From an uncultured Clostridia bacterium (lineage in GTDB: Bacteria; Bacillota; Clostridia; Oscillospirales; Oscillospiraceae): 63,274 bases of DNA. This document shows positions 1 through 63,274 of the stretch, one piece after another; position 1 is the stretch's first letter; every line of letters begins with the position of its first letter. The stretch is taken from the NCBI GenBank assembly GCA_946628965.1, contig CAMOXI010000005.1, forward strand, positions 1 to 63,274. The letters are read 5' to 3'. The notes beneath the pieces were generated by a model. The model was not told the origin of the DNA and made no database searches. It was given only the letters and a program-made list of their open reading frames with translations. Both the position numbers and the translations under genes were made by a program.

Positions 1-46
1 CACTAGAACCTGAATCTAGCGAGTCTGCCAATTCCACCACTCGCGC
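1..46 (-). tRNA. tRNA-Leu (anticodon CAG), 3' part cut off by the window edge
   Basis: Read on the minus strand, the acceptor 5' strand GCGCGAG is followed by TG and the leucine-type D-arm GTGGAATTGGCAGAC. The anticodon arm then has CAG in the loop between TAGA and TCTA. The variable arm, T arm and 3' acceptor strand lie outside the window. The D-arm text is strongly diagnostic of a bacterial tRNA-Leu. Confidence 0.9.
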
Positions 47-388
47 ATCTCTGGAACGCTTGATTATAATAGCACCGCGCTTTCTGCTTGTCAAGAGTTT
101 TTCTGTCAAATCGGCAGGATTTTTTCTTTACATCCAGACGGGCAAATGCTATATTGTATCTGTTATATTGACCATCGGATGGCGAAATCAATCGAGGGTC
201 CGATTGATTTTGCTGCCAAACGATAAGGTTGACAGCGAATGATTCCATGAATCATTCGCCTGATGCTCATTGCAATGAATATATGGCAAAACAACTTGGC
301 TGTTATGCTGCGCCGCAAAGCGGCGCGGCGAAAAGCTTTTTGGCTTTTCGCCATCCTATAATCATTATGGAAAGAAGCGTGTGTTTAT
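47..388. repeat. Gene-free leader region with three perfect inverted repeats
   Basis: No gene is seen here. Three perfect hairpins lie close together: AAATCAATCG/CGATTGATTT at 185-210, GCGAATGATTC/GAATCATTCGC at 235-259 and GGCGAAAAGC/GCTTTTCGCC at 327-352. A TATAAT hexamer at 357-362 directly follows the third and is a plausible -10 for the DUF975 gene starting at 389, but no convincing -35 is visible. The hairpins look like intergenic palindromic repeats rather than a riboswitch that I recognise. Confidence 0.5.
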
Positions 389-1129
389 ATGTCCCTGGAC
401 CGTCCGTCCATAAAAGCGAACGCCCGTCAGCTGATCCGCGATTCCAAGCCCAGTGTGCTGACCGCAAGCCTGCTTCTCTTCGCGCTCGGCATCGTGATCG
501 CCATGCTCTCCAACCGGCTGACCGGCATCTCCGCCGACGATGCCATGCGTTATATGCGCTATGTTGAAGACGGCAATGCCGACGCTGCCATCAATATCAT
601 TCTCTCCAACGCGCCCACGCCCGGCGCGCAGATGATCAGCTTTCTGCTCAACTGCGTGAGCATCATCGTCTCTCTGGGCTTTACCATTTTCCTGCTCAAC
701 ACCCTGCGCGGCGCCGAGCGCAGCATGGGCAACCTTCTGGACGGCTTCGCCTACTGGTGGAAGCTCCTGATCCTGGACATCGTGTGCGCGGTCTTCGTGT
801 TCCTCTGGTCGCTGCTGCTGATCGTGCCCGGCATCGTCGCCGCCTATCGCTACAGCATGGTCAATTATATTCTGATCAACAACCCGGATATCGGCATCAT
901 GGAATGCATCCGGGAATCCAAGCGCATGACGCAGAGCTATAAGGGCGAGCTGTTCATGCTGGACCTGAGTTTTCTCGGCTGGTGGCTGCTGACGCTTGTA
1001 CCGGTGCTCGGCTGGTTCCTCTCGATCTGGCTTCGGCCCTATCAGGAACTGAGCCGGCTGCAGTACTTTGAAAAGCTCAGCGGCTATTCGGCCTCCGGCA
1101 GCGGAACTGACGCCGCGCTTTATCTGTAA
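389..1129 (+). CDS. DUF975 family integral membrane protein
   Basis: A 246-residue protein with four or more hydrophobic stretches, at about residues 24-42, 84-108, 126-155 and 196-222. The middle and last parts have the pattern of the DUF975 family: a LLIVPGIVAAYRYSM-like segment, then N-P-D-I-G-I-M-E-C-I-R-E-S and a C-terminal G-W-F-L-S-I-W-L-R-P-Y. The family is common in Firmicutes, sits in the cytoplasmic membrane and has no settled function. The start at 389 is chosen because it opens the conserved N-terminus, although the Shine-Dalgarno is weak. A terminator follows 45 bases after the stop, so the gene is probably monocistronic. Confidence 0.85.
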   Translation: MSLDRPSIKANARQLIRDSKPSVLTASLLLFALGIVIAMLSNRLTGISADDAMRYMRYVEDGNADAAINIILSNAPTPGAQMISFLLNCVSIIVSLGFTIFLLNTLRGAERSMGNLLDGFAYWWKLLILDIVCAVFVFLWSLLLIVPGIVAAYRYSMVNYILINNPDIGIMECIRESKRMTQSYKGELFMLDLSFLGWWLLTLVPVLGWFLSIWLRPYQELSRLQYFEKLSGYSASGSGTDAALYL

Positions 1130-1174
1130 TCATTCCGCCCCGGGGAGGCGTCATTCCCCAAAATCAGTAAACTG

Positions 1175-1202
1175 CCGCGCAGGGGTATCCCTGCGCGGTT
1201 TT
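1175..1202 (+). terminator. Rho-independent terminator or attenuator directly before the envelope operon
   Basis: A perfect 10-bp stem CCGCGCAGGG/CCCTGCGCGG with a 4-base loop is followed by TTTT. It ends only 8 bases before the ATG at 1211, and the GAGG ribosome binding site sits immediately behind it. No promoter fits between the hairpin and that gene, so it may attenuate read-through into the operon. Confidence 0.75.
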
Positions 1203-1210
1203 GAGGAATC

Positions 1211-2260
1211 ATGAGTAACCAACCGATCCGTCATATCCTGCGTTTTCTGGGCCGTATGCTTGCCGTACTGCTTGGTACGGTACTTCTGTTCGCTGCGTTT
1301 TTGTACGGAGTAATGTTTCTCCTCTGCAAAGGCCCGTCCCCCACAGCCAGAGAACTGTTCGTTCTCTCCACTAACGAAACCAGCGCCATTGGCTTTCTCC
1401 CCCGGCTTTTCCTGTCCGGGGAGGAAATCGACGAAATCCTGAACCGGCAGAGCCAGTCGCTTCGGGAGAACACCGACGTCTCCCTGATCTCCGTGCCCCA
1501 GCAGGAGCCCGAAGACAAAACACAGCCCGACGCCTGGGGCTATGTCGACGACGACGGGGACGGCCTGATCTATGTCCCGGTGGCCGGTGAGAGCTTCGTG
1601 GGGCATATGCTGATCGTGCTCGACCCGACCCGGGTCATTATGGGCTGTGTCCCCGAGGCCTTTTACTGGCACGGCTATACCCTGGAAGAACTGGTAAAAC
1701 ACTTTGACGCCGTTGCCGGCATCAACGGCGGCGACTTTCCCGATATCGACGGCATGGGCGATGGCAGCAGTCCGCAGCACACGGCCGTTTTCAAGGGGAA
1801 GATCTATGCCGCGGGCGACACCGGCAGAGGTTTCGCCGGACTGGATGCCGACGGGATCCTGCATGTCGGCAAATTCAGCCGGGAAGAGCTGGAAGAAAAA
1901 CAGATCCGATACGGCGCAAGCTATGGGCCGGTGCTGGTGGTCAACGGCGAAATGGGCGATCTTGAGGCGCTCTACAGCGGTCTTAATCCGCGCACGGCCA
2001 TCGGGCAGCGCTCCGACGGCGCGATCCTCATGCTGGTCATCCCCGGGCGGCAGCCCAACAGTCTGGGCGCCACCTATGCCGATGAAGCGGCCGTGATGCT
2101 GAAATTCGGCGCTGTCAATGCCCTGAACCTGGACGGCGGCAGCTCCAGCCTCATGTGGTTCGACGGCGGCTATGTGAACGCCCCGGCCACCTTTGTCGGC
2201 ATCCGCAAGATCCCCACCAGTTTCCTCGTCCTCAAGAAGGGGGTGAGCCTGGATGACTGA
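1211..2260 (+). CDS. Membrane-anchored phosphodiester glycosidase (NAGPA domain) family protein, copy 1
   Basis: A 349-residue protein with one N-terminal transmembrane segment (about residues 12-39) and a C-terminal phosphodiester glycosidase domain of the NAGPA/YveP type. Family signatures visible are GINGGDF near residue 170, NPRTAIGQRSDGAILMLV near 258, and NLDGGSSSLMWFDGG near 305. Related domains cleave sugar phosphodiesters, and in Firmicutes they are linked to surface glycopolymers and exopolysaccharide. The substrate here is unknown. The start has a GAGG site. The stop overlaps the next start by 8 bases, so the two are translationally coupled. The protein at 3345-4403 is a close paralogue. 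Confidence 0.85.
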   Translation: MSNQPIRHILRFLGRMLAVLLGTVLLFAAFLYGVMFLLCKGPSPTARELFVLSTNETSAIGFLPRLFLSGEEIDEILNRQSQSLRENTDVSLISVPQQEPEDKTQPDAWGYVDDDGDGLIYVPVAGESFVGHMLIVLDPTRVIMGCVPEAFYWHGYTLEELVKHFDAVAGINGGDFPDIDGMGDGSSPQHTAVFKGKIYAAGDTGRGFAGLDADGILHVGKFSREELEEKQIRYGASYGPVLVVNGEMGDLEALYSGLNPRTAIGQRSDGAILMLVIPGRQPNSLGATYADEAAVMLKFGAVNALNLDGGSSSLMWFDGGYVNAPATFVGIRKIPTSFLVLKKGVSLDD

Positions 2261-3317
2261 AGCGAAAAAGAGCCGTTTTCTCCCCGGTCTTCTGATTTAT
2301 CTGCTGATTCTGGGGCTGCTCCTGGCCGCCGTGCTTTTCATCTTTCAGGATTTCCTGATCACTTTTGAGCAGTCGCGCCCTGAGCGCGCCCTGGAGCAAT
2401 GGCTGGCAGAGCTGGCGCAAAACGGGCCGGATGAGGCCTGTCTGGACGCGCTGAAGGCCTCGGATCTCTCCCTGCAGAAGGAAGCGGATGTGCACGCGGC
2501 TGCACAGAAGCTGCTGGACGGCATCCGTCTGACAGAGGATCTCACCGCGGGCGGAGAGGAGCGGCACATTTACCGCATGATCACAGAGGGGCGGGAGTGC
2601 GGCCGTCTGACCCTGGGAAAGGCCGAGCCTCTGCGCTATGGTTTTTCCCCCTGGGCGGTCACCGGAACGAGCTATGACTTCTCCCCCTGGTTTTACAGTC
2701 TGTCCGTTGTCGTTCCCGAAACCTATTCCGTACGCTGCGGCGACGCAGTCCTCAGCGCGGACTATATCACAGAGTCCGGCATTCCCTATGCCGCCCTCAC
2801 TGAGTGCTATGAGACGCTGGAGAAGATGCCCGTCATGGTCCGCTATGAGACCGGACCTCTTCTGAGCGAAGAGAGCCTGCGGGTGTTTGACGAGACGGGC
2901 AGAGAGGTCCCGCCCGCTAAGCAGAACGAGGAGCATTATCTGGACAACTGCACGCCGGAGGATCAGGAGCGAATGGCGGATTATGCCGAGCGCTTTGTAT
3001 CTGCCTATGTTAACTTCACGGCAAGCAAGGGCGGGGGCGGTACGCTCAAGAGTATGACCGTGCCCGGCTCCTCGATCTCCCGCCGGATCGAGCAGGCCAT
3101 CGGTGATGGTTGGTGGGGCGGCGGCAAATACTGCAAGCTGCTCTCCAGCCGGGTCAATCGCTGCGTGGATCTTGGAGACGGGCATCTTCTGCTGGATCTG
3201 AGCTATGAGACCGAGACGCGTGAATTCTCCGAAACAGTCACTAACAGCTACAGCATGCGCCTGATCTTGGTCGACCGGGACGGGACGCTGCTGGCCGAGC
3301 ATTCCTTTAATTACTGA
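2253..3317 (+). CDS. Single-pass membrane protein of unknown function, copy 1
   Basis: A 354-residue protein I cannot assign to a named family. It has a short basic N-terminus, one transmembrane segment at about residues 11-31 and a long extracytoplasmic domain. It is clearly homologous to the protein at 4393-5475: both carry the motif Q-N-E-E-H-Y-L-D-N-C-x-P-E-D near the middle and end with a C-D/V-D-L-G-D-G region followed by a Y-S-x-R-x-x-L strand. It overlaps the phosphodiester glycosidase gene, and this glycosidase plus membrane protein arrangement is repeated next door. This suggests that the two products work together at the cell surface. Confidence 0.75.
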   Translation: MTEAKKSRFLPGLLIYLLILGLLLAAVLFIFQDFLITFEQSRPERALEQWLAELAQNGPDEACLDALKASDLSLQKEADVHAAAQKLLDGIRLTEDLTAGGEERHIYRMITEGRECGRLTLGKAEPLRYGFSPWAVTGTSYDFSPWFYSLSVVVPETYSVRCGDAVLSADYITESGIPYAALTECYETLEKMPVMVRYETGPLLSEESLRVFDETGREVPPAKQNEEHYLDNCTPEDQERMADYAERFVSAYVNFTASKGGGGTLKSMTVPGSSISRRIEQAIGDGWWGGGKYCKLLSSRVNRCVDLGDGHLLLDLSYETETREFSETVTNSYSMRLILVDRDGTLLAEHSFNY

Positions 3318-3344
3318 TTTTTTCACATCGGATTTAAAGAGGGT

Positions 3345-4403
3345 ATGGTTATGACGAAGAACCGATCCCCTGTCGGGCGATTTTTCCTGCGCCTTCTGGC
3401 AGTAGTGCTGGTCACGCTGCTGATCGCGGTGGGATTTCTGTACGGGGTCATGTTCCTGCTGTGCCGGGGCCCCTCGCAGACCGCAAAGGAGCTTTTTGTG
3501 CTCTCCACGCGGGAGACCAGCGCCATCGGTTTTCTCCCGCGGCTCTGCCTGAGCGCCGAAGAGATCGATGAGATCCTGAGCCGCCAGAGCAGGCAGGCGC
3601 TGGAGAGCACCGACGTCTCCCTCATCTCCGTCCCCCAGCAGACGCCGGAGGATACCAGTCGGCCTGACGCCTGGGGCTACGCGGATGAGGACGGGGACGG
3701 CATGATCCTGGTCCCCGTGACCGGGGAGAGCTTCACCGGCAACATGCTCATCGTCCTCGACCCGTCCCGGGTCATCCTGGGCTGTGTGCCCGAGAGCTTT
3801 TACCAGAAGGGCTACACCGTGGAACAGTTTGTGGAGCGTTACGGAGCAGTGGCCGGCATCAACGGCGGGGGCTTTGAGGACCCCGGCGGCATGGGCAACG
3901 GCTCCGTGCCGGACACAACCTCCATCAGCTACGGCGTGATGTACGCAGGTTTCCAGGGCCCCGGCCCGGGCTTTGTGGGTCTGGATGACAAGTGCATCCT
4001 GCATGTGGGCCTCGGCAGCAACGACGCCATCATCGCCGCCAACATCCAGCACGGCACGGGCTACGGCCCGGTGCTGGTGGTCAATGGGGAATCCGCCCCG
4101 GCAGAGTCGCTGCGCAGCGGTCTCAATCCCCGCACCGCCATCGGCCAGCGCTCCGACGGCGCGATCCTGATGCTGGTCATCAACGGCCGCCAGCCCAACA
4201 GCCTGGGCGCCACCTATGCCGACGAGGCGGAGCTGATGCTGCGCTTCGGCGCCATCAACGCCTGCAATCTGGACGGCGGCACCTCCAGCCTGATGTGGTT
4301 TGACGGCGGCTATCTGGGCAACAGTGCCACCGTGGTGGGCATCCGCACGATCCCGACCTGTTTTCTGGTCATGCCGGAAGGAGGGGACAGCCATGAGAGC
4401 TGA
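3345..4403 (+). CDS. Membrane-anchored phosphodiester glycosidase (NAGPA domain) family protein, copy 2
   Basis: A 352-residue paralogue of the protein at 1211-2260 with the same plan: a transmembrane segment at about residues 14-40 and a C-terminal NAGPA domain with GINGGGF, NPRTAIGQRSDGAILMLV, PNSLGATYADEA and NLDGGTSSLMWFDGG. Most differences lie in the middle (about residues 175-230), where the two copies may differ in substrate. The Shine-Dalgarno is AGAGGG. Its stop overlaps the next start by 11 bases. The substrate is not known. A role in processing a glycopolymer phosphodiester is inferred from the family. Confidence 0.85.
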   Translation: MVMTKNRSPVGRFFLRLLAVVLVTLLIAVGFLYGVMFLLCRGPSQTAKELFVLSTRETSAIGFLPRLCLSAEEIDEILSRQSRQALESTDVSLISVPQQTPEDTSRPDAWGYADEDGDGMILVPVTGESFTGNMLIVLDPSRVILGCVPESFYQKGYTVEQFVERYGAVAGINGGGFEDPGGMGNGSVPDTTSISYGVMYAGFQGPGPGFVGLDDKCILHVGLGSNDAIIAANIQHGTGYGPVLVVNGESAPAESLRSGLNPRTAIGQRSDGAILMLVINGRQPNSLGATYADEAELMLRFGAINACNLDGGTSSLMWFDGGYLGNSATVVGIRTIPTCFLVMPEGGDSHES

Positions 4404-5475
4404 CAGGAGCGCCCGCCGCTTCCGGCTGGGTCTGTTTCTCTATGCAATGGTGCTGATTCTGCTCTGCGGCGCCGTGCTGCTGTTTCTGCAGCGCTACCTT
4501 GTCGTATATGAGCATACCCGGCCCGCCGCCGCGCTGGAGGCCTACCGGGCGGATCTGCTTTCGGAAAACGCCACCGAGGGTTTTCGCGCCGCGCTGCACG
4601 ATCTGGATCCCCGGCTCCGCAGCCCGGAGGAGAGCCTGCGGCTTGCTCGGGGTCTGCTGGAGGATGTGACTTTCTCCGAATCCATTGCGGACAGCAGTGA
4701 GCGGGAGAAGTGCTACCGCGTGCTTGCGGGCGGGCAGCAGCTTGGCGAGCTCCGCCTGCGTGCGGCCGGGGAGGAGGCCTACGGTCTCTCCGGCTGGGAA
4801 GCGGCCGCGGAGCAGTATGATCTAAGCGCCTTTTTCCACGGCGTCTCCGCTACGGTGCCGGCGGACTATCGGGTCTTCGTCGGGGAGCACGTGCTCGGGA
4901 ATGAAGAACTGAAAGAAAAAACAGTCCCTTACGCAAGCCTCTCCGACGCCTATCCGCTGCTGGAGGGTCTGCCGTGCATGCGGCGCTATGAGAGCGGGCT
5001 CTTCATCGGGGAGCTGCCGCTGCGCGTCATCGACGCCTCCGGCCGGGAACTCAGCCCAGCCGAGCAGAATGAGGAGCACTATCTGGACAACTGTCTGCCT
5101 GAGGACCGGGAACGCATCGACGCCTATGTGGAGAGCTTCCTGAAGCCCTACATCCTCTTTACCGCCAATATCGATCAGGAGATCGACCGCTATTACGACC
5201 AGCTCCTGCCTCTCACGCTGCCGGGAAGCGCGCTGCGGCAGCGCCTCAATGAGGGCATGAACAGCGCCTGGTGGAGCTGGGTGCGCTCCTGTGAGCTGCA
5301 GGAGCGTGAGATCACGGCCTGCACCGACCTGGGCGACGGGCGCTTCCTCGTGGATCTCGTGTACACGACCAGAGTCGTGGCCATATCCGATCCGGTGATC
5401 GAGAGCTACTCGCTGCGCATGGTGCTGGATGATACGACGGGAAAGCTGCTGGCCAGCTTCCTGTATAACCGGTGA
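4393..5475 (+). CDS. Single-pass membrane protein of unknown function, copy 2
   Basis: A 360-residue protein homologous to the one at 2253-3317. It has a basic N-terminus (MRADRSARR), a transmembrane segment at about residues 12-33, and an outer domain with the shared motif Q-N-E-E-H-Y-L-D-N-C-L-P-E-D and the C-terminal T-D-L-G-D-G-R-F segment. The frame is open upstream to 4300, but the ATG at 4393 has a GGAGG site (4379-4384 region) and overlaps the preceding gene by 11 bases like its paralogue, so it is preferred. No known family was recognised. The next gene starts 1 base after its stop. Confidence 0.75.
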   Translation: MRADRSARRFRLGLFLYAMVLILLCGAVLLFLQRYLVVYEHTRPAAALEAYRADLLSENATEGFRAALHDLDPRLRSPEESLRLARGLLEDVTFSESIADSSEREKCYRVLAGGQQLGELRLRAAGEEAYGLSGWEAAAEQYDLSAFFHGVSATVPADYRVFVGEHVLGNEELKEKTVPYASLSDAYPLLEGLPCMRRYESGLFIGELPLRVIDASGRELSPAEQNEEHYLDNCLPEDRERIDAYVESFLKPYILFTANIDQEIDRYYDQLLPLTLPGSALRQRLNEGMNSAWWSWVRSCELQEREITACTDLGDGRFLVDLVYTTRVVAISDPVIESYSLRMVLDDTTGKLLASFLYNR

Positions 5476-5476
5476 A

Positions 5477-6589
5477 ATGCATATGAAGAAGTTTATCTGT
5501 TTCATTTTTATTGCTGTGCTCCTGCTGCCCGGCGTGTTTGCCGCAGCGGATGCGGAAACCGGGGCGCCGGAACGCGCGCCCGGCGAGTGGGTCATCACCG
5601 GCGAGAGCGCGGAGGAGATCCTGGCCCTGGCGGATAAACCGGGCCTGCGGCATATCGACGCCACGGCGAGCCGGGAGTACGAGGCGCTGCTCAAACTGCG
5701 GGAAGAACTGCCTGACTGTGACATTGACTGGGTCTACGAATTTCAGGGCGTCAGCTACCCCAGCGATACGACGGAGCTTAAGGTCACCGATATGACCGGG
5801 CTGGAGGACGCGCTGCGTTATCTCCCGGCGCTGACCGACGTGGATCTGCTGGAGGCCGGGGCGACCATTGAGGACCTGGATCGCTTCGACGCGATCCGGC
5901 CGGACATTTTCTGGCTCTGGGAATTTCGCTTTGACTGGTACAAGATCCGCACCGACATCCCCGTCTATTCCTCCCTGCTGGGCTACAAAACGCGCTTCGA
6001 CCTGGATCACTACTATCCGATCGTCAAATACTGCAAGCATCTGCGCGCCCTGGACCTGGGCCACAACGCCATCACCGACATCTCGATGATCGGCGATCTG
6101 CAGGAGCTGGAGGTGCTGATCCTGGCCGATAACCGCATCACCGACGCCAGCCCCATCGGCAGGCTGCACGACCTGGTTTTCCTTGAGCTGTTCATGAATT
6201 ACAACATCGAGGACTACAGCTTTCTCAACGAGCTGACGAAGATCAAGGATCTGAACCTCTGCTACTGCAAAACGCTGGATCACCTGGATTTCCTGGAGAA
6301 TATGCCCGATCTGGAGTTCGCCATGTTCAAGCGCACCAATCTTACGGAGGAGGATCTGGCGCCCTGGCGGGAGAAATACCCCGACGCGACGCTGGTCTAC
6401 TATGACGGCAATCCGGAATCCTCCGGCAGCGGCTGGCGCATGACCGGCCGCAACAAGCAGATCCGCACCGCTTTTGCCGACTGGCGCGAAATCGTCTCTT
6501 ATGAGCACTACAACGACTGGACCTTCCGCATCAACGGCGGCATCTTCCCGATCACCGATTTCTTCAGAGAGGATGACCCCTGGTGGTAA
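5477..6589 (+). CDS. Exported leucine-rich-repeat protein, copy 1
   Basis: A 370-residue protein with a signal peptide (basic MHMKKF, hydrophobic core, cleavage near V-F-A-A-A-D), so probably secreted. From about residue 190 it has LRR units: L-R-A-L-D-L-G-H-N-A-I-T-D-I-S-M-I, then L-E-V-L-I-L-A-D-N, L-V-F-L-E-L-F and K-D-L-N-L. The start could be the ATG at 5477 or at 5483. The latter gives the cleaner MKKF signal peptide. It is a close paralogue of the next gene but lacks its lipobox. Position in the operon suggests an envelope role. The ligand is unknown. Confidence 0.8.
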   Translation: MHMKKFICFIFIAVLLLPGVFAAADAETGAPERAPGEWVITGESAEEILALADKPGLRHIDATASREYEALLKLREELPDCDIDWVYEFQGVSYPSDTTELKVTDMTGLEDALRYLPALTDVDLLEAGATIEDLDRFDAIRPDIFWLWEFRFDWYKIRTDIPVYSSLLGYKTRFDLDHYYPIVKYCKHLRALDLGHNAITDISMIGDLQELEVLILADNRITDASPIGRLHDLVFLELFMNYNIEDYSFLNELTKIKDLNLCYCKTLDHLDFLENMPDLEFAMFKRTNLTEEDLAPWREKYPDATLVYYDGNPESSGSGWRMTGRNKQIRTAFADWREIVSYEHYNDWTFRINGGIFPITDFFREDDPWW

Positions 6590-6616
6590 GGCCGATCAAG
6601 GATTGAGGACTGTGAT

Positions 6617-7774
6617 ATGAAACGCATTTTTGGTATTGTACTGCTTCTGTGCCTGCTTTTGCTGCTGCCCGCCTGCGGCACGGCGGAAACCGCGGCACAG
6701 GCCGCGCCCGCGCAGGCCGCGGAACCAACGCCGGAGCCGACGCCCGAACCCACCCCGACTCCCACGCCGCCGCCCACCGAGTGGACGATCACGGACGAGA
6801 GCGCGGAGGAGATTCTGGCCCTGGCCGAGATCCCCAGCCTGCAGCATATCGACGCCACGGCGAGCAGAGAGTATGAGGCGCTGCTCGCGCTGCGGGAAAA
6901 GCTGCCCGACTGCGACATCGACTGGGAATATGAGTATCAGGGCGTGAGCTACCCCAGCGACACCACCGAGCTCAAGGTCACCGACATGACCGGGCTGGAG
7001 GACGCGCTGCGCTGTCTCCCGGCGCTGACGGACGTGGACCTGCTGGAGGCCGGAGCCGTGATCGAGGATCTGGACCGCTTTTCTGAGATCCGGCCGGACA
7101 TCTTCTGGCTCTGGGAATTCTCCTTCCACGGCTTCACCATCCGCACCGACGTGCCGGTCTACTCCTCGCTGCAGCCCATCGGCTACGTCCCCCGCGACGA
7201 GGTATACTACTACCCCATCCTCAAATACTGCACCAGGCTCAAGGCCCTGGACCTGGGCCACAACAACCTGCGCGACATCTCGCTCATCGGAAACATGAAG
7301 GATCTGCAGATCCTGATCCTGGCCGACGACCATCTGCAGGACGCCAGCTGCCTTGCCAATCTCCACGATCTGATCTACCTGGAGCTCTTCATGAATGACG
7401 AACTGGAGGATTTCAGCTTCCTCAAGTCCCTGACCAAGCTCAAGGATCTGAACCTCTGCTACTGCACGCACCTGACCTCGCTGGACTTCATGGAATACAT
7501 GCCCGATCTGGAGTTCATGCTGGTCAAGTATACAGGCCTCGACGTGGATTATTATAATGAAGTCAAGGCCAGCAATCCCCAGGTGCGCATGACCTTCTGG
7601 GACGGCGACAGGGAGTCCACCAACAGCGGCTGGCGCGACACGGCCCGCAACCATATGATCCGCAGCGCCTTCGCCAACTGGCCCTCCGTCGTCCGCTACG
7701 ACTATTACAATGATATGGACTTCGACTTTTCCGGGAAAATCTACCCGATCACCTACTTCGTGCGGGAGGACTGA
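6617..7774 (+). CDS. Leucine-rich-repeat lipoprotein, copy 2
   Basis: A 385-residue paralogue of the protein at 5477-6589. It starts with a lipoprotein signal peptide with lipobox L-P-A-C (Cys at about residue 18), followed by a low-complexity P-T-P/E-P-T spacer to about residue 55 that would lift the domain off the membrane. The LRR region follows the same order as copy 1 (L-K-A-L-D-L-G-H-N-N-L, L-Q-I-L-I-L-A-D-D, K-D-L-N-L-C-Y-C). The pair thus seems to have split into a released and a membrane-tethered form. Last gene of the envelope operon, followed by a strong terminator. Confidence 0.8.
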   Translation: MKRIFGIVLLLCLLLLLPACGTAETAAQAAPAQAAEPTPEPTPEPTPTPTPPPTEWTITDESAEEILALAEIPSLQHIDATASREYEALLALREKLPDCDIDWEYEYQGVSYPSDTTELKVTDMTGLEDALRCLPALTDVDLLEAGAVIEDLDRFSEIRPDIFWLWEFSFHGFTIRTDVPVYSSLQPIGYVPRDEVYYYPILKYCTRLKALDLGHNNLRDISLIGNMKDLQILILADDHLQDASCLANLHDLIYLELFMNDELEDFSFLKSLTKLKDLNLCYCTHLTSLDFMEYMPDLEFMLVKYTGLDVDYYNEVKASNPQVRMTFWDGDRESTNSGWRDTARNHMIRSAFANWPSVVRYDYYNDMDFDFSGKIYPITYFVRED

Positions 7775-7844
7775 CGGAGAGCCGGCAGAGACGCCGGAAA
7801 CCGAATACGCAGCGAGAGCAGGCTGGAAAAGTGCCTCACCGGAC

Positions 7845-7881
7845 AAAAAATCCCCGAATCTTTCGATTCGGGGATTTTTTT
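7845..7881. terminator. Bidirectional rho-independent terminator
   Basis: The stem AAAAAATCCCCGAATC/GATTCGGGGATTTTTT with a TTTC loop has a T run on both strands. It lies between the convergent LRR lipoprotein gene and the broken lacZ and can serve both. Confidence 0.9.
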
Positions 7882-7933
7882 GTATTCTTTCAAACATTTC
7901 CGCACACAGCGGTCTTTCTTTGCCGCCCTGTTT

Positions 7934-9601
<1,668 letters not shown>

Positions 9602-10861
9602 CTAGTGCGACCAGGTGCCGTGGGTCTCCAGATCGTTCTCGTCCACGATATAGATCCCCTTCTCGTCCGCCAGCTCCAGCAGCAGGGGATCGGGCGGATA
9701 GTGGGAGGTGCGCACGGTGTCGATGTTGAAGGCCTTGCAGAGATCCAGATCCCGCTCGATCTCGTCCGGCGTCATGGTGTAGCCGTTGGTGGGCGAGGTA
9801 TCGTGGTGATTGACGCCCTTGAACTTGATCTTTCTGCCGTTTACCAGGAACACGTCGCCTTTGATCTCGACGGTCTTGAAGCCGATGCGCTCTCTGACGC
9901 AGCTTGTGGCGGTTTCGAAAAACACGTCATAGAGCGTCGGCGCTTCGGCGTTCCACTCGCTGACCTTCAGGTTTTCGAAGGTGTGCGCCGCCTTTCTGTC
10001 CTTCGTGGGGACGGTGACGCTCTGCCCGTCAAAAGTGAAGGTCACTTCGGTCTCGCCCAGCGTCTCGGCGCTGAGCGTCAGCGAATAGCGGTCGCCGGTC
10101 TTTTTCGTCACGGCGTTCAGATCCCAGAAATCCGTCTCCTCGGAGACGCGCAGCAGCACGTCGCGGAAGATGCCGTTGTTGCGGAACATGTCCTGGCTCT
10201 CCAGGTAGGTCCCGGTGCACCAGCGGTGCACGACGGCCACCAGCTCGTTGCTGCCCTTTCTGAGCTTGCCGCTGAGGTCAAACTCCGCGGTGTTGTGGGA
10301 GCCCTCGGAATAGCCGATATAGGCCCCGTTCAGATAGAGATCCAGACAGCTCGCCACGCCCAGGAAGGAGATCACATAGTGCTTGCTCTCGTCCCCGATG
10401 TCCAGAAATCTGCGGTAAACGCCGACGAAGTTGTACTCGTCCTTCGGCGTGATCCAGCGCGGGCTGATCGCCTGATCGCAGCCCATCCAGGTGAAGACCC
10501 GGCCCACCTTTTCCGTGGTGGGGATCACGGGCGGCTTAAAGGGGAACTGGTAGCGGATGTTCACATAGAAGGGGCGGTCATAGCCGCGAAACTGCCAGCA
10601 GGCGGGCACGTCGATCGTGTCGAAGGCGACGCGATCGGTGTCCAGCGTCGCCGGGAGCTCCGCCGGGCGGGGATAGAACTTGAAATCCCAGGTTCCGTTG
10701 AGGCACAGGACTTTTTCCGAGCGGTATCGCTTCTCCTTCGGGCCGGCAGCCTCCGCCTCCCGGCGGCCGGGATACGGGATGAAATAGCTGCGGCCGGGCA
10801 GCTTGTTCTGTTCGAACACGTTGAAATCATGGTAGTTGGACTGGTTCAGCTGATACTTCAT
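9602..10861 (-). CDS. lacZ: Beta-galactosidase, N-terminal fragment before the TAG
   Basis: A 419-residue product with the sugar-binding jelly-roll domain (L-N-G-T-W-D-F-K-F, V-P-A-C-W-Q-F, N-G-I-F-R-D-V near residue 232), the immunoglobulin-like domain and the beginning of the TIM barrel (K-G-V-N-H-H-D, V-R-T-S-H-Y-P-P). It lacks both catalytic glutamates and should be inactive alone. GAGGAAACC before the ATG supports the start at 10861. Confidence 0.7.
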   Translation of the reverse strand: MKYQLNQSNYHDFNVFEQNKLPGRSYFIPYPGRREAEAAGPKEKRYRSEKVLCLNGTWDFKFYPRPAELPATLDTDRVAFDTIDVPACWQFRGYDRPFYVNIRYQFPFKPPVIPTTEKVGRVFTWMGCDQAISPRWITPKDEYNFVGVYRRFLDIGDESKHYVISFLGVASCLDLYLNGAYIGYSEGSHNTAEFDLSGKLRKGSNELVAVVHRWCTGTYLESQDMFRNNGIFRDVLLRVSEETDFWDLNAVTKKTGDRYSLTLSAETLGETEVTFTFDGQSVTVPTKDRKAAHTFENLKVSEWNAEAPTLYDVFFETATSCVRERIGFKTVEIKGDVFLVNGRKIKFKGVNHHDTSPTNGYTMTPDEIERDLDLCKAFNIDTVRTSHYPPDPLLLELADEKGIYIVDENDLETHGTWSH

Positions 10862-10965
10862 GGTTTCCTCCCTGTGTGCGGCTGCCCGGAAAGGGCCGCC
10901 GCTGTTCTGTTTTCGTCTTTCCCGAAAGCGGTGATCTCCTGAGAGAAAATACTTGTGTTTTCTCT

Positions 10966-10994
10966 ATTGTATCGGATTTTCTGTCCTTTTACAA
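10966..10994 (-). promoter_or_regulatory. Sigma-70-type promoter of the lacZ-like gene
   Basis: On the minus strand TTGTAA (-35) and TACAAT (-10) are 17 bases apart. Just downstream, at about 10940-10963, lies the inverted repeat AGAGAAAA/TTTTCTCT around 8 bases, near the expected transcription start. This is a candidate operator for the adjacent AraC protein or another repressor. Confidence 0.65.
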
Positions 10995-11050
10995 CGCTTT
11001 TCCTGCGCAGCCCGCCGGAAAAATGGTTTTTTCATCCGCCCGGGGCAGGT

Positions 11051-11869
11051 TCAGCGCTTTCCCAGGCGGTAGCCCTGGGGCGTAAAGCCCGTGGCCTCCC
11101 GAAACACCTTGCCGAAATAGCTGACGCTGTGAAAGCCGCAGGCCTCCGAGATCTCCCGCAGGCCGTCGTCCGGCCGCTCCATCAGCAGCACCTTGGCGCG
11201 ATGGATGCGGATGCGCCGCAGATAATGGGAAACGGTCTCCCCCGTGGCCGCCTTGAACAGGCCGCAGAGATACTCCGGTGTCCGCCTGAACTGGGTGGCC
11301 AGATCATTCAGCGAGATATCCTCCTGATAATGATCCTCCAGATAGAGGATCATTTCCTTTTCCATGCCCTCGCTCTCGGCGGCGCGGCTGTCTGGCAGGC
11401 GGCGCAGGCCTGCAGCCAGATCCAGCAGCAGCGCATAAAGCGCTGCTGAACGCTGGGCGGCATCCGCCTCCGCGGATGCAGCCATCTCCTCCAGCGCCCG
11501 CAGATGGGCGAGAAAGCCAGGGGCGTCCGCCGGCTCGTATACGCCGGCCTCGCTCAGGGCAAGGACGGCCATCATGCGCGGACAAAGCAGCCCCTCAAAG
11601 CCCAGATAATGCAGCACCCAGTCCCCGCCCAGGCTGCGGTAGCCATGCGATACATGGGGCGGGAGCATGGCGATCTGCCCGGGGCGCAGGACAAAGCGCG
11701 CGCCGTCGGCAAAAAACTCCCCCTCGCCGGAAACGCCGTAGAAGATCTGCCAGACCGGAAAGCCCTTGGGGCGCAGGATCGGATCCTGCAGATGGTCGAT
11801 GCCCACGGCTCGCAGGATCAGGGGGATGTGGGCATACTGTCGTCTGGTGATGGAAAAGGAGTAACGCAT
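11051..11869 (-). CDS. AraC family transcriptional regulator
   Basis: A 272-residue protein with an N-terminal cupin-type sensing domain (about residues 20-110, with P-G-Q-I-A-M-L-P-P-H-V-S-H-G-Y) and a C-terminal AraC double helix-turn-helix (about residues 170-270: L-A-T-Q-F-R-R-T-P-E-Y-L-C-G-L-F-K, then I-S-E-A-C-G-F-H-S-V-S-Y-F-G-K-V-F-R). Such regulators bind a sugar and activate nearby glycoside genes. It sits between the broken lacZ and the divergent GH35-like gene, so galactoside control of one or both is likely. The ligand is inferred only. Confidence 0.88.
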   Translation of the reverse strand: MRYSFSITRRQYAHIPLILRAVGIDHLQDPILRPKGFPVWQIFYGVSGEGEFFADGARFVLRPGQIAMLPPHVSHGYRSLGGDWVLHYLGFEGLLCPRMMAVLALSEAGVYEPADAPGFLAHLRALEEMAASAEADAAQRSAALYALLLDLAAGLRRLPDSRAAESEGMEKEMILYLEDHYQEDISLNDLATQFRRTPEYLCGLFKAATGETVSHYLRRIRIHRAKVLLMERPDDGLREISEACGFHSVSYFGKVFREATGFTPQGYRLGKR

Positions 11870-11910
11870 GCGAAGCTCTCCGATCTTAATATGTTTATAT
11901 GTTTATTAGT

Positions 11911-11948
11911 ATTTTAAGATTGCCCCGCTGTCTCTGTCAAGCTAAAAT
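11911..11948. promoter_or_regulatory. Overlapping divergent promoters (AraC gene and GH35-like gene)
   Basis: Minus strand: TTGACA (11940-11935) and TAAAAT (11916-11911), 18 bases apart, for the AraC gene. Plus strand: TTGCCC (11920-11925) and TAAAAT (11943-11948), 17 bases apart, for the GH35-like gene. The two -35 regions interlock, so binding of a regulator in this 38-base stretch would affect both directions. Confidence 0.65.
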
Positions 11949-12007
11949 AGAATCAGAAGAACAAAAAGATCCGACCCCGGCAGGTTTTCACCGCTCCAAG
12001 CGAACGC

Positions 12008-12036
12008 GACCCTGTTCCCCGGCACCGGGTCTTTTT
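12008..12036 (+). terminator. Terminator-like hairpin in the leader of the GH35-like gene
   Basis: GACCC (12008) and GGGTC (12027) frame a GC-rich loop and are followed by TTTTT. An upstream GACCC at 11973 could pair with the same GGGTC instead, giving two exclusive pairings. The hairpin lies inside the untranslated leader, between the promoter at 11943 and the ATG at 12075, so it may act as an attenuator. Confidence 0.4.
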
Positions 12037-12074
12037 CGTTTTCATCCGAAAAGTATTTTGAAAGGAGCATTCCC

Positions 12075-13616
12075 ATGAGTCTTCCTGTTGTCAAGCGCGA
12101 TGAAAAAGGCATTGCCACCCTTTACGTCCACGACAAGCCCTTCTTTATGAGAAGCGGCGAGATCCACAACTCCAGCGCCTCCGACCCCGTGTTTCTCGAG
12201 GAAAAGCTCTGGCCCGCACTGCGCGGCCTGCACATGAACTCCGTCATCGTCCCCCTGTACTGGGAGCTGATCGAGCCGGAAGAGGGCAAATATAACTTCT
12301 CCCTGCTGGAGCAGATCGTTTCCTCCGCCCGCCGTGAAGGGCTGAAGCTCTGCTTCCTCTGGTTCGGCCTCTGGAAGAACGCCGAATCCATGTACGTCCC
12401 CGCCTGGGTGAAGAAGGACACCGAGACCTATTTCCGCGCCGAGAAGGTCAGCGGCGAGAAGATGACCACCATCTCCCCCCTCTGCGCCGCCGCCGTGGAG
12501 AAGGACCGCCGTGCCTTCACCGCCGTGATGCGCCGCATCCGCGAGATCGACAGCGAGGAGAACACCGTCGTCGTCATGCAGGTGGAGAACGAGATCGGCC
12601 TGCTCGGCACCGACCGCGACTACAGCAGGGCAGCGAACGAGGCCTTCTATGCGCCCATCCCCGAGAAGCTGGCCGCCGCCCTGGGCAAGAGCGGCACCTG
12701 GGAAGATGCCTTCGGTGAGGACGCTGGCGAGTATTTCATGGCCTGGCACTTCGGCTCCGCCGTGGAGACCATCGCCGCCTCCGGCAAGAAGGAGTACGAT
12801 CTGCCCTGCTACGCCAACGCCTGGCTGCGGCAGAGCCCCTGGTTCCCCGGCTCCTACCCCTCCGGCGGCCCCGTGGAGCGTGTGCAGCCCGTCTGGCGCG
12901 TCGCGGCCCCGTCCCTCTTCGCCTTCGGCCCGGACATCTACGTCCCCTACTGCGCCGACATCATGGACAGCTACGCCACTGAGGAAAACCCGCTCTTCAT
13001 CCCCGAAGTGCGCAAGGACGCCGTGGCCTCCTCCTATGCCCTCTACGCCAGCGGCGCCAAGAACGCCATCTGCTTCTCCCCCTTCGGCATCGAGGACCTG
13101 GCCCTGGATCCCAGCCAGCTGGACAAGCCGCCCATGGAGCTGATGATCGCCCTGAACATCGACCCCTCCGCCTTTGACATTACCGGCAGCAAGGAATGCC
13201 TCTCCGCCACCTATGACCTGCTGGAGCAGCTGGAGCCCATCTATCTCCAGAACCGCGGCACCGAGCATCTGCAGGTATGCGTGCGCCACGGTGAGACCGA
13301 CTACAGCGCCTTCCTGCGCTTCCGGGATTACGATCTCGTGATCAAGTACGGCCCGCGCATGAGCGGCAAGCCCCTGGGCTGCTGCTACGCCGTGGAGCTG
13401 AGCGAGGATAAGTTCCTCCTCGTCGGCCTCAACTGCTCGCCCGAGTTCCGTGTGAAGCCCGGCGACAAACACAGCTTCGACATCCTGCGTCTGGAAGAGG
13501 GCCGCGTCGTCAAGGGCGAGTGGGTCCCCGGCCGCGTCATGAACGGCGATGAGAAGATGGCCCTGCGCTTCGGCGACATGCCCTCCGCCCTGCTGGTGGA
13601 GCTGTATCGCTTCTGA
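12075..13616 (+). CDS. GH35/GH42-like beta-galactosidase with DUF5597-type C-terminus
   Basis: A 513-residue cytoplasmic enzyme with no signal peptide. The N-terminal TIM barrel starts with F-F-M-R-S-G-E-I-H-N-S and P-L-Y-W-E-L-I-E-P-E-E-G-K-Y-N-F. The predicted acid/base is E173 in Q-V-E-N-E-I-G and the nucleophile E311 in F-I-P-E-V-R-K-D, as in clan GH-A galactosidases. The C-terminal 150 residues resemble the DUF5597 beta-sandwich often found with such enzymes. It should remove terminal beta-galactosyl or related residues from imported oligosaccharides. AAAGGAG lies before the ATG. It is divergent from the AraC gene and may replace the broken lacZ. Confidence 0.8.
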   Translation: MSLPVVKRDEKGIATLYVHDKPFFMRSGEIHNSSASDPVFLEEKLWPALRGLHMNSVIVPLYWELIEPEEGKYNFSLLEQIVSSARREGLKLCFLWFGLWKNAESMYVPAWVKKDTETYFRAEKVSGEKMTTISPLCAAAVEKDRRAFTAVMRRIREIDSEENTVVVMQVENEIGLLGTDRDYSRAANEAFYAPIPEKLAAALGKSGTWEDAFGEDAGEYFMAWHFGSAVETIAASGKKEYDLPCYANAWLRQSPWFPGSYPSGGPVERVQPVWRVAAPSLFAFGPDIYVPYCADIMDSYATEENPLFIPEVRKDAVASSYALYASGAKNAICFSPFGIEDLALDPSQLDKPPMELMIALNIDPSAFDITGSKECLSATYDLLEQLEPIYLQNRGTEHLQVCVRHGETDYSAFLRFRDYDLVIKYGPRMSGKPLGCCYAVELSEDKFLLVGLNCSPEFRVKPGDKHSFDILRLEEGRVVKGEWVPGRVMNGDEKMALRFGDMPSALLVELYRF

Positions 13617-13664
13617 TTTGTGCCGAATGCACAGAAACAGCTCCCGGTTTTTGGCGCGAGAAAG

Positions 13665-13705
13665 TGACACATGTCATGGCTTAAGCTGGAATAATTCGGT
13701 AGAGT
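13665..13705 (+). promoter_or_regulatory. Crp/Fnr-type operator and -10 of the regulator gene
   Basis: The inverted repeat TGACA-CA-TGTCA (13665-13676) is preceded by GAGAAAG. A -10-like TAGAGT lies at 13700-13705, 35 bases from the start of the repeat. The same operator with the same spacing precedes the operon at 14593. An operator centred about 41 bases upstream of transcription start is the class II activator position of Crp/Fnr proteins, so autoactivation is likely. Confidence 0.75.
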
Positions 13706-13740
13706 GGCTGCATAACGCTGCTGAAACCGGGAGACTGTGA

Positions 13741-14397
13741 ATGGAAATCATCAAAGACAAGGCTCTTCTGAACCGCCTTCTGAAAGAACATCATATTGAC
13801 GCGTTTTTCAGCAGCTGCCAGCCCCGCTTTACGCTCCTGCGCTACTGGCCCGGCGAAATGCTGACCACGCCCTTCGCGCCCAGCCAGTATCTGCAGTTCA
13901 TCCTCCGCGGCGAGCTCCTGCTCTACGACATGCCAACGGAGAACTCCACCGTCTCCCTGCAGACCAGCCACCAGGAGATCCGCATGATTGGGGATATGGA
14001 GCTGCTGGATGTGGACTTCGTCCCCTTCTTCGTGGAGGCCAGGAGCGAAGTCATCACCGCCGCGCTCTATCTGGAGCAGTATCGGGAGGCCCTGCTGAAA
14101 GACCCTGTTTTCCTGCAGCATGTCTGCCGGGACCTGGCGGCCAAGCTCCGCGCCGCCACCGACGTGTCCATGCATGTTACGCTGCGTGACCGGCTCTCAG
14201 CCTATCTGGATCGCTGCGGCGCCGGCTACGAGATCCGCGGTGTTGCCCGCCTGGCCGAGCAGCTCAACGTCAGTGAGCGGCAGATGATCCGCGTGCTCAA
14301 AAGCTTTTGTGCGGAGGGACGCCTGAGCCGCGTAAAGGCCGGCGTCTATCGCGTTCTGCCCCGCCCGGAAGGCGAACAGCCCTCCGCAGATCCCTGA
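13741..14397 (+). CDS. Crp/Fnr (YeiL-like) transcriptional regulator
   Basis: A 218-residue protein with an N-terminal cyclic-nucleotide-binding-like beta-roll (about residues 20-120, with F-I-L-R-G-E-L-L-L-Y-D and M-I-G-D-M-E-L-L-D-V-D) and a C-terminal winged helix (about residues 150-212, with V-A-R-L-A-E-Q-L-N-V-S-E-R-Q-M-I-R-V-L). The pattern of the first domain recalls YeiL of enterobacteria. Residues needed for cAMP binding and an Fnr-type cysteine cluster are not evident, so the signal is unknown. Identical operators upstream of this gene and of the 14593 operon indicate that it is their common activator. Confidence 0.85.
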   Translation: MEIIKDKALLNRLLKEHHIDAFFSSCQPRFTLLRYWPGEMLTTPFAPSQYLQFILRGELLLYDMPTENSTVSLQTSHQEIRMIGDMELLDVDFVPFFVEARSEVITAALYLEQYREALLKDPVFLQHVCRDLAAKLRAATDVSMHVTLRDRLSAYLDRCGAGYEIRGVARLAEQLNVSERQMIRVLKSFCAEGRLSRVKAGVYRVLPRPEGEQPSADP

Positions 14398-14412
14398 CCC
14401 ATTCTGCACAAT

Positions 14413-14450
14413 TGCCCCTGCGTCTCCCCCCGGACACAGGGGCACTTTTT
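14413..14450 (+). terminator. Terminator after the Crp/Fnr-type gene
   Basis: TGCCCCTG and CAGGGGCA form an 8-bp stem followed by CTTTTT. It separates the regulator from the operon, which then starts from its own promoter at 14530. Confidence 0.85.
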
Positions 14451-14494
14451 AAGCATTTTATACAAAATCCGGCTTCGGATTCCGTCAGAGAAAG

Positions 14495-14535
14495 TGACAT
14501 GTGTCAGGGAAAAGCACCGGCCGCTTCGTTATACT
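14495..14535 (+). promoter_or_regulatory. Crp/Fnr-type operator and promoter of the C-glycoside operon
   Basis: Perfect inverted repeat TGACA-TG-TGTCA (14495-14506), preceded by GAGAAAG exactly as at 13665. The -10 element TATACT lies at 14530-14535, again 35 bases from the start of the repeat, and there is no good -35. This arrangement suggests an activator-dependent class II promoter. Confidence 0.8.
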
Positions 14536-14592
14536 TAGGATCAGCAAGCAAACTGCTTTATGCAGAATATCAGGATTTGAGAGGAGTAAACA

Positions 14593-15738
14593 ATGGAAGA
14601 AAAAGTTCTCGGCTATGGCGTCATCGGCACCGGCGTCTACTGTGACCACTACTTCGGCACCCTGGGCCCCGTGTTCAAAAACCTGCGCCCGGTGGGCTGC
14701 TCGGACCTGAATGTGGAGGCCGCCAAGGCCGCCGCCGCGCGCTGGAACGTGCCCAAGGTCTACACCACGGAAGAGATGCTGGCGGACCCCGAGGTGGACA
14801 TCGTCATCATCCTCACCAACCCCGCCTCCCACTACAGCCTGACCATGGCCGCCCTGAAGGCCGGCAAGCACGTCTACTGCGAAAAGCCCCTGGCCGCGAG
14901 CCTGGAGCAGGCCAACGAGATCGTTGAATTTGCGGCAAAGCAGGGCCTCTTCGTCGGCGCCGCGCCCGACACCTTCCTGACTCCCGAGTTCCAGACCGTG
15001 CGCAAGCTGCTGGACGAGGGCGCCATCGGCAAGGTCATCAGCGTCACCGCCAACTACGTCGGCCCCGGCGCGGACCTCTGGCACCCCAACGCGGGCTACC
15101 TGTACAAGAAGGGCGTCGGCCCGGCCCTGGACATGGGCCCCTATTTCCTCACCTCGCTCGTCACCCTGCTCGGACCCATCGAGAGCCTCTTCGCCTACGC
15201 AAACCGCGGCTGGGATGTGCGCGAGATCTGGGGCAAGGACGTTGAGGTCGAGGTCAACACCAACTACTGCGGCGTGCTGAAATTCGCGAACGGCGTCATC
15301 GGCAACCTGAACCTGACCTATGACGAGTGGAAGTCCAGCCTGCCCGGCATGGAGATCTACGGCACCGAGGGCGTTCTCTTCGCTCCCGATCCCAACGCCA
15401 TGATGGGCCCCATCAAGCTGCTGAAGGCCGAGGATTTCAAGAACCTGGTCAACTCCAAGGGCGACAACGTGGGTGCGCGCCTGGGCGCCATCTATGGCCC
15501 CGAGACCATGGGCCTCTTCACCGAGATCGAGACCGTCGCGCCCCGGGTGGGCAACCAGCGCGGCTCCGGCGTTTCCGACATGGCCCGCGCCATCGTCGAG
15601 GGCCGCAAGCCCCGCGTCAGCGCCGAGCTCTGCCGCCACGTCACCGAGGGCATCAACGCCTTTGACGTCTCCGTCGCCACCGGCGAGCCCTACAAGATGA
15701 CCACCACCTTTGAGATGCCCGCAGCCTTGGAATTTTAA
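14593..15738 (+). CDS. Gfo/Idh/MocA family oxidoreductase, candidate C-glycoside 3-dehydrogenase (DgpA-like role)
   Basis: A 381-residue NAD(P)-dependent oxidoreductase. It has an N-terminal Rossmann fold with G-V-I-G-T-G-V, the family E-K-P motif at residues 97-99, and a C-terminal substrate domain with [11 protein letters not shown]. The next two genes encode the alpha- and beta-type subunits of a C-glycoside deglycosidase. In the known puerarin system an oxidoreductase of this family (DgpA) first oxidises the 3-hydroxyl of the sugar, so the same role is inferred here. First gene of the operon. The Shine-Dalgarno is GAGAGGAG. Family membership is certain, the substrate is not. Confidence 0.85.
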
Positions 15739-15751
15739 GGGAGGAACAAGA

Positions 15752-16624
15752 ATGTACCGCAATACGACCGTCGGCCCCAAGCGGGGCGTCGCCCTCTACA
15801 GCTACTCCGCCGAATTTGGCTTTGAAAAGACCCTCGAGGACTGCTTCGAGGATATGAAGGACATGGGCGCCACCGGCGTGGAGATTCTCGCCAACACCCA
15901 TATTGAGAATTATCCCTATCCCACCGATGAGTGGGTCAACTACTGGTTCTCCCTCTGCGACAAGTACCAGGTGGAGCCCGTGGAGTACGGCCACTGGATC
16001 GACTGCCGCGTGCTGCAGGACCGCATGCTCAGCACTGAGGAGGCCGTCGCCCGCCTGGAGCAGGATCTGCGCCTGGCCCACCGCCTGGGCTTCAAGGTGC
16101 TGCGCACCAAGATGAGCGTGGTGGACGACGCCCTGAACCCCGTGGAGAACTGGCGCGAGATCATCAAGGGCGCCCTGCCCCTGGCCGAGCGTCTGGGCCT
16201 GCAGATGTGCCCGGAGATCCACATCCCCACCAATCTCAAGAGCCAGATGATCCAGGACTACGTGGACTTCATCAAGGAGACCGGCACGAAGAGCTTCGGC
16301 CTCAACATCGACTTCTCCGTCTTCCGCCACAAGTTCGACGAGGGCGAGTTCGTGGATCCCCACTTCGTTCCCAACGAGCCGGAGGACATCATCCCCCTGC
16401 TGCCCTACATCTACTGCTGCCACGCCAAGTTCATCCACATGAACGACGAGTTTGAGGAGACCACCATCCCCTATAAGGAAGTGCTGGAGATCCTGCGCGA
16501 CCACGGCTGGAACGGCTATCTTCTCTCGGAGTACGAGGGCGCTGACAAGTACGACCAGGGCTACGAGGTCGGCCAGACCCTCCGCAGGCACCACATCATG
16601 ATGAAGAACATTCTCGGTTATTAA
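15752..16624 (+). CDS. Sugar phosphate isomerase/epimerase-fold protein, candidate C-glycoside deglycosidase catalytic (alpha) subunit
   Basis: A 290-residue TIM barrel of the xylose-isomerase-like fold. Likely metal ligands are E155 (P-E-I-H), D187 (N-I-D-F), H224 or H229 (C-C-H-A-K-F-I-H) and E260 (L-S-E-Y). In the described enzymes (DgpC, DfgA, CarC) this fold binds Mn and cleaves the C-C bond of a 3-oxo-C-glycoside together with a small beta subunit. That subunit type is encoded 12 bases downstream, which is the main reason for this call. The ATG at 15752 has GGGAGG and is preferred over an upstream in-frame codon at 15710. Confidence 0.8.
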
Positions 16625-16636
16625 GGAGGCGGTACC

Positions 16637-17077
16637 ATGGAAAAACAGGTTATTCAGTCGGTCGGTTTCCGGAACATTGAAGAGAACGGCGAGATCGTCG
16701 GCTTCCAGCTCAAGATCCGCCTGCCCTATTACCGCGGCGTGTACCTCAGCCAGATCCGTCCCGGCCACCTGATCGTGGACGGCGAGAGCTTCGGCGCTGA
16801 TGAGATCATGTGGCGCGTCAACGGCGAGGATTATACCTACGCCGATATGCGCCAGGACTGCCAGACCCACTGGCATCCGATGGAGCCCGCCACCCTGATC
16901 GTCAAAAAGCCCGGCGGCCTCAAGCAGGGCTTCCACGATCTGACCTACGGCTTCTGCTGCACCCACTCCTACATGCCCCCCTTCATGGAGGCGCTGGAGG
17001 ATCCGGACAAGCCCGCTGTTATCTACATGCGCGAGTTCGGCCAGAACACCAACAGCCGCCGGCTTTTGATCGTGTAA
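16637..17077 (+). CDS. DUF6379/CGDB domain protein, candidate C-glycoside deglycosidase beta subunit
   Basis: A 146-residue protein matching the small subunit family first called DUF6379 and later CGDB (C-glycoside deglycosidase beta). Typical parts are R-L-P-Y-Y-R-G-V-Y-L-S-Q-I near residue 30, F-G-A-D-E-I-M-W-R-V-N-G, and the C-terminal V-I-Y-M-R-E-F-G-Q. In DgpB-DgpC-type enzymes it packs on the TIM-barrel subunit and is required for activity. It follows that gene by 12 bases with the ribosome site GGAGG. The pairing is the strongest evidence that this operon acts on C-glycosides, but which one cannot be told from sequence. Confidence 0.85.
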   Translation: MEKQVIQSVGFRNIEENGEIVGFQLKIRLPYYRGVYLSQIRPGHLIVDGESFGADEIMWRVNGEDYTYADMRQDCQTHWHPMEPATLIVKKPGGLKQGFHDLTYGFCCTHSYMPPFMEALEDPDKPAVIYMREFGQNTNSRRLLIV

Positions 17078-17081
17078 AAAC

Positions 17082-17126
17082 GGATTGCCACACCAGTGAC
17101 ATCGGTCACTGGTTCGCAATGACAGA
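17082..17126. repeat. Intergenic palindromic repeat inside the operon
   Basis: GGATTGCCACACCAGTGAC faces GTCACTGGTTCGCAATGACA, with CCAGTGAC/GTCACTGG as the perfect core stem. The text resembles the GGATTGCCAC...CGCAATGACA repeats that I know from gut Clostridia. It fills the 64-base gap between the CGDB gene and the second oxidoreductase and could affect mRNA stability in the operon. Confidence 0.7.
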
Positions 17127-17141
17127 AAAGGAGTAATCTTT

Positions 17142-18185
17142 ATGCTGAAAATCGGTATTTTAGGCTGCGGCAAGATCGCCCAGGTGCGTCACATTCCCGA
17201 GTACGCGGATAATCCCAACTGCGAACTCGTCGGCTTCTTCAACCCCACCAAATCCCGCGCCGAGGACATGGCTGCCAAATACGGCGGAAAAGCTTACGAC
17301 TCCGCTGAGGAACTGCTGGCGGATCCTGAGATCGATGCAGTGAGCGTCTGCGCGGCAAACAACGCCCACGCGGAGCTGACCATCAAGGCCCTCAAGGCCG
17401 GCAAGCACGTCCTGTGTGAGAAGCCCATGGCCATCTCCCTGGCTGACTGCGAGGAGATGGTGAAGGTCGCAAAAGAGGAAGGCAAGCTCCTGATGATCGG
17501 CCAGAACCAGCGCCTCACCAACGCCCACAAGCTGGCAAAGCAGATGATCGCGGACGGTGAGATCGGCAAGGTCATCACCTTCCGCACCTCCTTCGGTCAC
17601 GGCGGCCCCGAGACCTGGAGCATCACCCCGGGCAAGAACACCTGGTTCTTCGACAAGACCAAGGCCGCCATGGGCGCCATGGCCGACCTGGGCATCCACA
17701 AGACCGACCTGATCCAGTTCCTGCTGGGCGAGAACGTGGTGCGCACCACCGCCAAGCTCACCACCCTGGATAAGCGCGGCGCGGACGGCAATCTCATCGG
17801 CGTGGACGACAACGCCATCTGCATCTACGAGATGGCGGACGGCGTCATCGGCACCATGACCGCCTCCTGGACTTATTATGCCGCCGAGGACAACTCCACG
17901 GTTATCTACGGCACCGAGGGCGAGCTGCGCATCTACGACGATCCCGCCCACTCCATCGTGCTCAAGAAGAAGGGCGGCGAGGTCAAGTACTTCGACGTGG
18001 AGCAGATCCAGACCAACGACAACCAGACCAAGTCCGGCATCATCGACCTGTGGGTGGACTGCCTGCTGAAAGGCGAGGAATCCCCGATCAGCGGTGAGAG
18101 CGTCCTCTCCGCCATGCGTGCGGTCTTCGCCTCCATGGAAAGCTCCGAGACCGGCAAGGCTGTGGACATCCCGGCGAACCGGTAA
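17142..18185 (+). CDS. Gfo/Idh/MocA family oxidoreductase (second of the operon)
   Basis: A 347-residue NAD(P)-dependent oxidoreductase with G-I-L-G-C-G-K-I-A at the N-terminus, C-E-K-P near residue 90 and D-L-G-I-H-K-T-D near residue 185, the usual catalytic Asp/His region. It is only distantly like the oxidoreductase at 14593. Paired with the next TIM-barrel gene, it may reduce the keto-sugar released by C-C cleavage, or act on a different glycoside by oxidation and elimination. Both are inference. The start follows AAAAGGAG. Confidence 0.85.
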   Translation: MLKIGILGCGKIAQVRHIPEYADNPNCELVGFFNPTKSRAEDMAAKYGGKAYDSAEELLADPEIDAVSVCAANNAHAELTIKALKAGKHVLCEKPMAISLADCEEMVKVAKEEGKLLMIGQNQRLTNAHKLAKQMIADGEIGKVITFRTSFGHGGPETWSITPGKNTWFFDKTKAAMGAMADLGIHKTDLIQFLLGENVVRTTAKLTTLDKRGADGNLIGVDDNAICIYEMADGVIGTMTASWTYYAAEDNSTVIYGTEGELRIYDDPAHSIVLKKKGGEVKYFDVEQIQTNDNQTKSGIIDLWVDCLLKGEESPISGESVLSAMRAVFASMESSETGKAVDIPANR

Positions 18186-18197
18186 GGAGGTACATAC

Positions 18198-19121
18198 ATG
18201 ATTCATTTTGGACTTTTGACCGCGATCCTGGACGGCTGGAACTTTGAAGAGGCTGTCGACATCGCGGCGGAGATGGGCTTCGAGTGCCTGGAAGTGGCCT
18301 GCTGGCCCGCCGGCAAGGCGGAGCGCCGCTACGCCGGTGTTTCCCACATCGACGCCGAGCGCGTGCTGGAGGACGACGCCTACGCCGAACATGTGAAGAA
18401 GTACGTCGCCGACAAGGGCATGCACATCTCTTCCCTGGCCTACTACCCCAATGTACTGGATCCCAACCCGGAGAAGAGCGAACCCGCCATCGCCCATCTG
18501 AAGGCCCTCATCAAGGCATCCTCCAAGCTGGGCGTCGGCATGGTGACCACCTTCATCGGCAGGGATCAGCACAAGACCGTGGATGAGAACATCGAGCTCT
18601 TCAAGCAGGTCTGGCCGCCGATCATCAAGCTGGCGGAGGAGAACAACGTGAAGGTCGCCATCGAGAACTGCCCGATGCTCTTCGGCCCCGATCAGTGGCC
18701 CGGCGGGCAGAACCTGATGTGCACCCCGGCCATCTTCCGGAAGCTCTTTAGTATCATCGACAGTCCGAACTTCGGTCTGAACTTCGACCCCAGCCACTAC
18801 GTGTGGCAGGGCCTGGACTACATTCAGACCGTGCACGAGTTCAAGGACAAGCTCTTCCACATCCACTTCAAGGACATCAAGCTCTATCCCGAGAAGCTTA
18901 AGCAGGTCGGCGTGCTGGCCTATCCGCTGGAGTACATGAGCCCGAAGATCCCGGGCCTGGGCGATGTGGACTGGGGCGCCTACGTCTCCGCCCTCAACGA
19001 CATCCGCTACAACGGCGACGCCGTGATCGAGGTGGAGGACAAGGCCTTCGAGGGCAGCCGCGAGGATATCCTGAACTCCATCCGTCTTGCCAAGCGCTAC
19101 CTCAACAACTTCATCATCTGA
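18198..19121 (+). CDS. Sugar phosphate isomerase/epimerase family protein (second TIM barrel)
   Basis: A 307-residue xylose-isomerase-like TIM barrel of the IolE/IolI type. Likely metal ligands lie in A-I-E-N-C-P (Glu near 155), N-F-D-P-S-H (Asp and His near 198), H-I-H-F-K-D and V-I-E-V-E-D (Glu near 280). Such proteins isomerise, epimerise, hydrate or eliminate keto-sugars. No beta-subunit gene lies next to it, so it is more likely a stand-alone enzyme of the downstream pathway than a second C-C lyase. The 12-base gap and GGAGG indicate tight coupling to the oxidoreductase. Confidence 0.85.
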   Translation: MIHFGLLTAILDGWNFEEAVDIAAEMGFECLEVACWPAGKAERRYAGVSHIDAERVLEDDAYAEHVKKYVADKGMHISSLAYYPNVLDPNPEKSEPAIAHLKALIKASSKLGVGMVTTFIGRDQHKTVDENIELFKQVWPPIIKLAEENNVKVAIENCPMLFGPDQWPGGQNLMCTPAIFRKLFSIIDSPNFGLNFDPSHYVWQGLDYIQTVHEFKDKLFHIHFKDIKLYPEKLKQVGVLAYPLEYMSPKIPGLGDVDWGAYVSALNDIRYNGDAVIEVEDKAFEGSREDILNSIRLAKRYLNNFII

Positions 19122-19176
19122 GCGTCTATTCTTGCGCACAGAGCGCAAATAGAAAATATAAGGAGGATTTACCCGC

Positions 19177-20568
19177 ATGCCTACCCAGGAAAAAACCAAT
19201 CCGAAACTGCTGGTTTCCTACAGCTTTGGTGAAATCGCGTGCCAGATGAGCTGGTACATGATCAACACCTACCTGATGGCGTTCTACACCGACGTCGTCA
19301 CGCTCTCCGCCGGCGCGATCTCCATGATCATGCTGATCGCCCGTGTCTGGGACACCATCAACGACCCGATGATGGGCAACATCGCTGACCACACCAAGTC
19401 CCGCTGGGGCCGCTTCCGTCCCTACATGATCTTCGGCGCTCCCGTCCTCGCCATCTTCAACATCCTGACCTTCACCGTGTTCCCTGTGACCGGCTGGCTG
19501 AAGGTCGTCCTGGCTCTCGTCACCTATGTGGGCGCCGGCATGGCCTACACCGCCTGCTCCATCGCCTACCAGGCGCTGCAGAACGTCATCGCCATTGACT
19601 CCCGCGTCCGCATGAACCTGGCCACCGCCCGCGGCCTGGGCTCCCAGATCATCGGCGTCATCCTCTCCCTCGTCGCGATGCCCATGATCCTCCACTTCTC
19701 CCAGACCATGAACGCCGAAGGCGCCAAGATCGCCGACGCCAAGGGCTACTTCGTCGCAACCGTGATCCTGTCCGTCCTGATGATCCCGCTGTTCTGGCTG
19801 TGCGCTGCCGGCTGCAAGGAGACCTACACCGAGAAGCTCCACGCCGGCCACCAGGAGAAGATCGGCTTCTTCCAGAGCATCAAGGAGCTCGTCAAGAACG
19901 ACCAGCTGCTGATGGTGGTTCTGGCCACTGTGTTCGGCGCCATCTGCGTCTCCGGCCGTATGGGCATGCTGTTCTACTACATCGTCTACGTTGTCGGCGG
20001 CGATAACCCCTTCGCCCTGATCTCCCCGACCTTCACCACCATGACCGTCGCCGCCCTGATCGGCGTGGCGATCCTGCCCTGGACCACCAAGTGGTTCGGC
20101 AAGCGCAACTGGATGCTGATCCTGAACGCCGTCATGGTCATCGGCTTCATCCTGATGTTCCTGTTCCCGACCAAGACGCTCCTGTTCCCGCTGTCCTTCA
20201 TCTGCGGCGTTGCCAACTCCGGCGCCAACATCTGCCCGGGCATGATCGGCGACTCCCTCGAGTACGGCGACTGGAAACTTGGCAAGCGCCAGGAAGGCCT
20301 GGTCGCCTCCTTCCTCAGCTTCGGCGTGAAGCTCGCCACCGCGTTCGTCGGCTCTGTGGGCGTGCTGCTGCTCTCCGCTGTCGGCTACGTTCCCAACGCC
20401 GCCCAGACTCCCGCTGCCTGCAACGGCATCAACGTCGTTGTCAATATCATCCCCGCTGTGATCGGCGTTCTCTCTATGGTTCCTCTGTTCTGGTACAAGC
20501 TCGACGACAAGCGCGTCGCCGAGATCCGTGCCGACCTGGAAGCCGGCAAGCACGCCTGGGACAAGTAA
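19177..20568 (+). CDS. GPH family (MelB-like) glycoside:cation symporter
   Basis: A 463-residue membrane protein with about 12 transmembrane segments. The signature D-T-I-N-D-P-M-M-G-N-I-A-D-H-T-K-S-R-W-G-R-F-R-P-Y near residues 60-85 is typical of glycoside-pentoside-hexuronide:cation symporters. It is the only transporter of the operon and so should import the substrate, either as the intact glycoside or after trimming. None of the neighbouring hydrolases has a signal peptide, which argues for uptake before cleavage. AGGAGG precedes the ATG. The ion is not known. Confidence 0.9.
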   Translation: MPTQEKTNPKLLVSYSFGEIACQMSWYMINTYLMAFYTDVVTLSAGAISMIMLIARVWDTINDPMMGNIADHTKSRWGRFRPYMIFGAPVLAIFNILTFTVFPVTGWLKVVLALVTYVGAGMAYTACSIAYQALQNVIAIDSRVRMNLATARGLGSQIIGVILSLVAMPMILHFSQTMNAEGAKIADAKGYFVATVILSVLMIPLFWLCAAGCKETYTEKLHAGHQEKIGFFQSIKELVKNDQLLMVVLATVFGAICVSGRMGMLFYYIVYVVGGDNPFALISPTFTTMTVAALIGVAILPWTTKWFGKRNWMLILNAVMVIGFILMFLFPTKTLLFPLSFICGVANSGANICPGMIGDSLEYGDWKLGKRQEGLVASFLSFGVKLATAFVGSVGVLLLSAVGYVPNAAQTPAACNGINVVVNIIPAVIGVLSMVPLFWYKLDDKRVAEIRADLEAGKHAWDK

Positions 20569-20586
20569 TTTCATAAGCTTAAACTG

Positions 20587-20623
20587 AGATATGACCGGAT
20601 CGCGCAAGCATCCGGTCATATCT
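20587..20623 (+). repeat. Strong intra-operon hairpin before the esterase ribosome site
   Basis: AGATATGACCGGAT pairs perfectly with ATCCGGTCATATCT around a 9-base loop. No T run follows. Instead the AGGAGG of the esterase gene comes 3 bases later. It is more likely an mRNA processing or stability element than a terminator. Confidence 0.6.
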
Positions 20624-20636
20624 ATAGGAGGACAAT

Positions 20637-21671
20637 ATGTATTACGAAAGCATCACCCTCAGCAAAGAGAGAAATGTCAGCCTCACCGCCATGCTCCAGG
20701 GCGTGGGCGGCGAGTTTCGCGGCATTGAGGCCCGGCCCGCCGTGCTGGTGATCCCCGGCGGCGGCTACATGTTCTGCTCCGACCGGGAGGCCGACCCCGT
20801 GGCGGCCGCCTATCTGCGCGCAGGCTATCACACCTTCATTCTCCGCTACTCCGTAGGGGCGGACGCAGTCTGGCCCCGCCCGCTGCAGGACTATGAGGAG
20901 GCCATGGCGCTCATCGACGCGCACGCGGAGGAGTGGGGCGTTCTCCGGGACAAGATCGCCGTTGTGGGCTTTTCCGCGGGCGGCCATCTGGCCGGCGCCG
21001 CGGCGACCCTGGCGGAGCGCCGCCCGGCGGCCGCGATCCTCGGCTACGCCGTGCTCCGGGAGGAGACCGCCCATGAGCTGGGCGACGACAAGCCCGATAT
21101 CCCCTCCCATGTGGACGAAAACACCTGCCCCTGTTTCCTTTTCGCCACCCGCACGGACAGCGTGGTGCCCATTCAGAACACGCTGGACATGATGAACGCC
21201 CTGAACCGCCATCAGACCAGCTTTGAATGCCACATCTATCCCTACGGCCCCCACGGCTTTTCCACCGGCGACCCCTCCATCCAGGGGCTGGAGACGGTCT
21301 TCCCCCGCCGCGCCGAGAACTGGGTGGACGACAGCATCGCCTTCCTGCGGGATCTCTTCGGCGATTTCGGCCCCCAGGGCATGACGGAGCCCCGGCTACG
21401 CGCCCACGTCAACGACGACGCCATGGCCTGGCTGAGCCTGGACTGCAGCATTGCCCGCATCTTCGGCAATCCCGAGGCGCGGCGGGTGCTGGCCTCCACC
21501 ATTGAAAAAATGCGGGCACGCATCGTCCCCTTCGCGCCGGACATGAGCTTTGAAGACATGATGCAGGCCCTCGGCAAAATGACCCTGCGGGAGCTTCTGA
21601 CGGAGCGCGGCATCGACACGGAGCGCTTTGACGAGCTGAACGCCGCCCTGCAAAAGATCCCCAACATCTGA
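20637..21671 (+). CDS. Alpha/beta hydrolase (BD-FAE/acetyl-xylan-esterase-like) with a C-terminal extension
   Basis: A 344-residue cytoplasmic hydrolase. The oxyanion motif P-G-G-G-Y occurs near residue 40 and the nucleophile is S113 in G-F-S-A-G-G-H. Asp in T-R-T-D-S-V-V-P and His in G-P-H-G-F-S complete the triad. The first 245 residues match small carbohydrate or feruloyl esterases. About 85 extra residues follow (I-A-R-I-F-G-N-P-E onward), helical in appearance and not assigned to a family. It may remove acetyl or other acyl groups from imported plant glycosides. Confidence 0.8.
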   Translation: MYYESITLSKERNVSLTAMLQGVGGEFRGIEARPAVLVIPGGGYMFCSDREADPVAAAYLRAGYHTFILRYSVGADAVWPRPLQDYEEAMALIDAHAEEWGVLRDKIAVVGFSAGGHLAGAAATLAERRPAAAILGYAVLREETAHELGDDKPDIPSHVDENTCPCFLFATRTDSVVPIQNTLDMMNALNRHQTSFECHIYPYGPHGFSTGDPSIQGLETVFPRRAENWVDDSIAFLRDLFGDFGPQGMTEPRLRAHVNDDAMAWLSLDCSIARIFGNPEARRVLASTIEKMRARIVPFAPDMSFEDMMQALGKMTLRELLTERGIDTERFDELNAALQKIPNI

Positions 21672-21685
21672 TCAGGAGGAGGAAT

Positions 21686-23308
21686 ATGGAACACAAGCTG
21701 CATAACCCCATCCTTCCCGGCTTTTACCCCGATCCCTCGATCTGCCGGGTGGGAGAGGACTTCTACCTTGTCTGCTCCAGCTTTGAGCTCTGCCCGGGCA
21801 TCCCCTTGTTTCACAGCCGGGATCTGCAGCACTGGGAGCAGCTCTGCTATGTGATGACGCCGGAAAACGGCTTCCACGTGGAGAAAAACTGCGGCAACGG
21901 CGGCGTCATGGCCCCCACGATCCGCTATCACAAGGGCACCTTCTATCTCATCAACTGCAACTTCGGCGATCGGGGCAACTTCATCGTCACGGCCAAAGAC
22001 CCCGCCGGCCCCTGGTCGGAGCCCCACTGGCTCACGGACGTGCCGGGCATCGACGCCTCCATCTTCTTCGACGAGGACGGCGCGTGCTACATCATGGGCA
22101 CCGCGAACAACTGGCCAGACGGCAAGGGCGGCCTGCGCCAGGGCATCTGGGCGGCAAAGTATGACATTGAGCACTTCCGCATGGCCGGCGAACCACACGC
22201 CCTCTGGGGCGGCGCCATGGCGGGCGTTGCCTCCCCCGAAGCGCCGCACATCTACCACATTGGAAAATACTATTACTTGCTGATCGCCGAGGGCGGTACC
22301 GAGCAGTACCACTCCGCCACCATCGCCCGCAGTGAATCGGTCTTCGGCCCCTATGAGGGCTGCAAAGCCAATCCCGTGCTGACCATGCGCCATCTGGGGC
22401 AGCGCGCCGCCATCCAGAATGCGGGCCACGCGGACCTCATCGAGCTGCCGGACGGCAGCTGGTACGCGGTGTTCCTGGCCTCCCGTCTCATCGGCGGCGA
22501 GAGCAAGAACCTGGGCCGCGAGACCTTTATCGTCCCCGTGCGCTGGGAGCTGGACTGGCCCCTCTTCACGCCTGACACCGGCAAGGTGGAGTGGAAATAC
22601 GACTTCCCGGAGAGCCTGCCCTGGACAGAGCTGCCCGAAAAACCGCTGCGTGACGACTTCCGGAACGGCCTTGGCCTCGACTGGTGCTTCTGGGGCAAGC
22701 CCTATGAGCAGTTCTGGGAGACCGGGAAAGACGGCCTTTCCCTGCGCTGCCTCCCCCAGGCGCTGGCCGACCCGCTGCAGCCCATGAGCATGGAGGTCAG
22801 CCATTCGGAGGAGAATTTCGTCTCCTTCGTCGCCCGCCGCCGGCTGCAGCCCCACTGCCGCTTTACGACGAAGCTGCGCTTTGCGCCCGAAAGAGCGGAG
22901 AGCGCCGGCATCGCCGTGGTGCAGGCCATGAACCATCAGTACCACCTGCAGCTTGCGCAGAAGGATGGCGGGACTGTGCTGCAGCTGCTGCTCTTTACGG
23001 CGGACTATGCGCTGCCGCCCTATATCCCGGGCTTCAGCTCGGTCACGAACCGGCAGCTGCTGGCGGAAATGCCCTGGAACGGGGAGAGCATTGTGCTGGA
23101 GATGGAGCTTATTGAGAACAATTATATCTTCCGTTACGGCGCCGATGAGCAGCATATGACGGAGCTTGCCCGCGCCGACGGCGCCGTCATCAACCCCGAG
23201 AAGGTGGGCTGCATGGTGGGCGAGATGCTGGGCCTCTTTGCCAGCTCCAACGGCGAGAAGAGCGAGAACCGCGCGCACTACGCCTGGGCGGAGTATGAAA
23301 ATTTCTAA
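21686..23308 (+). CDS. Glycoside hydrolase family 43 (beta-xylosidase/arabinofuranosidase-like)
   Basis: A 540-residue enzyme with an N-terminal five-bladed propeller. The predicted general base is D16 (G-F-Y-P-D-P-S), the pKa-tuning Asp D123 (G-I-D-A-S) and the general acid E185 (S-P-E-A-P-H). The last 200 residues form the beta-sandwich typical of two-domain GH43 beta-xylosidases. No signal peptide, so cytoplasmic. It would release xylose or arabinose from short glycosides. It starts 14 bases after the esterase gene with AGGAGGAG. The exact sugar is not decided by the sequence. Confidence 0.9.
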   Translation: MEHKLHNPILPGFYPDPSICRVGEDFYLVCSSFELCPGIPLFHSRDLQHWEQLCYVMTPENGFHVEKNCGNGGVMAPTIRYHKGTFYLINCNFGDRGNFIVTAKDPAGPWSEPHWLTDVPGIDASIFFDEDGACYIMGTANNWPDGKGGLRQGIWAAKYDIEHFRMAGEPHALWGGAMAGVASPEAPHIYHIGKYYYLLIAEGGTEQYHSATIARSESVFGPYEGCKANPVLTMRHLGQRAAIQNAGHADLIELPDGSWYAVFLASRLIGGESKNLGRETFIVPVRWELDWPLFTPDTGKVEWKYDFPESLPWTELPEKPLRDDFRNGLGLDWCFWGKPYEQFWETGKDGLSLRCLPQALADPLQPMSMEVSHSEENFVSFVARRRLQPHCRFTTKLRFAPERAESAGIAVVQAMNHQYHLQLAQKDGGTVLQLLLFTADYALPPYIPGFSSVTNRQLLAEMPWNGESIVLEMELIENNYIFRYGADEQHMTELARADGAVINPEKVGCMVGEMLGLFASSNGEKSENRAHYAWAEYENF

Positions 23309-23328
23309 AGGTCTAAAGGAGCAGTGAC

Positions 23329-25533
23329 ATGAAACTGACGGAACAGCAGAAAGCTTTTGTGGAGGATCTGCTCTCCCGCATGACGCTGGAAGAGAAGATC
23401 GGCCAGATGAACCAGGAATCCCCCTCCATCGTGGGCGGCTTTGACGTGCCCTTCGAGGAGCTCATCGAGATGATGACCGACGGGCGCATTTCCCAGGAGG
23501 AGTTCGGGCGCATCATGTCCACAGCAAAGCAGGACTTCCACGAGGAGGACATCCGCGCCGGGCGCGTGGGCTCCATGATGGTGAACGACCCCCGGGAGAA
23601 CAACCGCCTGCAGAAGATCGCCGTGGAGGAGAGCCGCCTGGGCATCCCCCTCATCATCGGCTTTGACGTAATCCACGGTTTTCGCAGCGTGTTTCCCATC
23701 GCCATCGCCGAGGCCTGCAGCTTTGACGATGCGCTTTTTGAAGAGACCGCCCATATGGCGGCCAGAGAGAGCCGCGCACACGGCATCAACTGGAACTTCG
23801 CGCCCATGATCGACGCGGCGCGGGACAGCCGCTGGGGCCGCGTCTCCGAAGGCCCCGGCGAGGACCCCCTGCTGGGCAGCCGCTTTGCCCGGGCCAAGAT
23901 CCGCGGCCTGCAGAACGATCACAGCAGCGTGAAAAGCTATGTGGCCGCCTGCACCAAGCACTATGTGGCCTACGGCGCCTGCGAGTCCGGCCGGGACTAC
24001 AACACCACCTCCATGTCTGTCTCGAACCTGTATAACGTGTATCTCCCCGCCTTCCGCGCGGCGATGGACGAGGGCGCGGCCACGGTCATGGCCGCCTTCA
24101 ACGACTTAAACGGCGTCCCCTGCACGGTGAACAAGTGGCTGCTGCGGGACGTGCTCAAAGGCGAGTTTGGTCTGGAGGGCTTCGTCGTCAGTGACGCCAA
24201 CGCCATCCGCGAGTGCGTGACCCACGGCATCGCCGAGGATGACCGGGACGCGGGCATTCAGGCCGCCATTGCCGGCATGGACATGGATATGGGCACCCAT
24301 ATCTACAAGGATCACCTGCAGCAGGAAGTGGAAAAGGGCACGGTGCCGATGAGCGTCATCGACGAAGCGGTGCGGCGCATCCTCTCCGTCAAGGTCTGGC
24401 TGGGGCTCTTCGAGAATCCCTTCGTGTCCGACGAGGACATCGAGACCTATGAAAAGGGCCTCCCGGCCGCGCACGTGGCCCTCTGCCGCAAGGCCGCCGA
24501 GGAGTCCTTGGTGCTGCTGAAGAACGAGGGGAATCTGCTGCCGCTGAACCGCGGGCAGAAGATCAGCCTTGTGGGCAAGCTGGCCGACGACCGGAACGAG
24601 GTCTGCGGCGCCTGGGCCATGGCCTGGAAGCCGGAGGACTGCGTGTCCATACGCGCGGGCCTGGAGGCCGCCGGAGCCGACGTGCGCTACTACCCCTGCG
24701 GCGGCCCGGAGGGTGAGATCGACTTTGACGAGGCCGACAAAGCCTGCGCCGAGGGCGATGTGATCGTGGCCGTTGTGGGTGAGACCGACGCCATGTCCGG
24801 CGAGGCCAGCTCCAAAGCGGACACCTCGCTCCCCGGCGAACAGCGGGAGCTGCTGGCCTATCTGCTGGCCTCCGGCAAACCCGTGATCACAGTGCTGATG
24901 AACGGGCGGCCCCTGGCTCTGCAGTGGGAGGCGGAGAACCTGCCCGCGATCCTGGAGGCCTGGCACCTGGGCATCCGCATGGGCGACGCGGTGGCGGCCG
25001 TGCTGCTGGGGGATGTGAATCCCGCCGGCAAGCTGTCCTCCTCCTTCCCCGCGGTGACCGGGCAGTGCCCCATCTACTACAACCATCCCAGCACCGGCCG
25101 CCCCGGCAGCAAGAGCAAGTTCACCTCCCGCTATCTGGACGCGCCCTGGGATGCGCTCTTCCCCTTCGGCTTTGGCCTGAGCTATACGAGCTTTGCCTAC
25201 CGCGACCTGACCGTGACCGAGCAGGGCCATGCGCTGGAGATCGCCGTGCAGCTGAAAAACACCGGTGAGCGCGAAGGGACCGAGGTCGTGCAGCTCTACA
25301 CCCAGGATGTGGCGGCCAGTCTCGTGCGCCCGGTGAAGGAGCTGAAGGACTACCGCCGTGTGAGCCTGCAGCCCGGCGAGGAGCGGGAGATCCGCTTCAC
25401 GCTTCCGAAGGCCGCTCTGGGCTTCTACGACAACGAGGGCAGGTACCGCCTGGAGGACGGCCTCTTCCGCGTCTTCGTCGGCGGCAGCTCCCGGGACGTG
25501 CTGGAGCAGGAGCTCTCCCTTCGCTTTTCCTGA
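23329..25533 (+). CDS. Glycoside hydrolase family 3 beta-glucosidase/beta-xylosidase
   Basis: A 734-residue enzyme with the GH3 order: a TIM barrel, an alpha/beta sandwich, and a C-terminal fibronectin-III-like domain from about residue 620. The predicted nucleophile is D289 in V-V-S-D-A-N-A-I. K-H-Y-V-A-Y-G near residue 208 and A-P-M-I-D near 163 are family motifs. No signal peptide. It would hydrolyse beta-linked glucose or xylose from the imported compound inside the cell. Last gene of the operon, 20 bases after GH43. No clear terminator follows. Confidence 0.9.
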   Translation: MKLTEQQKAFVEDLLSRMTLEEKIGQMNQESPSIVGGFDVPFEELIEMMTDGRISQEEFGRIMSTAKQDFHEEDIRAGRVGSMMVNDPRENNRLQKIAVEESRLGIPLIIGFDVIHGFRSVFPIAIAEACSFDDALFEETAHMAARESRAHGINWNFAPMIDAARDSRWGRVSEGPGEDPLLGSRFARAKIRGLQNDHSSVKSYVAACTKHYVAYGACESGRDYNTTSMSVSNLYNVYLPAFRAAMDEGAATVMAAFNDLNGVPCTVNKWLLRDVLKGEFGLEGFVVSDANAIRECVTHGIAEDDRDAGIQAAIAGMDMDMGTHIYKDHLQQEVEKGTVPMSVIDEAVRRILSVKVWLGLFENPFVSDEDIETYEKGLPAAHVALCRKAAEESLVLLKNEGNLLPLNRGQKISLVGKLADDRNEVCGAWAMAWKPEDCVSIRAGLEAAGADVRYYPCGGPEGEIDFDEADKACAEGDVIVAVVGETDAMSGEASSKADTSLPGEQRELLAYLLASGKPVITVLMNGRPLALQWEAENLPAILEAWHLGIRMGDAVAAVLLGDVNPAGKLSSSFPAVTGQCPIYYNHPSTGRPGSKSKFTSRYLDAPWDALFPFGFGLSYTSFAYRDLTVTEQGHALEIAVQLKNTGEREGTEVVQLYTQDVAASLVRPVKELKDYRRVSLQPGEEREIRFTLPKAALGFYDNEGRYRLEDGLFRVFVGGSSRDVLEQELSLRFS

Positions 25534-25714
25534 GTTCCCGTCAGGCCAAATCCCGCGCTCGTCCAAATCAAAAGATAAACCACATTTCTGAACATCGCCC
25601 GACCGGAGCAATCGGTTTTCCGCCTGCTTCAGCCGGGCGATCCTGTTGACAACACGGCAGTTTGAGAATGAGGCCAGACTGCCGGGCACAGTCTTTGAGG
25701 AAACAAATCTTCCG

Positions 25715-25744
25715 TTGACCGCGCGTTCCCCCCTGTGATATAAA
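25715..25744 (+). promoter_or_regulatory. Promoter of the LysR gene
   Basis: TTGACC (-35) and TATAAA (-10) lie 18 bases apart, about 50 bases before the ATG at 25794. The 260-base stretch between the GH3 gene and this gene otherwise shows nothing that I can name. Confidence 0.6.
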
Positions 25745-25793
25745 AGGAAGAGCCTTCTTTCCCGCGAAAAGATCCTATCGGGAGGTGATCTTC

Positions 25794-26681
25794 ATGCTGC
25801 TGAGACAGATCGAATACTTTCAGGCTGTGGTGGAGCAGAACAGCTTTACCGCGGCGGCGGAGCTGTGCAGCGTGTCTCAGTCCGCTATCTCTCAACAGAT
25901 CCAGGCACTGGAGGCGGAGCTGGGCGTGAAGCTGCTGGAGCGCTCCCGCCGCCGTTTTACGCTGACTCCGGCGGGGGAACTCTTTTACCGGCGCAGCGTG
26001 CTGATCACCGCCGACCTGGAGCAGCTTCGCCGCGATACGCTGCGCGTGGGCCGCGCCGGAGCGAGGGAGCTGAACGTCGGGGTTCTGATCAGCTACAGCG
26101 GCGAGGAATTCAGCCACGCCATCTCCGCCTTCACCGCACTCCATCCGGAGATCGACCTGCGTGTGAGCGTGGGCAGCCATGAGGAGCTCTTCGACGGCCT
26201 GCGGACGGGGAAGCTGGATCTGGTTCTCAACGATCAGCGCCGGGCCTTTTCCGACGAGTATGTAAATCTCATCCTCGCAGAGAGCGAATGCTGTGTGGAG
26301 ATCGCCGCGCACAATCCGCTTTCGCACCTCGGCGGGATCGACATTGCCGATTTGAAAAACATCCCCTGCATTCTGATTGCCTCCCCGGCGCAGCAGGAGA
26401 ATGAGCGAAGCTATTACCGGGACATTCTGGGCTTCCGGGACGAGTTCCTGTTTGTGGAGACCGCGCAGGAGGCTCAGGTACTGGAAGTCTCCAACAAGGG
26501 CGTGCTGCCCGTAGAACGCAGCGGAAGCGGGCAGGCTTACAGCTCAGCGATCAGGCTGGTGCTCCTGCTGCGGGACGGCGGCCCGCTCAGGCGAAAGCTG
26601 TGCTCCTTCCGCAAGCGGGAAAATCAGAGTCCCGCCGTCACGGAGTTTGAACGGCTTCTGGTCTATGAATTCAACGGATAA
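25794..26681 (+). CDS. LysR family transcriptional regulator
   Basis: A 295-residue protein with the N-terminal LysR winged helix (F-T-A-A-A-E-L-C-S-V-S-Q-S-A-I-S-Q-Q-I-Q near residues 18-37 and L-G-V-K-L-L-E-R) followed by a substrate-binding domain. A GTG at 25785 is in frame, but the ATG at 25794 sits 8 bases after GGGAGGT and begins the usual M-L-L-R-Q-I-E-Y-F. The last 50 residues (after about 240) look shorter and less typical than the family. It probably controls the redox operon that follows, where a T-N11-A palindrome overlaps the region just after its stop. Confidence 0.88.
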   Translation: MLLRQIEYFQAVVEQNSFTAAAELCSVSQSAISQQIQALEAELGVKLLERSRRRFTLTPAGELFYRRSVLITADLEQLRRDTLRVGRAGARELNVGVLISYSGEEFSHAISAFTALHPEIDLRVSVGSHEELFDGLRTGKLDLVLNDQRRAFSDEYVNLILAESECCVEIAAHNPLSHLGGIDIADLKNIPCILIASPAQQENERSYYRDILGFRDEFLFVETAQEAQVLEVSNKGVLPVERSGSGQAYSSAIRLVLLLRDGGPLRRKLCSFRKRENQSPAVTEFERLLVYEFNG

Positions 26682-26696
26682 ATAAGTTTTACTTAT
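26682..26696 (+). promoter_or_regulatory. LysR-type palindrome before the redox operon
   Basis: ATAAGT-TTT-ACTTAT is a perfect inverted repeat of the T-N11-A kind favoured by LysR proteins. It begins directly after the LysR stop and ends at a TATAAA (26694-26699). Confidence 0.45.
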
Positions 26697-26699
26697 AAA

Positions 26700-26734
26700 A
26701 TACCCTCCAAATTCTGAATTGATTTGGAGGGTAT
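26700..26734 (+). terminator. 13-bp hairpin between the LysR gene and the redox operon
   Basis: ATACCCTCCAAAT/ATTTGGAGGGTAT with a 9-base loop is followed by TCCTTTATAT, a poor T run. It may end the LysR message or act as a leader structure of the flavodoxin operon. Confidence 0.5.
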
Positions 26735-26790
26735 TCCTTTATATACTCTATTCAGAAACCAGAACCAAACAAGAGGAGGAGGAAAACATC

Positions 26791-27306
26791 ATGTCTGAAA
26801 ATCTGATCATCTACTATTCCCGCAAGGGGCAGAACTATGTGAACGGCAGTATCCGGGAACTCAAAAAGGGCAACACTGAGATCGTGGCCGAGTTTATTCA
26901 GAAGGCCGTGGGCGGCGATCTGTTTGAGATTGAGACCGTCCGGGAGTATTCCAAAGACTACATGAGCTGCACCGAGGAGGCGCAGGAGGAGCTGCGCACC
27001 AAGGCACGTCCGGAGCTGAAACGCTATCTCGGCGATATCAGCGGATATGACAATGTGTTCGTCTGCGGCCCCTGCTGGTGGGGCACCTTCCCCATGGCGG
27101 TGCTGACCCAGCTGGAAAAGCTGGACTTCACCGGCAAGAAGGTCTTTGCCGTGATGACCCATGAGGGCAGCGGTCTCGGCGGCAGTGAGCGCACGCTGAA
27201 GCAGAGCTGCAAGGGCGCGACGATCGGCCGCGGCCTCGCTGTGCACGGCGCAGACGCCGCAAAATCCGAGGCGACGGTCGCCGCCTGGGCGAAAAAGAGC
27301 GTCTGA
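26791..27306 (+). CDS. Flavodoxin-like protein
   Basis: A 171-residue protein of the flavodoxin fold with L-I-I-Y-Y-S-R-K-G-Q-N-Y at the N-terminus (phosphate loop of FMN), G-P-C-W-W-G-T-F-P-M near residue 91 and E-G-S-G-L-G-G near residue 128. Family members carry electrons through FMN or reduce quinones and similar acceptors. The start at 26791 has AGAGGAGGAGG. Its stop shares one base with the next start, so the genes are coupled. In this operon it may supply electrons to the SDR or to the ferredoxin-containing aldo/keto reductase. Confidence 0.85.
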   Translation: MSENLIIYYSRKGQNYVNGSIRELKKGNTEIVAEFIQKAVGGDLFEIETVREYSKDYMSCTEEAQEELRTKARPELKRYLGDISGYDNVFVCGPCWWGTFPMAVLTQLEKLDFTGKKVFAVMTHEGSGLGGSERTLKQSCKGATIGRGLAVHGADAAKSEATVAAWAKKSV

Positions 27307-27671
27307 TGGACGAGCAGCAGATCAAGGATCTGTACCGCTCTTTTTACCGCGCGGCCATTGCCAAAGACAGAGCCGGGATGGAGGCAGCGCTGGGCGAGAG
27401 CTTCCATCTGACCCATTTGACCGGCATGCGGCAGTCGAGAGACGCATACATCCGTTCCATCCTGCGGGGCACGATGAACTACTTTTCCGAAGAGCCGGTC
27501 CATCTGGAAGCAAAGGTAAGCGGCAATACTGCGACCCTTCTGGCACAGAGCCGGGTGGAGGCTGCGGTATTCGGCGGCGGACGCCACACCTGGCGGCTGC
27601 AGCTGGATATGAAAGCGGAAAAGACGGGCGGCGTGTGGAAGTTTACTGACGCCGCAGCCAGCACATTTTGA
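27306..27671 (+). CDS. NTF2-like (SnoaL/DUF4440-type) small protein
   Basis: A 121-residue alpha+beta protein with the layout of the NTF2-like fold: an N-terminal helix pair (Q-I-K-D-L-Y-R-S-F-Y-R-A-A-I-A-K-D), an H-L-T-H-L-T-G loop near residue 37, and C-terminal strands including W-R-L-Q-L-D-M-K and W-K-F-T-D. Such proteins bind small hydrophobic ligands or act as isomerases or cyclases. The active residues cannot be assigned. The ATG overlaps the flavodoxin stop by one base. Confidence 0.7.
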   Translation: MDEQQIKDLYRSFYRAAIAKDRAGMEAALGESFHLTHLTGMRQSRDAYIRSILRGTMNYFSEEPVHLEAKVSGNTATLLAQSRVEAAVFGGGRHTWRLQLDMKAEKTGGVWKFTDAAASTF

Positions 27672-27685
27672 AGGGAGAATACCTC

Positions 27686-28546
27686 ATGGCAAAGGAAGTA
27701 TTGCTTGTCACGGGCGCGGGGCAGATCGGTCTTGCGATCGTGCGGAGAATGGGCTATGGGAAAAAGATCGTGATTGCGACCCGCCGCCCGGAAAAAGCGC
27801 AGGAAACTTTGAAAACCCTGACCAACGCCGGCTTTGATGCGGTGGTCATTCCAATGGATATGGCGTCCCGGGAGTCCATCGTGAACGCTGTAAAAACCGC
27901 GCAGGAATACGGCCCCATCAAGATGCTTGTAAACGCAGCGGGCGTGTCCCCGTCCCAAGCGACCATTGAGCAGATCCTGCAGGTCGACCTGCTGGGCACG
28001 GCGATCCTGCTGGAAGAGATCCGCAAGGTCATCGTTCCCGGCGGCGTGGGCGTTACGATCTCCAGCCAGTCCGGCTGGCGCATGAAACAGCTTACCCCCG
28101 AGGAGGATCGCGCGCTGGCCATGACCCCGACGGAAGAGCTTCTGGGTCTGGAGATCCTGCGGCCGGAGAATATCGTCAACACTCTGCACGCCTACCAGCT
28201 GGCTAAGCGATGCAATGAAAAGCGCACCATGTACGAGGCCGTGGAGTGGGGCAAGCGCGGCGCCCGGCTCAACGACATCGCGCCCGGTATCATCGTGACG
28301 CCGCTGGCCGTGGATGAATTTAACGGCATCCGGGGCAATTTCTACAAGAACATGTTCGCCAAGTGCCCTGCCGGACGTCCCGGCACGACGGATGAGGTCG
28401 CTGACGTGGCAGAGCTTCTCATGAGCGAGCGTGCGCAGTTCATCACCGGCGCCACCTTCCTGGTAGACGGCGGCGCGACGGCCTCCTATTATTACGGTCC
28501 CCTGCAGCCCGGTCTGGAGACCGGCATGGAAGAGGGCAGCCAGTAA
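27686..28546 (+). CDS. Short-chain dehydrogenase/reductase (SDR) family oxidoreductase
   Basis: A 286-residue protein with a Rossmann nucleotide site V-T-G-A-G-Q-I-G near residue 9, N-A-A-G near residue 90 and the catalytic Y-x-x-x-K in Y-Q-L-A-K-R. The C-terminal V-D-G-G motif is also present. A longer segment of about 25 residues than usual lies between the S-S-Q-S-G strand and the Tyr. The ATG at 27686 follows AAGGGAG. It probably reduces or oxidises a hydroxyl or keto group in step with the adjacent aldo/keto reductase. The substrate is unknown. Confidence 0.88.
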   Translation: MAKEVLLVTGAGQIGLAIVRRMGYGKKIVIATRRPEKAQETLKTLTNAGFDAVVIPMDMASRESIVNAVKTAQEYGPIKMLVNAAGVSPSQATIEQILQVDLLGTAILLEEIRKVIVPGGVGVTISSQSGWRMKQLTPEEDRALAMTPTEELLGLEILRPENIVNTLHAYQLAKRCNEKRTMYEAVEWGKRGARLNDIAPGIIVTPLAVDEFNGIRGNFYKNMFAKCPAGRPGTTDEVADVAELLMSERAQFITGATFLVDGGATASYYYGPLQPGLETGMEEGSQ

Positions 28547-28614
28547 CAAGAAAAATGCCTCCGCGCCTGTCACAAAAACGCGGGGGCACCGGTCTATCCA
28601 AGAGGAGGATACTG

Positions 28615-29739
28615 ATGACAAACATATTCTTTCCCGAGATCCACGGCAAGTTCGGCTTCGGCTGCATGCGCCTGCCGATGGTAAACGGCGAGGTGGACAT
28701 GCCGCAGTTTTGCGACATGGTAGACGCCTTTCTCGCCTCCGGCCTCAACTATTTTGACACTGCCCACGGCTATCTCGGCGGCAAGAGTGAACTGGCCCTG
28801 CGCGAGGGTCTGACCTCCCGCTATCCCCGGGGCAAGTACATCCTTACCAACAAACTCTCCACCCATTTCTTCACCAGGGAAGATCAGATCCGTCCGCTGT
28901 TTGAAGAGCAGCTCAAAGCCTGTGGTGTGGACTATTTCGATTTCTATCTGATGCATGCTCAGGACGGCGCGATCTTTGAAAAATACAAAAAGTGCCGTGC
29001 CTATGAAACGGCGCTGGAGTTGAAAGCGGAGGGCAAGATCCGCCACTTCGGCATCTCCTTCCACGACAAGGCCGACGTGCTGGACCGCATCTTGACCGAG
29101 TATCCTCAGATCGAAGCGGTGCAGATGCAGTTTAACTACGTGGACTATGAGGATCCCTCTGTGGAGAGCCGCAAGGTCTATGAGACGGCGGTCAAGCACG
29201 GCAAGCCCGTGATCGTCATGGAGCCTGTCAAGGGCGGCAGCCTGGTAAATCTCCCGGAGGAGGCGCAGCATGTCTTCGATGCGCTGCATGGCGGCAGCAA
29301 TGCCAGCTACGCCCTGCGCTTCGCCGCGGGCTTTGACGATATGATGATGGTGCTCTCGGGCATGTCCACCATTGAGCAGCTCAAGGAAAACGTCAGCTTC
29401 ATGGCAGAGCCGAAAAAACTGACGGAGGAAGAAACAGCGGCGGTCAACAAGGTGCGGGAGATCTTCGCCTCCATGAGCATGATCCCCTGCACGGCCTGTC
29501 ACTACTGCGTGCTGGACAATGACTGTCCGAAAAAGATTCAGATCCCGGAGCTGTTCTCCTGCTACAATCTCAAAACCACCTTTCACAGCTGGAATCAGGA
29601 TTATTACTACAACAATATCCTGACCCGCGACCATGGCAAGGCCTCCGACTGCCTCAAGTGCGGCAAGTGCGAAAAGATCTGTCCCCAGCATCTGCCCATC
29701 CGAAAGCTCCTGGAGCAGGTTGCCAGAGAATTTGAATGA
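28615..29739 (+). CDS. Aldo/keto reductase with C-terminal ferredoxin-type iron-sulfur domain
   Basis: A 374-residue protein. The N-terminal AKR barrel has G-C-M-R-L-P, N-Y-F-D-T-A-H-G-Y (catalytic Asp and Tyr region near residue 43) and K-L-S-T-H-F. The C-terminus carries two cysteine clusters, C-T-A-C-H-Y-C near residue 292 and C-L-K-C-G-K-C-E-K-I-C-P near 346, able to hold 4Fe-4S centres. This AKR plus ferredoxin form is common in anaerobic Clostridia and is usually electron-linked. AGAGGAGG precedes the ATG at 28615. Last gene of the operon, ended by a 17-bp hairpin. Confidence 0.9.
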   Translation: MTNIFFPEIHGKFGFGCMRLPMVNGEVDMPQFCDMVDAFLASGLNYFDTAHGYLGGKSELALREGLTSRYPRGKYILTNKLSTHFFTREDQIRPLFEEQLKACGVDYFDFYLMHAQDGAIFEKYKKCRAYETALELKAEGKIRHFGISFHDKADVLDRILTEYPQIEAVQMQFNYVDYEDPSVESRKVYETAVKHGKPVIVMEPVKGGSLVNLPEEAQHVFDALHGGSNASYALRFAAGFDDMMMVLSGMSTIEQLKENVSFMAEPKKLTEEETAAVNKVREIFASMSMIPCTACHYCVLDNDCPKKIQIPELFSCYNLKTTFHSWNQDYYYNNILTRDHGKASDCLKCGKCEKICPQHLPIRKLLEQVAREFE

Positions 29740-29750
29740 AAGAAAAAAGA

Positions 29751-29787
29751 GAAGGACCATCCGCCTCACAGAGGCGGATGGTCCTTC
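29751..29787 (+). terminator. 17-bp hairpin ending the redox operon
   Basis: GAAGGACCATCCGCCTC pairs perfectly with GAGGCGGATGGTCCTTC around a 3-base loop. No T run follows, so termination or 3'-end protection are both possible. Confidence 0.7.
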
Positions 29788-29836
29788 AGACTGCAGGCAA
29801 ACTCATGCGACGGAAGCAGGACACGCATGGGGAGAG

Positions 29837-29920
29837 CGCGAGAGGAAGATTCCCCCGGCGGGGGAAATGTCCGCGAAGCGGACAAAAGGGGGGAGGAGAT
29901 TGGTTATTCCCTCTCGCGTT
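29837..29920. repeat. Intergenic palindromic repeat (about 84 bases)
   Basis: Ends CGCGAGAGGAA and TTCCCTCTCGCG are inverted. Inside are TTCCCCC/GGGGGAA and TGTCCGC/GCGGACA hairpins. It resembles repeats that I know from Oscillospiraceae genomes. No protein is encoded. Confidence 0.6.
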
Positions 29921-29928
29921 TGATAATC

Positions 29929-30024
29929 TCAAAAATGAGAACTTTTCCGGAAGTTCTCATTTTTGATGCTCAAGGTGTCGACACTTTGTCGACACCTTGA
30001 AACACGGGGCTTTCGCCCCGTGTT
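29929..30024. terminator. Three hairpins in a row between convergent operons
   Basis: Stem 1 at 29929-29966 (TCAAAAATGAGAACTT and its complement), stem 2 at 29970-30000 (TCAAGGTGTCGACA, 3-base loop) and stem 3 at 30001-30024 (AACACGGGGC/GCCCCGTGTT). All are perfect. The third lies 11 bases behind the tldE stop and probably ends the minus-strand operon. The first two lie between it and the redox operon. Confidence 0.7.
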
Positions 30025-30034
30025 TTACGTTCTT

Positions 30035-31318
30035 TTACTTCTGTGCGCCGGTGACGGTGACGCCCTGCAGGAGCGTCAGCGCAGGGATGCGCACGTTGTC
30101 GTACTGGGCGCTCTCCCGGCTCATGCGCAGAGAGCCCACAAAGTCGCCCATGCTGCCGGAGATCGAACCGCCGGAGACCGGGATGCACTTCTCCCCGTCG
30201 TGCCAGTAGGCCAGACGGATCTCGCCAAAGATGTCGCCGGTCATGGTGTCCACCTGGAAGTCGGAGAACTCCACAGCCTCCAGATACTGCCCGGCGCGCA
30301 GCTCTTCCTCGCTGTGCGTGCCGCCGGAGACGGCGATGTTCGTGGGCATGAAGGCGTCCTCCAGGCCCAGGTAGCTGGAGAACATCCGGTCGCCCAGGTA
30401 GTTCCGGGCCACGCCGTCCTCGATCATGACCACGTCCCGGATGCGGGAGCCGCTGGCGTCAAAGCCGTGATTGGCGGAGGAGTTTTCCAGCTCCCGCAGG
30501 GCCATGACAGTGACCTTGTCGCCGGTGACGTTCTCGCAGACGGGCTTGCCGATCTCCCAGTCGCTCATCTTGCGGTAGACCATCTGGGCATTCATGCGGG
30601 CCACGAAGTAGCTGTAGATCTCGCAGGCGTCCTCGCCGGAGAAGAGTACGTTGACCTTGCCGTTGACCGGCGTCGGCACGGCGGCCAGGCGGTCGCGGCC
30701 GTAGCCCATGGCTTTCTCCAGGTCGCGCCTGAGCGCGGCGGCGTCGCAGGTGCCGCTCTTGAAATTGCGGTAGAGCTCGATCTCATGCCCGTCGCGGCGG
30801 GCGTTGACCACCACCTCGATCATGCTGGAGGGGTAGCGCTCGGTCTCGTCGATGCCGGCGGAGGTGATGAGTCGCCGCGTCACGTCGGAGACGAAGATCT
30901 CATAGCTGTTCACGTCCTCTGTCTCCGTTTCGGGCAGCTCCGCCATGGCGCGGATGAAGTCACCGGAGATGGCGGCGAGATCGGAGGCCTTGCCTGGCGC
31001 AAGCTCGCCCTCGGCGGGCGGCGTCAGCGTATAGGGGCGGTTTTTCACCAGCGTTGCGCGGTAGCTGAGATCACGCACCAGCTGCTCGGCCTCCGCCGCC
31101 GTGGCGGTGGGGGCGATCTCCGCGGAGGCGAAGCCCAGGCCCGCCCCCTCATCCACCAGCTGGTAGACCTTGACCGTGATATGCTCCACGTTCTTGGCGC
31201 GGTGCTGATCCAGGGCGTGGCGGATGAAATAGAACTCCCAGCCCGTCTTCTTCACATCGCTGACTTCCCAGGCATGCACGCCGGAAGCCTTCAGAATGTT
31301 GACGATCGTCTGCAGCAT
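30035..31318 (-). CDS. tldE: TldE/PmbA-like subunit of the TldD-TldE metalloprotease
   Basis: A 427-residue protein of the TldE (PmbA) family, the partner without the metal-binding HExxxH motif. TldD-TldE cleaves unfolded or modified peptides such as CcdA antitoxin and microcin leaders in other bacteria. The start at 31318 overlaps the tldD stop in TAATG, so the two are coupled. An in-frame extension further upstream runs through tldD and is not coding. No peptide-modification genes lie next to the pair here. Confidence 0.88.
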   Translation of the reverse strand: MLQTIVNILKASGVHAWEVSDVKKTGWEFYFIRHALDQHRAKNVEHITVKVYQLVDEGAGLGFASAEIAPTATAAEAEQLVRDLSYRATLVKNRPYTLTPPAEGELAPGKASDLAAISGDFIRAMAELPETETEDVNSYEIFVSDVTRRLITSAGIDETERYPSSMIEVVVNARRDGHEIELYRNFKSGTCDAAALRRDLEKAMGYGRDRLAAVPTPVNGKVNVLFSGEDACEIYSYFVARMNAQMVYRKMSDWEIGKPVCENVTGDKVTVMALRELENSSANHGFDASGSRIRDVVMIEDGVARNYLGDRMFSSYLGLEDAFMPTNIAVSGGTHSEEELRAGQYLEAVEFSDFQVDTMTGDIFGEIRLAYWHDGEKCIPVSGGSISGSMGDFVGSLRMSRESAQYDNVRIPALTLLQGVTVTGAQK

Positions 31319-32751
31319 TATCCCAGCCTCGCTTTCGTTTTCAGATAGGGGCCGCCGTCGGCCACCTTGACCCACTCCTTGTAGCCCTTGCCGCAGCCGC
31401 CGGAGCCAAAGACCTCCCGGTGGGGCGAGACCATGGAGATGCCGCCCAGCAGATCGGGCACGTAGCCGGTCATGATGATGGGCGCGACCACCTTGCCGGT
31501 GAGTTTGCCGTTTTTGATCTCGCGGCCCATCTTGATGATGCACTGGATGCCCCAGTGCTTCGGGTCCTCCATGCCGCTCTCCATGCCCTCCAGCAGATAG
31601 CCGTTGTCGATGGAGGCGATCATGTTCTCCAGAGAGTCGCTGCCGGAGTCGAACATGGTGTTGGTCATGCGGGTGTAGACCTTGTGTTCAAAGTTCTCGC
31701 GCTTGCCGTTGCCGGTGGGCTGCACGCCCAGGCGCAGAGCGGAGAGTGCGTCGCAGATGCCGGTTTTCAGGATGCCGTGGTCGATCTCGGTCACGTCCCC
31801 GGCCAGGGTCCCCTCATCGTCAAAGGCGTAGGAGGTCACGTTCTCGGCGCAGAGCGCGCCCTCGTGCATGGTGCAGAGCTCGCTGCCCACGCGCCTGTCG
31901 ATATACTGGGCGCCGAGGGCCCGGTTTTTCACGAACATATCCATCTCCACGCCGTGGCCGAAGGCTTCGTGGGCGATGAGACCCGTGACCTCGGGAGAGG
32001 TGATGATCTCATACTCGCCCGGCTCGATGCGCCCGGCGTTCAAAAGCTCCTCGCCGGTCTCCACGACCTTTTCGAGCTTGCTCTCCAGCTCGTCGAAGAG
32101 CTCCGGGCCGCAGAGGCCTGAGACGCTCTCGTAAGAAATCTGGGTGTTGCCGGCGCGGTTGAGGATCAGGGCCAGGTTCCCCTCGCTGTAGACATAGCTC
32201 TGGCAGAGCTCCCGCTTCTCGGTCAGGAACATCTTGCAGATGTGGGTGGACTGGGCGGACACCATGCAGTCCAGCGCGTTTTCATGCAGGCTCACGCCCT
32301 TGTCGGAGATGACGCCCAGCTTTTCCACCAGGGCCTTCACGTCGGTCTGCTCGGGCAGCTCCGCCGCCTCCTTCTCCACAAAGAGGGTCTGCGCCTCGTC
32401 GGGGAGGATGGGGGTCTCATAGGTCTTGACGGTATTTGCCTGCAGGAGGGCCAGCTGCGCGTCCATCGCCCGGCGGATCTCCGCCGCCGCGGCGGCCGGA
32501 TCGGCGGGATCAAAGGCATTGAAGGCGTACTCGGCGTACTGCCCGTTCCGGTATACGCGCGCCACCACGCCGCGCTCGGTGGTCATGGTCTGGCTGGAGA
32601 CGCTCTTCGAGCGCTGGGAAATGCGCACGGCGAGGCCCTTTGAGTCCGTGGCCAGAACGCTCACATAGTCATAGTCCCGCCGCAGCAGCGCGATCAGCGC
32701 CTGCAGCCCGGGCTTGATGCTCGTCAGATAAGCAGAAAAAGGTGCTTTCAT
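31318..32751 (-). CDS. tldD: TldD metalloprotease catalytic subunit
   Basis: A 477-residue protein with the family zinc motif H261-E-A-F-G-H in G-L-I-A-H-E-A-F-G-H-G-V-E-M-D, and the C-terminal G-S-G-G-C-G-K-G glycine stretch. Length is normal for TldD. With TldE it forms a closed heterodimeric protease chamber for extended peptides. AAAGGAG precedes the ATG and a promoter lies 40 bases upstream. Confidence 0.92.
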   Translation of the reverse strand: MKAPFSAYLTSIKPGLQALIALLRRDYDYVSVLATDSKGLAVRISQRSKSVSSQTMTTERGVVARVYRNGQYAEYAFNAFDPADPAAAAAEIRRAMDAQLALLQANTVKTYETPILPDEAQTLFVEKEAAELPEQTDVKALVEKLGVISDKGVSLHENALDCMVSAQSTHICKMFLTEKRELCQSYVYSEGNLALILNRAGNTQISYESVSGLCGPELFDELESKLEKVVETGEELLNAGRIEPGEYEIITSPEVTGLIAHEAFGHGVEMDMFVKNRALGAQYIDRRVGSELCTMHEGALCAENVTSYAFDDEGTLAGDVTEIDHGILKTGICDALSALRLGVQPTGNGKRENFEHKVYTRMTNTMFDSGSDSLENMIASIDNGYLLEGMESGMEDPKHWGIQCIIKMGREIKNGKLTGKVVAPIIMTGYVPDLLGGISMVSPHREVFGSGGCGKGYKEWVKVADGGPYLKTKARLG

Positions 32752-32787
32752 GGATTCTCCTTTCTGAAAGTTGTTTTAGATAGAGGA

Positions 32788-32816
32788 ATTTTACCACATT
32801 GTGTCACTCTTCACAA
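32788..32816 (-). promoter_or_regulatory. Promoter of tldD-tldE
   Basis: On the minus strand TTGTGA and TAAAAT are 17 bases apart, about 37 bases before the tldD ATG. Confidence 0.6.
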
Positions 32817-32825
32817 CATGAAAAT

Positions 32826-32851
32826 GCGCCCCGCCAAAAGGCAGGGCGCAG
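32826..32851 (-). terminator. Terminator of the antiporter gene
   Basis: On the minus strand GCGCCCTGCC and GGCGGGGCGC form a stem with one mismatch, followed by ATTTT. It lies about 20 bases behind the stop at 32873. Confidence 0.65.
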
Positions 32852-32872
32852 GAAGGTTTTTGAGAGGGAGTT

Positions 32873-34165
32873 TTACTTCCCCGCTTTGATGGCGGCCAGC
32901 TTGCGCTCGCGGCGCGTGAGCACTTCCTCGCTCTTGGGCTGGATGTCGCCGGCCTGGGTCAGCGCCCACTTGGTCATCAGCGGGCCGACCAGCTCGTAGA
33001 TGAGCACGGCGAAGAGGACGATGTTGCGGATCATCTTGCCGTCGCCGGGGAGGCTGGAGGCGGTCACGCACATGCCCAGCGCCACACCGGCCTGCGGCAG
33101 CAGCGTGATGCCCAGGTACTTGATCACGTTCTTGTCGCAGCCCATCAGCCGCGCGGACTCCCGGGCGCCGTAGTACTTGCCCAGAGAGCGGGCAAGGATG
33201 TAGATGACGCCAACAAGAACGGAGCTTGCCTTGGCGAAGACGCCCAGCTCCAGCTCCGCGCCGGAGAGGACGAAGAACAGCACCAGCAGCGGCGCCGTCC
33301 AGCGGTCGGCGTTCTTCATGATCTCCTCCGACAGGGGGCAGAGATTGCAGAAGACGCTGCCCAGCATCATGCACACCAGCAGAGACGAAAAGCTCAGCTC
33401 CGCAGAGCCGGCCGGGATCTCCAGCATGGAGAGGGCCACGGTCACAAACACGAAGCCGATGGTCATGGCCAGGCGGTTGGTGTTGGAGTGGAAGAGCTTT
33501 TCCAGCTGCGTCAGCAGCCAGCCGGCGAGAGAGCCCAGCACCAGAGAACCCAGGATCTCCAGCAGCGGATTGATCACGATGCCGACCACGTCGATGCTGC
33601 CGCTGCTGATGGCCTCGGCAATGCCGAAGGAGACAGCGAAGAGGATCAGGCCCACCGCGTCGTCCAGGGCGACGATGGGCAGCAGCAGGTCGGTCACCTT
33701 GCCCTTAGCCTTGTACTGGCGCACCACCATCAGCGTGGCGGCAGGAGCCGTGGCCGCTGCAATAGCGCCCAGAGTGATGGCCGCGGGGACGGAGAGCACG
33801 TCGGGCCGGATCAGGTGGAACACGAGAAGCGCCGCATCCACCAGCAGCGTCGCAGTCACAGCCTGCAGGATGCCGATGACCAGCGCCTGTTTGCCGGTCT
33901 CCCGCAGCTGGGAGAGGCGAAACTCGTTGCCGATGGAGAAGGCGATGAAGCCCAGGGCCACGTTGGAGATGAGCTTTAAGCCCTCCAGCTCCTCATAGCT
34001 GCCAAAGCCCAGACCGGGGATGTGCAGGAGCCCCAGGCAGCAGGGCCCGATCAGGACGCCCGCGATCAGATAGGCCGTCACGTCGGGCAGATGGAAGCGG
34101 CTCAGCGGCCGGGTCATCAGCAGACCCGCGAACATGGCGACGGAAAGAGACAAAAGTTCAGTCAT
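32873..34165 (-). CDS. CPA2-type cation:proton antiporter
   Basis: A 430-residue integral membrane protein with about 12 hydrophobic segments. L-P-D-V-T-A-Y-L-I-A-G-V-L-I-G-P near residue 25 and L-G-A-I-A-A-A-T-A-P-A-A-T near 140 are typical of the Na/H exchanger (KefB/NapA-like) fold. No C-terminal TrkA domain is present. It probably exchanges Na or K for protons. The start at 34165 has GAGGTG and opens the membrane domain. Upstream in-frame Met codons fall in the terminator of the neighbouring gene. Confidence 0.85.
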   Translation of the reverse strand: MTELLSLSVAMFAGLLMTRPLSRFHLPDVTAYLIAGVLIGPCCLGLLHIPGLGFGSYEELEGLKLISNVALGFIAFSIGNEFRLSQLRETGKQALVIGILQAVTATLLVDAALLVFHLIRPDVLSVPAAITLGAIAAATAPAATLMVVRQYKAKGKVTDLLLPIVALDDAVGLILFAVSFGIAEAISSGSIDVVGIVINPLLEILGSLVLGSLAGWLLTQLEKLFHSNTNRLAMTIGFVFVTVALSMLEIPAGSAELSFSSLLVCMMLGSVFCNLCPLSEEIMKNADRWTAPLLVLFFVLSGAELELGVFAKASSVLVGVIYILARSLGKYYGARESARLMGCDKNVIKYLGITLLPQAGVALGMCVTASSLPGDGKMIRNIVLFAVLIYELVGPLMTKWALTQAGDIQPKSEEVLTRRERKLAAIKAGK

Positions 34166-34230
34166 GATATGCAATACACCTCTATTTCTCAACCGCCATA
34201 TTGTAAGCCCGCGACCGCCAAAAAGCAAGA

Positions 34231-34272
34231 AAAAATCTGTGGAACTTTCACAGAAAGTCCCACAGATTTTTG
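34231..34272 (-). terminator. Terminator of the NhaC-family transporter gene
   Basis: On the minus strand AAAAATCTGTGG pairs with CCACAGATTTTTT, and the inner ACTTTC/GAAAGT extends the stem. A T-rich tract follows. It lies 20 bases after the stop at 34293. Confidence 0.88.
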
Positions 34273-34292
34273 GGCAATTTGCCGTGTCCGTC

Positions 34293-35795
34293 TCAGGCGG
34301 CGGCATCCGCATTGCGGCTGCGCGCCCGGAGGATCAGCAGGGCCGCGACGGTGAGCACGATGCCGACGGCGAGGCACAGGATCCAGTTCTGCACGAAGCC
34401 CGCCAGAATGTAGCACACAAAGCTGACGCCAGCCACGGTCAGCGCGTAGGGCAGCTGGGTGGAGACGTGTTCCACATGATCCACGTTCGCGCCGGCGGAA
34501 GCCATGATCGTGGTGTCGGAGATCGGAGAGATGTGGTCGCCGCAGACGGCGCCGGCGAGGCAGGCGGAGATGCCGATCATCAGCAGCTCCTGGTTATTCT
34601 CGAACACGGGCAGCACGATGGGGATCAGGATGCCGAAGGTGCCCCAGGAGGTGCCGCTTGCGAAGGCGAGCCCCAGGGCCACCAGGAAGATGACCGCGGG
34701 CAGCATGGCAAACAGGCCGTCCGCCGCGCCCTTCACCAGGCCGGCCACATACACATCCGCGCCGAGGGCGCCGGTCATGTTCTTGAGCGTCAGGGCGAAG
34801 GTCAGGATCAGCATGGAGGGGACCATGGCCACGAAGCCGCGGGTGATGCAGTCGGAGGCCTCCTTGAAGGTGATGACCCGGCGGCAGAGCAGGTAGATGT
34901 AGGTGATGAGCAGGGCCACGATGCAGCCCCAGGGCAGGCCGACGGAGGCGTCGGTATCGGCGAAGGAGTCGATGACGCTGGCGCCGCTCCAGAAGCCGCC
35001 CACGTACATCATGCCGATGATGCAGAAGATGATCAGGACGATCACGGGGAAGAGCATGTCCCAGATGGAGGCGCGGGGATTGTTCTCCTCGCTCTCCTCG
35101 CTCAGGGCGCCCAGCTCGCCCTGCCGGGCGCGCAGTTCGGCGGCGGCCATGGGGCCGTAGTCAAAGCCCAGGATCGACAGCGCGATCACGAACACGATGG
35201 TCAGCAGGGAGTAGAAGTTGTAGGGGATGGCGCGGATGAAGAGCTGGATGCCGGAGATGCCGGTATTCAGATCCTGCGCGGTGGCGGAGACGGCGGCCGC
35301 CCAGGAGGAGACCGGCGCGATCATGCAGATCGGGGCGGCGGTGGCGTCGATGATGAAAGCCAGCTTTGCGCGGGAGATCTTCTGGCTGTCGGTCACGGGG
35401 CGCATGACGGAGCCCACGGTCAGGCAGTTGAAGTAGTCGTCGATGAAGATCAGCACACCCAGCAGGAAGGTGGCGAGCAGCGCACCCACGCGGGAGTGCA
35501 CATGGCCTGCCGCCCAGCGGCCGAAGGCGGCGGAGCCGCCCGCGCTGTTGATCAGCGCCACCATGATGCCGAGCAGCACCAGGAACATGAAGATGCCGGC
35601 GTTCCAGCCGTCGGCAATGGCGCCGATGAAGCCGTCGTTGATCATGGTGTCCAGCGCGGCGATGGGCTGGAAGCCCGCCACAAAGAGCGCGCCCACCAGG
35701 ATGCCCACAAAGAGCGAGGTGTAGGTCTCCTTGGTGATCAGGGCCAGGATGATTGCGAGAACAGGGGGAACCAGCGCCCAGAAAGTACCGTACAT
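34293..35795 (-). CDS. lysW: NhaC-family transporter, probable lysine transporter (LysW type)
   Basis: A 500-residue membrane protein with 11-12 hydrophobic segments and NhaC/ArgO-superfamily features (F-I-D-D-Y-F-N-C-L-T near residue 113, G-T-S-W-G-T-F-G near residue 385, G-D-H-I-S-P-I-S-D near 425). By sequence alone it would be called a Na/H antiporter. The leader, however, holds a lysine riboswitch with a downstream terminator, and NhaC-type genes under L-box control have been proposed as lysine transporters named LysW. The gene should therefore be off when lysine is plentiful, which fits lysine uptake. The ATG at 35795 has GGAGG 7 bases upstream. Confidence 0.82.
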   Translation of the reverse strand: MYGTFWALVPPVLAIILALITKETYTSLFVGILVGALFVAGFQPIAALDTMINDGFIGAIADGWNAGIFMFLVLLGIMVALINSAGGSAAFGRWAAGHVHSRVGALLATFLLGVLIFIDDYFNCLTVGSVMRPVTDSQKISRAKLAFIIDATAAPICMIAPVSSWAAAVSATAQDLNTGISGIQLFIRAIPYNFYSLLTIVFVIALSILGFDYGPMAAAELRARQGELGALSEESEENNPRASIWDMLFPVIVLIIFCIIGMMYVGGFWSGASVIDSFADTDASVGLPWGCIVALLITYIYLLCRRVITFKEASDCITRGFVAMVPSMLILTFALTLKNMTGALGADVYVAGLVKGAADGLFAMLPAVIFLVALGLAFASGTSWGTFGILIPIVLPVFENNQELLMIGISACLAGAVCGDHISPISDTTIMASAGANVDHVEHVSTQLPYALTVAGVSFVCYILAGFVQNWILCLAVGIVLTVAALLILRARSRNADAAA

Positions 35796-35807
35796 TGTTT
35801 TTTCCTC

Positions 35808-35850
35808 CAAAACAAATAAAGTTGTGAACAGCGCAGATACTGTTCACAAC
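35808..35850 (-). terminator. Regulatory terminator of the lysine riboswitch
   Basis: On the minus strand GTTGTGAACAG pairs with CTGTTCACAAC and is followed by TTTATTTGTTTT, directly before the GGAGG of the transporter gene. It is the expression platform behind the aptamer at 35868-36037. Confidence 0.9.
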
Positions 35851-35867
35851 TCAATACGTTCTTTCTT

Positions 35868-36037
35868 GAAGTCAGACAGCTCTCCGCGCGAGCAAAGCCC
35901 TTGCGACAGTCCGGCGGATGTTCTCCGACGGCCCAGGCATATCCGCTCGGGAGACGGATACCCTTCGGCGGCTTTCCCTTTCGCTCCCCACTTCCCGGTG
36001 GCTTTGCGGAGTTACTGATGGCGGCCGCGCCTCTATC
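35868..36037 (-). promoter_or_regulatory. Lysine riboswitch (L box)
   Basis: Conserved L-box pieces occur in the right order on the minus strand: AGAGGCGCGG, CAGTAA, GGGAGCGAAAGGGAAAGC, CGCCGAAGG, CCTGGG, GACTGTCGCA and GGAGAGCTGTC. The first and last pieces pair as the P1/P2 closing region. Length of about 170 bases is normal. Lysine binding would allow the terminator at 35808-35850 to form and stop transcription of the NhaC-family gene. Confidence 0.95.
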
Positions 36038-36058
36038 ATGCGCTATTCAGTTGGCCCC

Positions 36059-36086
36059 ATTATACAAAACGGGCGGCGTTTGTCAA
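36059..36086 (-). promoter_or_regulatory. Promoter of the lysine riboswitch transcript
   Basis: On the minus strand consensus TTGACA and TATAAT are 16 bases apart, about 20 bases before the aptamer. Confidence 0.85.
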
Positions 36087-36154
36087 TAGTTTCCAAAGCG
36101 GATTTTGTATTTTTATGCAAGTTTACGCTTTTCCGTCCGCCACTTCATCGATTT

Positions 36155-36310
36155 GCTGTAAAAAACAGCAAGAAAAAAGCGGCAGGTCGGAAAACCGACC
36201 TGCCAAAACAGGGTTGTGGGATAAAGATATGAGCCGGTTCTTCCTTCCGAAGAACCAATTGGATAAGCTGTAGCTATAAGATACTCTCCCGCCGCGTTTT
36301 TGTAAAGAGC
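36155..36310 (-). ncRNA. Candidate small RNA ended by an orphan terminator
   Basis: The gene-free stretch 36087-36427 holds, on the minus strand, GGCAGGTCGG/CCGACCTGCC with a TTTT loop followed by GCTTTTTTCTTG (36171-36204). Upstream of it is GGTTCTTC/GAAGAACC at about 36234-36258, and downstream is a second hairpin TTGCTGT/ACAGCAA. No minus-strand gene lies upstream that this terminator could serve, so a transcript of about 100-150 bases is possible. It matches no RNA family that I know. Confidence 0.35.
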
Positions 36311-36427
36311 GAAGGAGCACCAGTTTTGTCGATGAAAAAAAGAATACTTCGCGCACCCGGCGGACATACTATGCCTGAAACCATACGGCGGCATTCTGCG
36401 CCGCCGCAGAAGAGAGGAGTATCCTTT

Positions 36428-36640
36428 ATGATTATGGATCGTATCGCGCTGGTTCTGGCCATCATCGGCGGTCTGAACTGGGGAAGCGTCGGCCTGTTCC
36501 GTTTTGATCTGGTGGCCTGGCTCTTCGGCGGGCAGACCGCAACGGTAAGCCGTGTGGTCTACACGCTGGTGGGCCTTTCCGCCATCTGGTGCATCTCGCT
36601 GCTGTTTCGCACGGACGAACTCACCGACGACGGGATCTGA
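36428..36640 (+). CDS. DUF378 family small membrane protein
   Basis: A 70-residue protein with two hydrophobic helices and the DUF378 (YuzA-like) pattern: an I-G-G-L-N-W-G-S-V-G-L-F near residue 13 and V-V-Y-T-L-V-G-L-S-A near 43. The function is unknown. AGAGAGGAG lies before the ATG, and M-I-M-D offers a second start two codons on. Confidence 0.85.
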   Translation: MIMDRIALVLAIIGGLNWGSVGLFRFDLVAWLFGGQTATVSRVVYTLVGLSAIWCISLLFRTDELTDDGI

Positions 36641-36644
36641 GAAT

Positions 36645-36816
36645 AGTTTTGAGTTTTGAGTCGAAAGTTTTGAGCAAAGCAGCTGAAAGAATGCAGGAAG
36701 CGCTGAATATTCGACAAGAATTATTACGCTTTCAGCCGTTTTCGCCCAAGGAACAACAAGGACGCTGTCTCCCGGAGTCAAGCTCCTCAAAACTCAAAAC
36801 TCACAGCTCAAAACTA
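36645..36816. repeat. MITE-like element with TAGTTTTGAG ends
   Basis: TAGTTTTGAG at 36645 and its inverse CTCAAAACTA at 36807 bound 172 bases that contain further GTTTTGAG and CTCAAAAC copies near the ends. No protein is encoded. It lies between the DUF378 gene and the bidirectional terminator. Confidence 0.55.
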
Positions 36817-36818
36817 CG

Positions 36819-36857
36819 ATAAGAAACAGGGGCGCTGCACGCGCCCCTGTTTCTTAT
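36819..36857. terminator. Bidirectional terminator
   Basis: ATAAGAAACAGGGGCGC pairs perfectly with GCGCCCCTGTTTCTTAT over 17 bp. It ends both the DUF378 gene and the convergent glycerophosphodiesterase gene, whose last codons it overlaps. Confidence 0.85.
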
Positions 36858-37678
36858 TTGAATTTCAGCTTCGGCTTGTAAAACTCGAAGATCACGCCGT
36901 CGCGGCCCTTTTCGTTGCGGGGCTCATGGGAGGTCCAGCAGAAGCGCATGGCGCCGAGCAGCTCCGTCAGGCGCACATTCAGCGGCCGCGGGCCCACCTT
37001 GTAGGCGATGAACTGGGGCCGGGCGATCGGATTGAAGAGATTGTGACTCAGGGCAAAGCCCATGGCGGGCTTCATCCCGTCGTCCACATAGTCCTTCGTC
37101 GGCGCAGCCAGCTGGCCGCGGATCAGATCGGGCGCGTGGAAGCGAAACCAGGCCACGATAAAGGGGTTGAAGCTCTCGATGCACACCTCGCCCCGGTAGT
37201 TTTCCAAGATCGCATAGGTCTTCTCGCACAGTTCCCGGTTGCGTCTGCCGTTTTTCAGCTCCACGATCAGCGGCCCCGCGCCGCGGTAGACGTTCAGCAC
37301 CTCCGTCAGCAGAGGGATGCGCTGCTCTGTCCCGCAGAGGCGCAGCTCCTTGAGTTCCAGCAGCGTCAGCTCATCTACCCGTTTCTCCACGCCGCACATG
37401 CGCGTGAGCGTGGGGTCGTGGAAAACGACCACCTGCCCGTCCTTGGATAGCTGCACGTCCAGTTCCGCGCCGTAGCCCGCGCGGGCCGCCAGGCGGAATG
37501 CCTCCAGCGAGTTCTCCGGCACAGATTTGTCCCGGCTGTGCAGGCCGCGGTGGGCAAAGTTCATACCCAGGAAGGGCGCGCGCATCCGCGGCGTGGCGGC
37601 GCCGGGCGCCAGGAAATATACGGGCGCGGCTACAGCGCAGCCCAGGCCGATCAACAGTTTTCCGATGTTTTTATTCAT
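36854..37678 (-). CDS. Glycerophosphodiester phosphodiesterase (GDPD) family protein
   Basis: A 274-residue protein with an N-terminal hydrophobic segment (about residues 6-26) and a GDPD TIM barrel. N-F-A-H-R-G-L-H holds the first catalytic His, P-E-N-S-L-E-A-F, E-L-D-V-Q-L-S-K-D-G and V-V-F-H-D-P-T-L complete the metal and catalytic set (Glu, Asp, His). It hydrolyses glycerophosphodiesters, or possibly teichoic-acid-like polymers since it appears membrane-anchored. Its 3' end lies in the bidirectional terminator. Confidence 0.9.
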   Translation of the reverse strand: MNKNIGKLLIGLGCAVAAPVYFLAPGAATPRMRAPFLGMNFAHRGLHSRDKSVPENSLEAFRLAARAGYGAELDVQLSKDGQVVVFHDPTLTRMCGVEKRVDELTLLELKELRLCGTEQRIPLLTEVLNVYRGAGPLIVELKNGRRNRELCEKTYAILENYRGEVCIESFNPFIVAWFRFHAPDLIRGQLAAPTKDYVDDGMKPAMGFALSHNLFNPIARPQFIAYKVGPRPLNVRLTELLGAMRFCWTSHEPRNEKGRDGVIFEFYKPKLKFK

Positions 37679-37740
37679 AGATCCATCCTCGCGGAAGAAA
37701 GAATAAGCGTTATTTCAGCGCGAAAAAGCCTGTCTTTCGT

Positions 37741-37768
37741 TGTAGGGGCGCGTATTACGCGCCCGCCT
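37741..37768. repeat. Short TGTAGGGGC hairpin repeat
   Basis: TGTAGGGGCGCGTATTACGC and the following GCCCGCC form a GC-rich hairpin. The TAGGGG start is shared with the repeats at 45549-45702 and, inside coding DNA, at 59961-60029. Confidence 0.55.
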
Positions 37769-37808
37769 TGTCCGATGTTGTACCTCGTCCTGACAGGGAT
37801 CATCTCTT

Positions 37809-37882
37809 GGAGCGCCGCCGCAGGCTTTGCCGAGAGCAGTTTTTCCAAAAGATGCCGACGGGGAAGCCTGTGACGGCGCTCC
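37809..37882. repeat. Long imperfect inverted repeat behind the MFS gene
   Basis: GGAGCGCCGCCGCAGGCTT and AAGCCTGTGACGGCGCTCC pair over 19 positions, with only two G-U type changes, around a 36-base loop. It starts 7 bases behind the MFS stop and may help end that transcript. Confidence 0.5.
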
Positions 37883-37888
37883 GAAAGT

Positions 37889-39334
37889 TCAGTCGTCCGC
37901 GCCGAGGGCTTCCAGGCCCTTGACGTTTGCGACCTTGCCGGCCTTGATGTTCTTGACCAGGGACGTGAAGACCGTGAAGCTCAGGCAGGTCAGGATCGCG
38001 GCGTACACAGGCAGGGTGCGCCAGGCCTTGGTGCCGTTGAGCACCAGCCCCAGCAGCACGGGCGTGACCGTCTGGGCGGACATGCTGGCCGCGTAGTAGT
38101 AGCCGGTGAACTTGCCGATCTTTTTGGAGGAGCAGAGCTCAACCACCATCGGGAAGGAGCAGTTGTGCACCAGTGCCATGCCGAAGCCCTTGAGGACCCA
38201 GACCGCATACAGCAGCGTCGGGAAGGCAAACTCGCCCCGCTCGCCGACGGCGCGGCCGGTGGGCGCCACAAAGCACATGATGATGAGCCCCGCAAAGGTG
38301 ATGGCAAGGCCGGTGGAAATGGTCCACTTGCGGCCGATCCTGTCGGCGATGCCGCCCGCGATGGCAAAGCCCGCGACGGAGGCCAGGCCGCCCAGGATCG
38401 TCAGGATCATGGTGGCGCTGGAGGCCGACTGCAGATGGTAGATGACATAGTTGCCGATGTAGGTGCCGAGAGCGTTGTCAGACATGAACCAGAGGAATTC
38501 CGCGCCCAGGATTGCCAGCAGCATGGTCCTGTTCGCGCGGGACATGGGCTTGTCGTCGTCGATGGGGGTCTCCACCGCGGCGAGGCTCTCGCCCAGATCC
38601 ATCTCGTCCTTCAGCTCCTCGGCCAGCTTGTTTTCCTTTATGGTGGCGAAGAGTACCAGGGCGGAGATCACCATCAGCACGGAAGCGATGATGAAGGGCA
38701 GCTCGATGGTCCAGATATTGCGCTCGGCTATGGGGGCGTTGATGTACTTGGAGAGGACCATCACCAGGCCCAGCACCGTGGCGAAGGCGCCGCCGAAGTA
38801 GCCCATGATGTTGATGATGCCGTTGGCCTTGGCGCGCAGGGGCTTGGGCGTGATGTCCGGCATCAGGGCGACGGCCGGGTTGCGGTACATCATCATGAAC
38901 ATGAGGACGATGGCCATGGCGATGACCATGCCCACGATATTATTGTAATGGAAGAACAGCGGGATGAAGGGGAAGGCCACCGCCGACACGAAGGTGCCCA
39001 CCAGGATGTAGGGCATACGCTTGCCGATGGGGGTATGGGTCTTGTCGGAGAGGTTGCCGAAGATGGGCAGCAGAATCAGGGCGGCCAGGTTGTCACAGGC
39101 CATGATGATGCCCACGATCCACTGCACGTTCAGGATCTTGTCCGGATCGCTGGCCTTCAGCTCCGCCGAGGTCAGGCCGTAGATGTTGCGGGCAAAGATG
39201 TCTGTCAGAAAGGTGGGACACCAGGAGTCGTAGACCTGCCACAGCAGCAGGATGCCGAAGAAGGCGAAGCCGATCAGCGCCGTACGCTTATAGTTGAGCC
39301 GGAGGCCCTGGGGGGCGCTTTTTTCTTTTTTCAT
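37889..39334 (-). CDS. MFS transporter (SLC45/GPH-like sugar transporter)
   Basis: A 481-residue protein with about 12 transmembrane segments and a larger central loop (about residues 225-255, rich in Glu and Asp). N-L-S-D-K-T-H-T-P-I-G-K-R-M-P-Y near residue 95 and I-A-D-R-I-G-R-K-W near residue 330 are the MFS signature loops. The overall pattern recalls SLC45-like disaccharide transporters. The adjacent MarR protein, with an attenuator-like hairpin between them, probably controls it. The substrate is unknown. Confidence 0.85.
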   Translation of the reverse strand: MKKEKSAPQGLRLNYKRTALIGFAFFGILLLWQVYDSWCPTFLTDIFARNIYGLTSAELKASDPDKILNVQWIVGIIMACDNLAALILLPIFGNLSDKTHTPIGKRMPYILVGTFVSAVAFPFIPLFFHYNNIVGMVIAMAIVLMFMMMYRNPAVALMPDITPKPLRAKANGIINIMGYFGGAFATVLGLVMVLSKYINAPIAERNIWTIELPFIIASVLMVISALVLFATIKENKLAEELKDEMDLGESLAAVETPIDDDKPMSRANRTMLLAILGAEFLWFMSDNALGTYIGNYVIYHLQSASSATMILTILGGLASVAGFAIAGGIADRIGRKWTISTGLAITFAGLIIMCFVAPTGRAVGERGEFAFPTLLYAVWVLKGFGMALVHNCSFPMVVELCSSKKIGKFTGYYYAASMSAQTVTPVLLGLVLNGTKAWRTLPVYAAILTCLSFTVFTSLVKNIKAGKVANVKGLEALGADD

Positions 39335-39361
39335 AAAAATCGTCCTCTCTGTAAATGGGAG

Positions 39362-39392
39362 TAAAAACGGGACCCTCCGGTCAGGCGGGTCC
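39362..39392 (-). terminator. Hairpin between the MarR and MFS genes
   Basis: On the minus strand GGACCC and GGGTCC enclose 11 bases and are followed by GTTTTTA. It could end the MarR message or dampen read-through into the MFS gene. Confidence 0.6.
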
Positions 39393-39412
39393 TCTGCTTT
39401 GTGTTTTTGAAC

Positions 39413-39847
39413 TCACTCACACTCGGGCATCAGCTCGTTGGAGATCACCGTGAGCATCTCGTTGAGCTTCTCGACGTCCTCCTCGCTGAAGCGCTCTTTC
39501 ATCCGGCCGACCACGGTCAGCTCATAGGCGGTCAGCAGCTCCGCATAGCGGTAAAACTTCTCCGACAGCACCAGGTGATACTCACGCCGGTCGGTGGTGG
39601 AGTTCTGCCGGACCAGATAGCCCTTTTTGATCAGATTATTCACTTTATAGGTGGCATTGGACTGGGAAATATTCAGAAAATCAGCAAACTGGCCCACCGT
39701 CGGCTCGTCCAGCGCGCGAATAATATCAAGGGACAGGGCCTCCATGGCGGAGAGAGAACCGTCCCGTTCTCTCACTTTTTCGAAGACTTTGCGGAAAAAT
39801 TGCACTTTGAACTTGTCATAAACTTCGATAAAATTTTTTTCAAGCAT
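39413..39847 (-). CDS. MarR family transcriptional regulator
   Basis: A 144-residue winged-helix protein. The recognition part runs T-V-G-Q-F-A-D-F-L-N-I-S-Q-S-N-A-T-Y-K-V-N-N-L-I-K-K-G-Y (about residues 55-82), followed by the wing R-Q-N-S-T-T-D-R-R-E-Y. An upstream in-frame ATG exists at 39862, but GGAGG lies 8 bases before the ATG at 39847. It probably regulates itself and the MFS gene 78 bases downstream. Confidence 0.88.
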   Translation of the reverse strand: MLEKNFIEVYDKFKVQFFRKVFEKVRERDGSLSAMEALSLDIIRALDEPTVGQFADFLNISQSNATYKVNNLIKKGYLVRQNSTTDRREYHLVLSEKFYRYAELLTAYELTVVGRMKERFSEEDVEKLNEMLTVISNELMPECE

Positions 39848-39873
39848 CGCGCACGCCTCCATTCAATATATAC

Positions 39874-39902
39874 AGTTTACTCCGAAATAATACGTTTGTA
39901 AA
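39874..39902 (-). promoter_or_regulatory. Promoter of the MarR gene
   Basis: On the minus strand TTTACA and TAAACT are 17 bases apart, 27 bases before the ATG at 39847. Confidence 0.6.
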
Positions 39903-39979
39903 TGTGAAAAACATTTTCGAGACTCACAAAATCTTCGTGTCCAAACTGTGAATTTTCACGATGAAAAGCGCTGAAACTA

Positions 39980-40079
39980 TTGACAAGGGCAGGCGGCGGT
40001 GTTATATTAGCACTCGGAAGTTGAGAGTGCCAACAGTCTGAGGCTGTGAGTGCCAACAGTCGGAAGTTGAGAGTGCTAA
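39980..40079 (+). promoter_or_regulatory. Heat-shock promoter with CIRCE operator and two extra half-sites
   Basis: TTGACA (39980-39985) and TATATT (40003-40008) are 17 bases apart. The CIRCE inverted repeat TTAGCACTC-N9-GAGTGCCAA occupies 40007-40033, directly after the -10. GAGTGCCAAC then recurs at about 40048 and GAGTGCTAAC at about 40070, each 23 bases on, with GGAAGTTGA or TGAGGCTGT between. HrcA binds CIRCE and represses the operon. The repeated right halves are unusual. The last lies where a Shine-Dalgarno should be, 2 bases before the hrcA ATG. Confidence 0.93.
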
Positions 40080-40081
40080 CA

Positions 40082-41173
40082 ATGGCCTTAAGTGAGAGAA
40101 AAAAGAAGATCCTGGCCGCGGTGGTCGATGAGTACATCCGCACCGCCGAGCCGGTTGGCAGCAAGGCCATCGCCCAGAGCGGCGCGCTGCACTGCTCCTC
40201 CGCCACGATCCGCAACGAGCTGGCGGAGCTGGTGGCCATGGGCTATCTGGAGCAGCCGCACACCTCGGCCGGGCGCGTGCCCACGCCGATGGGCTACCGC
40301 ATGTACGTCAACGAGCTCATGGAGAAGCAGAAGCTCTCCCTGGAGGAGTTGGAGGACATGAACCGCCGCCTGGAGGCAAAGCTCCAGGAGCTGGACGCCA
40401 CGATCACCGACGTGAGCAGGCTGGCCTCCCAGATGACCGATTACCCCGTGGTCGCGCTGACCCGGCAGGTCGCCGCCACGATCAAGCGCTTCGATCTCAT
40501 CTATGTGGACGCCAACACCTTCATCATTGTCCTGATGCTCTCGGGCAGCACGGTCAAGAGCAAGCTGGTGCGCCTCCCCGTGTCGGTGGATCAGAAGCTG
40601 GTGCAGCGGCTCTCAAGCCTCTTCAACGCAAGCTTTACCGGCATCACCGAGGATCAGATCACGCCGCTGCTGATCAGCAGCACCGAGCGCGCGGCAGACG
40701 ATACCATGGGCATCACCTCCGTGATCGCCGCCTTCGTGATCGAGACCCTGACCGAGGCTAACACCCCATCCGCTTCCGTCTCCGGCGAGAACCGGCTCCT
40801 GAGCCAGCCGGAGTTCCGCGATCCGGACAAAGCCCACCGGCTGATGAGCTTTCTGTCCGGCGGCGGTTACATCCTCCCGGCCTCCGAAGGGCTGGGGGAC
40901 AGCAGCGAAGTCCGGGTGCTGATCGGCCCGGAGAACGTGGCCGAGGAGCTGAAGGATTCCAGCGTGATCATCGCAAGCTACGACGCGGGCGACAATACCC
41001 GGGGCCTGATCGGTGTGGTCGGCCCGACCCGCATGGATTACTCCGCGGTCGCCGCCAAGCTCCAGTTTCTGGCCGCGGGCCTGTCCCGCCGCCTGGGCGG
41101 GGGCGAGGCGCCGCCGGAGGGCATGCACAATAAGTTGATTATCAAGGGAGACGACCCCAATGAACGAAGATAA
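40082..41173 (+). CDS. hrcA: Heat-inducible transcription repressor HrcA
   Basis: A 363-residue repressor with the N-terminal winged helix (L-S-E-R-K-K-K-I-L-A-A-V-V-D-E-Y-I, S-S-A-T-I-R-N-E-L-A-E-L, T-S-A-G-R-V-P-T) and the C-terminal GAF-like domain. It binds CIRCE with GroEL help in related bacteria. The ATG at 40082 gives the standard N-terminus, although no GGAGG precedes it. A GTG at 40046 would add 12 atypical residues. The end overlaps grpE by 14 bases. Confidence 0.95.
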   Translation: MALSERKKKILAAVVDEYIRTAEPVGSKAIAQSGALHCSSATIRNELAELVAMGYLEQPHTSAGRVPTPMGYRMYVNELMEKQKLSLEELEDMNRRLEAKLQELDATITDVSRLASQMTDYPVVALTRQVAATIKRFDLIYVDANTFIIVLMLSGSTVKSKLVRLPVSVDQKLVQRLSSLFNASFTGITEDQITPLLISSTERAADDTMGITSVIAAFVIETLTEANTPSASVSGENRLLSQPEFRDPDKAHRLMSFLSGGGYILPASEGLGDSSEVRVLIGPENVAEELKDSSVIIASYDAGDNTRGLIGVVGPTRMDYSAVAAKLQFLAAGLSRRLGGGEAPPEGMHNKLIIKGDDPNERR

Positions 41174-41747
41174 GAAGCAGGATACGCCGGTCGAAGAGAC
41201 CGAGGAAATCAAGGAAGAGACCCCCGAGGTCAAGGAAGAAGCCGCCGCTCCCGAAGAGGAGAAAAAGGACGACAAAAAGGATAAGAAGTCCGGCAGGAAG
41301 AAGGACGAGGAGCGCATAGCCGCGCTGGAGAGCGAAAAAGCCGCCCTCAACGATCAGTATCTCCGTCTCGCCGCCGAGTACAAAAACTATCGCCGCCGCA
41401 GCCAGAAGGAAAAGGACGCGCTTTACGGCGATATCAAGGCCGACACCGTGGCGCAGTTTCTGCCGGTGTACGACAATCTGGAGCGCGCGCTGAACGCGGG
41501 CACCGAGGATGCGGCCTACCGCAAGGGCGTGGAGATGATCATGACCCAGTTCTGCACCACGATGGAAAAGCTGGGCGTCACGCCGATCGAGTGCCTCGGC
41601 GAGAAGTTCGATCCCACGCTGCACAACGCCGTCATGCATGTAGACGACGAGGAGAAAGGCGAGAACGAGATCGTCGAAGTGTTCCAGAAGGGCTTCAAAC
41701 TGGGCGACAAGGTGATCCGCTTCGCGATGGTCAAGGTGGCCAATTAG
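41160..41747 (+). CDS. grpE: GrpE nucleotide exchange factor
   Basis: A 195-residue protein. The first 60 residues are a charged Glu/Lys-rich tail, followed by the coiled-coil dimer helix (R-L-A-A-E-Y-K-N-Y-R-R-R-S-Q-K-E-K) and the C-terminal beta domain (L-G-E-K-F-D-P-T-L-H-N-A-V, E-V-F-Q-K-G-F-K-L). It exchanges ADP on DnaK. Translational overlap with hrcA fits the usual operon order. Confidence 0.95.
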   Translation: MNEDKKQDTPVEETEEIKEETPEVKEEAAAPEEEKKDDKKDKKSGRKKDEERIAALESEKAALNDQYLRLAAEYKNYRRRSQKEKDALYGDIKADTVAQFLPVYDNLERALNAGTEDAAYRKGVEMIMTQFCTTMEKLGVTPIECLGEKFDPTLHNAVMHVDDEEKGENEIVEVFQKGFKLGDKVIRFAMVKVAN

Positions 41748-41776
41748 TTTTCAGTTTTCAGTTTTTAGTCTTTAGA

Positions 41777-43821
<2,045 letters not shown>

Positions 43822-43865
43822 GCTTCCTTTCGAGATCCTCTCTCTTTCACAAATAACCCGGCCTT

Positions 43866-43945
43866 TGAGGCGAGGAATTTCCTCGCCTCATTGGTACGCT
43901 ATTTCCCCCATCGTTCTGAGATTCTTCGCTTCGCTCAGAATGACA
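43866..43945. repeat. Hairpin and TGTCATTCTGAGCGAAGCGA repeat between dnaK and dnaJ
   Basis: TGAGGCGAGG/CCTCGCCTCA forms a hairpin at 43866-43890 without a T run. At 43913-43945, read on the minus strand, TGTCATTCTGAGCGAAGCGA continues with AGAATCTCAG. This repeat is widespread between genes in Firmicutes, and close copies occur here inside coding DNA at 48937, 49058, 59919 and 60198. Confidence 0.75.
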
Positions 43946-44005
43946 CTACAAACACACCGTCCTTCCGCAGAAGTGAAAATTCCCACGGGATGACGAGGAG
44001 AAACT

Positions 44006-45142
44006 ATGGCAGAAAAACGCGATTACTATGAGGTGCTCGGCGTAGACAAGAGCGCCACACAGGACGAAATCAAAAAGGCTTTCCGCAAGATCACCAAGGC
44101 CAACCACCCGGATCTGCACCCCGGCGACAAGGAGTGCGAGGAGCGCTTCAAGGAGGCCAACGAGGCCTACGAGGTGCTCTCCGACGAGGAGAAGCGCAAG
44201 AAGTACGACCAGTTCGGTCACGCGGCTTTTGATCCCAATGCGGGCTACGGCGCGGGCGGCTTCGGCGGCTTTGACGGCTTCGGCGATCTGGGCGATATCT
44301 TTGGGGATATCTTCGGCGGTTTCGGCGGATTCGGCGGCCAGACCCGCAACCCCAACGCCCCCCGCAAGGGCGACAGTGTGCGCGTGAGCGTGAACATCTC
44401 CTTCGAGGAGGCGGCCTTCGGCTGCGAGAAGGAGGTCACCGCTCCCCGTGTGGAGCAGTGCCCCGACTGCAAGGGCACCGGCTGCGCCCCCGGCACCACG
44501 CCGGAGATCTGCCCCGACTGCAAGGGCACCGGCACCGTGCGCACCACCCAGCGCACGCCCTTCGGCGCCATGCAGTCCACCTCCCCCTGCTCCAAGTGCC
44601 GCGGCACGGGCAAGATCATCCATCAGCCCTGCAAGACCTGCCGGGGCCTGGGCAGCATCCGCCGCCAGCACAAGATGACCGTGAAGATCCCCGCCGGCAT
44701 CGACGACGGCCAGACCATCTCCCGCCAGGGCTACGGCAACGCGGGCGTCAACGGCGGCCCCGCCGGCGATCTGCTCATTAACGTCATCGTGAGACCCCAC
44801 CCGATCTTCGAGCGCGACGGCAACTCTGTTATCATGGAGCAGGAGATCTCCTATGCGCAGGCCACCCTGGGCGCCGAGATCGAAGTCCCCACGCTGGACG
44901 GCAAGGTCAAGCTGAACATACCCGAGGGTACCCAGCCCGGCGCGGTCTTCCGGCTGCGCGGCAAGGGCATCCCCTTCCTGCGCGGCGGCGGCCGGGGCGA
45001 TCAGTTCGTATCCGTGAAGATCGGCATCCCCAAGGGCCTGACCTCCTCCCAGAAGGAGCTGCTGCGACAGTTCGCGGCCTCCATGGGCGAATACGACAAC
45101 GGCGGCAAGTCCGGCGGCATCTTCGGCAAGAAAAAGAAATAA
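44006..45142 (+). CDS. dnaJ: Chaperone DnaJ (Hsp40)
   Basis: A 378-residue protein of the full type I layout. The J domain at residues 1-70 has H-P-D in N-H-P-D-L-H. A Gly/Phe-rich linker lies at about 75-115. Four zinc repeats follow: C-P-D-C-K-G-T-G, C-P-D-C-K-G-T-G, C-S-K-C-R-G-T-G and C-K-T-C-R-G-L-G. Two C-terminal substrate domains complete it. It stimulates DnaK ATPase. The operon ends with the terminator at 45147. Confidence 0.97.
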   Translation: MAEKRDYYEVLGVDKSATQDEIKKAFRKITKANHPDLHPGDKECEERFKEANEAYEVLSDEEKRKKYDQFGHAAFDPNAGYGAGGFGGFDGFGDLGDIFGDIFGGFGGFGGQTRNPNAPRKGDSVRVSVNISFEEAAFGCEKEVTAPRVEQCPDCKGTGCAPGTTPEICPDCKGTGTVRTTQRTPFGAMQSTSPCSKCRGTGKIIHQPCKTCRGLGSIRRQHKMTVKIPAGIDDGQTISRQGYGNAGVNGGPAGDLLINVIVRPHPIFERDGNSVIMEQEISYAQATLGAEIEVPTLDGKVKLNIPEGTQPGAVFRLRGKGIPFLRGGGRGDQFVSVKIGIPKGLTSSQKELLRQFAASMGEYDNGGKSGGIFGKKKK

Positions 45143-45146
45143 GAGC

Positions 45147-45186
45147 AACAGGTCCGCGAGGAAGTTCCCCACGGACCTGTTTTTTG
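45147..45186 (+). terminator. Terminator of the heat-shock operon
   Basis: AACAGGTCCG and CGGACCTGTT pair around a 15-base loop and are followed by six T. It abuts the 3' end of the convergent small zinc-ribbon gene. Confidence 0.9.
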
Positions 45187-45188
45187 AT

Positions 45189-45413
45189 TCAATAGTATCC
45201 GCTGTCGCCGCACCAGCCGCACTCCCAGCCGGCGCCCCGGTCCATGACCGGGCTTCCGCAGTTGGGGCAGGTCGTGCGTTTGACGCGCAGGCGCTGCACC
45301 GGCGGCCTTGTATCTTTGCTCTCCGTCGGCGGCTTCTTCTCCGCGGCGCGGGCAACCAGGATATATACCGGCAGAAAAATCACGCCCAGGATCAGTAAAA
45401 TCAGACCTTCCAT
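45189..45413 (-). CDS. Small membrane protein with a C-terminal zinc ribbon
   Basis: A 74-residue protein: a hydrophobic helix at about residues 4-22, a charged linker, and a C-terminal C-P-N-C...C-G-W-C pair able to bind zinc. I do not recognise a named family. The ribosome site is weak (GCCGGTG region), but the helix plus ribbon layout and the fit between terminator and repeat region support a real gene. Confidence 0.65.
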   Translation of the reverse strand: MEGLILLILGVIFLPVYILVARAAEKKPPTESKDTRPPVQRLRVKRTTCPNCGSPVMDRGAGWECGWCGDSGYY

Positions 45414-45548
45414 GACAGCACCGGCTTTCTGAAGTATTTATGTTTTTATTATAGTCGAGAAAGCTCCTGTTATCAACTCCCGCACAATTGCATATAACAA
45501 AGCAAACAGCGCGCCGCAGAATGCAAAATCATCGAAGCGGCCGCTGTT

Positions 45549-45702
45549 TTATCGTAGGGGCGGCGGCTTTGCCCCGCCCGGCACGCAGCGGTACACTCCG
45601 TCAAAAGGTCCGGCGAATTCGTGCTTTTCCGAGTTCACCGAACTTTTTTCGTGACAGATGTATTGTACTGCCGGGAGGGGACAAGCCCCTCCCCTACGAT
45701 AA
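45549..45702. repeat. MITE-like repeat with 12-bp inverted ends
   Basis: TTATCGTAGGGG at 45549 and CCCCTACGATAA at 45691 are perfect inverted ends of a 154-base unit. Each end is itself a GC-rich hairpin. No transposase is present. The rest of the gene-free stretch 45414-45755 shows nothing further. Confidence 0.65.
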
Positions 45703-45755
45703 CGATCGAGCTTTGTGCGATTTCTCTTATTTCGCAACGCATCTTTGTTCTTTTC

Positions 45756-46070
45756 CTACACAACCCCCAGTACGCGCAGCGCGGCGCCTGCCGCGAGGAG
45801 CAGCAGCGGCAGCAGGGCCCAGAGGAAGCGGCGGGGCGGCGTCGGGCTGCCCGGCCCGGCGAAGGAGGCCGCGGCCTCCCGCGCCTGACGCAGCAGCGCC
45901 TCTCGATTCTCCCCGGCGTCACTCACATACTCGTCCCGCAATATGAACAGCGCCTCCCGGAAGCAGGGCGCCGGGGCCTTGACCACGATCACATTGCTCA
46001 CGGTGCCCCGCACCGGTACGGCAGCCCCCCGGCAGGGCGGGAGCGTGAGCCGTCTCAGACGCAGCTTCAT
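45756..46070 (-). CDS. Small tail-anchored protein next to spoIIE
   Basis: A 104-residue protein I do not recognise. It has a basic start (M-K-L-R-L-R-R-L), a short folded part, and a C-terminal transmembrane segment (F-L-W-A-L-L-P-L-L-L-L-A-A-G-A-A-L). The ATG overlaps the spoIIE stop in ATGA, which argues for coupled translation and a possible role in sporulation, though the longer frame upstream lies inside spoIIE and is not used. Confidence 0.65.
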   Translation of the reverse strand: MKLRLRRLTLPPCRGAAVPVRGTVSNVIVVKAPAPCFREALFILRDEYVSDAGENREALLRQAREAAASFAGPGSPTPPRRFLWALLPLLLLAAGAALRVLGVV

Positions 46071-48400
46071 GCCCGCTCCTCCACCCGGACGGTGACAACG
46101 GTCATATCGTCCGACGCGCCGAAGCGCTTCTCCGCCTCCCGCAGCACCAGCCGGGCCAGGCTCTTCATGTCCGTCCCCTCCTGAGAGAGCATGTCCTTGA
46201 GCCATTCATCCTCCGTGTCCGCCAGCACCCCGTCGGAGGCCACCAGGGCCAGCGCCCCGGGGTGCAGGCGCATGCGCACCGTATCCGGTGCAAGACCGCT
46301 CCCGTCCCCGGGCGAGAGGCCCACGGCCAGGCTCTCCCCCTGGATGCGGCGAATGCTTTTGCCGCTCTTCACGTAGGAGGGCGCCGCGCCGTATTTGTAG
46401 AAGCAGGCGTCCCCGCTGAAGAGATCCACGCACATCAGGTCCACTGTGGCGTAGCCCCAGGAGTCCGGGCTCTGCAGCAGCATGACGGAGTTTAAGATCT
46501 TCATGGCCACCGCCGGATCCACGCCGGAACGCAGGAACTTCTCCAGGATCGCGATGACCCGTGTGCTGTCCGCGGCGGCCTCGTCCCCGGTGCCCATGCC
46601 GTCGGAGAGGATCACGCAGAGGACGCCGCTGTCGGTCTTGAAATAGCTGCCCCGGTCGCCGCTGACCCGCTCGCCTTTCTTTTTGAGCGCCGCGATGCCC
46701 ACGGACACCGCCAGCGGCTCCGCCTCCAGCAGCGTGAGGCGGGAAGAACCCGCGCTCAGCTCCTCGGGCTGGCAGAGCCGCACCCCCGCGATGGCGGAGA
46801 GCTTTTCCAGATAGTCCGGCTCCCTGGTCAGCGGTGTGAGACGACCGCTCTCGATCACGATGCGAAGCCGCCCGCTGCCATCCCGGTAGACGGCGGCCTC
46901 GGCGTCGATGTCCAGGCTCCGCAGATAGCGCAGGAGCCGCCGCTCGGCCAGGGGATCTGCGCCGTTGATGCTGCCCAGCTCGTCCGCCACGCTGCCCAGC
47001 ACCTGGGCGATATCGGCGTACTGGCCCCAGGCCAGGCTCCGGTTCTCGGCGAGGCGGCTGCGCAGCTGGCGGCGGTAGGTCATGGCCCGCAGCTCCCCGT
47101 TCACGGCGGTGACAAAAGCGGAGAGATTGCCGCAGGCGGCCCGGAAGTGCCCGGGCAGATCCTCCGCCGTGAGGCAGCCCCTGGCCACCATGGCCCGGGT
47201 GGCGTCATTCATGGCGGAAAGGGTATCCATGTAGTTTGTGTTCCAGCACTGGTTCTTGTTCCGGCACCGGACGCAGACCGCGTCGGCGGCCCGGTCAAAG
47301 ACCCGGGCCACGTTTTCGTCGTTGCCCGGGGACTCCAGACTCCGGCGTACGGTGTCATAGAGCTCGCCGTAGGCCTCGCTCAGATTCTTGACCCGGCGGG
47401 CGTCAAAGCGCCGCAGGCCGGATTCTCCGCTCCCCCGCCCGGTGCTCTGCAGCAGCAGGCCGAGCCTGCTCAGCCAGGAGCCCGGCACCAGCATGAAGAG
47501 CACGGACGCGCAGAAGGTCTCAAACAAGGCGCTCACATACATCTCCGTCCGCCAGGCCGCCGCCACGGCCAGCGCGCCGCTCAGTACGAAGGACAGCACA
47601 AACAGGAAGCGCCCGTGCCGCCCGAATACACCGGAGAGCAGGCCAGAGAGCGCGTAAGCCATCGTGTAGAAGGGCGCGCCGGGGTTCCCGATGTCCATGG
47701 CGAGGCCCAGCACCGTGCCCACCGCCGTGCCGGTGAGCACGCCGCCCTTCATGGCAGACGCCATCACCAGCAGCAGCGCGGCCGTCCGCCCGACGGAGAC
47801 CGTATCGAACACAAGGATCCGCGAGAGCGCCATGCACAGCGCCGCAAGCAGGATCATGACCGCCACGCCGTGGCGCAGCTCGCTGCCCTCCGTATTGCCG
47901 CCCTCCCCGGCCAGGGCCTCCCGGAAGAAATACACCCCGCCGAAGGCCAGAGCCGTCTCCAGAAACAGGCCCGCGAGCAGCGTGATCCAGCTCTCCGCCA
48001 GGGCAAAACCGCCAAGCCAGGCGGTCAGGGCCATGATCGCCCCGGCCGTCACCGGCATGAAGAAGGGCCGCCGGTAGAGCGGCAGCTCGTGGAACACGAA
48101 GGCCACCGTGTACACCAGCACCGACGCCGCCACATAGCGCACACCCCATTCCAGTCCGCCGCCCAGCAGATAGCCCGCCGCCGCACCCAGCAGCGCCGAA
48201 ACGCCGCTGATGCCCGGCCCCGCCGCCGCCGTCAGCGCCATGCCGAAGGGCGCGCTGTCCTCCGGCACCCGGGCGCAGGCCATCACCGCGCCCATGGCAA
48301 AGTAAATCCCGCAGTGGGCCGCCGTAAAGAAGCGGCGGTCCATGCCCGCCCCTCCGCCATTCCGCAGCTCCAGCGGCCGCCCCTGCTCTTCCAACGCCAT
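46067..48400 (-). CDS. spoIIE: Stage II sporulation protein E (SpoIIE) serine phosphatase
   Basis: A 777-residue protein. The first 310 residues hold about ten transmembrane segments. A middle regulatory part follows, with a cysteine group C-V-R-C-R-N-K-N-Q-C-W near residue 375. The C-terminal PP2C domain has L-S-D-G-M-G-T-G near residue 593 and the usual C-terminal S-D-G-V-L motif. SpoIIE dephosphorylates SpoIIAA to activate sigma F in the forespore. Its presence marks a spore-forming lineage. AGGAGGCG precedes the ATG. Confidence 0.95.
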   Translation of the reverse strand: MALEEQGRPLELRNGGGAGMDRRFFTAAHCGIYFAMGAVMACARVPEDSAPFGMALTAAAGPGISGVSALLGAAAGYLLGGGLEWGVRYVAASVLVYTVAFVFHELPLYRRPFFMPVTAGAIMALTAWLGGFALAESWITLLAGLFLETALAFGGVYFFREALAGEGGNTEGSELRHGVAVMILLAALCMALSRILVFDTVSVGRTAALLLVMASAMKGGVLTGTAVGTVLGLAMDIGNPGAPFYTMAYALSGLLSGVFGRHGRFLFVLSFVLSGALAVAAAWRTEMYVSALFETFCASVLFMLVPGSWLSRLGLLLQSTGRGSGESGLRRFDARRVKNLSEAYGELYDTVRRSLESPGNDENVARVFDRAADAVCVRCRNKNQCWNTNYMDTLSAMNDATRAMVARGCLTAEDLPGHFRAACGNLSAFVTAVNGELRAMTYRRQLRSRLAENRSLAWGQYADIAQVLGSVADELGSINGADPLAERRLLRYLRSLDIDAEAAVYRDGSGRLRIVIESGRLTPLTREPDYLEKLSAIAGVRLCQPEELSAGSSRLTLLEAEPLAVSVGIAALKKKGERVSGDRGSYFKTDSGVLCVILSDGMGTGDEAAADSTRVIAILEKFLRSGVDPAVAMKILNSVMLLQSPDSWGYATVDLMCVDLFSGDACFYKYGAAPSYVKSGKSIRRIQGESLAVGLSPGDGSGLAPDTVRMRLHPGALALVASDGVLADTEDEWLKDMLSQEGTDMKSLARLVLREAEKRFGASDDMTVVTVRVEERA

Positions 48401-48435
48401 ACTATCGCCTCCTGAGTTTACATAAATGTGTGATT

Positions 48436-48468
48436 ATTATAATTATGTAATTTCAAGAAGCCTGTCAT
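48436..48468 (-). promoter_or_regulatory. Possible Spo0A-type promoter of spoIIE
   Basis: On the minus strand TATAAT lies 36 bases before the ATG, and ATGACA lies 21 bases further upstream. In Bacillus subtilis the Spo0A-activated spoIIE and spoIIG promoters have such long 21-22 base spacers. No clear TGTCGAA Spo0A box was found. Confidence 0.4.
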
Positions 48469-48702
48469 ATGGCGCTGTAGAAGCGGAGAACATTGCCCGG
48501 AGAAATCGGGGAAAATGTGAGGAGGACTCACCGGAGCCGGCCAGCCATCTGTTATTCTCTGTGCCGCCCGCTCCGGATGGCCCTGAAGCCCGAACGCCCC
48601 AGACATTCCGGAAGAGACTGCTGCCTCTCGCCGGGCCTGTTTGTTCTTTTCAGGCTCCCGGCAAAACGCTGAACGTGTTGTCCTTTTTTTCTCCCTTCAT
48701 TC

Positions 48703-48731
48703 TTGACTCTGAATACTAAATACCTTAAAAT
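48703..48731 (+). promoter_or_regulatory. Promoter of the giant LRR gene
   Basis: TTGACT and TAAAAT are 17 bases apart. The same two hexamers, spacing and about 75 bases of leader recur before the paralogue at 59803. The rest of the gene-free stretch 48401-48820 holds the spoIIE promoter and no coding frame that I can support. Confidence 0.75.
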
Positions 48732-48820
48732 AATATTAAATATGATTTATTGGGCGGAACAGCAAGGTTTCCGTCTGCTTATGACCATACTCTATTTGGA
48801 AAGATCGGAAGGAGAAGGAC

Positions 48821-51800
48821 ATGAAAAGAACTTGGAAGAGAGCCTTTGCCCTGTTTCTTTCTCTGGTGATGTGCCTGTCGCTGTTCCCGGCGTCGGCCTT
48901 CGCCGAGGGGGACGTTGCGGAGGAACCGGCTGATCCTGTCGTCCTGAGCGATGGCGAAGGATCTCAGGAAGGCGAAGCTGCAGGGGACGGCGACAATGAC
49001 AACCCCTCAGTCAGCGAAGCTGACAGCTCCCCTTACACAGGGGAGCCAATGGCTGACTCTGTCATCCTGAGCGACAGCGAAGGATTTCAGGAGACCGGCC
49101 CGGCCGACGAGGACGCGGTCATCGACCTGCAGCCCCTGACAGGCGTTGAGCTCGACGGGCTGGACGAGGAACCCGCCGCCGAAGTGCAGGACGCGGCAAC
49201 CTCCGGCACCTGCGGCGCGCAGGGAGACAATCTGACCTGGAGCTTTGATGCCGAAAGCGGCACGCTGACCATCTCCGGCTCCGGCGATATGAAGACCTTT
49301 TACGATGAAGATCTTCCGCCCTGGTACTACAGCGCAAGCACATTTCTGGTTATCACGATCGAGCCCGGCGTCACGAGCATCGGCCAGTACGCCTTCTCCA
49401 ACTGCCGCGCTCTCAGAAGCATCTCCCTCCCGGAGAGCCTGGTCAGCATCTCGGTCAACGCTTTTAACGAATGCGGTGCACTGACGGACGTGTACTACGG
49501 CGGCACCGAGGCGCAGAAAAACGCCCTGGTCGGCAAAGGCTGGGAGACCGGCGGCAACGAGTATCTCCTCAATGCCACCTGGCACTGTGCCGGTGAACCC
49601 GCAGAGCCTACTATCGTCGCCTCCGGTGAATGCGGCGCCGAGGGCAACAACCTGCTGTGGACGCTGGACGATCAGGGCACGCTGACCATCTCCGGTACCG
49701 GCGCCATGGCGGATTATGAGATGGGCAACTATTCACCCTGGTACAATTCACTGCGGGATCAGATAAAACGCGTCGTTATTGCAGACGGTGTGACGAGCAT
49801 CGGCAGCTCCGCCTTTGAATGGTGCGAAAGCCTGGAGAGTGTCACGATCCCCGAAAGCGTGACGCGTATCGGCGGCCATGCATTTTATTACTGCCTTGTT
49901 CTTTCGGGCGTCGCACTCCCCGAAAGTTTGACGAGCATCGGCGACTGGGCCTTTGCCTACTGCCGCACGCTGACGAGTGTCACGATCCCGGAGAGCGTGG
50001 CGCTCATAGATGAGGGAGCTTTTCGCGCCTGCAGCGGGCTGACCAGTATCGAGCTTCCTGACGGTGTGACGAGCATCGGCTACGGCGCCTTCGAAGAGTG
50101 CAGCAGTCTGGCGAGCATCACGCTCACGGCGAGTGTGACAAGTATCGACAGAACTGCGTTCAATAACTGCCCTTCGCTGACCATGTTCGCTGTCGCGCCG
50201 GATAATCAGGACTTTTCTTCCGCAGACGGGGTTCTTTTCAACAAGGCGCAGACGGAATTGATCCGCTGCCCCGGCGGGAAGAGCGGCGCATATGCCGTGC
50301 CCGACAGTGTGACCGTTATCGGCAAATGTGCTTTTGAACACTGCAGTGGGCTGACTGGTATCACGATCCCGGATGGCGTGACGCATATTGGCGAACAGTC
50401 CTTTATGTACTGCAGCGGGCTGACGAGCATCTCGCTCCCCGCGAGTGTGACGAGCATCGGCAGCGGTTCCTTCTCCACGTGCAGCGGACTGACCAGTATC
50501 GAGCTTCCTGACGGTGTGACGAGTATCGTCTCAGGTACTTTTTCCGGCTGCGGCGCTCTTTCAAGTATCACAATTCCCGCGAGTGTGACGAGCATTGAAG
50601 ACTGGGCCTTTACCAGCTGCGAGGCTCTGAGCGAGGTGTACTACGGGGGCACGGAAGCGCAGAAAAACGCCCTGGTCGGCAAAGGCTGGGAGACCGACGG
50701 CAACGAGCATCTCCTCAATGCCACTTGGCATTATACCGGTGAATCCCCCGAGCGCGAGATCTTCGCCTCCGGCGAATGCGGCGCGGAGGGTGACAACCTG
50801 ACCTGGGTTCTGTATGACGACGGCGAGCTGGTCATCGGCGGCAGCGGTGCCATGGCGGGATTCCATCAAGCCCCCTGGGATGACTATTCTGGCAGCATTC
50901 AGCGTGTCACGCTGGAATCCGGCGTGACGAGCATTGGCGAGTACGCTTTCTACCGTTGTACGAACCTGACAACCATTACGATCCCGGTCAGTGTGATGAG
51001 CATTGGCGAGTACGCTTTTGATGGCTGCTCCGCGCTCACCGAGGTGAATTATGGCGGCAATGCGGCGCGAAAAGACGCGCTGACCGGAGATCGGTGGAGA
51101 ACCGACGGCAACAGCGAATTGTTTGCTGCGCAATGGCATCTTACCGAAACGGCGGATCCCACGATTATCGACTCCGGCGAATGCGGCGCAGCGGGCGACA
51201 ATCTGACCTGGGCGCTGTATACAAGCTGGGAGCTGGTGATTTCGGGTGAAGGGGATATGCGTGACTGCTATCCCGAAGCCGCTCCCTGGGAGCTTTGGAA
51301 TGATAATATCCTCAAGGTTGTCATTGCGGATGGTGTGACAAGTATCGGCAGCCATGCATTCGATCAGTGCAGCCAGTTGGCAGAGGTCTCCCTTCCGGAG
51401 AGCCTGCTCAATATTGGCACCATGGCTTTCGACAGATGCCAGAGCCTGACGGATATCACGCTGCCCGGCGGTCTGCTCAGCATTGGGGAGCAAGCCTTCG
51501 CTGGCTGCACCGGCCTGACAGGCATGGAGATTCCCGCCTCCGTGACAAGCATTGCTGCAGATGCTTTTATCTGCAGCTCTGCAATTGCGTCTTTCACCGT
51601 CGCAGCGGAGAACAGCGCATACTCCTCCATTGACGGCGTCCTGTTCAACAAGGAGCAGACGAAACTGCTCCGCTTCCCGGAGGGGAAGAGCGCAGACTAT
51701 ACGATTCCGGAGAGCGTGACGGAGATCGGCGATTACGCCTTCTACTGCTGCAGTGGGCTGTCTGCTGTTACGATTCCCGCAAATGTGACAGATATCGGTG

Positions 51801-54800
51801 AACTCGCCTTTGCGGCATGCAGTACGCTTACAGACATGGCTATTCCTGCGGGGGTATACCATATCGGCAGGTCTGCTTTCACAGACTGCGTCACACTCAC
51901 AAGCATCGCAATTCCGGAGAGCGTGACAGAACTCCCGGAGGGCCTCTGCTACGGCTGCGGCGATCTGGTAAGCGTTAACTTGCCGCAGAACCTGACTTCC
52001 ATTGGCTTCAATGCCTTTGGACAGTGCGGCAGCCTGACAAGCATCGCGCTCCCTGCAAGTGTCACAAGTATCGGAGATTACGCCTTCAACTGCTCCTCGC
52101 TCAACGAGGTGTACTACGGCGGCACCGAAGCGCAGAAAAACGCCCTGATCAATAATGGCTGGAGCGCAGAAGGCAACGATCCCTTCTATTACGCCAAATG
52201 GCATTATGCCGGCGAGCCCGCAGAGCGCGAGATCCTCGCCTCCGGCGCGTGCGAGTATAACCTGCTGTGGACGCTGTATGACGACGGCGAGCTGGTCATC
52301 AGCGGCGAGGGTGAGATGAATATCCCTGGCCGGTATGAGGATATTGCCGCATATTCTTTCGCCCCGTGGGACAATTACCGCAGCGACATCCGGAAGATCA
52401 CGATCGAGCCGGGTGTGACCAGTATCTACCGGCAGGCATTCGTCAACTGTGAAAACCTGACGGAGGTCTCGATCCCGGATTCTGTAACCAGCATCGGCTA
52501 TTACGCCTTCTACGGCAGCAGCAGCCTGACGGCCATCACCCTTCCGGAGGGCATCACGATTCTGCCCCTGGGCGTCTTCGGCAACTGCACCAGCCTGCGC
52601 GACGTCCATCTCCCCCAGAGCCTGACCGTTCTGGAGGGATCCGGCGACTCCGGGTACGCAGGCGTGTTCCAGAACTGCACAGCCCTGACTGAGCTTACAC
52701 TTCCCGACGGGCTGGGCGAAATCGGTGAATACGTGTTCCGCGGCTGCAGCGGCCTTGCGTCCATCACGCTGCCGGGCAGCGTTACCCGCATCGGCAAAGG
52801 CGCTTTCACCAACTGCAGCGCGCTCGCTGCGGTCAACTACGGCGGCAGTCCGAGCCAGCGGAATGCCAATCTCGCGAGCAGCGCCTGGGTCAGCAGCGGC
52901 AATGAACCGCTCTTTGAGACCACCTGGCAGTATGGTGAAGCCGACGCCTTTGGCGATATCCACAGCTTTGCCGATCTGCAGGCAGCCGTGGCGGCCTACG
53001 ACGGCAGTGATCTGTATGTTTATTACAACGGGACAGAGCCCTTCGTGATGGAGGAATCCATCACGCTGCCCGAGCATCTGTACTTCTGCGCGGACGCTGA
53101 GAGTTCCACGGTGCGGATTCCCGCTGGGGTCACCCTGGCTGTCCTCTCCGAGACGCAGAACGCGTTCTATGTGGAGAACCTGGTGGTCGAGGGTACCATG
53201 CAGGCGCACAGAAGCGCTGTGGTGTTCAGCACCCTGAGCGGCCAGATCGACTGGTACCGCAATCTCGTCGCTTCCGGCGAATGCGGCGCCGAGGGCGACA
53301 ATGTGCGCTGGGAGCTGTACAGCAGCGGCGAGCTGGTCATCAGCGGCACCGGCGAGATGGACTGCTTCTATACGGAGGATGTCTTCACGCCCTGGCACCG
53401 CTACCACAGTGATATTCTCACCGGCGTCGTGGAAGAGGGCGTAAGCTCGCTCGGCGACGGCTGCTTCTGTGACTGTGAGAATCTCAGCAGCGTCACGCTG
53501 CCCGAATCGCTCACAACAATCGCCGGCAACGCCTTTACCGGATGCAAGAGTCTCCCGGGCATTTCGCTTCCCGGGCATGTGACGAGCATCGGCACATGGG
53601 CCTTTTCCAGCTGCAGCGGACTGACGGGCATCACCATTCCGGCGAGCGTGACCAGCATGGACAGATATGCTTTTTCCGACTGCAGCAGTCTGACGGAGAT
53701 CCTCGTGGAGGAGGACAATACGGCCTACTCTTCGAGAGACGGCGTTCTGTACAACAAGGAGCAGACGGAACTGATTCGCTTCCCCGCCGCGAAAACCGGT
53801 GCGGCAGTCATCCCGGAGGGTGTGACCTCCATCGGCAAGAGCGCCTTTGGAGGCTGCAAGGGCCTGACAAGCGTCACGATCCCGGAGAGTGTGACCAGCA
53901 TCGGGAACTTCGCTTTCAGCGGCTGCAAGGCCCTGACTGCCGTGTATTACTCCGGCACGGAAGAGCAGAAAAACACTCTGATCGATGACGGTTGGAGCAC
54001 CGTAGACAACTCTTACCTGTTCAATGCGACCTGGTACTATGGCAGCCACAAGACGATGATCCACAGCTTCGCCGAACTCAAGGCGCTGGTCGCCGCCTAT
54101 GACGGCAGCGAGACCCATGTCTCCTACATCGGCACTGCCCCCTTCGTGATGGAGGAATCCATCACGCTGCCGGAGAACTTCTACTTCTCCGCGGATGCTG
54201 AAGGCTCCTGCGTGATCATCCCGGAGAATGTCACGCTGACGGTGGAATCGACAGGATTCAATCCGTTTTATGCGGAGTCGATCCAACTGGAAGGCGTGCT
54301 GGTCGGGGACAGGAACAGTATCGTCGGCGCGATCTCCGGCACAGGTTACTGGAAGCAGACCGGCCTCTCCGGTCCGTACTACTTCTTCTACAGCGAGGAC
54401 GGCCTGCACAAGCTTCTTGCTGACAGCTTCACGGAGAGAACCTTGGTCCGCTACGGCGGAGACGACAGCTTTACTTTCACCCGCGATCTGACTTCGCCCG
54501 CGAATGTGGCGCTGATTGTTGAGCACGGGATGCGGATCCCGGCCGGCGTCCAGGTGACTGTCATGGATTCCTTCTTCAGCAAGGATGCCGTGATCGAAGG
54601 CAGCCTGGCACTCATGTACAGCGAAGAAAACGTGGAATCGTCCAATTCCTCCGTTTCCAGCCTGACGGTTACCGGCAGCCTGACCGTGCAAAGCCCGCTG
54701 ATTGTTTCGTATGGCGAACTGAACGGCAGGGATAAGATCACCCTGGAGGGTGAGCATGCGGAGATCAAATGGGTTCGCGAGGCTGTCGGCATGGCAGAGG

Positions 54801-57800
54801 CCGAGACCTGGCTTGCCGCCGCGCGCGCGGATGAGACGGAACACTTTGTTTACAGAGTCCTTGTCCGTCCGACCGAGGAGGACGGCGGCAGCCTGCTCCT
54901 GACGCAGAACATGGTGATCCCGGCGAATGCCGAAGTCATGTTCGACGCCACACCGACGGTTTCCGCCGGCGTCACGCTGCGCAATGCGGGCCTCATGGAG
55001 ATTGTTATCCCTCCGTTGACCGTGTATGGCAGCCTGGTCAATGAGGGTCGGATCGAGTGCCTCGTCGGTTATTCCGGCGAAGCAGTCCTGCGTCTCCAGA
55101 ATGGCGGGCAATACAGCGGCAGCGGCGAACTTGCCGTGGCCACCATGAATTCCGCCACGCAGGAAGACCTGGCACAGCTTCTGCCCGGCCTGGATCTGGC
55201 GCGCTTTGAGGAGATCACAAGCGAGCTGACCGTTGCAGATATGCACTGGTATCTGCGGAACTATCGGGAGAGTTCTGCGGGCGTGGTCGCTTCCGGCGAA
55301 TGCGGCGCAGAGGGCGATAACCTGACCTGGGTACTGTACGACGACGGCAGGCTGGTTATCTCCGGCACCGGCGCAATGATGGATTACATGAGCGACTCCG
55401 AAGTCCCCTGGTACTCTCATCTTGACGACATCAAGACAGTTACCATCGAATCCGGTGTGACGAGCATTGGCACTACTGCCTTCTTCAATTGCAGCAGACT
55501 GTTAAGTATCACGATCCCGACGAGTGTGAACAGCATAGGCGGATGTGCGTTTTTGAACTGCTCCAGCCTGACGAGTGTCACGATCCCGGAGGGTGTGACG
55601 GGCATCTGGGAGTTTACCTTTGAAGGCTGCTCCAGCCTGACGAGCGTCACGATTCCAACGAGTGTGACGGGCATAGACAGGTGCGCTTTTGCGGGCTGCT
55701 CCAGCCTGACGAGCGTCACGATCCCAGCGGGTGTGACGAGCTTAGACAGATATGCTTTTGAGGGCTGCTCCGGCCTGACGAGCATCACGATTCCGGCGAG
55801 TCTGAGGTCCATCGGCGATTGTGTCTTCACCGGCTGCAGCGGCCTGCAGGAAGTGCACTTCGGCGGCAGCCGCGGCGAGCGGCTTGCCCGCATTGACAAC
55901 GGCTGGGACGGCAGAGGCAACGAGGACTTGCTGAACGCCTACTGGTACTATGCCGGCGACAACTTCGGCGACATCCACAGCTTTGCCGAGCTGAAGGACG
56001 CCGTGGCGGCCTATGAGGCAAGCGGCGACGATATCTATGTCTACTATAACGGCACCGAACCCTTCGTGATTGAGGAGTCCATCACCCTGCCGAAGCGCGT
56101 CTACTTCTGCGCGGACGCCGAGGGTTCTTCCGTGGTCGTTCCCGCGGGTGTGGAGCTGATCGTCTCCTCCGGTGACAGGAACGCCTTTTACACCGAGAAC
56201 CTGATCGTCGAGGGCAGCATGACCGCTTCCCACCGCGCGGTTGTGTACCGGACGCTCACCGGCGAAGTCAACTGGGTGATCAGCCTGCTCGCTTCCGGCC
56301 GCTGCGGCAGCGCCGATTCGGATCTGTACTATGAGCTCTATGACGACGGCCGCCTGATCGTGACCGGCTCCGGCACGATGGAGGGCTATCCCTGGTGCGA
56401 TTACAACGCCGATATCCGCACGGTTACCCTGCCGGAGGGCCTGCGCACCATCAGTGACCGTGCCTTCCGCTACTGCGGCAATCTGCAGAGCATCAACCTC
56501 CCGGCGAGCCTTGCCGGCATCTACGATTACGCCTTTGACGGCTGCACCGGCCTGCGCGAAGTGAACTATGCCGGCAGCGAGCGCGAGAAGAACAGACTCA
56601 CGGACAACGGCTGGTCTGTCATCGGCAACGATCCGCTGTACAGTGCCTCCTGGACCTACGGCACTGAGACGCTCAGCACGGATATCCACAACTTCGCAGA
56701 CCTGAAGGCCCTCGTGGAGGCCTATGACGGCAATGAGTACTATGTCTACTACAACGACGCCGCGCCCTTCGTGTTTGAGGAATCCATCTCTCTGCCGCAA
56801 AACGTCTTCTTCTGTGCGGACGCGGACGGCTCCTCCGTACACGTTCCCGCGGGCGTCAGCCTGACGGTCGAGTCGCGGGTACCCAACGCGTTCTATGTGG
56901 AGAACCTGAACGTTGAGGGCAGCATGACCGCTTACCGGAGCGCCGTGAATTACCGCAATCTCAGCGGCGAGGTGACCTGGCTTCGGAATGTGATCGCCTC
57001 CGGTATCTGCGGTGATCAGGGCGACAATCTTCAGTGGTCGCTGGACGACGAGGGCCTGCTGCTCATCTGCGGCACCGGCGCCATGGCGGACTACGAGTCT
57101 TGCCGCAATGTCCCGTGGTATGCCTATAACAGCAGCGTTCGGCAGGTCACCCTGGAATCCGGTGTGACGAGCATCGGTCAGCATGCTTTCGAGGGCAGCG
57201 GCATGACGGGCATCGATCTGCCCGACACGCTGGTCAGCATCGGCTTCCAGGCCTTCCGCTGCTGCAAGCTGGTTGACCTGGTGATTCCCGATGGCGTGAC
57301 GAGCATCGGTGATTCCGCATTTATGGAGTGCAGCGCTTTGAAGCACGTCACGATTGCGGGCAGTGTGAGCAGCCTTGGCAGCAGTGCCTTTGCATGCTGC
57401 AGAGCACTGCAACGTGTAGCGCTTGAGGACGGCGTGACAAGCATCGACAGCAACTGCTTCTCCGAATGCGAGAAACTCGTTCGCATTGTGCTTCCGGAGA
57501 GTCTGACGAGTCTCGGCAGCGGTGTATTCAGTTACTGCAGCAACCTGCAGTGCATTATGATCCCCGAAAGCCTGACAAGTATCGGCGATGGTGCCTTTAC
57601 GATGTGCGAATCTCTGAAGGACGTGTACTACGCCGGCACGGAAGATCAGAGGAACGCCCTGACCAACAACGGCTGGAATACCAGCGGCAACAGTCCGCTC
57701 TTCAACGCGACATGGCACTACGAAGCGACCCGCTTCCCGATCGCCTCCGGTGAATGCGGCGCGGAGGGCAACAATCTGTTCTGGACGCTGTATGAAGACG

Positions 57801-59545
57801 GCGAGCTGGTCATCAGCGGCAGCGGCGCCATGGCGGATTATATTTTCCCGGACTACGCCCCCTGGAAAACCTATCTTCAGGATGGCGATGTGCGTGTCGT
57901 TGTGGAGCCCGGCGTGACGAGCCTTGGCAACTTTGCCTTCATGTCGTGCAAAGCACTGACGCAGATCGAACTGCCGGACAGCCTGACGGCCATCGGCGTG
58001 CATGCTTTCCATGGATGCAGTGCCCTGACGGAGATCACCATCCCCGACGGCGTGACGTCGATCCTCCTCTACGCATTCGCAGACTGCAAGAGTCTCAAGA
58101 CCGTGGTGCTTCCCGACAGTGTGACCGGGATTGGCCAGTTGGCCTTCCACGGCTGCGAAGCGCTGGAGAACATTGCTCTGCCGGGCGGCGTAACGGAGAT
58201 CGGACGGGAGGCCTTCGCTTACAGCGGGCTCAAATCCATCGTGCTGCCTGAGCAGCTGCTCACCATCGGCTACTGTGCCTTCGCGGACTGCCCGGCCATG
58301 AAGAGCATCGACGTCGCCGCGGAGAACGAGAACTATTCCTCTCTTAACGGCGTGCTCTACAGCAAGGATCAGACCAGGCTGATCGCCTGGCCCGCCGGCA
58401 GATCGAGCATCGCCATCGTGCCCGACAGTGTGAATACGATCGCGGAAGGCGCCTTCCGGAGCTGCACAAAGCTGACGGAGGTCTATCTCCCGCTCGGCGT
58501 CACCACGATCGAAGGCTGGGCCTTCCATGACTGCGCCGCACTGACGGATGTGTACTTCGCCGGAACGGAAGAGCAAAAGACCGCCCTGATGGAGAGCGGC
58601 TGGTCTTCGGAGATGAACGAGCCGCTCTACAACGCAGCTTGGCACTATGAGGCGGCGGAACCCATGGTAGTAACGGCGCAGAAGGTATCGCTGAACCTGG
58701 ACGGCACCATCGGCATCAACTACAAGGTTTCGATGACCGATTCGGTGATCGAGAACGAGAACGTGCGGGCGGTGTTTATCTACAAGAACGTCGAATACCC
58801 CAGCAGCATCCAGGGCATGGTGCCCGACGAACGGGGCTTCTACACCTTCACCTACTACGTCCCGGCAGCGGAATTCGCCAACCCTGTCAGCCTGAAGTTT
58901 GTGGACGGGGAGAACGTGATCCCCTTCGAGTACAAGGGGGAGCGGCTGAGTAATGATACCCTGAAGTATTCGCCGCAGAAGTACGCAAGCTCGCTCAGCA
59001 CGGAGAGCGCCTCTTATGCACTTGTCCAGATGCTGAACAGCTACTGCTATCACGCCTATGTGGGTCTGGGCAAGGCGGCTCCGGACATCAAGCCGAAAGA
59101 AATCATCACAGAACCGACGGTGTCCTCCGTCACGGCGCAGGACATGTACGATTATCGGAACAGGGGCAGAGGCTCCGTCACGGGTCTCAAGATCAGCAAG
59201 ATCTCGCTGAATCTGGAGACCACCACGGAGATCAACCTGAAGATGGTCCTGCAGGACGGCTATAACATCGCAGATTACAGCTTTGAGTTGGACGGCGCCG
59301 AGGTGACGCCGGTGCTGGACGGCGACCGCTATGTCCTGACCATTCGCAACATTGCGGCGAAGGAACTGGACCGGATGTACACGCTGAAGATCACCAGGGG
59401 AGAAGAAGTCCTGCAGGTGCGCACCTGTGCCCTGGCCTACTGCTACACGATCCTTTCGGAGAATGAGCTGGCGGAGGAGAAGCTGAATATCTGCAGATCT
59501 CTGTACCTGTACAACCAGGCGGCGAACGCCTACTTCGAAGGCTGA
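48821..59545 (+). CDS. Giant secreted BspA-like leucine-rich-repeat protein
   Basis: A 3574-residue protein with a signal peptide (M-K-R-T-W-K-R-A, cleavage near A-F-A-E-G). An acidic linker to about residue 120 is built from repeat-derived DNA. Then come ten copies of a module opening S-G-E-C-G-A-E-G-D-N-L-x-W and ending I-S-G-x-G-x-M, most followed by 23-residue BspA-type LRR units (V-T-S-I-G-x-x-A-F-x-x-C-x-x-L). Four further modules begin I-H-S-F-A-x-L-K/Q. The last 300 residues form a separate domain also present in the paralogue. No LPxTG, SLH or membrane anchor is visible, so it is released or held non-covalently. A role in adhesion is inferred. Confidence 0.9.
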   Translation: MKRTWKRAFALFLSLVMCLSLFPASAFAEGDVAEEPADPVVLSDGEGSQEGEAAGDGDNDNPSVSEADSSPYTGEPMADSVILSDSEGFQETGPADEDAVIDLQPLTGVELDGLDEEPAAEVQDAATSGTCGAQGDNLTWSFDAESGTLTISGSGDMKTFYDEDLPPWYYSASTFLVITIEPGVTSIGQYAFSNCRALRSISLPESLVSISVNAFNECGALTDVYYGGTEAQKNALVGKGWETGGNEYLLNATWHCAGEPAEPTIVASGECGAEGNNLLWTLDDQGTLTISGTGAMADYEMGNYSPWYNSLRDQIKRVVIADGVTSIGSSAFEWCESLESVTIPESVTRIGGHAFYYCLVLSGVALPESLTSIGDWAFAYCRTLTSVTIPESVALIDEGAFRACSGLTSIELPDGVTSIGYGAFEECSSLASITLTASVTSIDRTAFNNCPSLTMFAVAPDNQDFSSADGVLFNKAQTELIRCPGGKSGAYAVPDSVTVIGKCAFEHCSGLTGITIPDGVTHIGEQSFMYCSGLTSISLPASVTSIGSGSFSTCSGLTSIELPDGVTSIVSGTFSGCGALSSITIPASVTSIEDWAFTSCEALSEVYYGGTEAQKNALVGKGWETDGNEHLLNATWHYTGESPEREIFASGECGAEGDNLTWVLYDDGELVIGGSGAMAGFHQAPWDDYSGSIQRVTLESGVTSIGEYAFYRCTNLTTITIPVSVMSIGEYAFDGCSALTEVNYGGNAARKDALTGDRWRTDGNSELFAAQWHLTETADPTIIDSGECGAAGDNLTWALYTSWELVISGEGDMRDCYPEAAPWELWNDNILKVVIADGVTSIGSHAFDQCSQLAEVSLPESLLNIGTMAFDRCQSLTDITLPGGLLSIGEQAFAGCTGLTGMEIPASVTSIAADAFICSSAIASFTVAAENSAYSSIDGVLFNKEQTKLLRFPEGKSADYTIPESVTEIGDYAFYCCSGLSAVTIPANVTDIGELAFAACSTLTDMAIPAGVYHIGRSAFTDCVTLTSIAIPESVTELPEGLCYGCGDLVSVNLPQNLTSIGFNAFGQCGSLTSIALPASVTSIGDYAFNCSSLNEVYYGGTEAQKNALINNGWSAEGNDPFYYAKWHYAGEPAEREILASGACEYNLLWTLYDDGELVISGEGEMNIPGRYEDIAAYSFAPWDNYRSDIRKITIEPGVTSIYRQAFVNCENLTEVSIPDSVTSIGYYAFYGSSSLTAITLPEGITILPLGVFGNCTSLRDVHLPQSLTVLEGSGDSGYAGVFQNCTALTELTLPDGLGEIGEYVFRGCSGLASITLPGSVTRIGKGAFTNCSALAAVNYGGSPSQRNANLASSAWVSSGNEPLFETTWQYGEADAFGDIHSFADLQAAVAAYDGSDLYVYYNGTEPFVMEESITLPEHLYFCADAESSTVRIPAGVTLAVLSETQNAFYVENLVVEGTMQAHRSAVVFSTLSGQIDWYRNLVASGECGAEGDNVRWELYSSGELVISGTGEMDCFYTEDVFTPWHRYHSDILTGVVEEGVSSLGDGCFCDCENLSSVTLPESLTTIAGNAFTGCKSLPGISLPGHVTSIGTWAFSSCSGLTGITIPASVTSMDRYAFSDCSSLTEILVEEDNTAYSSRDGVLYNKEQTELIRFPAAKTGAAVIPEGVTSIGKSAFGGCKGLTSVTIPESVTSIGNFAFSGCKALTAVYYSGTEEQKNTLIDDGWSTVDNSYLFNATWYYGSHKTMIHSFAELKALVAAYDGSETHVSYIGTAPFVMEESITLPENFYFSADAEGSCVIIPENVTLTVESTGFNPFYAESIQLEGVLVGDRNSIVGAISGTGYWKQTGLSGPYYFFYSEDGLHKLLADSFTERTLVRYGGDDSFTFTRDLTSPANVALIVEHGMRIPAGVQVTVMDSFFSKDAVIEGSLALMYSEENVESSNSSVSSLTVTGSLTVQSPLIVSYGELNGRDKITLEGEHAEIKWVREAVGMAEAETWLAAARADETEHFVYRVLVRPTEEDGGSLLLTQNMVIPANAEVMFDATPTVSAGVTLRNAGLMEIVIPPLTVYGSLVNEGRIECLVGYSGEAVLRLQNGGQYSGSGELAVATMNSATQEDLAQLLPGLDLARFEEITSELTVADMHWYLRNYRESSAGVVASGECGAEGDNLTWVLYDDGRLVISGTGAMMDYMSDSEVPWYSHLDDIKTVTIESGVTSIGTTAFFNCSRLLSITIPTSVNSIGGCAFLNCSSLTSVTIPEGVTGIWEFTFEGCSSLTSVTIPTSVTGIDRCAFAGCSSLTSVTIPAGVTSLDRYAFEGCSGLTSITIPASLRSIGDCVFTGCSGLQEVHFGGSRGERLARIDNGWDGRGNEDLLNAYWYYAGDNFGDIHSFAELKDAVAAYEASGDDIYVYYNGTEPFVIEESITLPKRVYFCADAEGSSVVVPAGVELIVSSGDRNAFYTENLIVEGSMTASHRAVVYRTLTGEVNWVISLLASGRCGSADSDLYYELYDDGRLIVTGSGTMEGYPWCDYNADIRTVTLPEGLRTISDRAFRYCGNLQSINLPASLAGIYDYAFDGCTGLREVNYAGSEREKNRLTDNGWSVIGNDPLYSASWTYGTETLSTDIHNFADLKALVEAYDGNEYYVYYNDAAPFVFEESISLPQNVFFCADADGSSVHVPAGVSLTVESRVPNAFYVENLNVEGSMTAYRSAVNYRNLSGEVTWLRNVIASGICGDQGDNLQWSLDDEGLLLICGTGAMADYESCRNVPWYAYNSSVRQVTLESGVTSIGQHAFEGSGMTGIDLPDTLVSIGFQAFRCCKLVDLVIPDGVTSIGDSAFMECSALKHVTIAGSVSSLGSSAFACCRALQRVALEDGVTSIDSNCFSECEKLVRIVLPESLTSLGSGVFSYCSNLQCIMIPESLTSIGDGAFTMCESLKDVYYAGTEDQRNALTNNGWNTSGNSPLFNATWHYEATRFPIASGECGAEGNNLFWTLYEDGELVISGSGAMADYIFPDYAPWKTYLQDGDVRVVVEPGVTSLGNFAFMSCKALTQIELPDSLTAIGVHAFHGCSALTEITIPDGVTSILLYAFADCKSLKTVVLPDSVTGIGQLAFHGCEALENIALPGGVTEIGREAFAYSGLKSIVLPEQLLTIGYCAFADCPAMKSIDVAAENENYSSLNGVLYSKDQTRLIAWPAGRSSIAIVPDSVNTIAEGAFRSCTKLTEVYLPLGVTTIEGWAFHDCAALTDVYFAGTEEQKTALMESGWSSEMNEPLYNAAWHYEAAEPMVVTAQKVSLNLDGTIGINYKVSMTDSVIENENVRAVFIYKNVEYPSSIQGMVPDERGFYTFTYYVPAAEFANPVSLKFVDGENVIPFEYKGERLSNDTLKYSPQKYASSLSTESASYALVQMLNSYCYHAYVGLGKAAPDIKPKEIITEPTVSSVTAQDMYDYRNRGRGSVTGLKISKISLNLETTTEINLKMVLQDGYNIADYSFELDGAEVTPVLDGDRYVLTIRNIAAKELDRMYTLKITRGEEVLQVRTCALAYCYTILSENELAEEKLNICRSLYLYNQAANAYFEG
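48937..49090 (+). repeat. Intergenic-type palindromic repeats inside coding DNA (gene 1)
   Basis: TGTCGTCCTGAGCGATGGCG (48937), CCCCTCAGTCAGCG...CAGCTCCCCTTA...AGGGGAGCC (49003-49047) and TGTCATCCTGAGCGACAGCG (49058) are translated in the linker of the giant protein. They match the non-coding repeats at 43913-43945 and 41804-41886. Confidence 0.75.
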
Positions 59546-59586
59546 GAAAGCTCTCCGCCGGAACGGGCAAATCCCAACAAACCACG

Positions 59587-59628
59587 CAGCCCCGGAAGAT
59601 GCATCCGCATCTCCCGGGGCTGTCTTTT
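59587..59628 (+). terminator. Terminator of the giant LRR gene
   Basis: AGCCCCGG/CCGGGGCT with inner AGATGC/GCATCT and an ATCC loop is followed by TCTTTTT. Confidence 0.88.
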
Positions 59629-59685
59629 TGCGTTTCCGGCTCCGGCAAAGCGCCGGTGGTACTGTCCCTTTTTCTGCCTTCATTC

Positions 59686-59714
59686 TTGACTGCACATACT
59701 AAATATTTTAAAAT
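59686..59714 (+). promoter_or_regulatory. Promoter of the second LRR gene
   Basis: TTGACT and TAAAAT are 17 bases apart, matching the promoter at 48703. The leader up to GGAAGGAGAAGAACATG is closely similar too, so the duplication includes the control region. Confidence 0.75.
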
Positions 59715-59802
59715 AAAACTAATATGATTGAACAGGTGGAACAGGCAGTTTTCCGCTGGCTTATGATCATACTTTATCTGGAACGATCGGAAGGAGAAGA
59801 AC

Positions 59803-61332
59803 ATGAGAAGACCGTGGAAAAGAGCTTTCGCGCTGTTTCTCTGTCTGGTGATGTGCCTGTCGCTGTTTCCGGCGTCGGCCTTCGCTGAGGGAGATGTTGC
59901 GGGAGAAACGGCGGATCCTGTCATCCTGAGCGAGAGCGAAGGAGCTCAGGCAACCGAGCCTGTAGGGGAGGCTATCAGCCTCCCGCAGACAGAAGAAGAC
60001 GGCGGGCAGCTGATAGCTGCCCCTACGGATGACCCGACCGCCCCTGCAGGGGCCGACGCCTCCAGCGGCCCGGAAGACGAGCCCACCGAGCCTCCCCTGG
60101 AAGGGGAGGCGGCTGCGCAGCAGCCGGAGGGGTCTAAAGAAAGCAGTTCCGCTGAGAGCGGGACAGTTCCCCTCGCAGGGGAGCCGATGGATGAATCTGT
60201 CATTCTGAGGAGCGACAGCGACGAAGAATCTCTGACGCTCACAGAGCCGGAGGATGAGATCCTTCTCTCCGCGCAGGCTGAAACGCAGGACGCGTCCATC
60301 GTCGCCTCCGGCACCTGCGGCGCGCAGGGCGACAATCTGACCTGGACACTAAACGATGCAGGCACGCTGACCATCTCCGGTGAAGGACCAATGGCGGATT
60401 ATGAGAGCGGCGCCACGCCTTGGTACAATCAAAAGAATTCTGTAAAGTCTCTCATCATCGGGAACGGCGTTACCAGTATAGGAGACTATGCATATTATCA
60501 CTGCAACAACTTGGCAATCATTACGATCCCGGACAGCGTAACGAGCCTCGGCGACTATGCCTTATATAGCTGCAACAGTTTGACGAGCATCACGCTCTCA
60601 GATGGCGTGACGTGCGTTGGGAACTATGCCTTTGCTTTCTGTGACAGTCTGACGAGCGTAACAATCCCAAACGGCGTGATGCACATTGGCGACTATGTTT
60701 TTTATTTCTGCAGTAGTTTACATACCATTACTATCCCTGATGGCGTAACAAGTATAGGCGACTATGTTTTTTTCAACTGTAGAAGTTTGTCCAGCGTCAC
60801 GCTCCCGGGGAGCGTGACGAGTATAGGTGATTCTGTCTTTAGCGGTTGTAGTGCTCTTACGAACGTGACGTTCACGGCGGGTGTGATGAGCATAGGTAAT
60901 AGTACCTTTTATGGTTGCAGTAGCTTGATTAGTATTATCTTGCCTGAAGGTGTGACGAGTATCGGCGATTCTGCCTTTCGCGGCTGCAGTGCTCTTACGA
61001 GTGTGACGATCCCTGTGGGCGTGACTAGCATAGGTAATAATACTTTTTATGGTTGTAACAGCTTGACTAGTATTATCCTGCCTGAAGGCGTGACGAGTAT
61101 CGGCGATTCTGCCTTTCGCGGCTGCAGTGCTCTTACGAGTGTGACGATCCCGGCAGGTGTGACGAGCATCGGTAATAATTCTTTATATGGTTGTAACAGC
61201 TTGACTAGTATTATCTTGCCTGAAGGTGTAACGAACATCGGCGATTCTGCCTTTCGCGGTTGCAGTGCTCTTACGAGTGTGACGATCCCGGCAAGTGTGA
61301 CGAACATCGGAAGTAGTTGCTTTTATGGTTGA
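59803..61332 (+). CDS. BspA-like leucine-rich-repeat protein, N-terminal part ending at an in-frame TGA
   Basis: A 509-residue product, paralogue of the giant protein. The signal peptide is nearly identical (K-R-A-F-A-L-F-L-C-L-V-M-C-L-S-L-F-P). An acidic linker of about 130 residues comes next, largely repeat-derived, then S-G-T-C-G-A-Q-G-D-N-L-T-W and about a dozen 23-residue LRR units. It stops at TGA (61330-61332) in the context C-F-Y-G-stop, where a C-x-x-L/S-x-L motif is expected: most other units have TGC or TGT at this point. Homology continues unbroken in the same frame to the window end, so this is a truncated product of a longer gene. Confidence 0.8.
   Translation: MRRPWKRAFALFLCLVMCLSLFPASAFAEGDVAGETADPVILSESEGAQATEPVGEAISLPQTEEDGGQLIAAPTDDPTAPAGADASSGPEDEPTEPPLEGEAAAQQPEGSKESSSAESGTVPLAGEPMDESVILRSDSDEESLTLTEPEDEILLSAQAETQDASIVASGTCGAQGDNLTWTLNDAGTLTISGEGPMADYESGATPWYNQKNSVKSLIIGNGVTSIGDYAYYHCNNLAIITIPDSVTSLGDYALYSCNSLTSITLSDGVTCVGNYAFAFCDSLTSVTIPNGVMHIGDYVFYFCSSLHTITIPDGVTSIGDYVFFNCRSLSSVTLPGSVTSIGDSVFSGCSALTNVTFTAGVMSIGNSTFYGCSSLISIILPEGVTSIGDSAFRGCSALTSVTIPVGVTSIGNNTFYGCNSLTSIILPEGVTSIGDSAFRGCSALTSVTIPAGVTSIGNNSLYGCNSLTSIILPEGVTNIGDSAFRGCSALTSVTIPASVTNIGSSCFYG
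59919..60235 (+). repeat. Intergenic-type palindromic repeats inside coding DNA (gene 2)
   Basis: TGTCATCCTGAGCGAGAGCG (59919), a TGTAGGGGAGG...CTGCCCCTACGGA pair (59961-60029), CCTCCCCTGGAAGGGGAGGC (about 60091), TTCCCCTCGCAGGGGAGCC (about 60167) and TGTCATTCTGAGGAGCGACA (60198) are all translated. They correspond to repeat types seen between genes at 43913, 45549, 41804 and 37741. Confidence 0.75.
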
Positions 61333-63274
61333 AGCAGGCTGACTAGTATTATCATACCTGATAGTGTGACGAGTATCGGCGATTCTGCTTTTCGCGGTTG
61401 CAGTACTCTTACGAATGTGATAATATCGGCGGGCGTGATGGGCATCGGCGATTACACCTTTGATGACTGCAGTAGTCTGACGAGCATCGCAATCCCGACG
61501 ACTGTGAAGAGTATTGGCTACTGTGCCTTTTATAGATGCAGCGGTTTGACGAGCATCACGCTCCCAAACGGCGTGACGAGTATCGGCGACGGTGCCTTTG
61601 AAGGCTGCAGTAGCTTGTCTGGTATTATCCTGCCTGATGATGTGATAAACATAGGAATTAACGCTTTTTATGGATGCAAAAGCTTGCTAAGCGTTGATAT
61701 TCCTAGTGGTGTAAAAATCATAAATAATGGATCCTTTGCGAACTGTTCTGGCTTGAAGACTGTTACTTTACCCGATGGGCTGTCAATAATTGACAAAAAC
61801 GCTTTTCTAGGATGTAGTAGTTTGACAAGCATAGTCCTTCCTGAGGCTTTATCAGAAATCGGCTCGTATGCTTTTGAAAGATGCAATAGCCTAGTAAGAG
61901 TTGAGATTCCGTCAAATGTCAACAGTATCGGAAATGGAGCATTTAGATGTGATAACCTCAAAAGTATTGAAGTTGATACGAAGAATACGCAGTATTCTTC
62001 ACTCGATGGTGTGCTCCTTAATAAGGGTAAAACAAAGCTAATTCAGTTCCCACGCGGAAGACAGGAAACGGAGTATACAATTCCTTCTTGTATATCCAGC
62101 GTTGAAAGCTGCGCTTTTTACGGCTGCTATAATCTGAATAGCATTACATTACATCATGGTATCACGAGCATTGGCTCATATGCTTTTGAAAAGTGTACTA
62201 GTTTGACAAGTTTTATTGTTCCACCCAGTATTACAGTTATCGAAGATGGAACTTTTGAGGATTGCACAAGTTTGGAAAGTCTTACAATTCCGGTGGGGGT
62301 GAAAACACTTAAAGGGCTTGCTTTTGATAATTGCTATTCGCTAAGAGATGTTTATTACGGCGGCTCTATGGAGCAAAGAACATTAAATGAGAATAGCGGA
62401 TGGAGTAAGGTACGCAATGATCCATTCTATATCGCATACTGGCACTACAATATGACGAAAGAACTTGAATCTGGTAATTGTGGCGAAGACCTAAAGTGGA
62501 CAATGTATGATAATGGAACACTGGCAATCTCCGGTGATGGGGAGATGACGGATTTCTATTATAGTTCTACCTTTCCTTATTCTCCGTGGTATAAACATAG
62601 AGCCAATGTGAAAACTGTACTTATAGAACCCGGAGCAAAAAGTATCGGAAACTATGCGTTTTACAATTGCAGTGAATTGATTAGTATTATTTTACCTGAA
62701 GGAATAGAATCTATAGGAAATGATGCTTTTTCTGGATGTAGTTCCGTCTCTATTATCAAGTTGCCTGAGACAACAACAAGTATAGGGAGCGATGCTTTTT
62801 CTGGATGTGTTCAGCTAAATGATCTTAATCTTCCTGCCAACATAAAGTATATTGGGAATTCCGCTTTTTCTAACTGCCGCTCATTATTGACTATGAACAT
62901 CCCAGAAGGTATCGAAGGAATTGGAGATGGAACCTTTGCAGGCTGCTATAATTTATCTGAAATTAGTATTCCAAATAGCTGTACAGGCATTGGTTATCAA
63001 GCTTTTTTAGGATGTTGTTTTACGGCCGTTGAATTATCAAAAAACATATCAAGAATTTCACAACGTGCATTTGAAGGTTGCTCCAAAATAATCGACGTTT
63101 ACTATGCCGGGACAGAAGCCCAGAAGAACGCCCTGATCGACAACGGCTGGAGCACGGAGGGCAACGAGCCCTTCTACAACGCGACCTGGCACTGCGCGGA
63201 AGCGGAACCCATGCTGGTGACGGCGCAGAAGGTATCGCTGAACCTGGACGGCACCATCGGCATCAACTACAAGG
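61333..63274 (+). pseudogene. Remainder of the second BspA-like LRR gene, open to the window edge
   Basis: After the TGA the same frame stays open for 647 codons. It holds further LRR units, one S-G-N-C-G-E-D-L-K-W module at about 62470 and the start of the C-terminal domain (V-S-L-N-L-D-G-T-I-G-I-N-Y-K). From about 61640 to 63105 the DNA is markedly AT-rich (for example AATAATGGATCC, AAAACAAAGC), with codon use unlike the rest, then returns abruptly to GC-rich sequence close to gene 1. Either the gene is broken, the TGA is an error, or a downstream ATG (for instance 61438) is used. Confidence 0.75.
63220..63274 (+). repeat. 55-base exact copy of 58673-58727 cut by the window end
   Basis: ACGGCGCAGAAGGTATCGCT and the following bases, through the last ACTACAAGG of the window, are identical to 58673-58727 in the giant LRR gene. 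It marks the start of the shared C-terminal domain, and the window stops inside it. Confidence 0.9.

Follow-up and report, generated by a model that had tools for sequence, protein, structure and literature searches.

Grasses and cereals commonly contain C-glycosyl flavones, whose C–C bond is resistant to ordinary glycosidases. Among described systems, the closest to the locus studied here is dfgABCDE of Eubacterium cellulosolvens, whose C-glycoside deglycosidase (CGD), EuCGD, a Mn-dependent enzyme of solved structure, is formed by DfgA and DfgB as an alpha4-beta4 complex in which the subunits share the active site. Its alpha subunit was described with a ligand set of two Glu, Asp, His and Lys, its C6 selectivity was ascribed to Leu128 (alpha), Pro115 (beta) and the 121–133 loop, and C8-glycosylated compounds were not acted on in the published assays (PMC8563793). 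The dgpABC system of Dorea sp. PUE resembles our locus in its oxidase, its CGD alpha and beta subunits (PuCGD; DgpC–DgpB) and its chemistry, but is more distant in sequence, was C8-selective in published assays and has an alpha-subunit lid domain that is missing in the Dfg type; its cluster, too, was reported to hold transporters, along with accessory genes whose function is unclear (PMC8398226). In Enterenecus sp900549885 from the human gut, DfgA and DfgB are adjacent, as here, with carbohydrate-processing genes around them according to the authors (PMC12101588). The four-enzyme operon of Agrobacterium tumefaciens (GlycDH, AtOGE, AtHYD, and Gfo) follows the same logic of oxidation, elimination, hydration and reduction, the order described for analogous operons (PMC10628242). 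It differs in that our locus has a CGD instead of an OGE as eliminase, a Gfo protein instead of GlycDH as predicted oxidase, and additional hydrolases.

The window, i.e., the whole stretch of 63,274 nucleotides that was analyzed, originates from an uncultured gut bacterium, close relatives of which were obtained from ruminant stomachs. Nine open reading frames were found at 14593..25533, with intergenic gaps of 12–68 nt and a purine-rich, ribosome-site-like stretch upstream of each start; these genes and all other features described below are on the + strand. The row is likely a single operon. Pfam cut-offs were exceeded for GFO, AP_endonuc_2, MFS_2, BD-FAE, GH43 with GH43_C2, and GH3 domains, in agreement with the first-pass annotation, which had placed an oxidoreductase, a TIM barrel, a CGDB protein, a symporter and hydrolases in one nine-gene row at these positions. 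The three genes that it regarded as the core are present, but the core comprises five, and the syntenic block begins upstream of the nine genes, with a GH35-like gene and a gene for a YeiL-like regulator. Judged by its sequences, this is a Dfg-type C-deglycosylation row, which is an already known kind. It shares with dfgABCDE the DfgA and DfgB sequences, the five-gene core, and the EuCGD-type loop and selectivity residues, while the DfgE-like oxidoreductase (GFO) stands first here, and the symporter, esterase, GH43, GH3, GH35 and regulator genes belong to a conserved block around the core. The complete nine-gene order was present in 8 of the 56 loci examined; all 8 belong to the window clade (dfgA at least 88% identical), in which 11 loci have 10 kb present downstream of dfgA. 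An arrangement recurring this often is beyond chance.

The product of 15752..16624 had the Mn-dependent TIM barrel alpha subunit DfgA of E. cellulosolvens as its top PDB match (7bvs_A; 3.8e-156, 522 bits, 213/290 identities), and that of 16637..17077 had the beta subunit DfgB (7bvs_B; 7.2e-61, 208 bits, 94/146 identities). The latter also scored 127.8 bits (2.1e-37) against the CGDB profile PF19906, for which the cut-off is 27.6, confirming its earlier designation as a CGDB protein. In the alpha subunit, the motifs EIH, DFSVF, CHAK, and SEYEG are common to 7bvs DfgA and, by alignment, to DgpC. The metal ligands and catalytic His are kept (E155/H157, D187, H224/K226, and E260), as are the residues for C6 selectivity, namely L128 in alpha and P114 in beta (aligned to Pro115), with an ungapped 121–133 loop. 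Cleavage of C-glycosides by these two products is a well-supported prediction, and the predicted substrate is 3-oxidized glucose on flavone 6-C-glucosides. The set had been likened to the puerarin-type dgp genes, which held for C-glycoside cleavage by homology; however, since EuCGD was inactive on C8-glycosides in the published assays and puerarin is an 8-C-glucoside, the match is assigned to dfg (C6-glucosides) rather than dgp.

Two Gfo/Idh/MocA oxidoreductases surround this pair. The first (14593..15738; Pfam) is DfgE-like, a predicted C-glucoside 3-oxidase, and 45% identical to a C. scindens GFO that is located two genes from a TIM+GFO pair. The second (17142..18185), a predicted 3-oxo-glucose reductase or glycoside 3-oxidase, had DgpA as its best PDB match (7xr9; 2e-34) and is 34% identical to a DgpA piece. 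The EKP lysine and D-x-x-x-H, which we take to be DgpA/DfgE-type Gfo motifs, are both kept in 17142; in 14593, EKP is kept, but the second motif reads D-M-G-P-Y, as in its C. scindens relative. The proposal that 14593 is DgpA is uncertain, since 17142 is the closer DgpA relative; by homology, the predicted NAD-dependent C3 oxidase is most likely the DfgE-like 14593, with 17142 as the other candidate. The AP_endonuc_2 TIM barrel encoded at 18198..19121 is a predicted 2-hydroxy-3-keto-glucal hydratase, related to AtHYD (8ro4) in fold and sequence and sharing its motif DPSHxVxQxxDY...HxKD. In gut Firmicutes, it is a candidate for the hydration that follows C–C cleavage. Among the 14 window-clade loci running past dfgB, 17142 came next in all and 18198 in 13. 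Neither is close to the presumed DfgCD, for which C. scindens TIM+GFO pairs were used in the comparison (22–28% identity).

Downstream, a GPH sugar:cation symporter (19177..20568; TIGR00792, 361.5 bits vs. a cut-off of 231.35) is followed by an alpha/beta-hydrolase esterase of the BD-FAE type (EST; 20637..21671; 2.3e-20), which remained under the cut-off of 300 for the lp_1002 arylesterase model NF052620 (124.7 bits). The GH43 protein with GH43_C2 (21686..23308; Pfam; PDB BoGH43B, 3.5e-94) is a predicted alpha-L-arabinofuranosidase or beta-xylosidase, and the GH3 protein (23329..25533) is a beta-glucosidase of the BglX type (NF011678, 697.4 bits vs. a cut-off of 666), with JMB19063 and periplasmic beta-glucosidases as PDB matches. 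The GH35-like beta-galactosidase with DUF5597 (12075..13616; DUF5597 6e-23, GH35 1.6e-9) scored 475 bits against NF051902, just below the cut-off of 500; it was found near dfgE in 10 of the 13 window-clade loci that show dfgE, and copies with 58–61% identity were near dfgAB in four Mediterraneibacter loci. No signal-peptide-like start was seen in the esterase, by hydropathy, nor in GH43, GH3, or GH35. Decorated C-glycosides are the inferred substrates of the esterase, GH43, and GH3.

The Crp/Fnr-family regulator (13741..14397) matched YeiL (NF007707; 9.6e-24) with 84.2 bits, below the cut-off of 180, and is hence termed YeiL-like only; its cNMP_binding and HTH_Crp_2 matches were weak and both below cut-off. 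GTGACANNTGTCA matches the window exactly at two positions, one of them the palindrome GTGACACATGTCAT at 13664..13677, which is the predicted operator of the regulator gene. A second palindrome, GTGACATGTGTCAG at 14494..14507, is a predicted activator site, its center 29 nt before TATACT (about −41.5), a predicted −10 element at 14530..14535 that is conserved in the upstream alignment. In all 14 dfgE upstream regions (window plus 13 related loci), a GTGACA-N2-TGTCAC palindrome preceded TATACT, matching at 10–12 of 12 positions and spaced by 29 nt in 13 and 28 nt in one. A single conserved promoter is predicted upstream of dfgE, and both a regulator and its DNA site can be proposed.

We consider it probable, though with room for doubt, that this Dfg-type row, likely one operon, serves to cut flavone 6-C-glucosides by DfgA–DfgB, with the symporter, esterase, GH43, and GH3 importing the compounds and stripping their decorations. 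The symporter would bring in a C-glycosyl flavone that bears additional sugars or acyl groups, and the esterase, GH43, GH3, and perhaps GH35 would remove these decorations inside the cell. The NAD-dependent GFO, most likely 14593, would oxidize C3 of the C-linked glucose, as homology suggests, and DfgA–DfgB, with strong homology and residues kept, would beta-eliminate the aglycone to give 2-hydroxy-3-keto-glucal. This would be hydrated by 18198 to 3-oxo-glucose, which 17142 would reduce to glucose; since that reduction is predicted to use the NADH made at the oxidation step, the cycle would be redox-neutral. Expression would be activated by the YeiL-like regulator at GTGACA-N2-TGTCAC, about 41.5 bp before the start. 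Grass flavones would be a fitting diet: isovitexin 2''-O-arabinoside, its 2''-O-glucoside and its 7-O-(6''-sinapoyl)-glucoside were reported from barley leaves (PMC8466441). The conserved row, in which genes for an importer, an esterase, and O-glycosidases accompany the C–C-cutting enzyme, offers an ordered, testable pathway by which microbes of the ruminant gut may degrade C-glycosyl flavones. A more far-reaching reading, which we put forward only tentatively, is that ruminant-gut Oscillospiraceae possess a dedicated regulon, driven by one activator through a single class-II-type site, with which decorated C-glycosyl flavones of grasses are fully deglycosylated. Its products would take up the compounds, hydrolyze their esters, remove arabinose and glucose, cleave the C–C bond, and yield free glucose by hydratase and reductase steps with no net consumption of NAD, the CGD-linked subfamilies of GH3 (perhaps also GH43, esterase, and GH35) being flavonoid O-glycosidases, not hemicellulases.

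Linkage of the hydrolases to CGDs was followed across genomes. Among 36 genomes of the same genus, EST (at least 69%) and GH43 (at least 79%) orthologues occurred in exactly the three with dfgE, dfgA, dfgB, and the 17142-type GFO, and in none of the 33 others; because L024, L025, and L028 derive from these three genomes, the result is not independent of the synteny count. Two further genomes of the genus, G009 and G014 (dfgA 73% in G014), had CGDs, and no EST or GH43 orthologue was found in either. In 397 Lachnospiraceae genomes, CGD was present in 8 of 9 with the GH3 clade of at least 62% identity vs. 26 of 388 others (p 1e-8; 7 of 8 and p 1e-7 without the center), marking this subclade as a possible flavonoid glycosidase. 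Six of its 10 copies were within 20 kb of a CGD, whereas none of the 11 GH3 copies of lower identity was; within CGD-bearing genomes only, linkage was 6 of 9 vs. 0 of 5 copies (p 0.031; 0.075 without the center). As genomes with GH3 at 48–53% were also CGD-enriched (4 of 9; p 0.0016), the signal may partly reflect plant-feeding genomes, rich in plant-sugar enzymes, holding both. The EST–CGD association was weak (CGD in 4 of 14 EST genomes, p 0.024; 3 of 13, p 0.085 without the center).

These data bear on an alternative in which a five-gene C-deglycosylation operon adjoins an unrelated intracellular GPH/esterase/GH43/GH3 module, with GH35 lying upstream, that acts on acylated fragments of arabinoxylan or xyloglucan; we regard this as rather unlikely, and adjacency would then be explained only by both serving plant feeding. 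In its favor, GH43 has its closest matches in BoGH43B and beta-xylosidases, the five core genes occur without hydrolases at locus L030, the gaps before GPH (55 nt) and EST (68 nt) could house promoters, and the 48–53% GH3 homologues share the CGD enrichment. Moreover, in NK3B98 the genes GPH-GH3-GH43-GH35-EST are present and no match to dfgA or dfgB was seen in 19 kb, so that the hydrolase module can stand alone. Against this, besides the recurring order and the proximity of GH3 copies to CGDs, the predicted operator is conserved upstream of dfgE, whereas the regions preceding GPH and EST lacked one (7 of 12 positions at best), and other genera show rearranged dfgAB clusters with EST, GH43, GH3, or GPH (Butyrivibrio L049 and L053, the uncultured Clostridia MAG L047, Streptococcus L064, and Mediterraneibacter L067). 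The earlier proposal of joint breakdown of O-decorated C-glycosides fits the synteny, predicted promoter, and GH3 counts, but less well the lone NK3B98 module and the more distant dfgA loci, many of them incomplete, of which only 6 of 40 had EST, GH43, or GH3 at the thresholds.

Two other alternatives concern the core. That 17142 and 18198 form an IolG–IolE-like polyol (inositol) pathway unrelated to glycoside cleavage appears improbable: IolG (162.9 bits) and IolE (41.9 bits) were their top NCBIfam matches, but far below the equivalog cut-offs of 355 and 290, and 18198 is nearer to SCO6571 and AtHYD. The pair does adjoin ABC-importer-like genes in genus-mates without CGD, and a C. scindens orthologue of 18198 (63%, L090) lies away from other window-gene matches, so that these genes need not serve C-glycosides. 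However, 17142 homologues occur directly upstream of dfgA in L043 (52%) and no more than 3 kb from dfgAB in L047 (54%), and 18198 orthologues (58–61%) are beside CGDs in Mediterraneibacter and Streptococcus, where CGD pairs, an 18198-like TIM barrel, and a GFO cluster, mostly with a kinase-like gene (named from its N-terminus). We give still less credence to the five core genes chiefly serving flavonoid or phenolic O-glucosides, with C-glycoside cleavage as a side activity. PuCGE, a CGD, was reported also to eliminate 3-keto-O-glucosides, and most plant glycosides to be O-linked (PMC10628242), and cleavage of flavonoid O-glucosides was attributed to DfgCD pairs (PMC11170127). Yet 17142 and 18198 have only the low identity given above to the pairs taken as DfgCD, DfgA–DfgB share the cavity residues of EuCGD and belong to its C6-selective type, and a GH3 beta-glucosidase for O-glucosides is already in the row.

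All nine open reading frames that the first-pass annotation had placed at 14593–25533 were found on one strand, separated by gaps of 12–68 nt, and profile searches bore out their families: a GFO protein (14593, dfgE-like), a xylose-isomerase-like TIM barrel (15752, dfgA), a CGDB protein (16637, dfgB), a second GFO (17142, GFO2) and TIM barrel (18198, TIM2), a GPH symporter (19177), a BD-FAE-type esterase (20637, EST), a GH43 with GH43_C2 (21686), and a GH3 (23329). The gene row itself is confirmed. An Rfam scan of the block gave no match at gathering score. The source assembly is incomplete (2.18 Mb, 134 contigs), and at its 74.8% completeness the CGDB family had a single match in the whole of it. 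A 6052-base contig of the same assembly (C90, locus L091) carries a second copy of GFO2-TIM2-GPH-EST-GH43, with identities to the window of 99, 93, 99, 85, and 87%, respectively. Because these resemble the identities of locus L023, the copy probably stems from a strain variant that the assembly retained.

The product of 15752 matched DfgA of E. cellulosolvens (PDB 7bvs_A) over its full length (522 bits, 213/290 identities), and that of 16637 matched the partner subunit DfgB (PDB 7bvs_B; 208 bits, 94/146 identities). In alignments with this C-glycoside deglycosidase (CGD; EuCGD), the metal-ligand motifs (Glu, Asp, His, Lys, Glu; ligands as listed in PMC8563793) and the catalytic His were retained, as were Leu128 and the 121–133 loop of the alpha subunit and Pro115 of the beta subunit. 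In that study, EuCGD was active on C6- and inactive on C8-glycosylated compounds, and docking ascribed the rejection of the C8-glucoside orientin to Leu128 and Pro115 (PMC8563793). Given this C6 preference and the retention of the EuCGD residues here, isovitexin- and isoorientin-type substrates are predicted, and puerarin is not. The C-glycoside part of the initial proposal is strongly supported and is of a known kind (dfg).

The product of 14593 shared 45% identity with a GFO of C. scindens encoded two genes away from a TIM+GFO pair (locus L096). According to PMC11170127, C. scindens possesses the O-glucosidase DfgCD as well as a DfgE that shares 54% identity with its E. cellulosolvens counterpart, and we infer that the L096 genes are these. 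The product of 17142 was closer to DgpA than that of 14593 (34 vs. 26% identity; PDB E 2e-34 vs. 7.6e-19) and retained the D-x-x-x-H motif, at whose place 14593 has D-M-G-P-Y. We weakly favour 14593 as the oxidase and 17142 as the reductase; the earlier equation of 14593 with DgpA is uncertain, the closer likeness to DgpA lying with 17142. An assignment of 17142/18198 to DfgCD was dropped after comparison with C. scindens TIM+GFO pairs. When 18198 or the C. scindens GFO served as the query, no entry bearing the name of E. cellulosolvens stood among the 120 homologues listed for each, most of which were nameless. In three genomes of the same genus without CGD (G003, G016, and G029; loci L129, L130, and L134), orthologues of 17142–18198 adjoin ABC-importer-like genes, an ORF of 271 residues, and a further GFO, possibly a pathway for another glycoside or polyol.

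A palindrome, GTGACA-N2-TGTCAC, lies at 14494–14507 before dfgE and at 13664–13677 before the regulator gene (13741–14397), starting 77 nt ahead of the latter; these were the only two exact matches to GTGACANNTGTCA in the window, where no such palindrome precedes GPH, EST, or GH35 (12075–13616). The regulator scored 84 bits against the YeiL profile, for which 180 are needed, and is hence named YeiL-like; it had no match in the PDB up to E 1. Upstream of dfgE, the palindrome was present in 14/14 regions (the window and 13 related loci) at 10–12 of 12 positions, its centre 29 nt from a conserved TATACT (28 nt in L031), and much of the remaining upstream DNA was variable across loci. With TATACT set as −12 to −7, the 29-nt spacing puts the palindrome centre at about −41.5, the position of class II activator sites, as for E. 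coli CRP. This predicted promoter was detected through cross-locus comparison only; a consensus promoter scan gave 3 sites against a shuffle mean of 2.8, i.e., no excess. In L026, L032, and L065, where the YeiL-like gene stands apart, a palindrome site precedes it as well. A palindrome at 17096 before 17142 (11/12) was set aside as a regulatory site, because a site of ≥11/12 was absent there in all other scanned loci. Among more distant loci, L043, L046, L047, L049, L053, L066, L067, and L175 had no palindrome of ≥11/12, and L064 had one, away from any mapped gene start.

One scan of species genomes yielded 56 loci, of which eight (L023, L025, L027, L028, L029, L031, L032, and L065) had the complete nine-gene order at the set identity thresholds. 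All eight belong to a group of 11 loci in which dfgA is ≥88% and 10 kb of downstream DNA is present; the three exceptions in this group were L026 (GH3 lacking), L030 (dfgE 3.7 kb away; GPH, EST, GH43, and GH3 lacking), and L073 (TIM2 lacking; locus sequence not extending upstream). GH35 was close to dfgE in 10 of the 13 loci of this clade showing dfgE. Source animals included goat or buffalo (stomach; L028, L029, and L031) and sheep (L063). The other 40 loci (dfgA 57–85%) were in many cases incomplete, and at the thresholds EST, GH43, or GH3 was detected in six of them, in gene orders differing from the window (L042, L047, L049, L053, L064, and L067), and none of the three in 34. On GC-rich loci, the codon-usage gene caller clipped or missed some genes (e.g., in L132). 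In the dfgAB loci L043, L049, and L053, an ORF of ~800 residues with a start that looked cupin-like by eye follows dfgB; no YeiL-like regulator match was obtained there. Transporters and accessory genes have already been described for the PUE (dgp) cluster (PMC8398226), and genes for carbohydrate processing are described as surrounding a DfgAB pair from the human gut (PMC12101588). Among the matches in open-access literature on C-glycoside deglycosidase gene clusters with glycoside hydrolases, there was no mention of GH43.

The row is best read, with reasonable probability, as a joint pathway that acts on decorated C-glycosides; the main rival reading, a separate hemicellulose module of hydrolases that adjoins the C-deglycosylation genes, is less likely. 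Within the same genus (36 genomes), EST (≥69%) and GH43 (≥79%) occurred exactly in the three genomes with dfgE-A-B-GFO2 (G015, G033, and G034) and in 0/33 others (Fisher 1.4e-4, kinship ignored); these are the source genomes of L028, L024, and L025, so the test overlaps the synteny loci. Two further genomes of the genus (G009 and G014) have CGDs and no EST or GH43 orthologue. In a sample of 397 Lachnospiraceae, 34 had a CGD above the cut-off; as up to two GH3 and up to five EST candidates were scored per genome, GH3 and EST counts are lower bounds. GH3 at ≥62% was present in at least nine genomes, with CGD in 8/9 vs. 26/388 (p 1e-8; 7/8 without the Butyrivibrio centre, p 1e-7). CGD was also enriched in genomes with GH3 only at 48–53% (4/9, p 0.0016), and part of the GH3 signal may therefore come from a general tendency of plant-sugar enzymes and CGD to occur together. 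Close GH3 copies were within 20 kb of CGD in 6/10 cases vs. 0/11 at 48–53% (p 0.004; 0.008 without the centre's copy), and in 6/9 vs. 0/5 when restricted to CGD-bearing genomes (p 0.031; 0.075 without the centre). On these lower-bound counts, CGD was found in 4/14 EST genomes (p 0.024; 3/13 without the centre, p 0.085). The controls with GH3 at 48–53% and with CGD-bearing genomes slightly weaken the joint reading, as well as the proposal of a dedicated regulon given below, and slightly strengthen the separate module. The genome NK3B98 is a counter-case to hydrolase-CGD linkage: it has a GPH-GH3-GH43-GH35-EST module with no dfgA or dfgB match within the 19 kb examined, and its dfgAB lies elsewhere.

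In the joint pathway, intact glycosides would be imported and then hydrolysed inside the cell, as suggested by the presence of a GPH symporter and by protein starts that do not resemble signal peptides (judged only from hydropathy over residues 1–40). Barley contains isovitexin 2''-O-arabinoside and 2''-O-glucoside, saponarin, and feruloyl- or sinapoyl-glucosides, according to PMC8466441. Each bond of such flavones would have a candidate enzyme in GH43, GH3, or the esterase, with DfgE and DfgA-B acting on the 6-C-glucose, a fit by logic only. That the row is a dedicated regulon for total deglycosylation of decorated grass C-glycosyl flavones is a more tentative proposal, which we consider somewhat doubtful.

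Elsewhere in the window, a lysine riboswitch (35869–36043, minus strand; Rfam RF00168, 82.7 bits) immediately precedes a gene of the Na+/H+ antiporter family (34293–35810, minus strand), which possibly encodes a lysine transporter. An ordinary heat-shock operon, hrcA-grpE-dnaK-dnaJ, occupies 40046–45142. Two NAGPA phosphodiester-glycosidase proteins are encoded at 1211–2260 and 3345–4403, with a family-less ORF of similar size between them and LRR proteins after them (5429–7774). A BspA-type leucine-rich-repeat protein of 3574 residues (48821–59545; 18 LRR_5 stretches) is followed by a second one of 509 residues (59803–61332).
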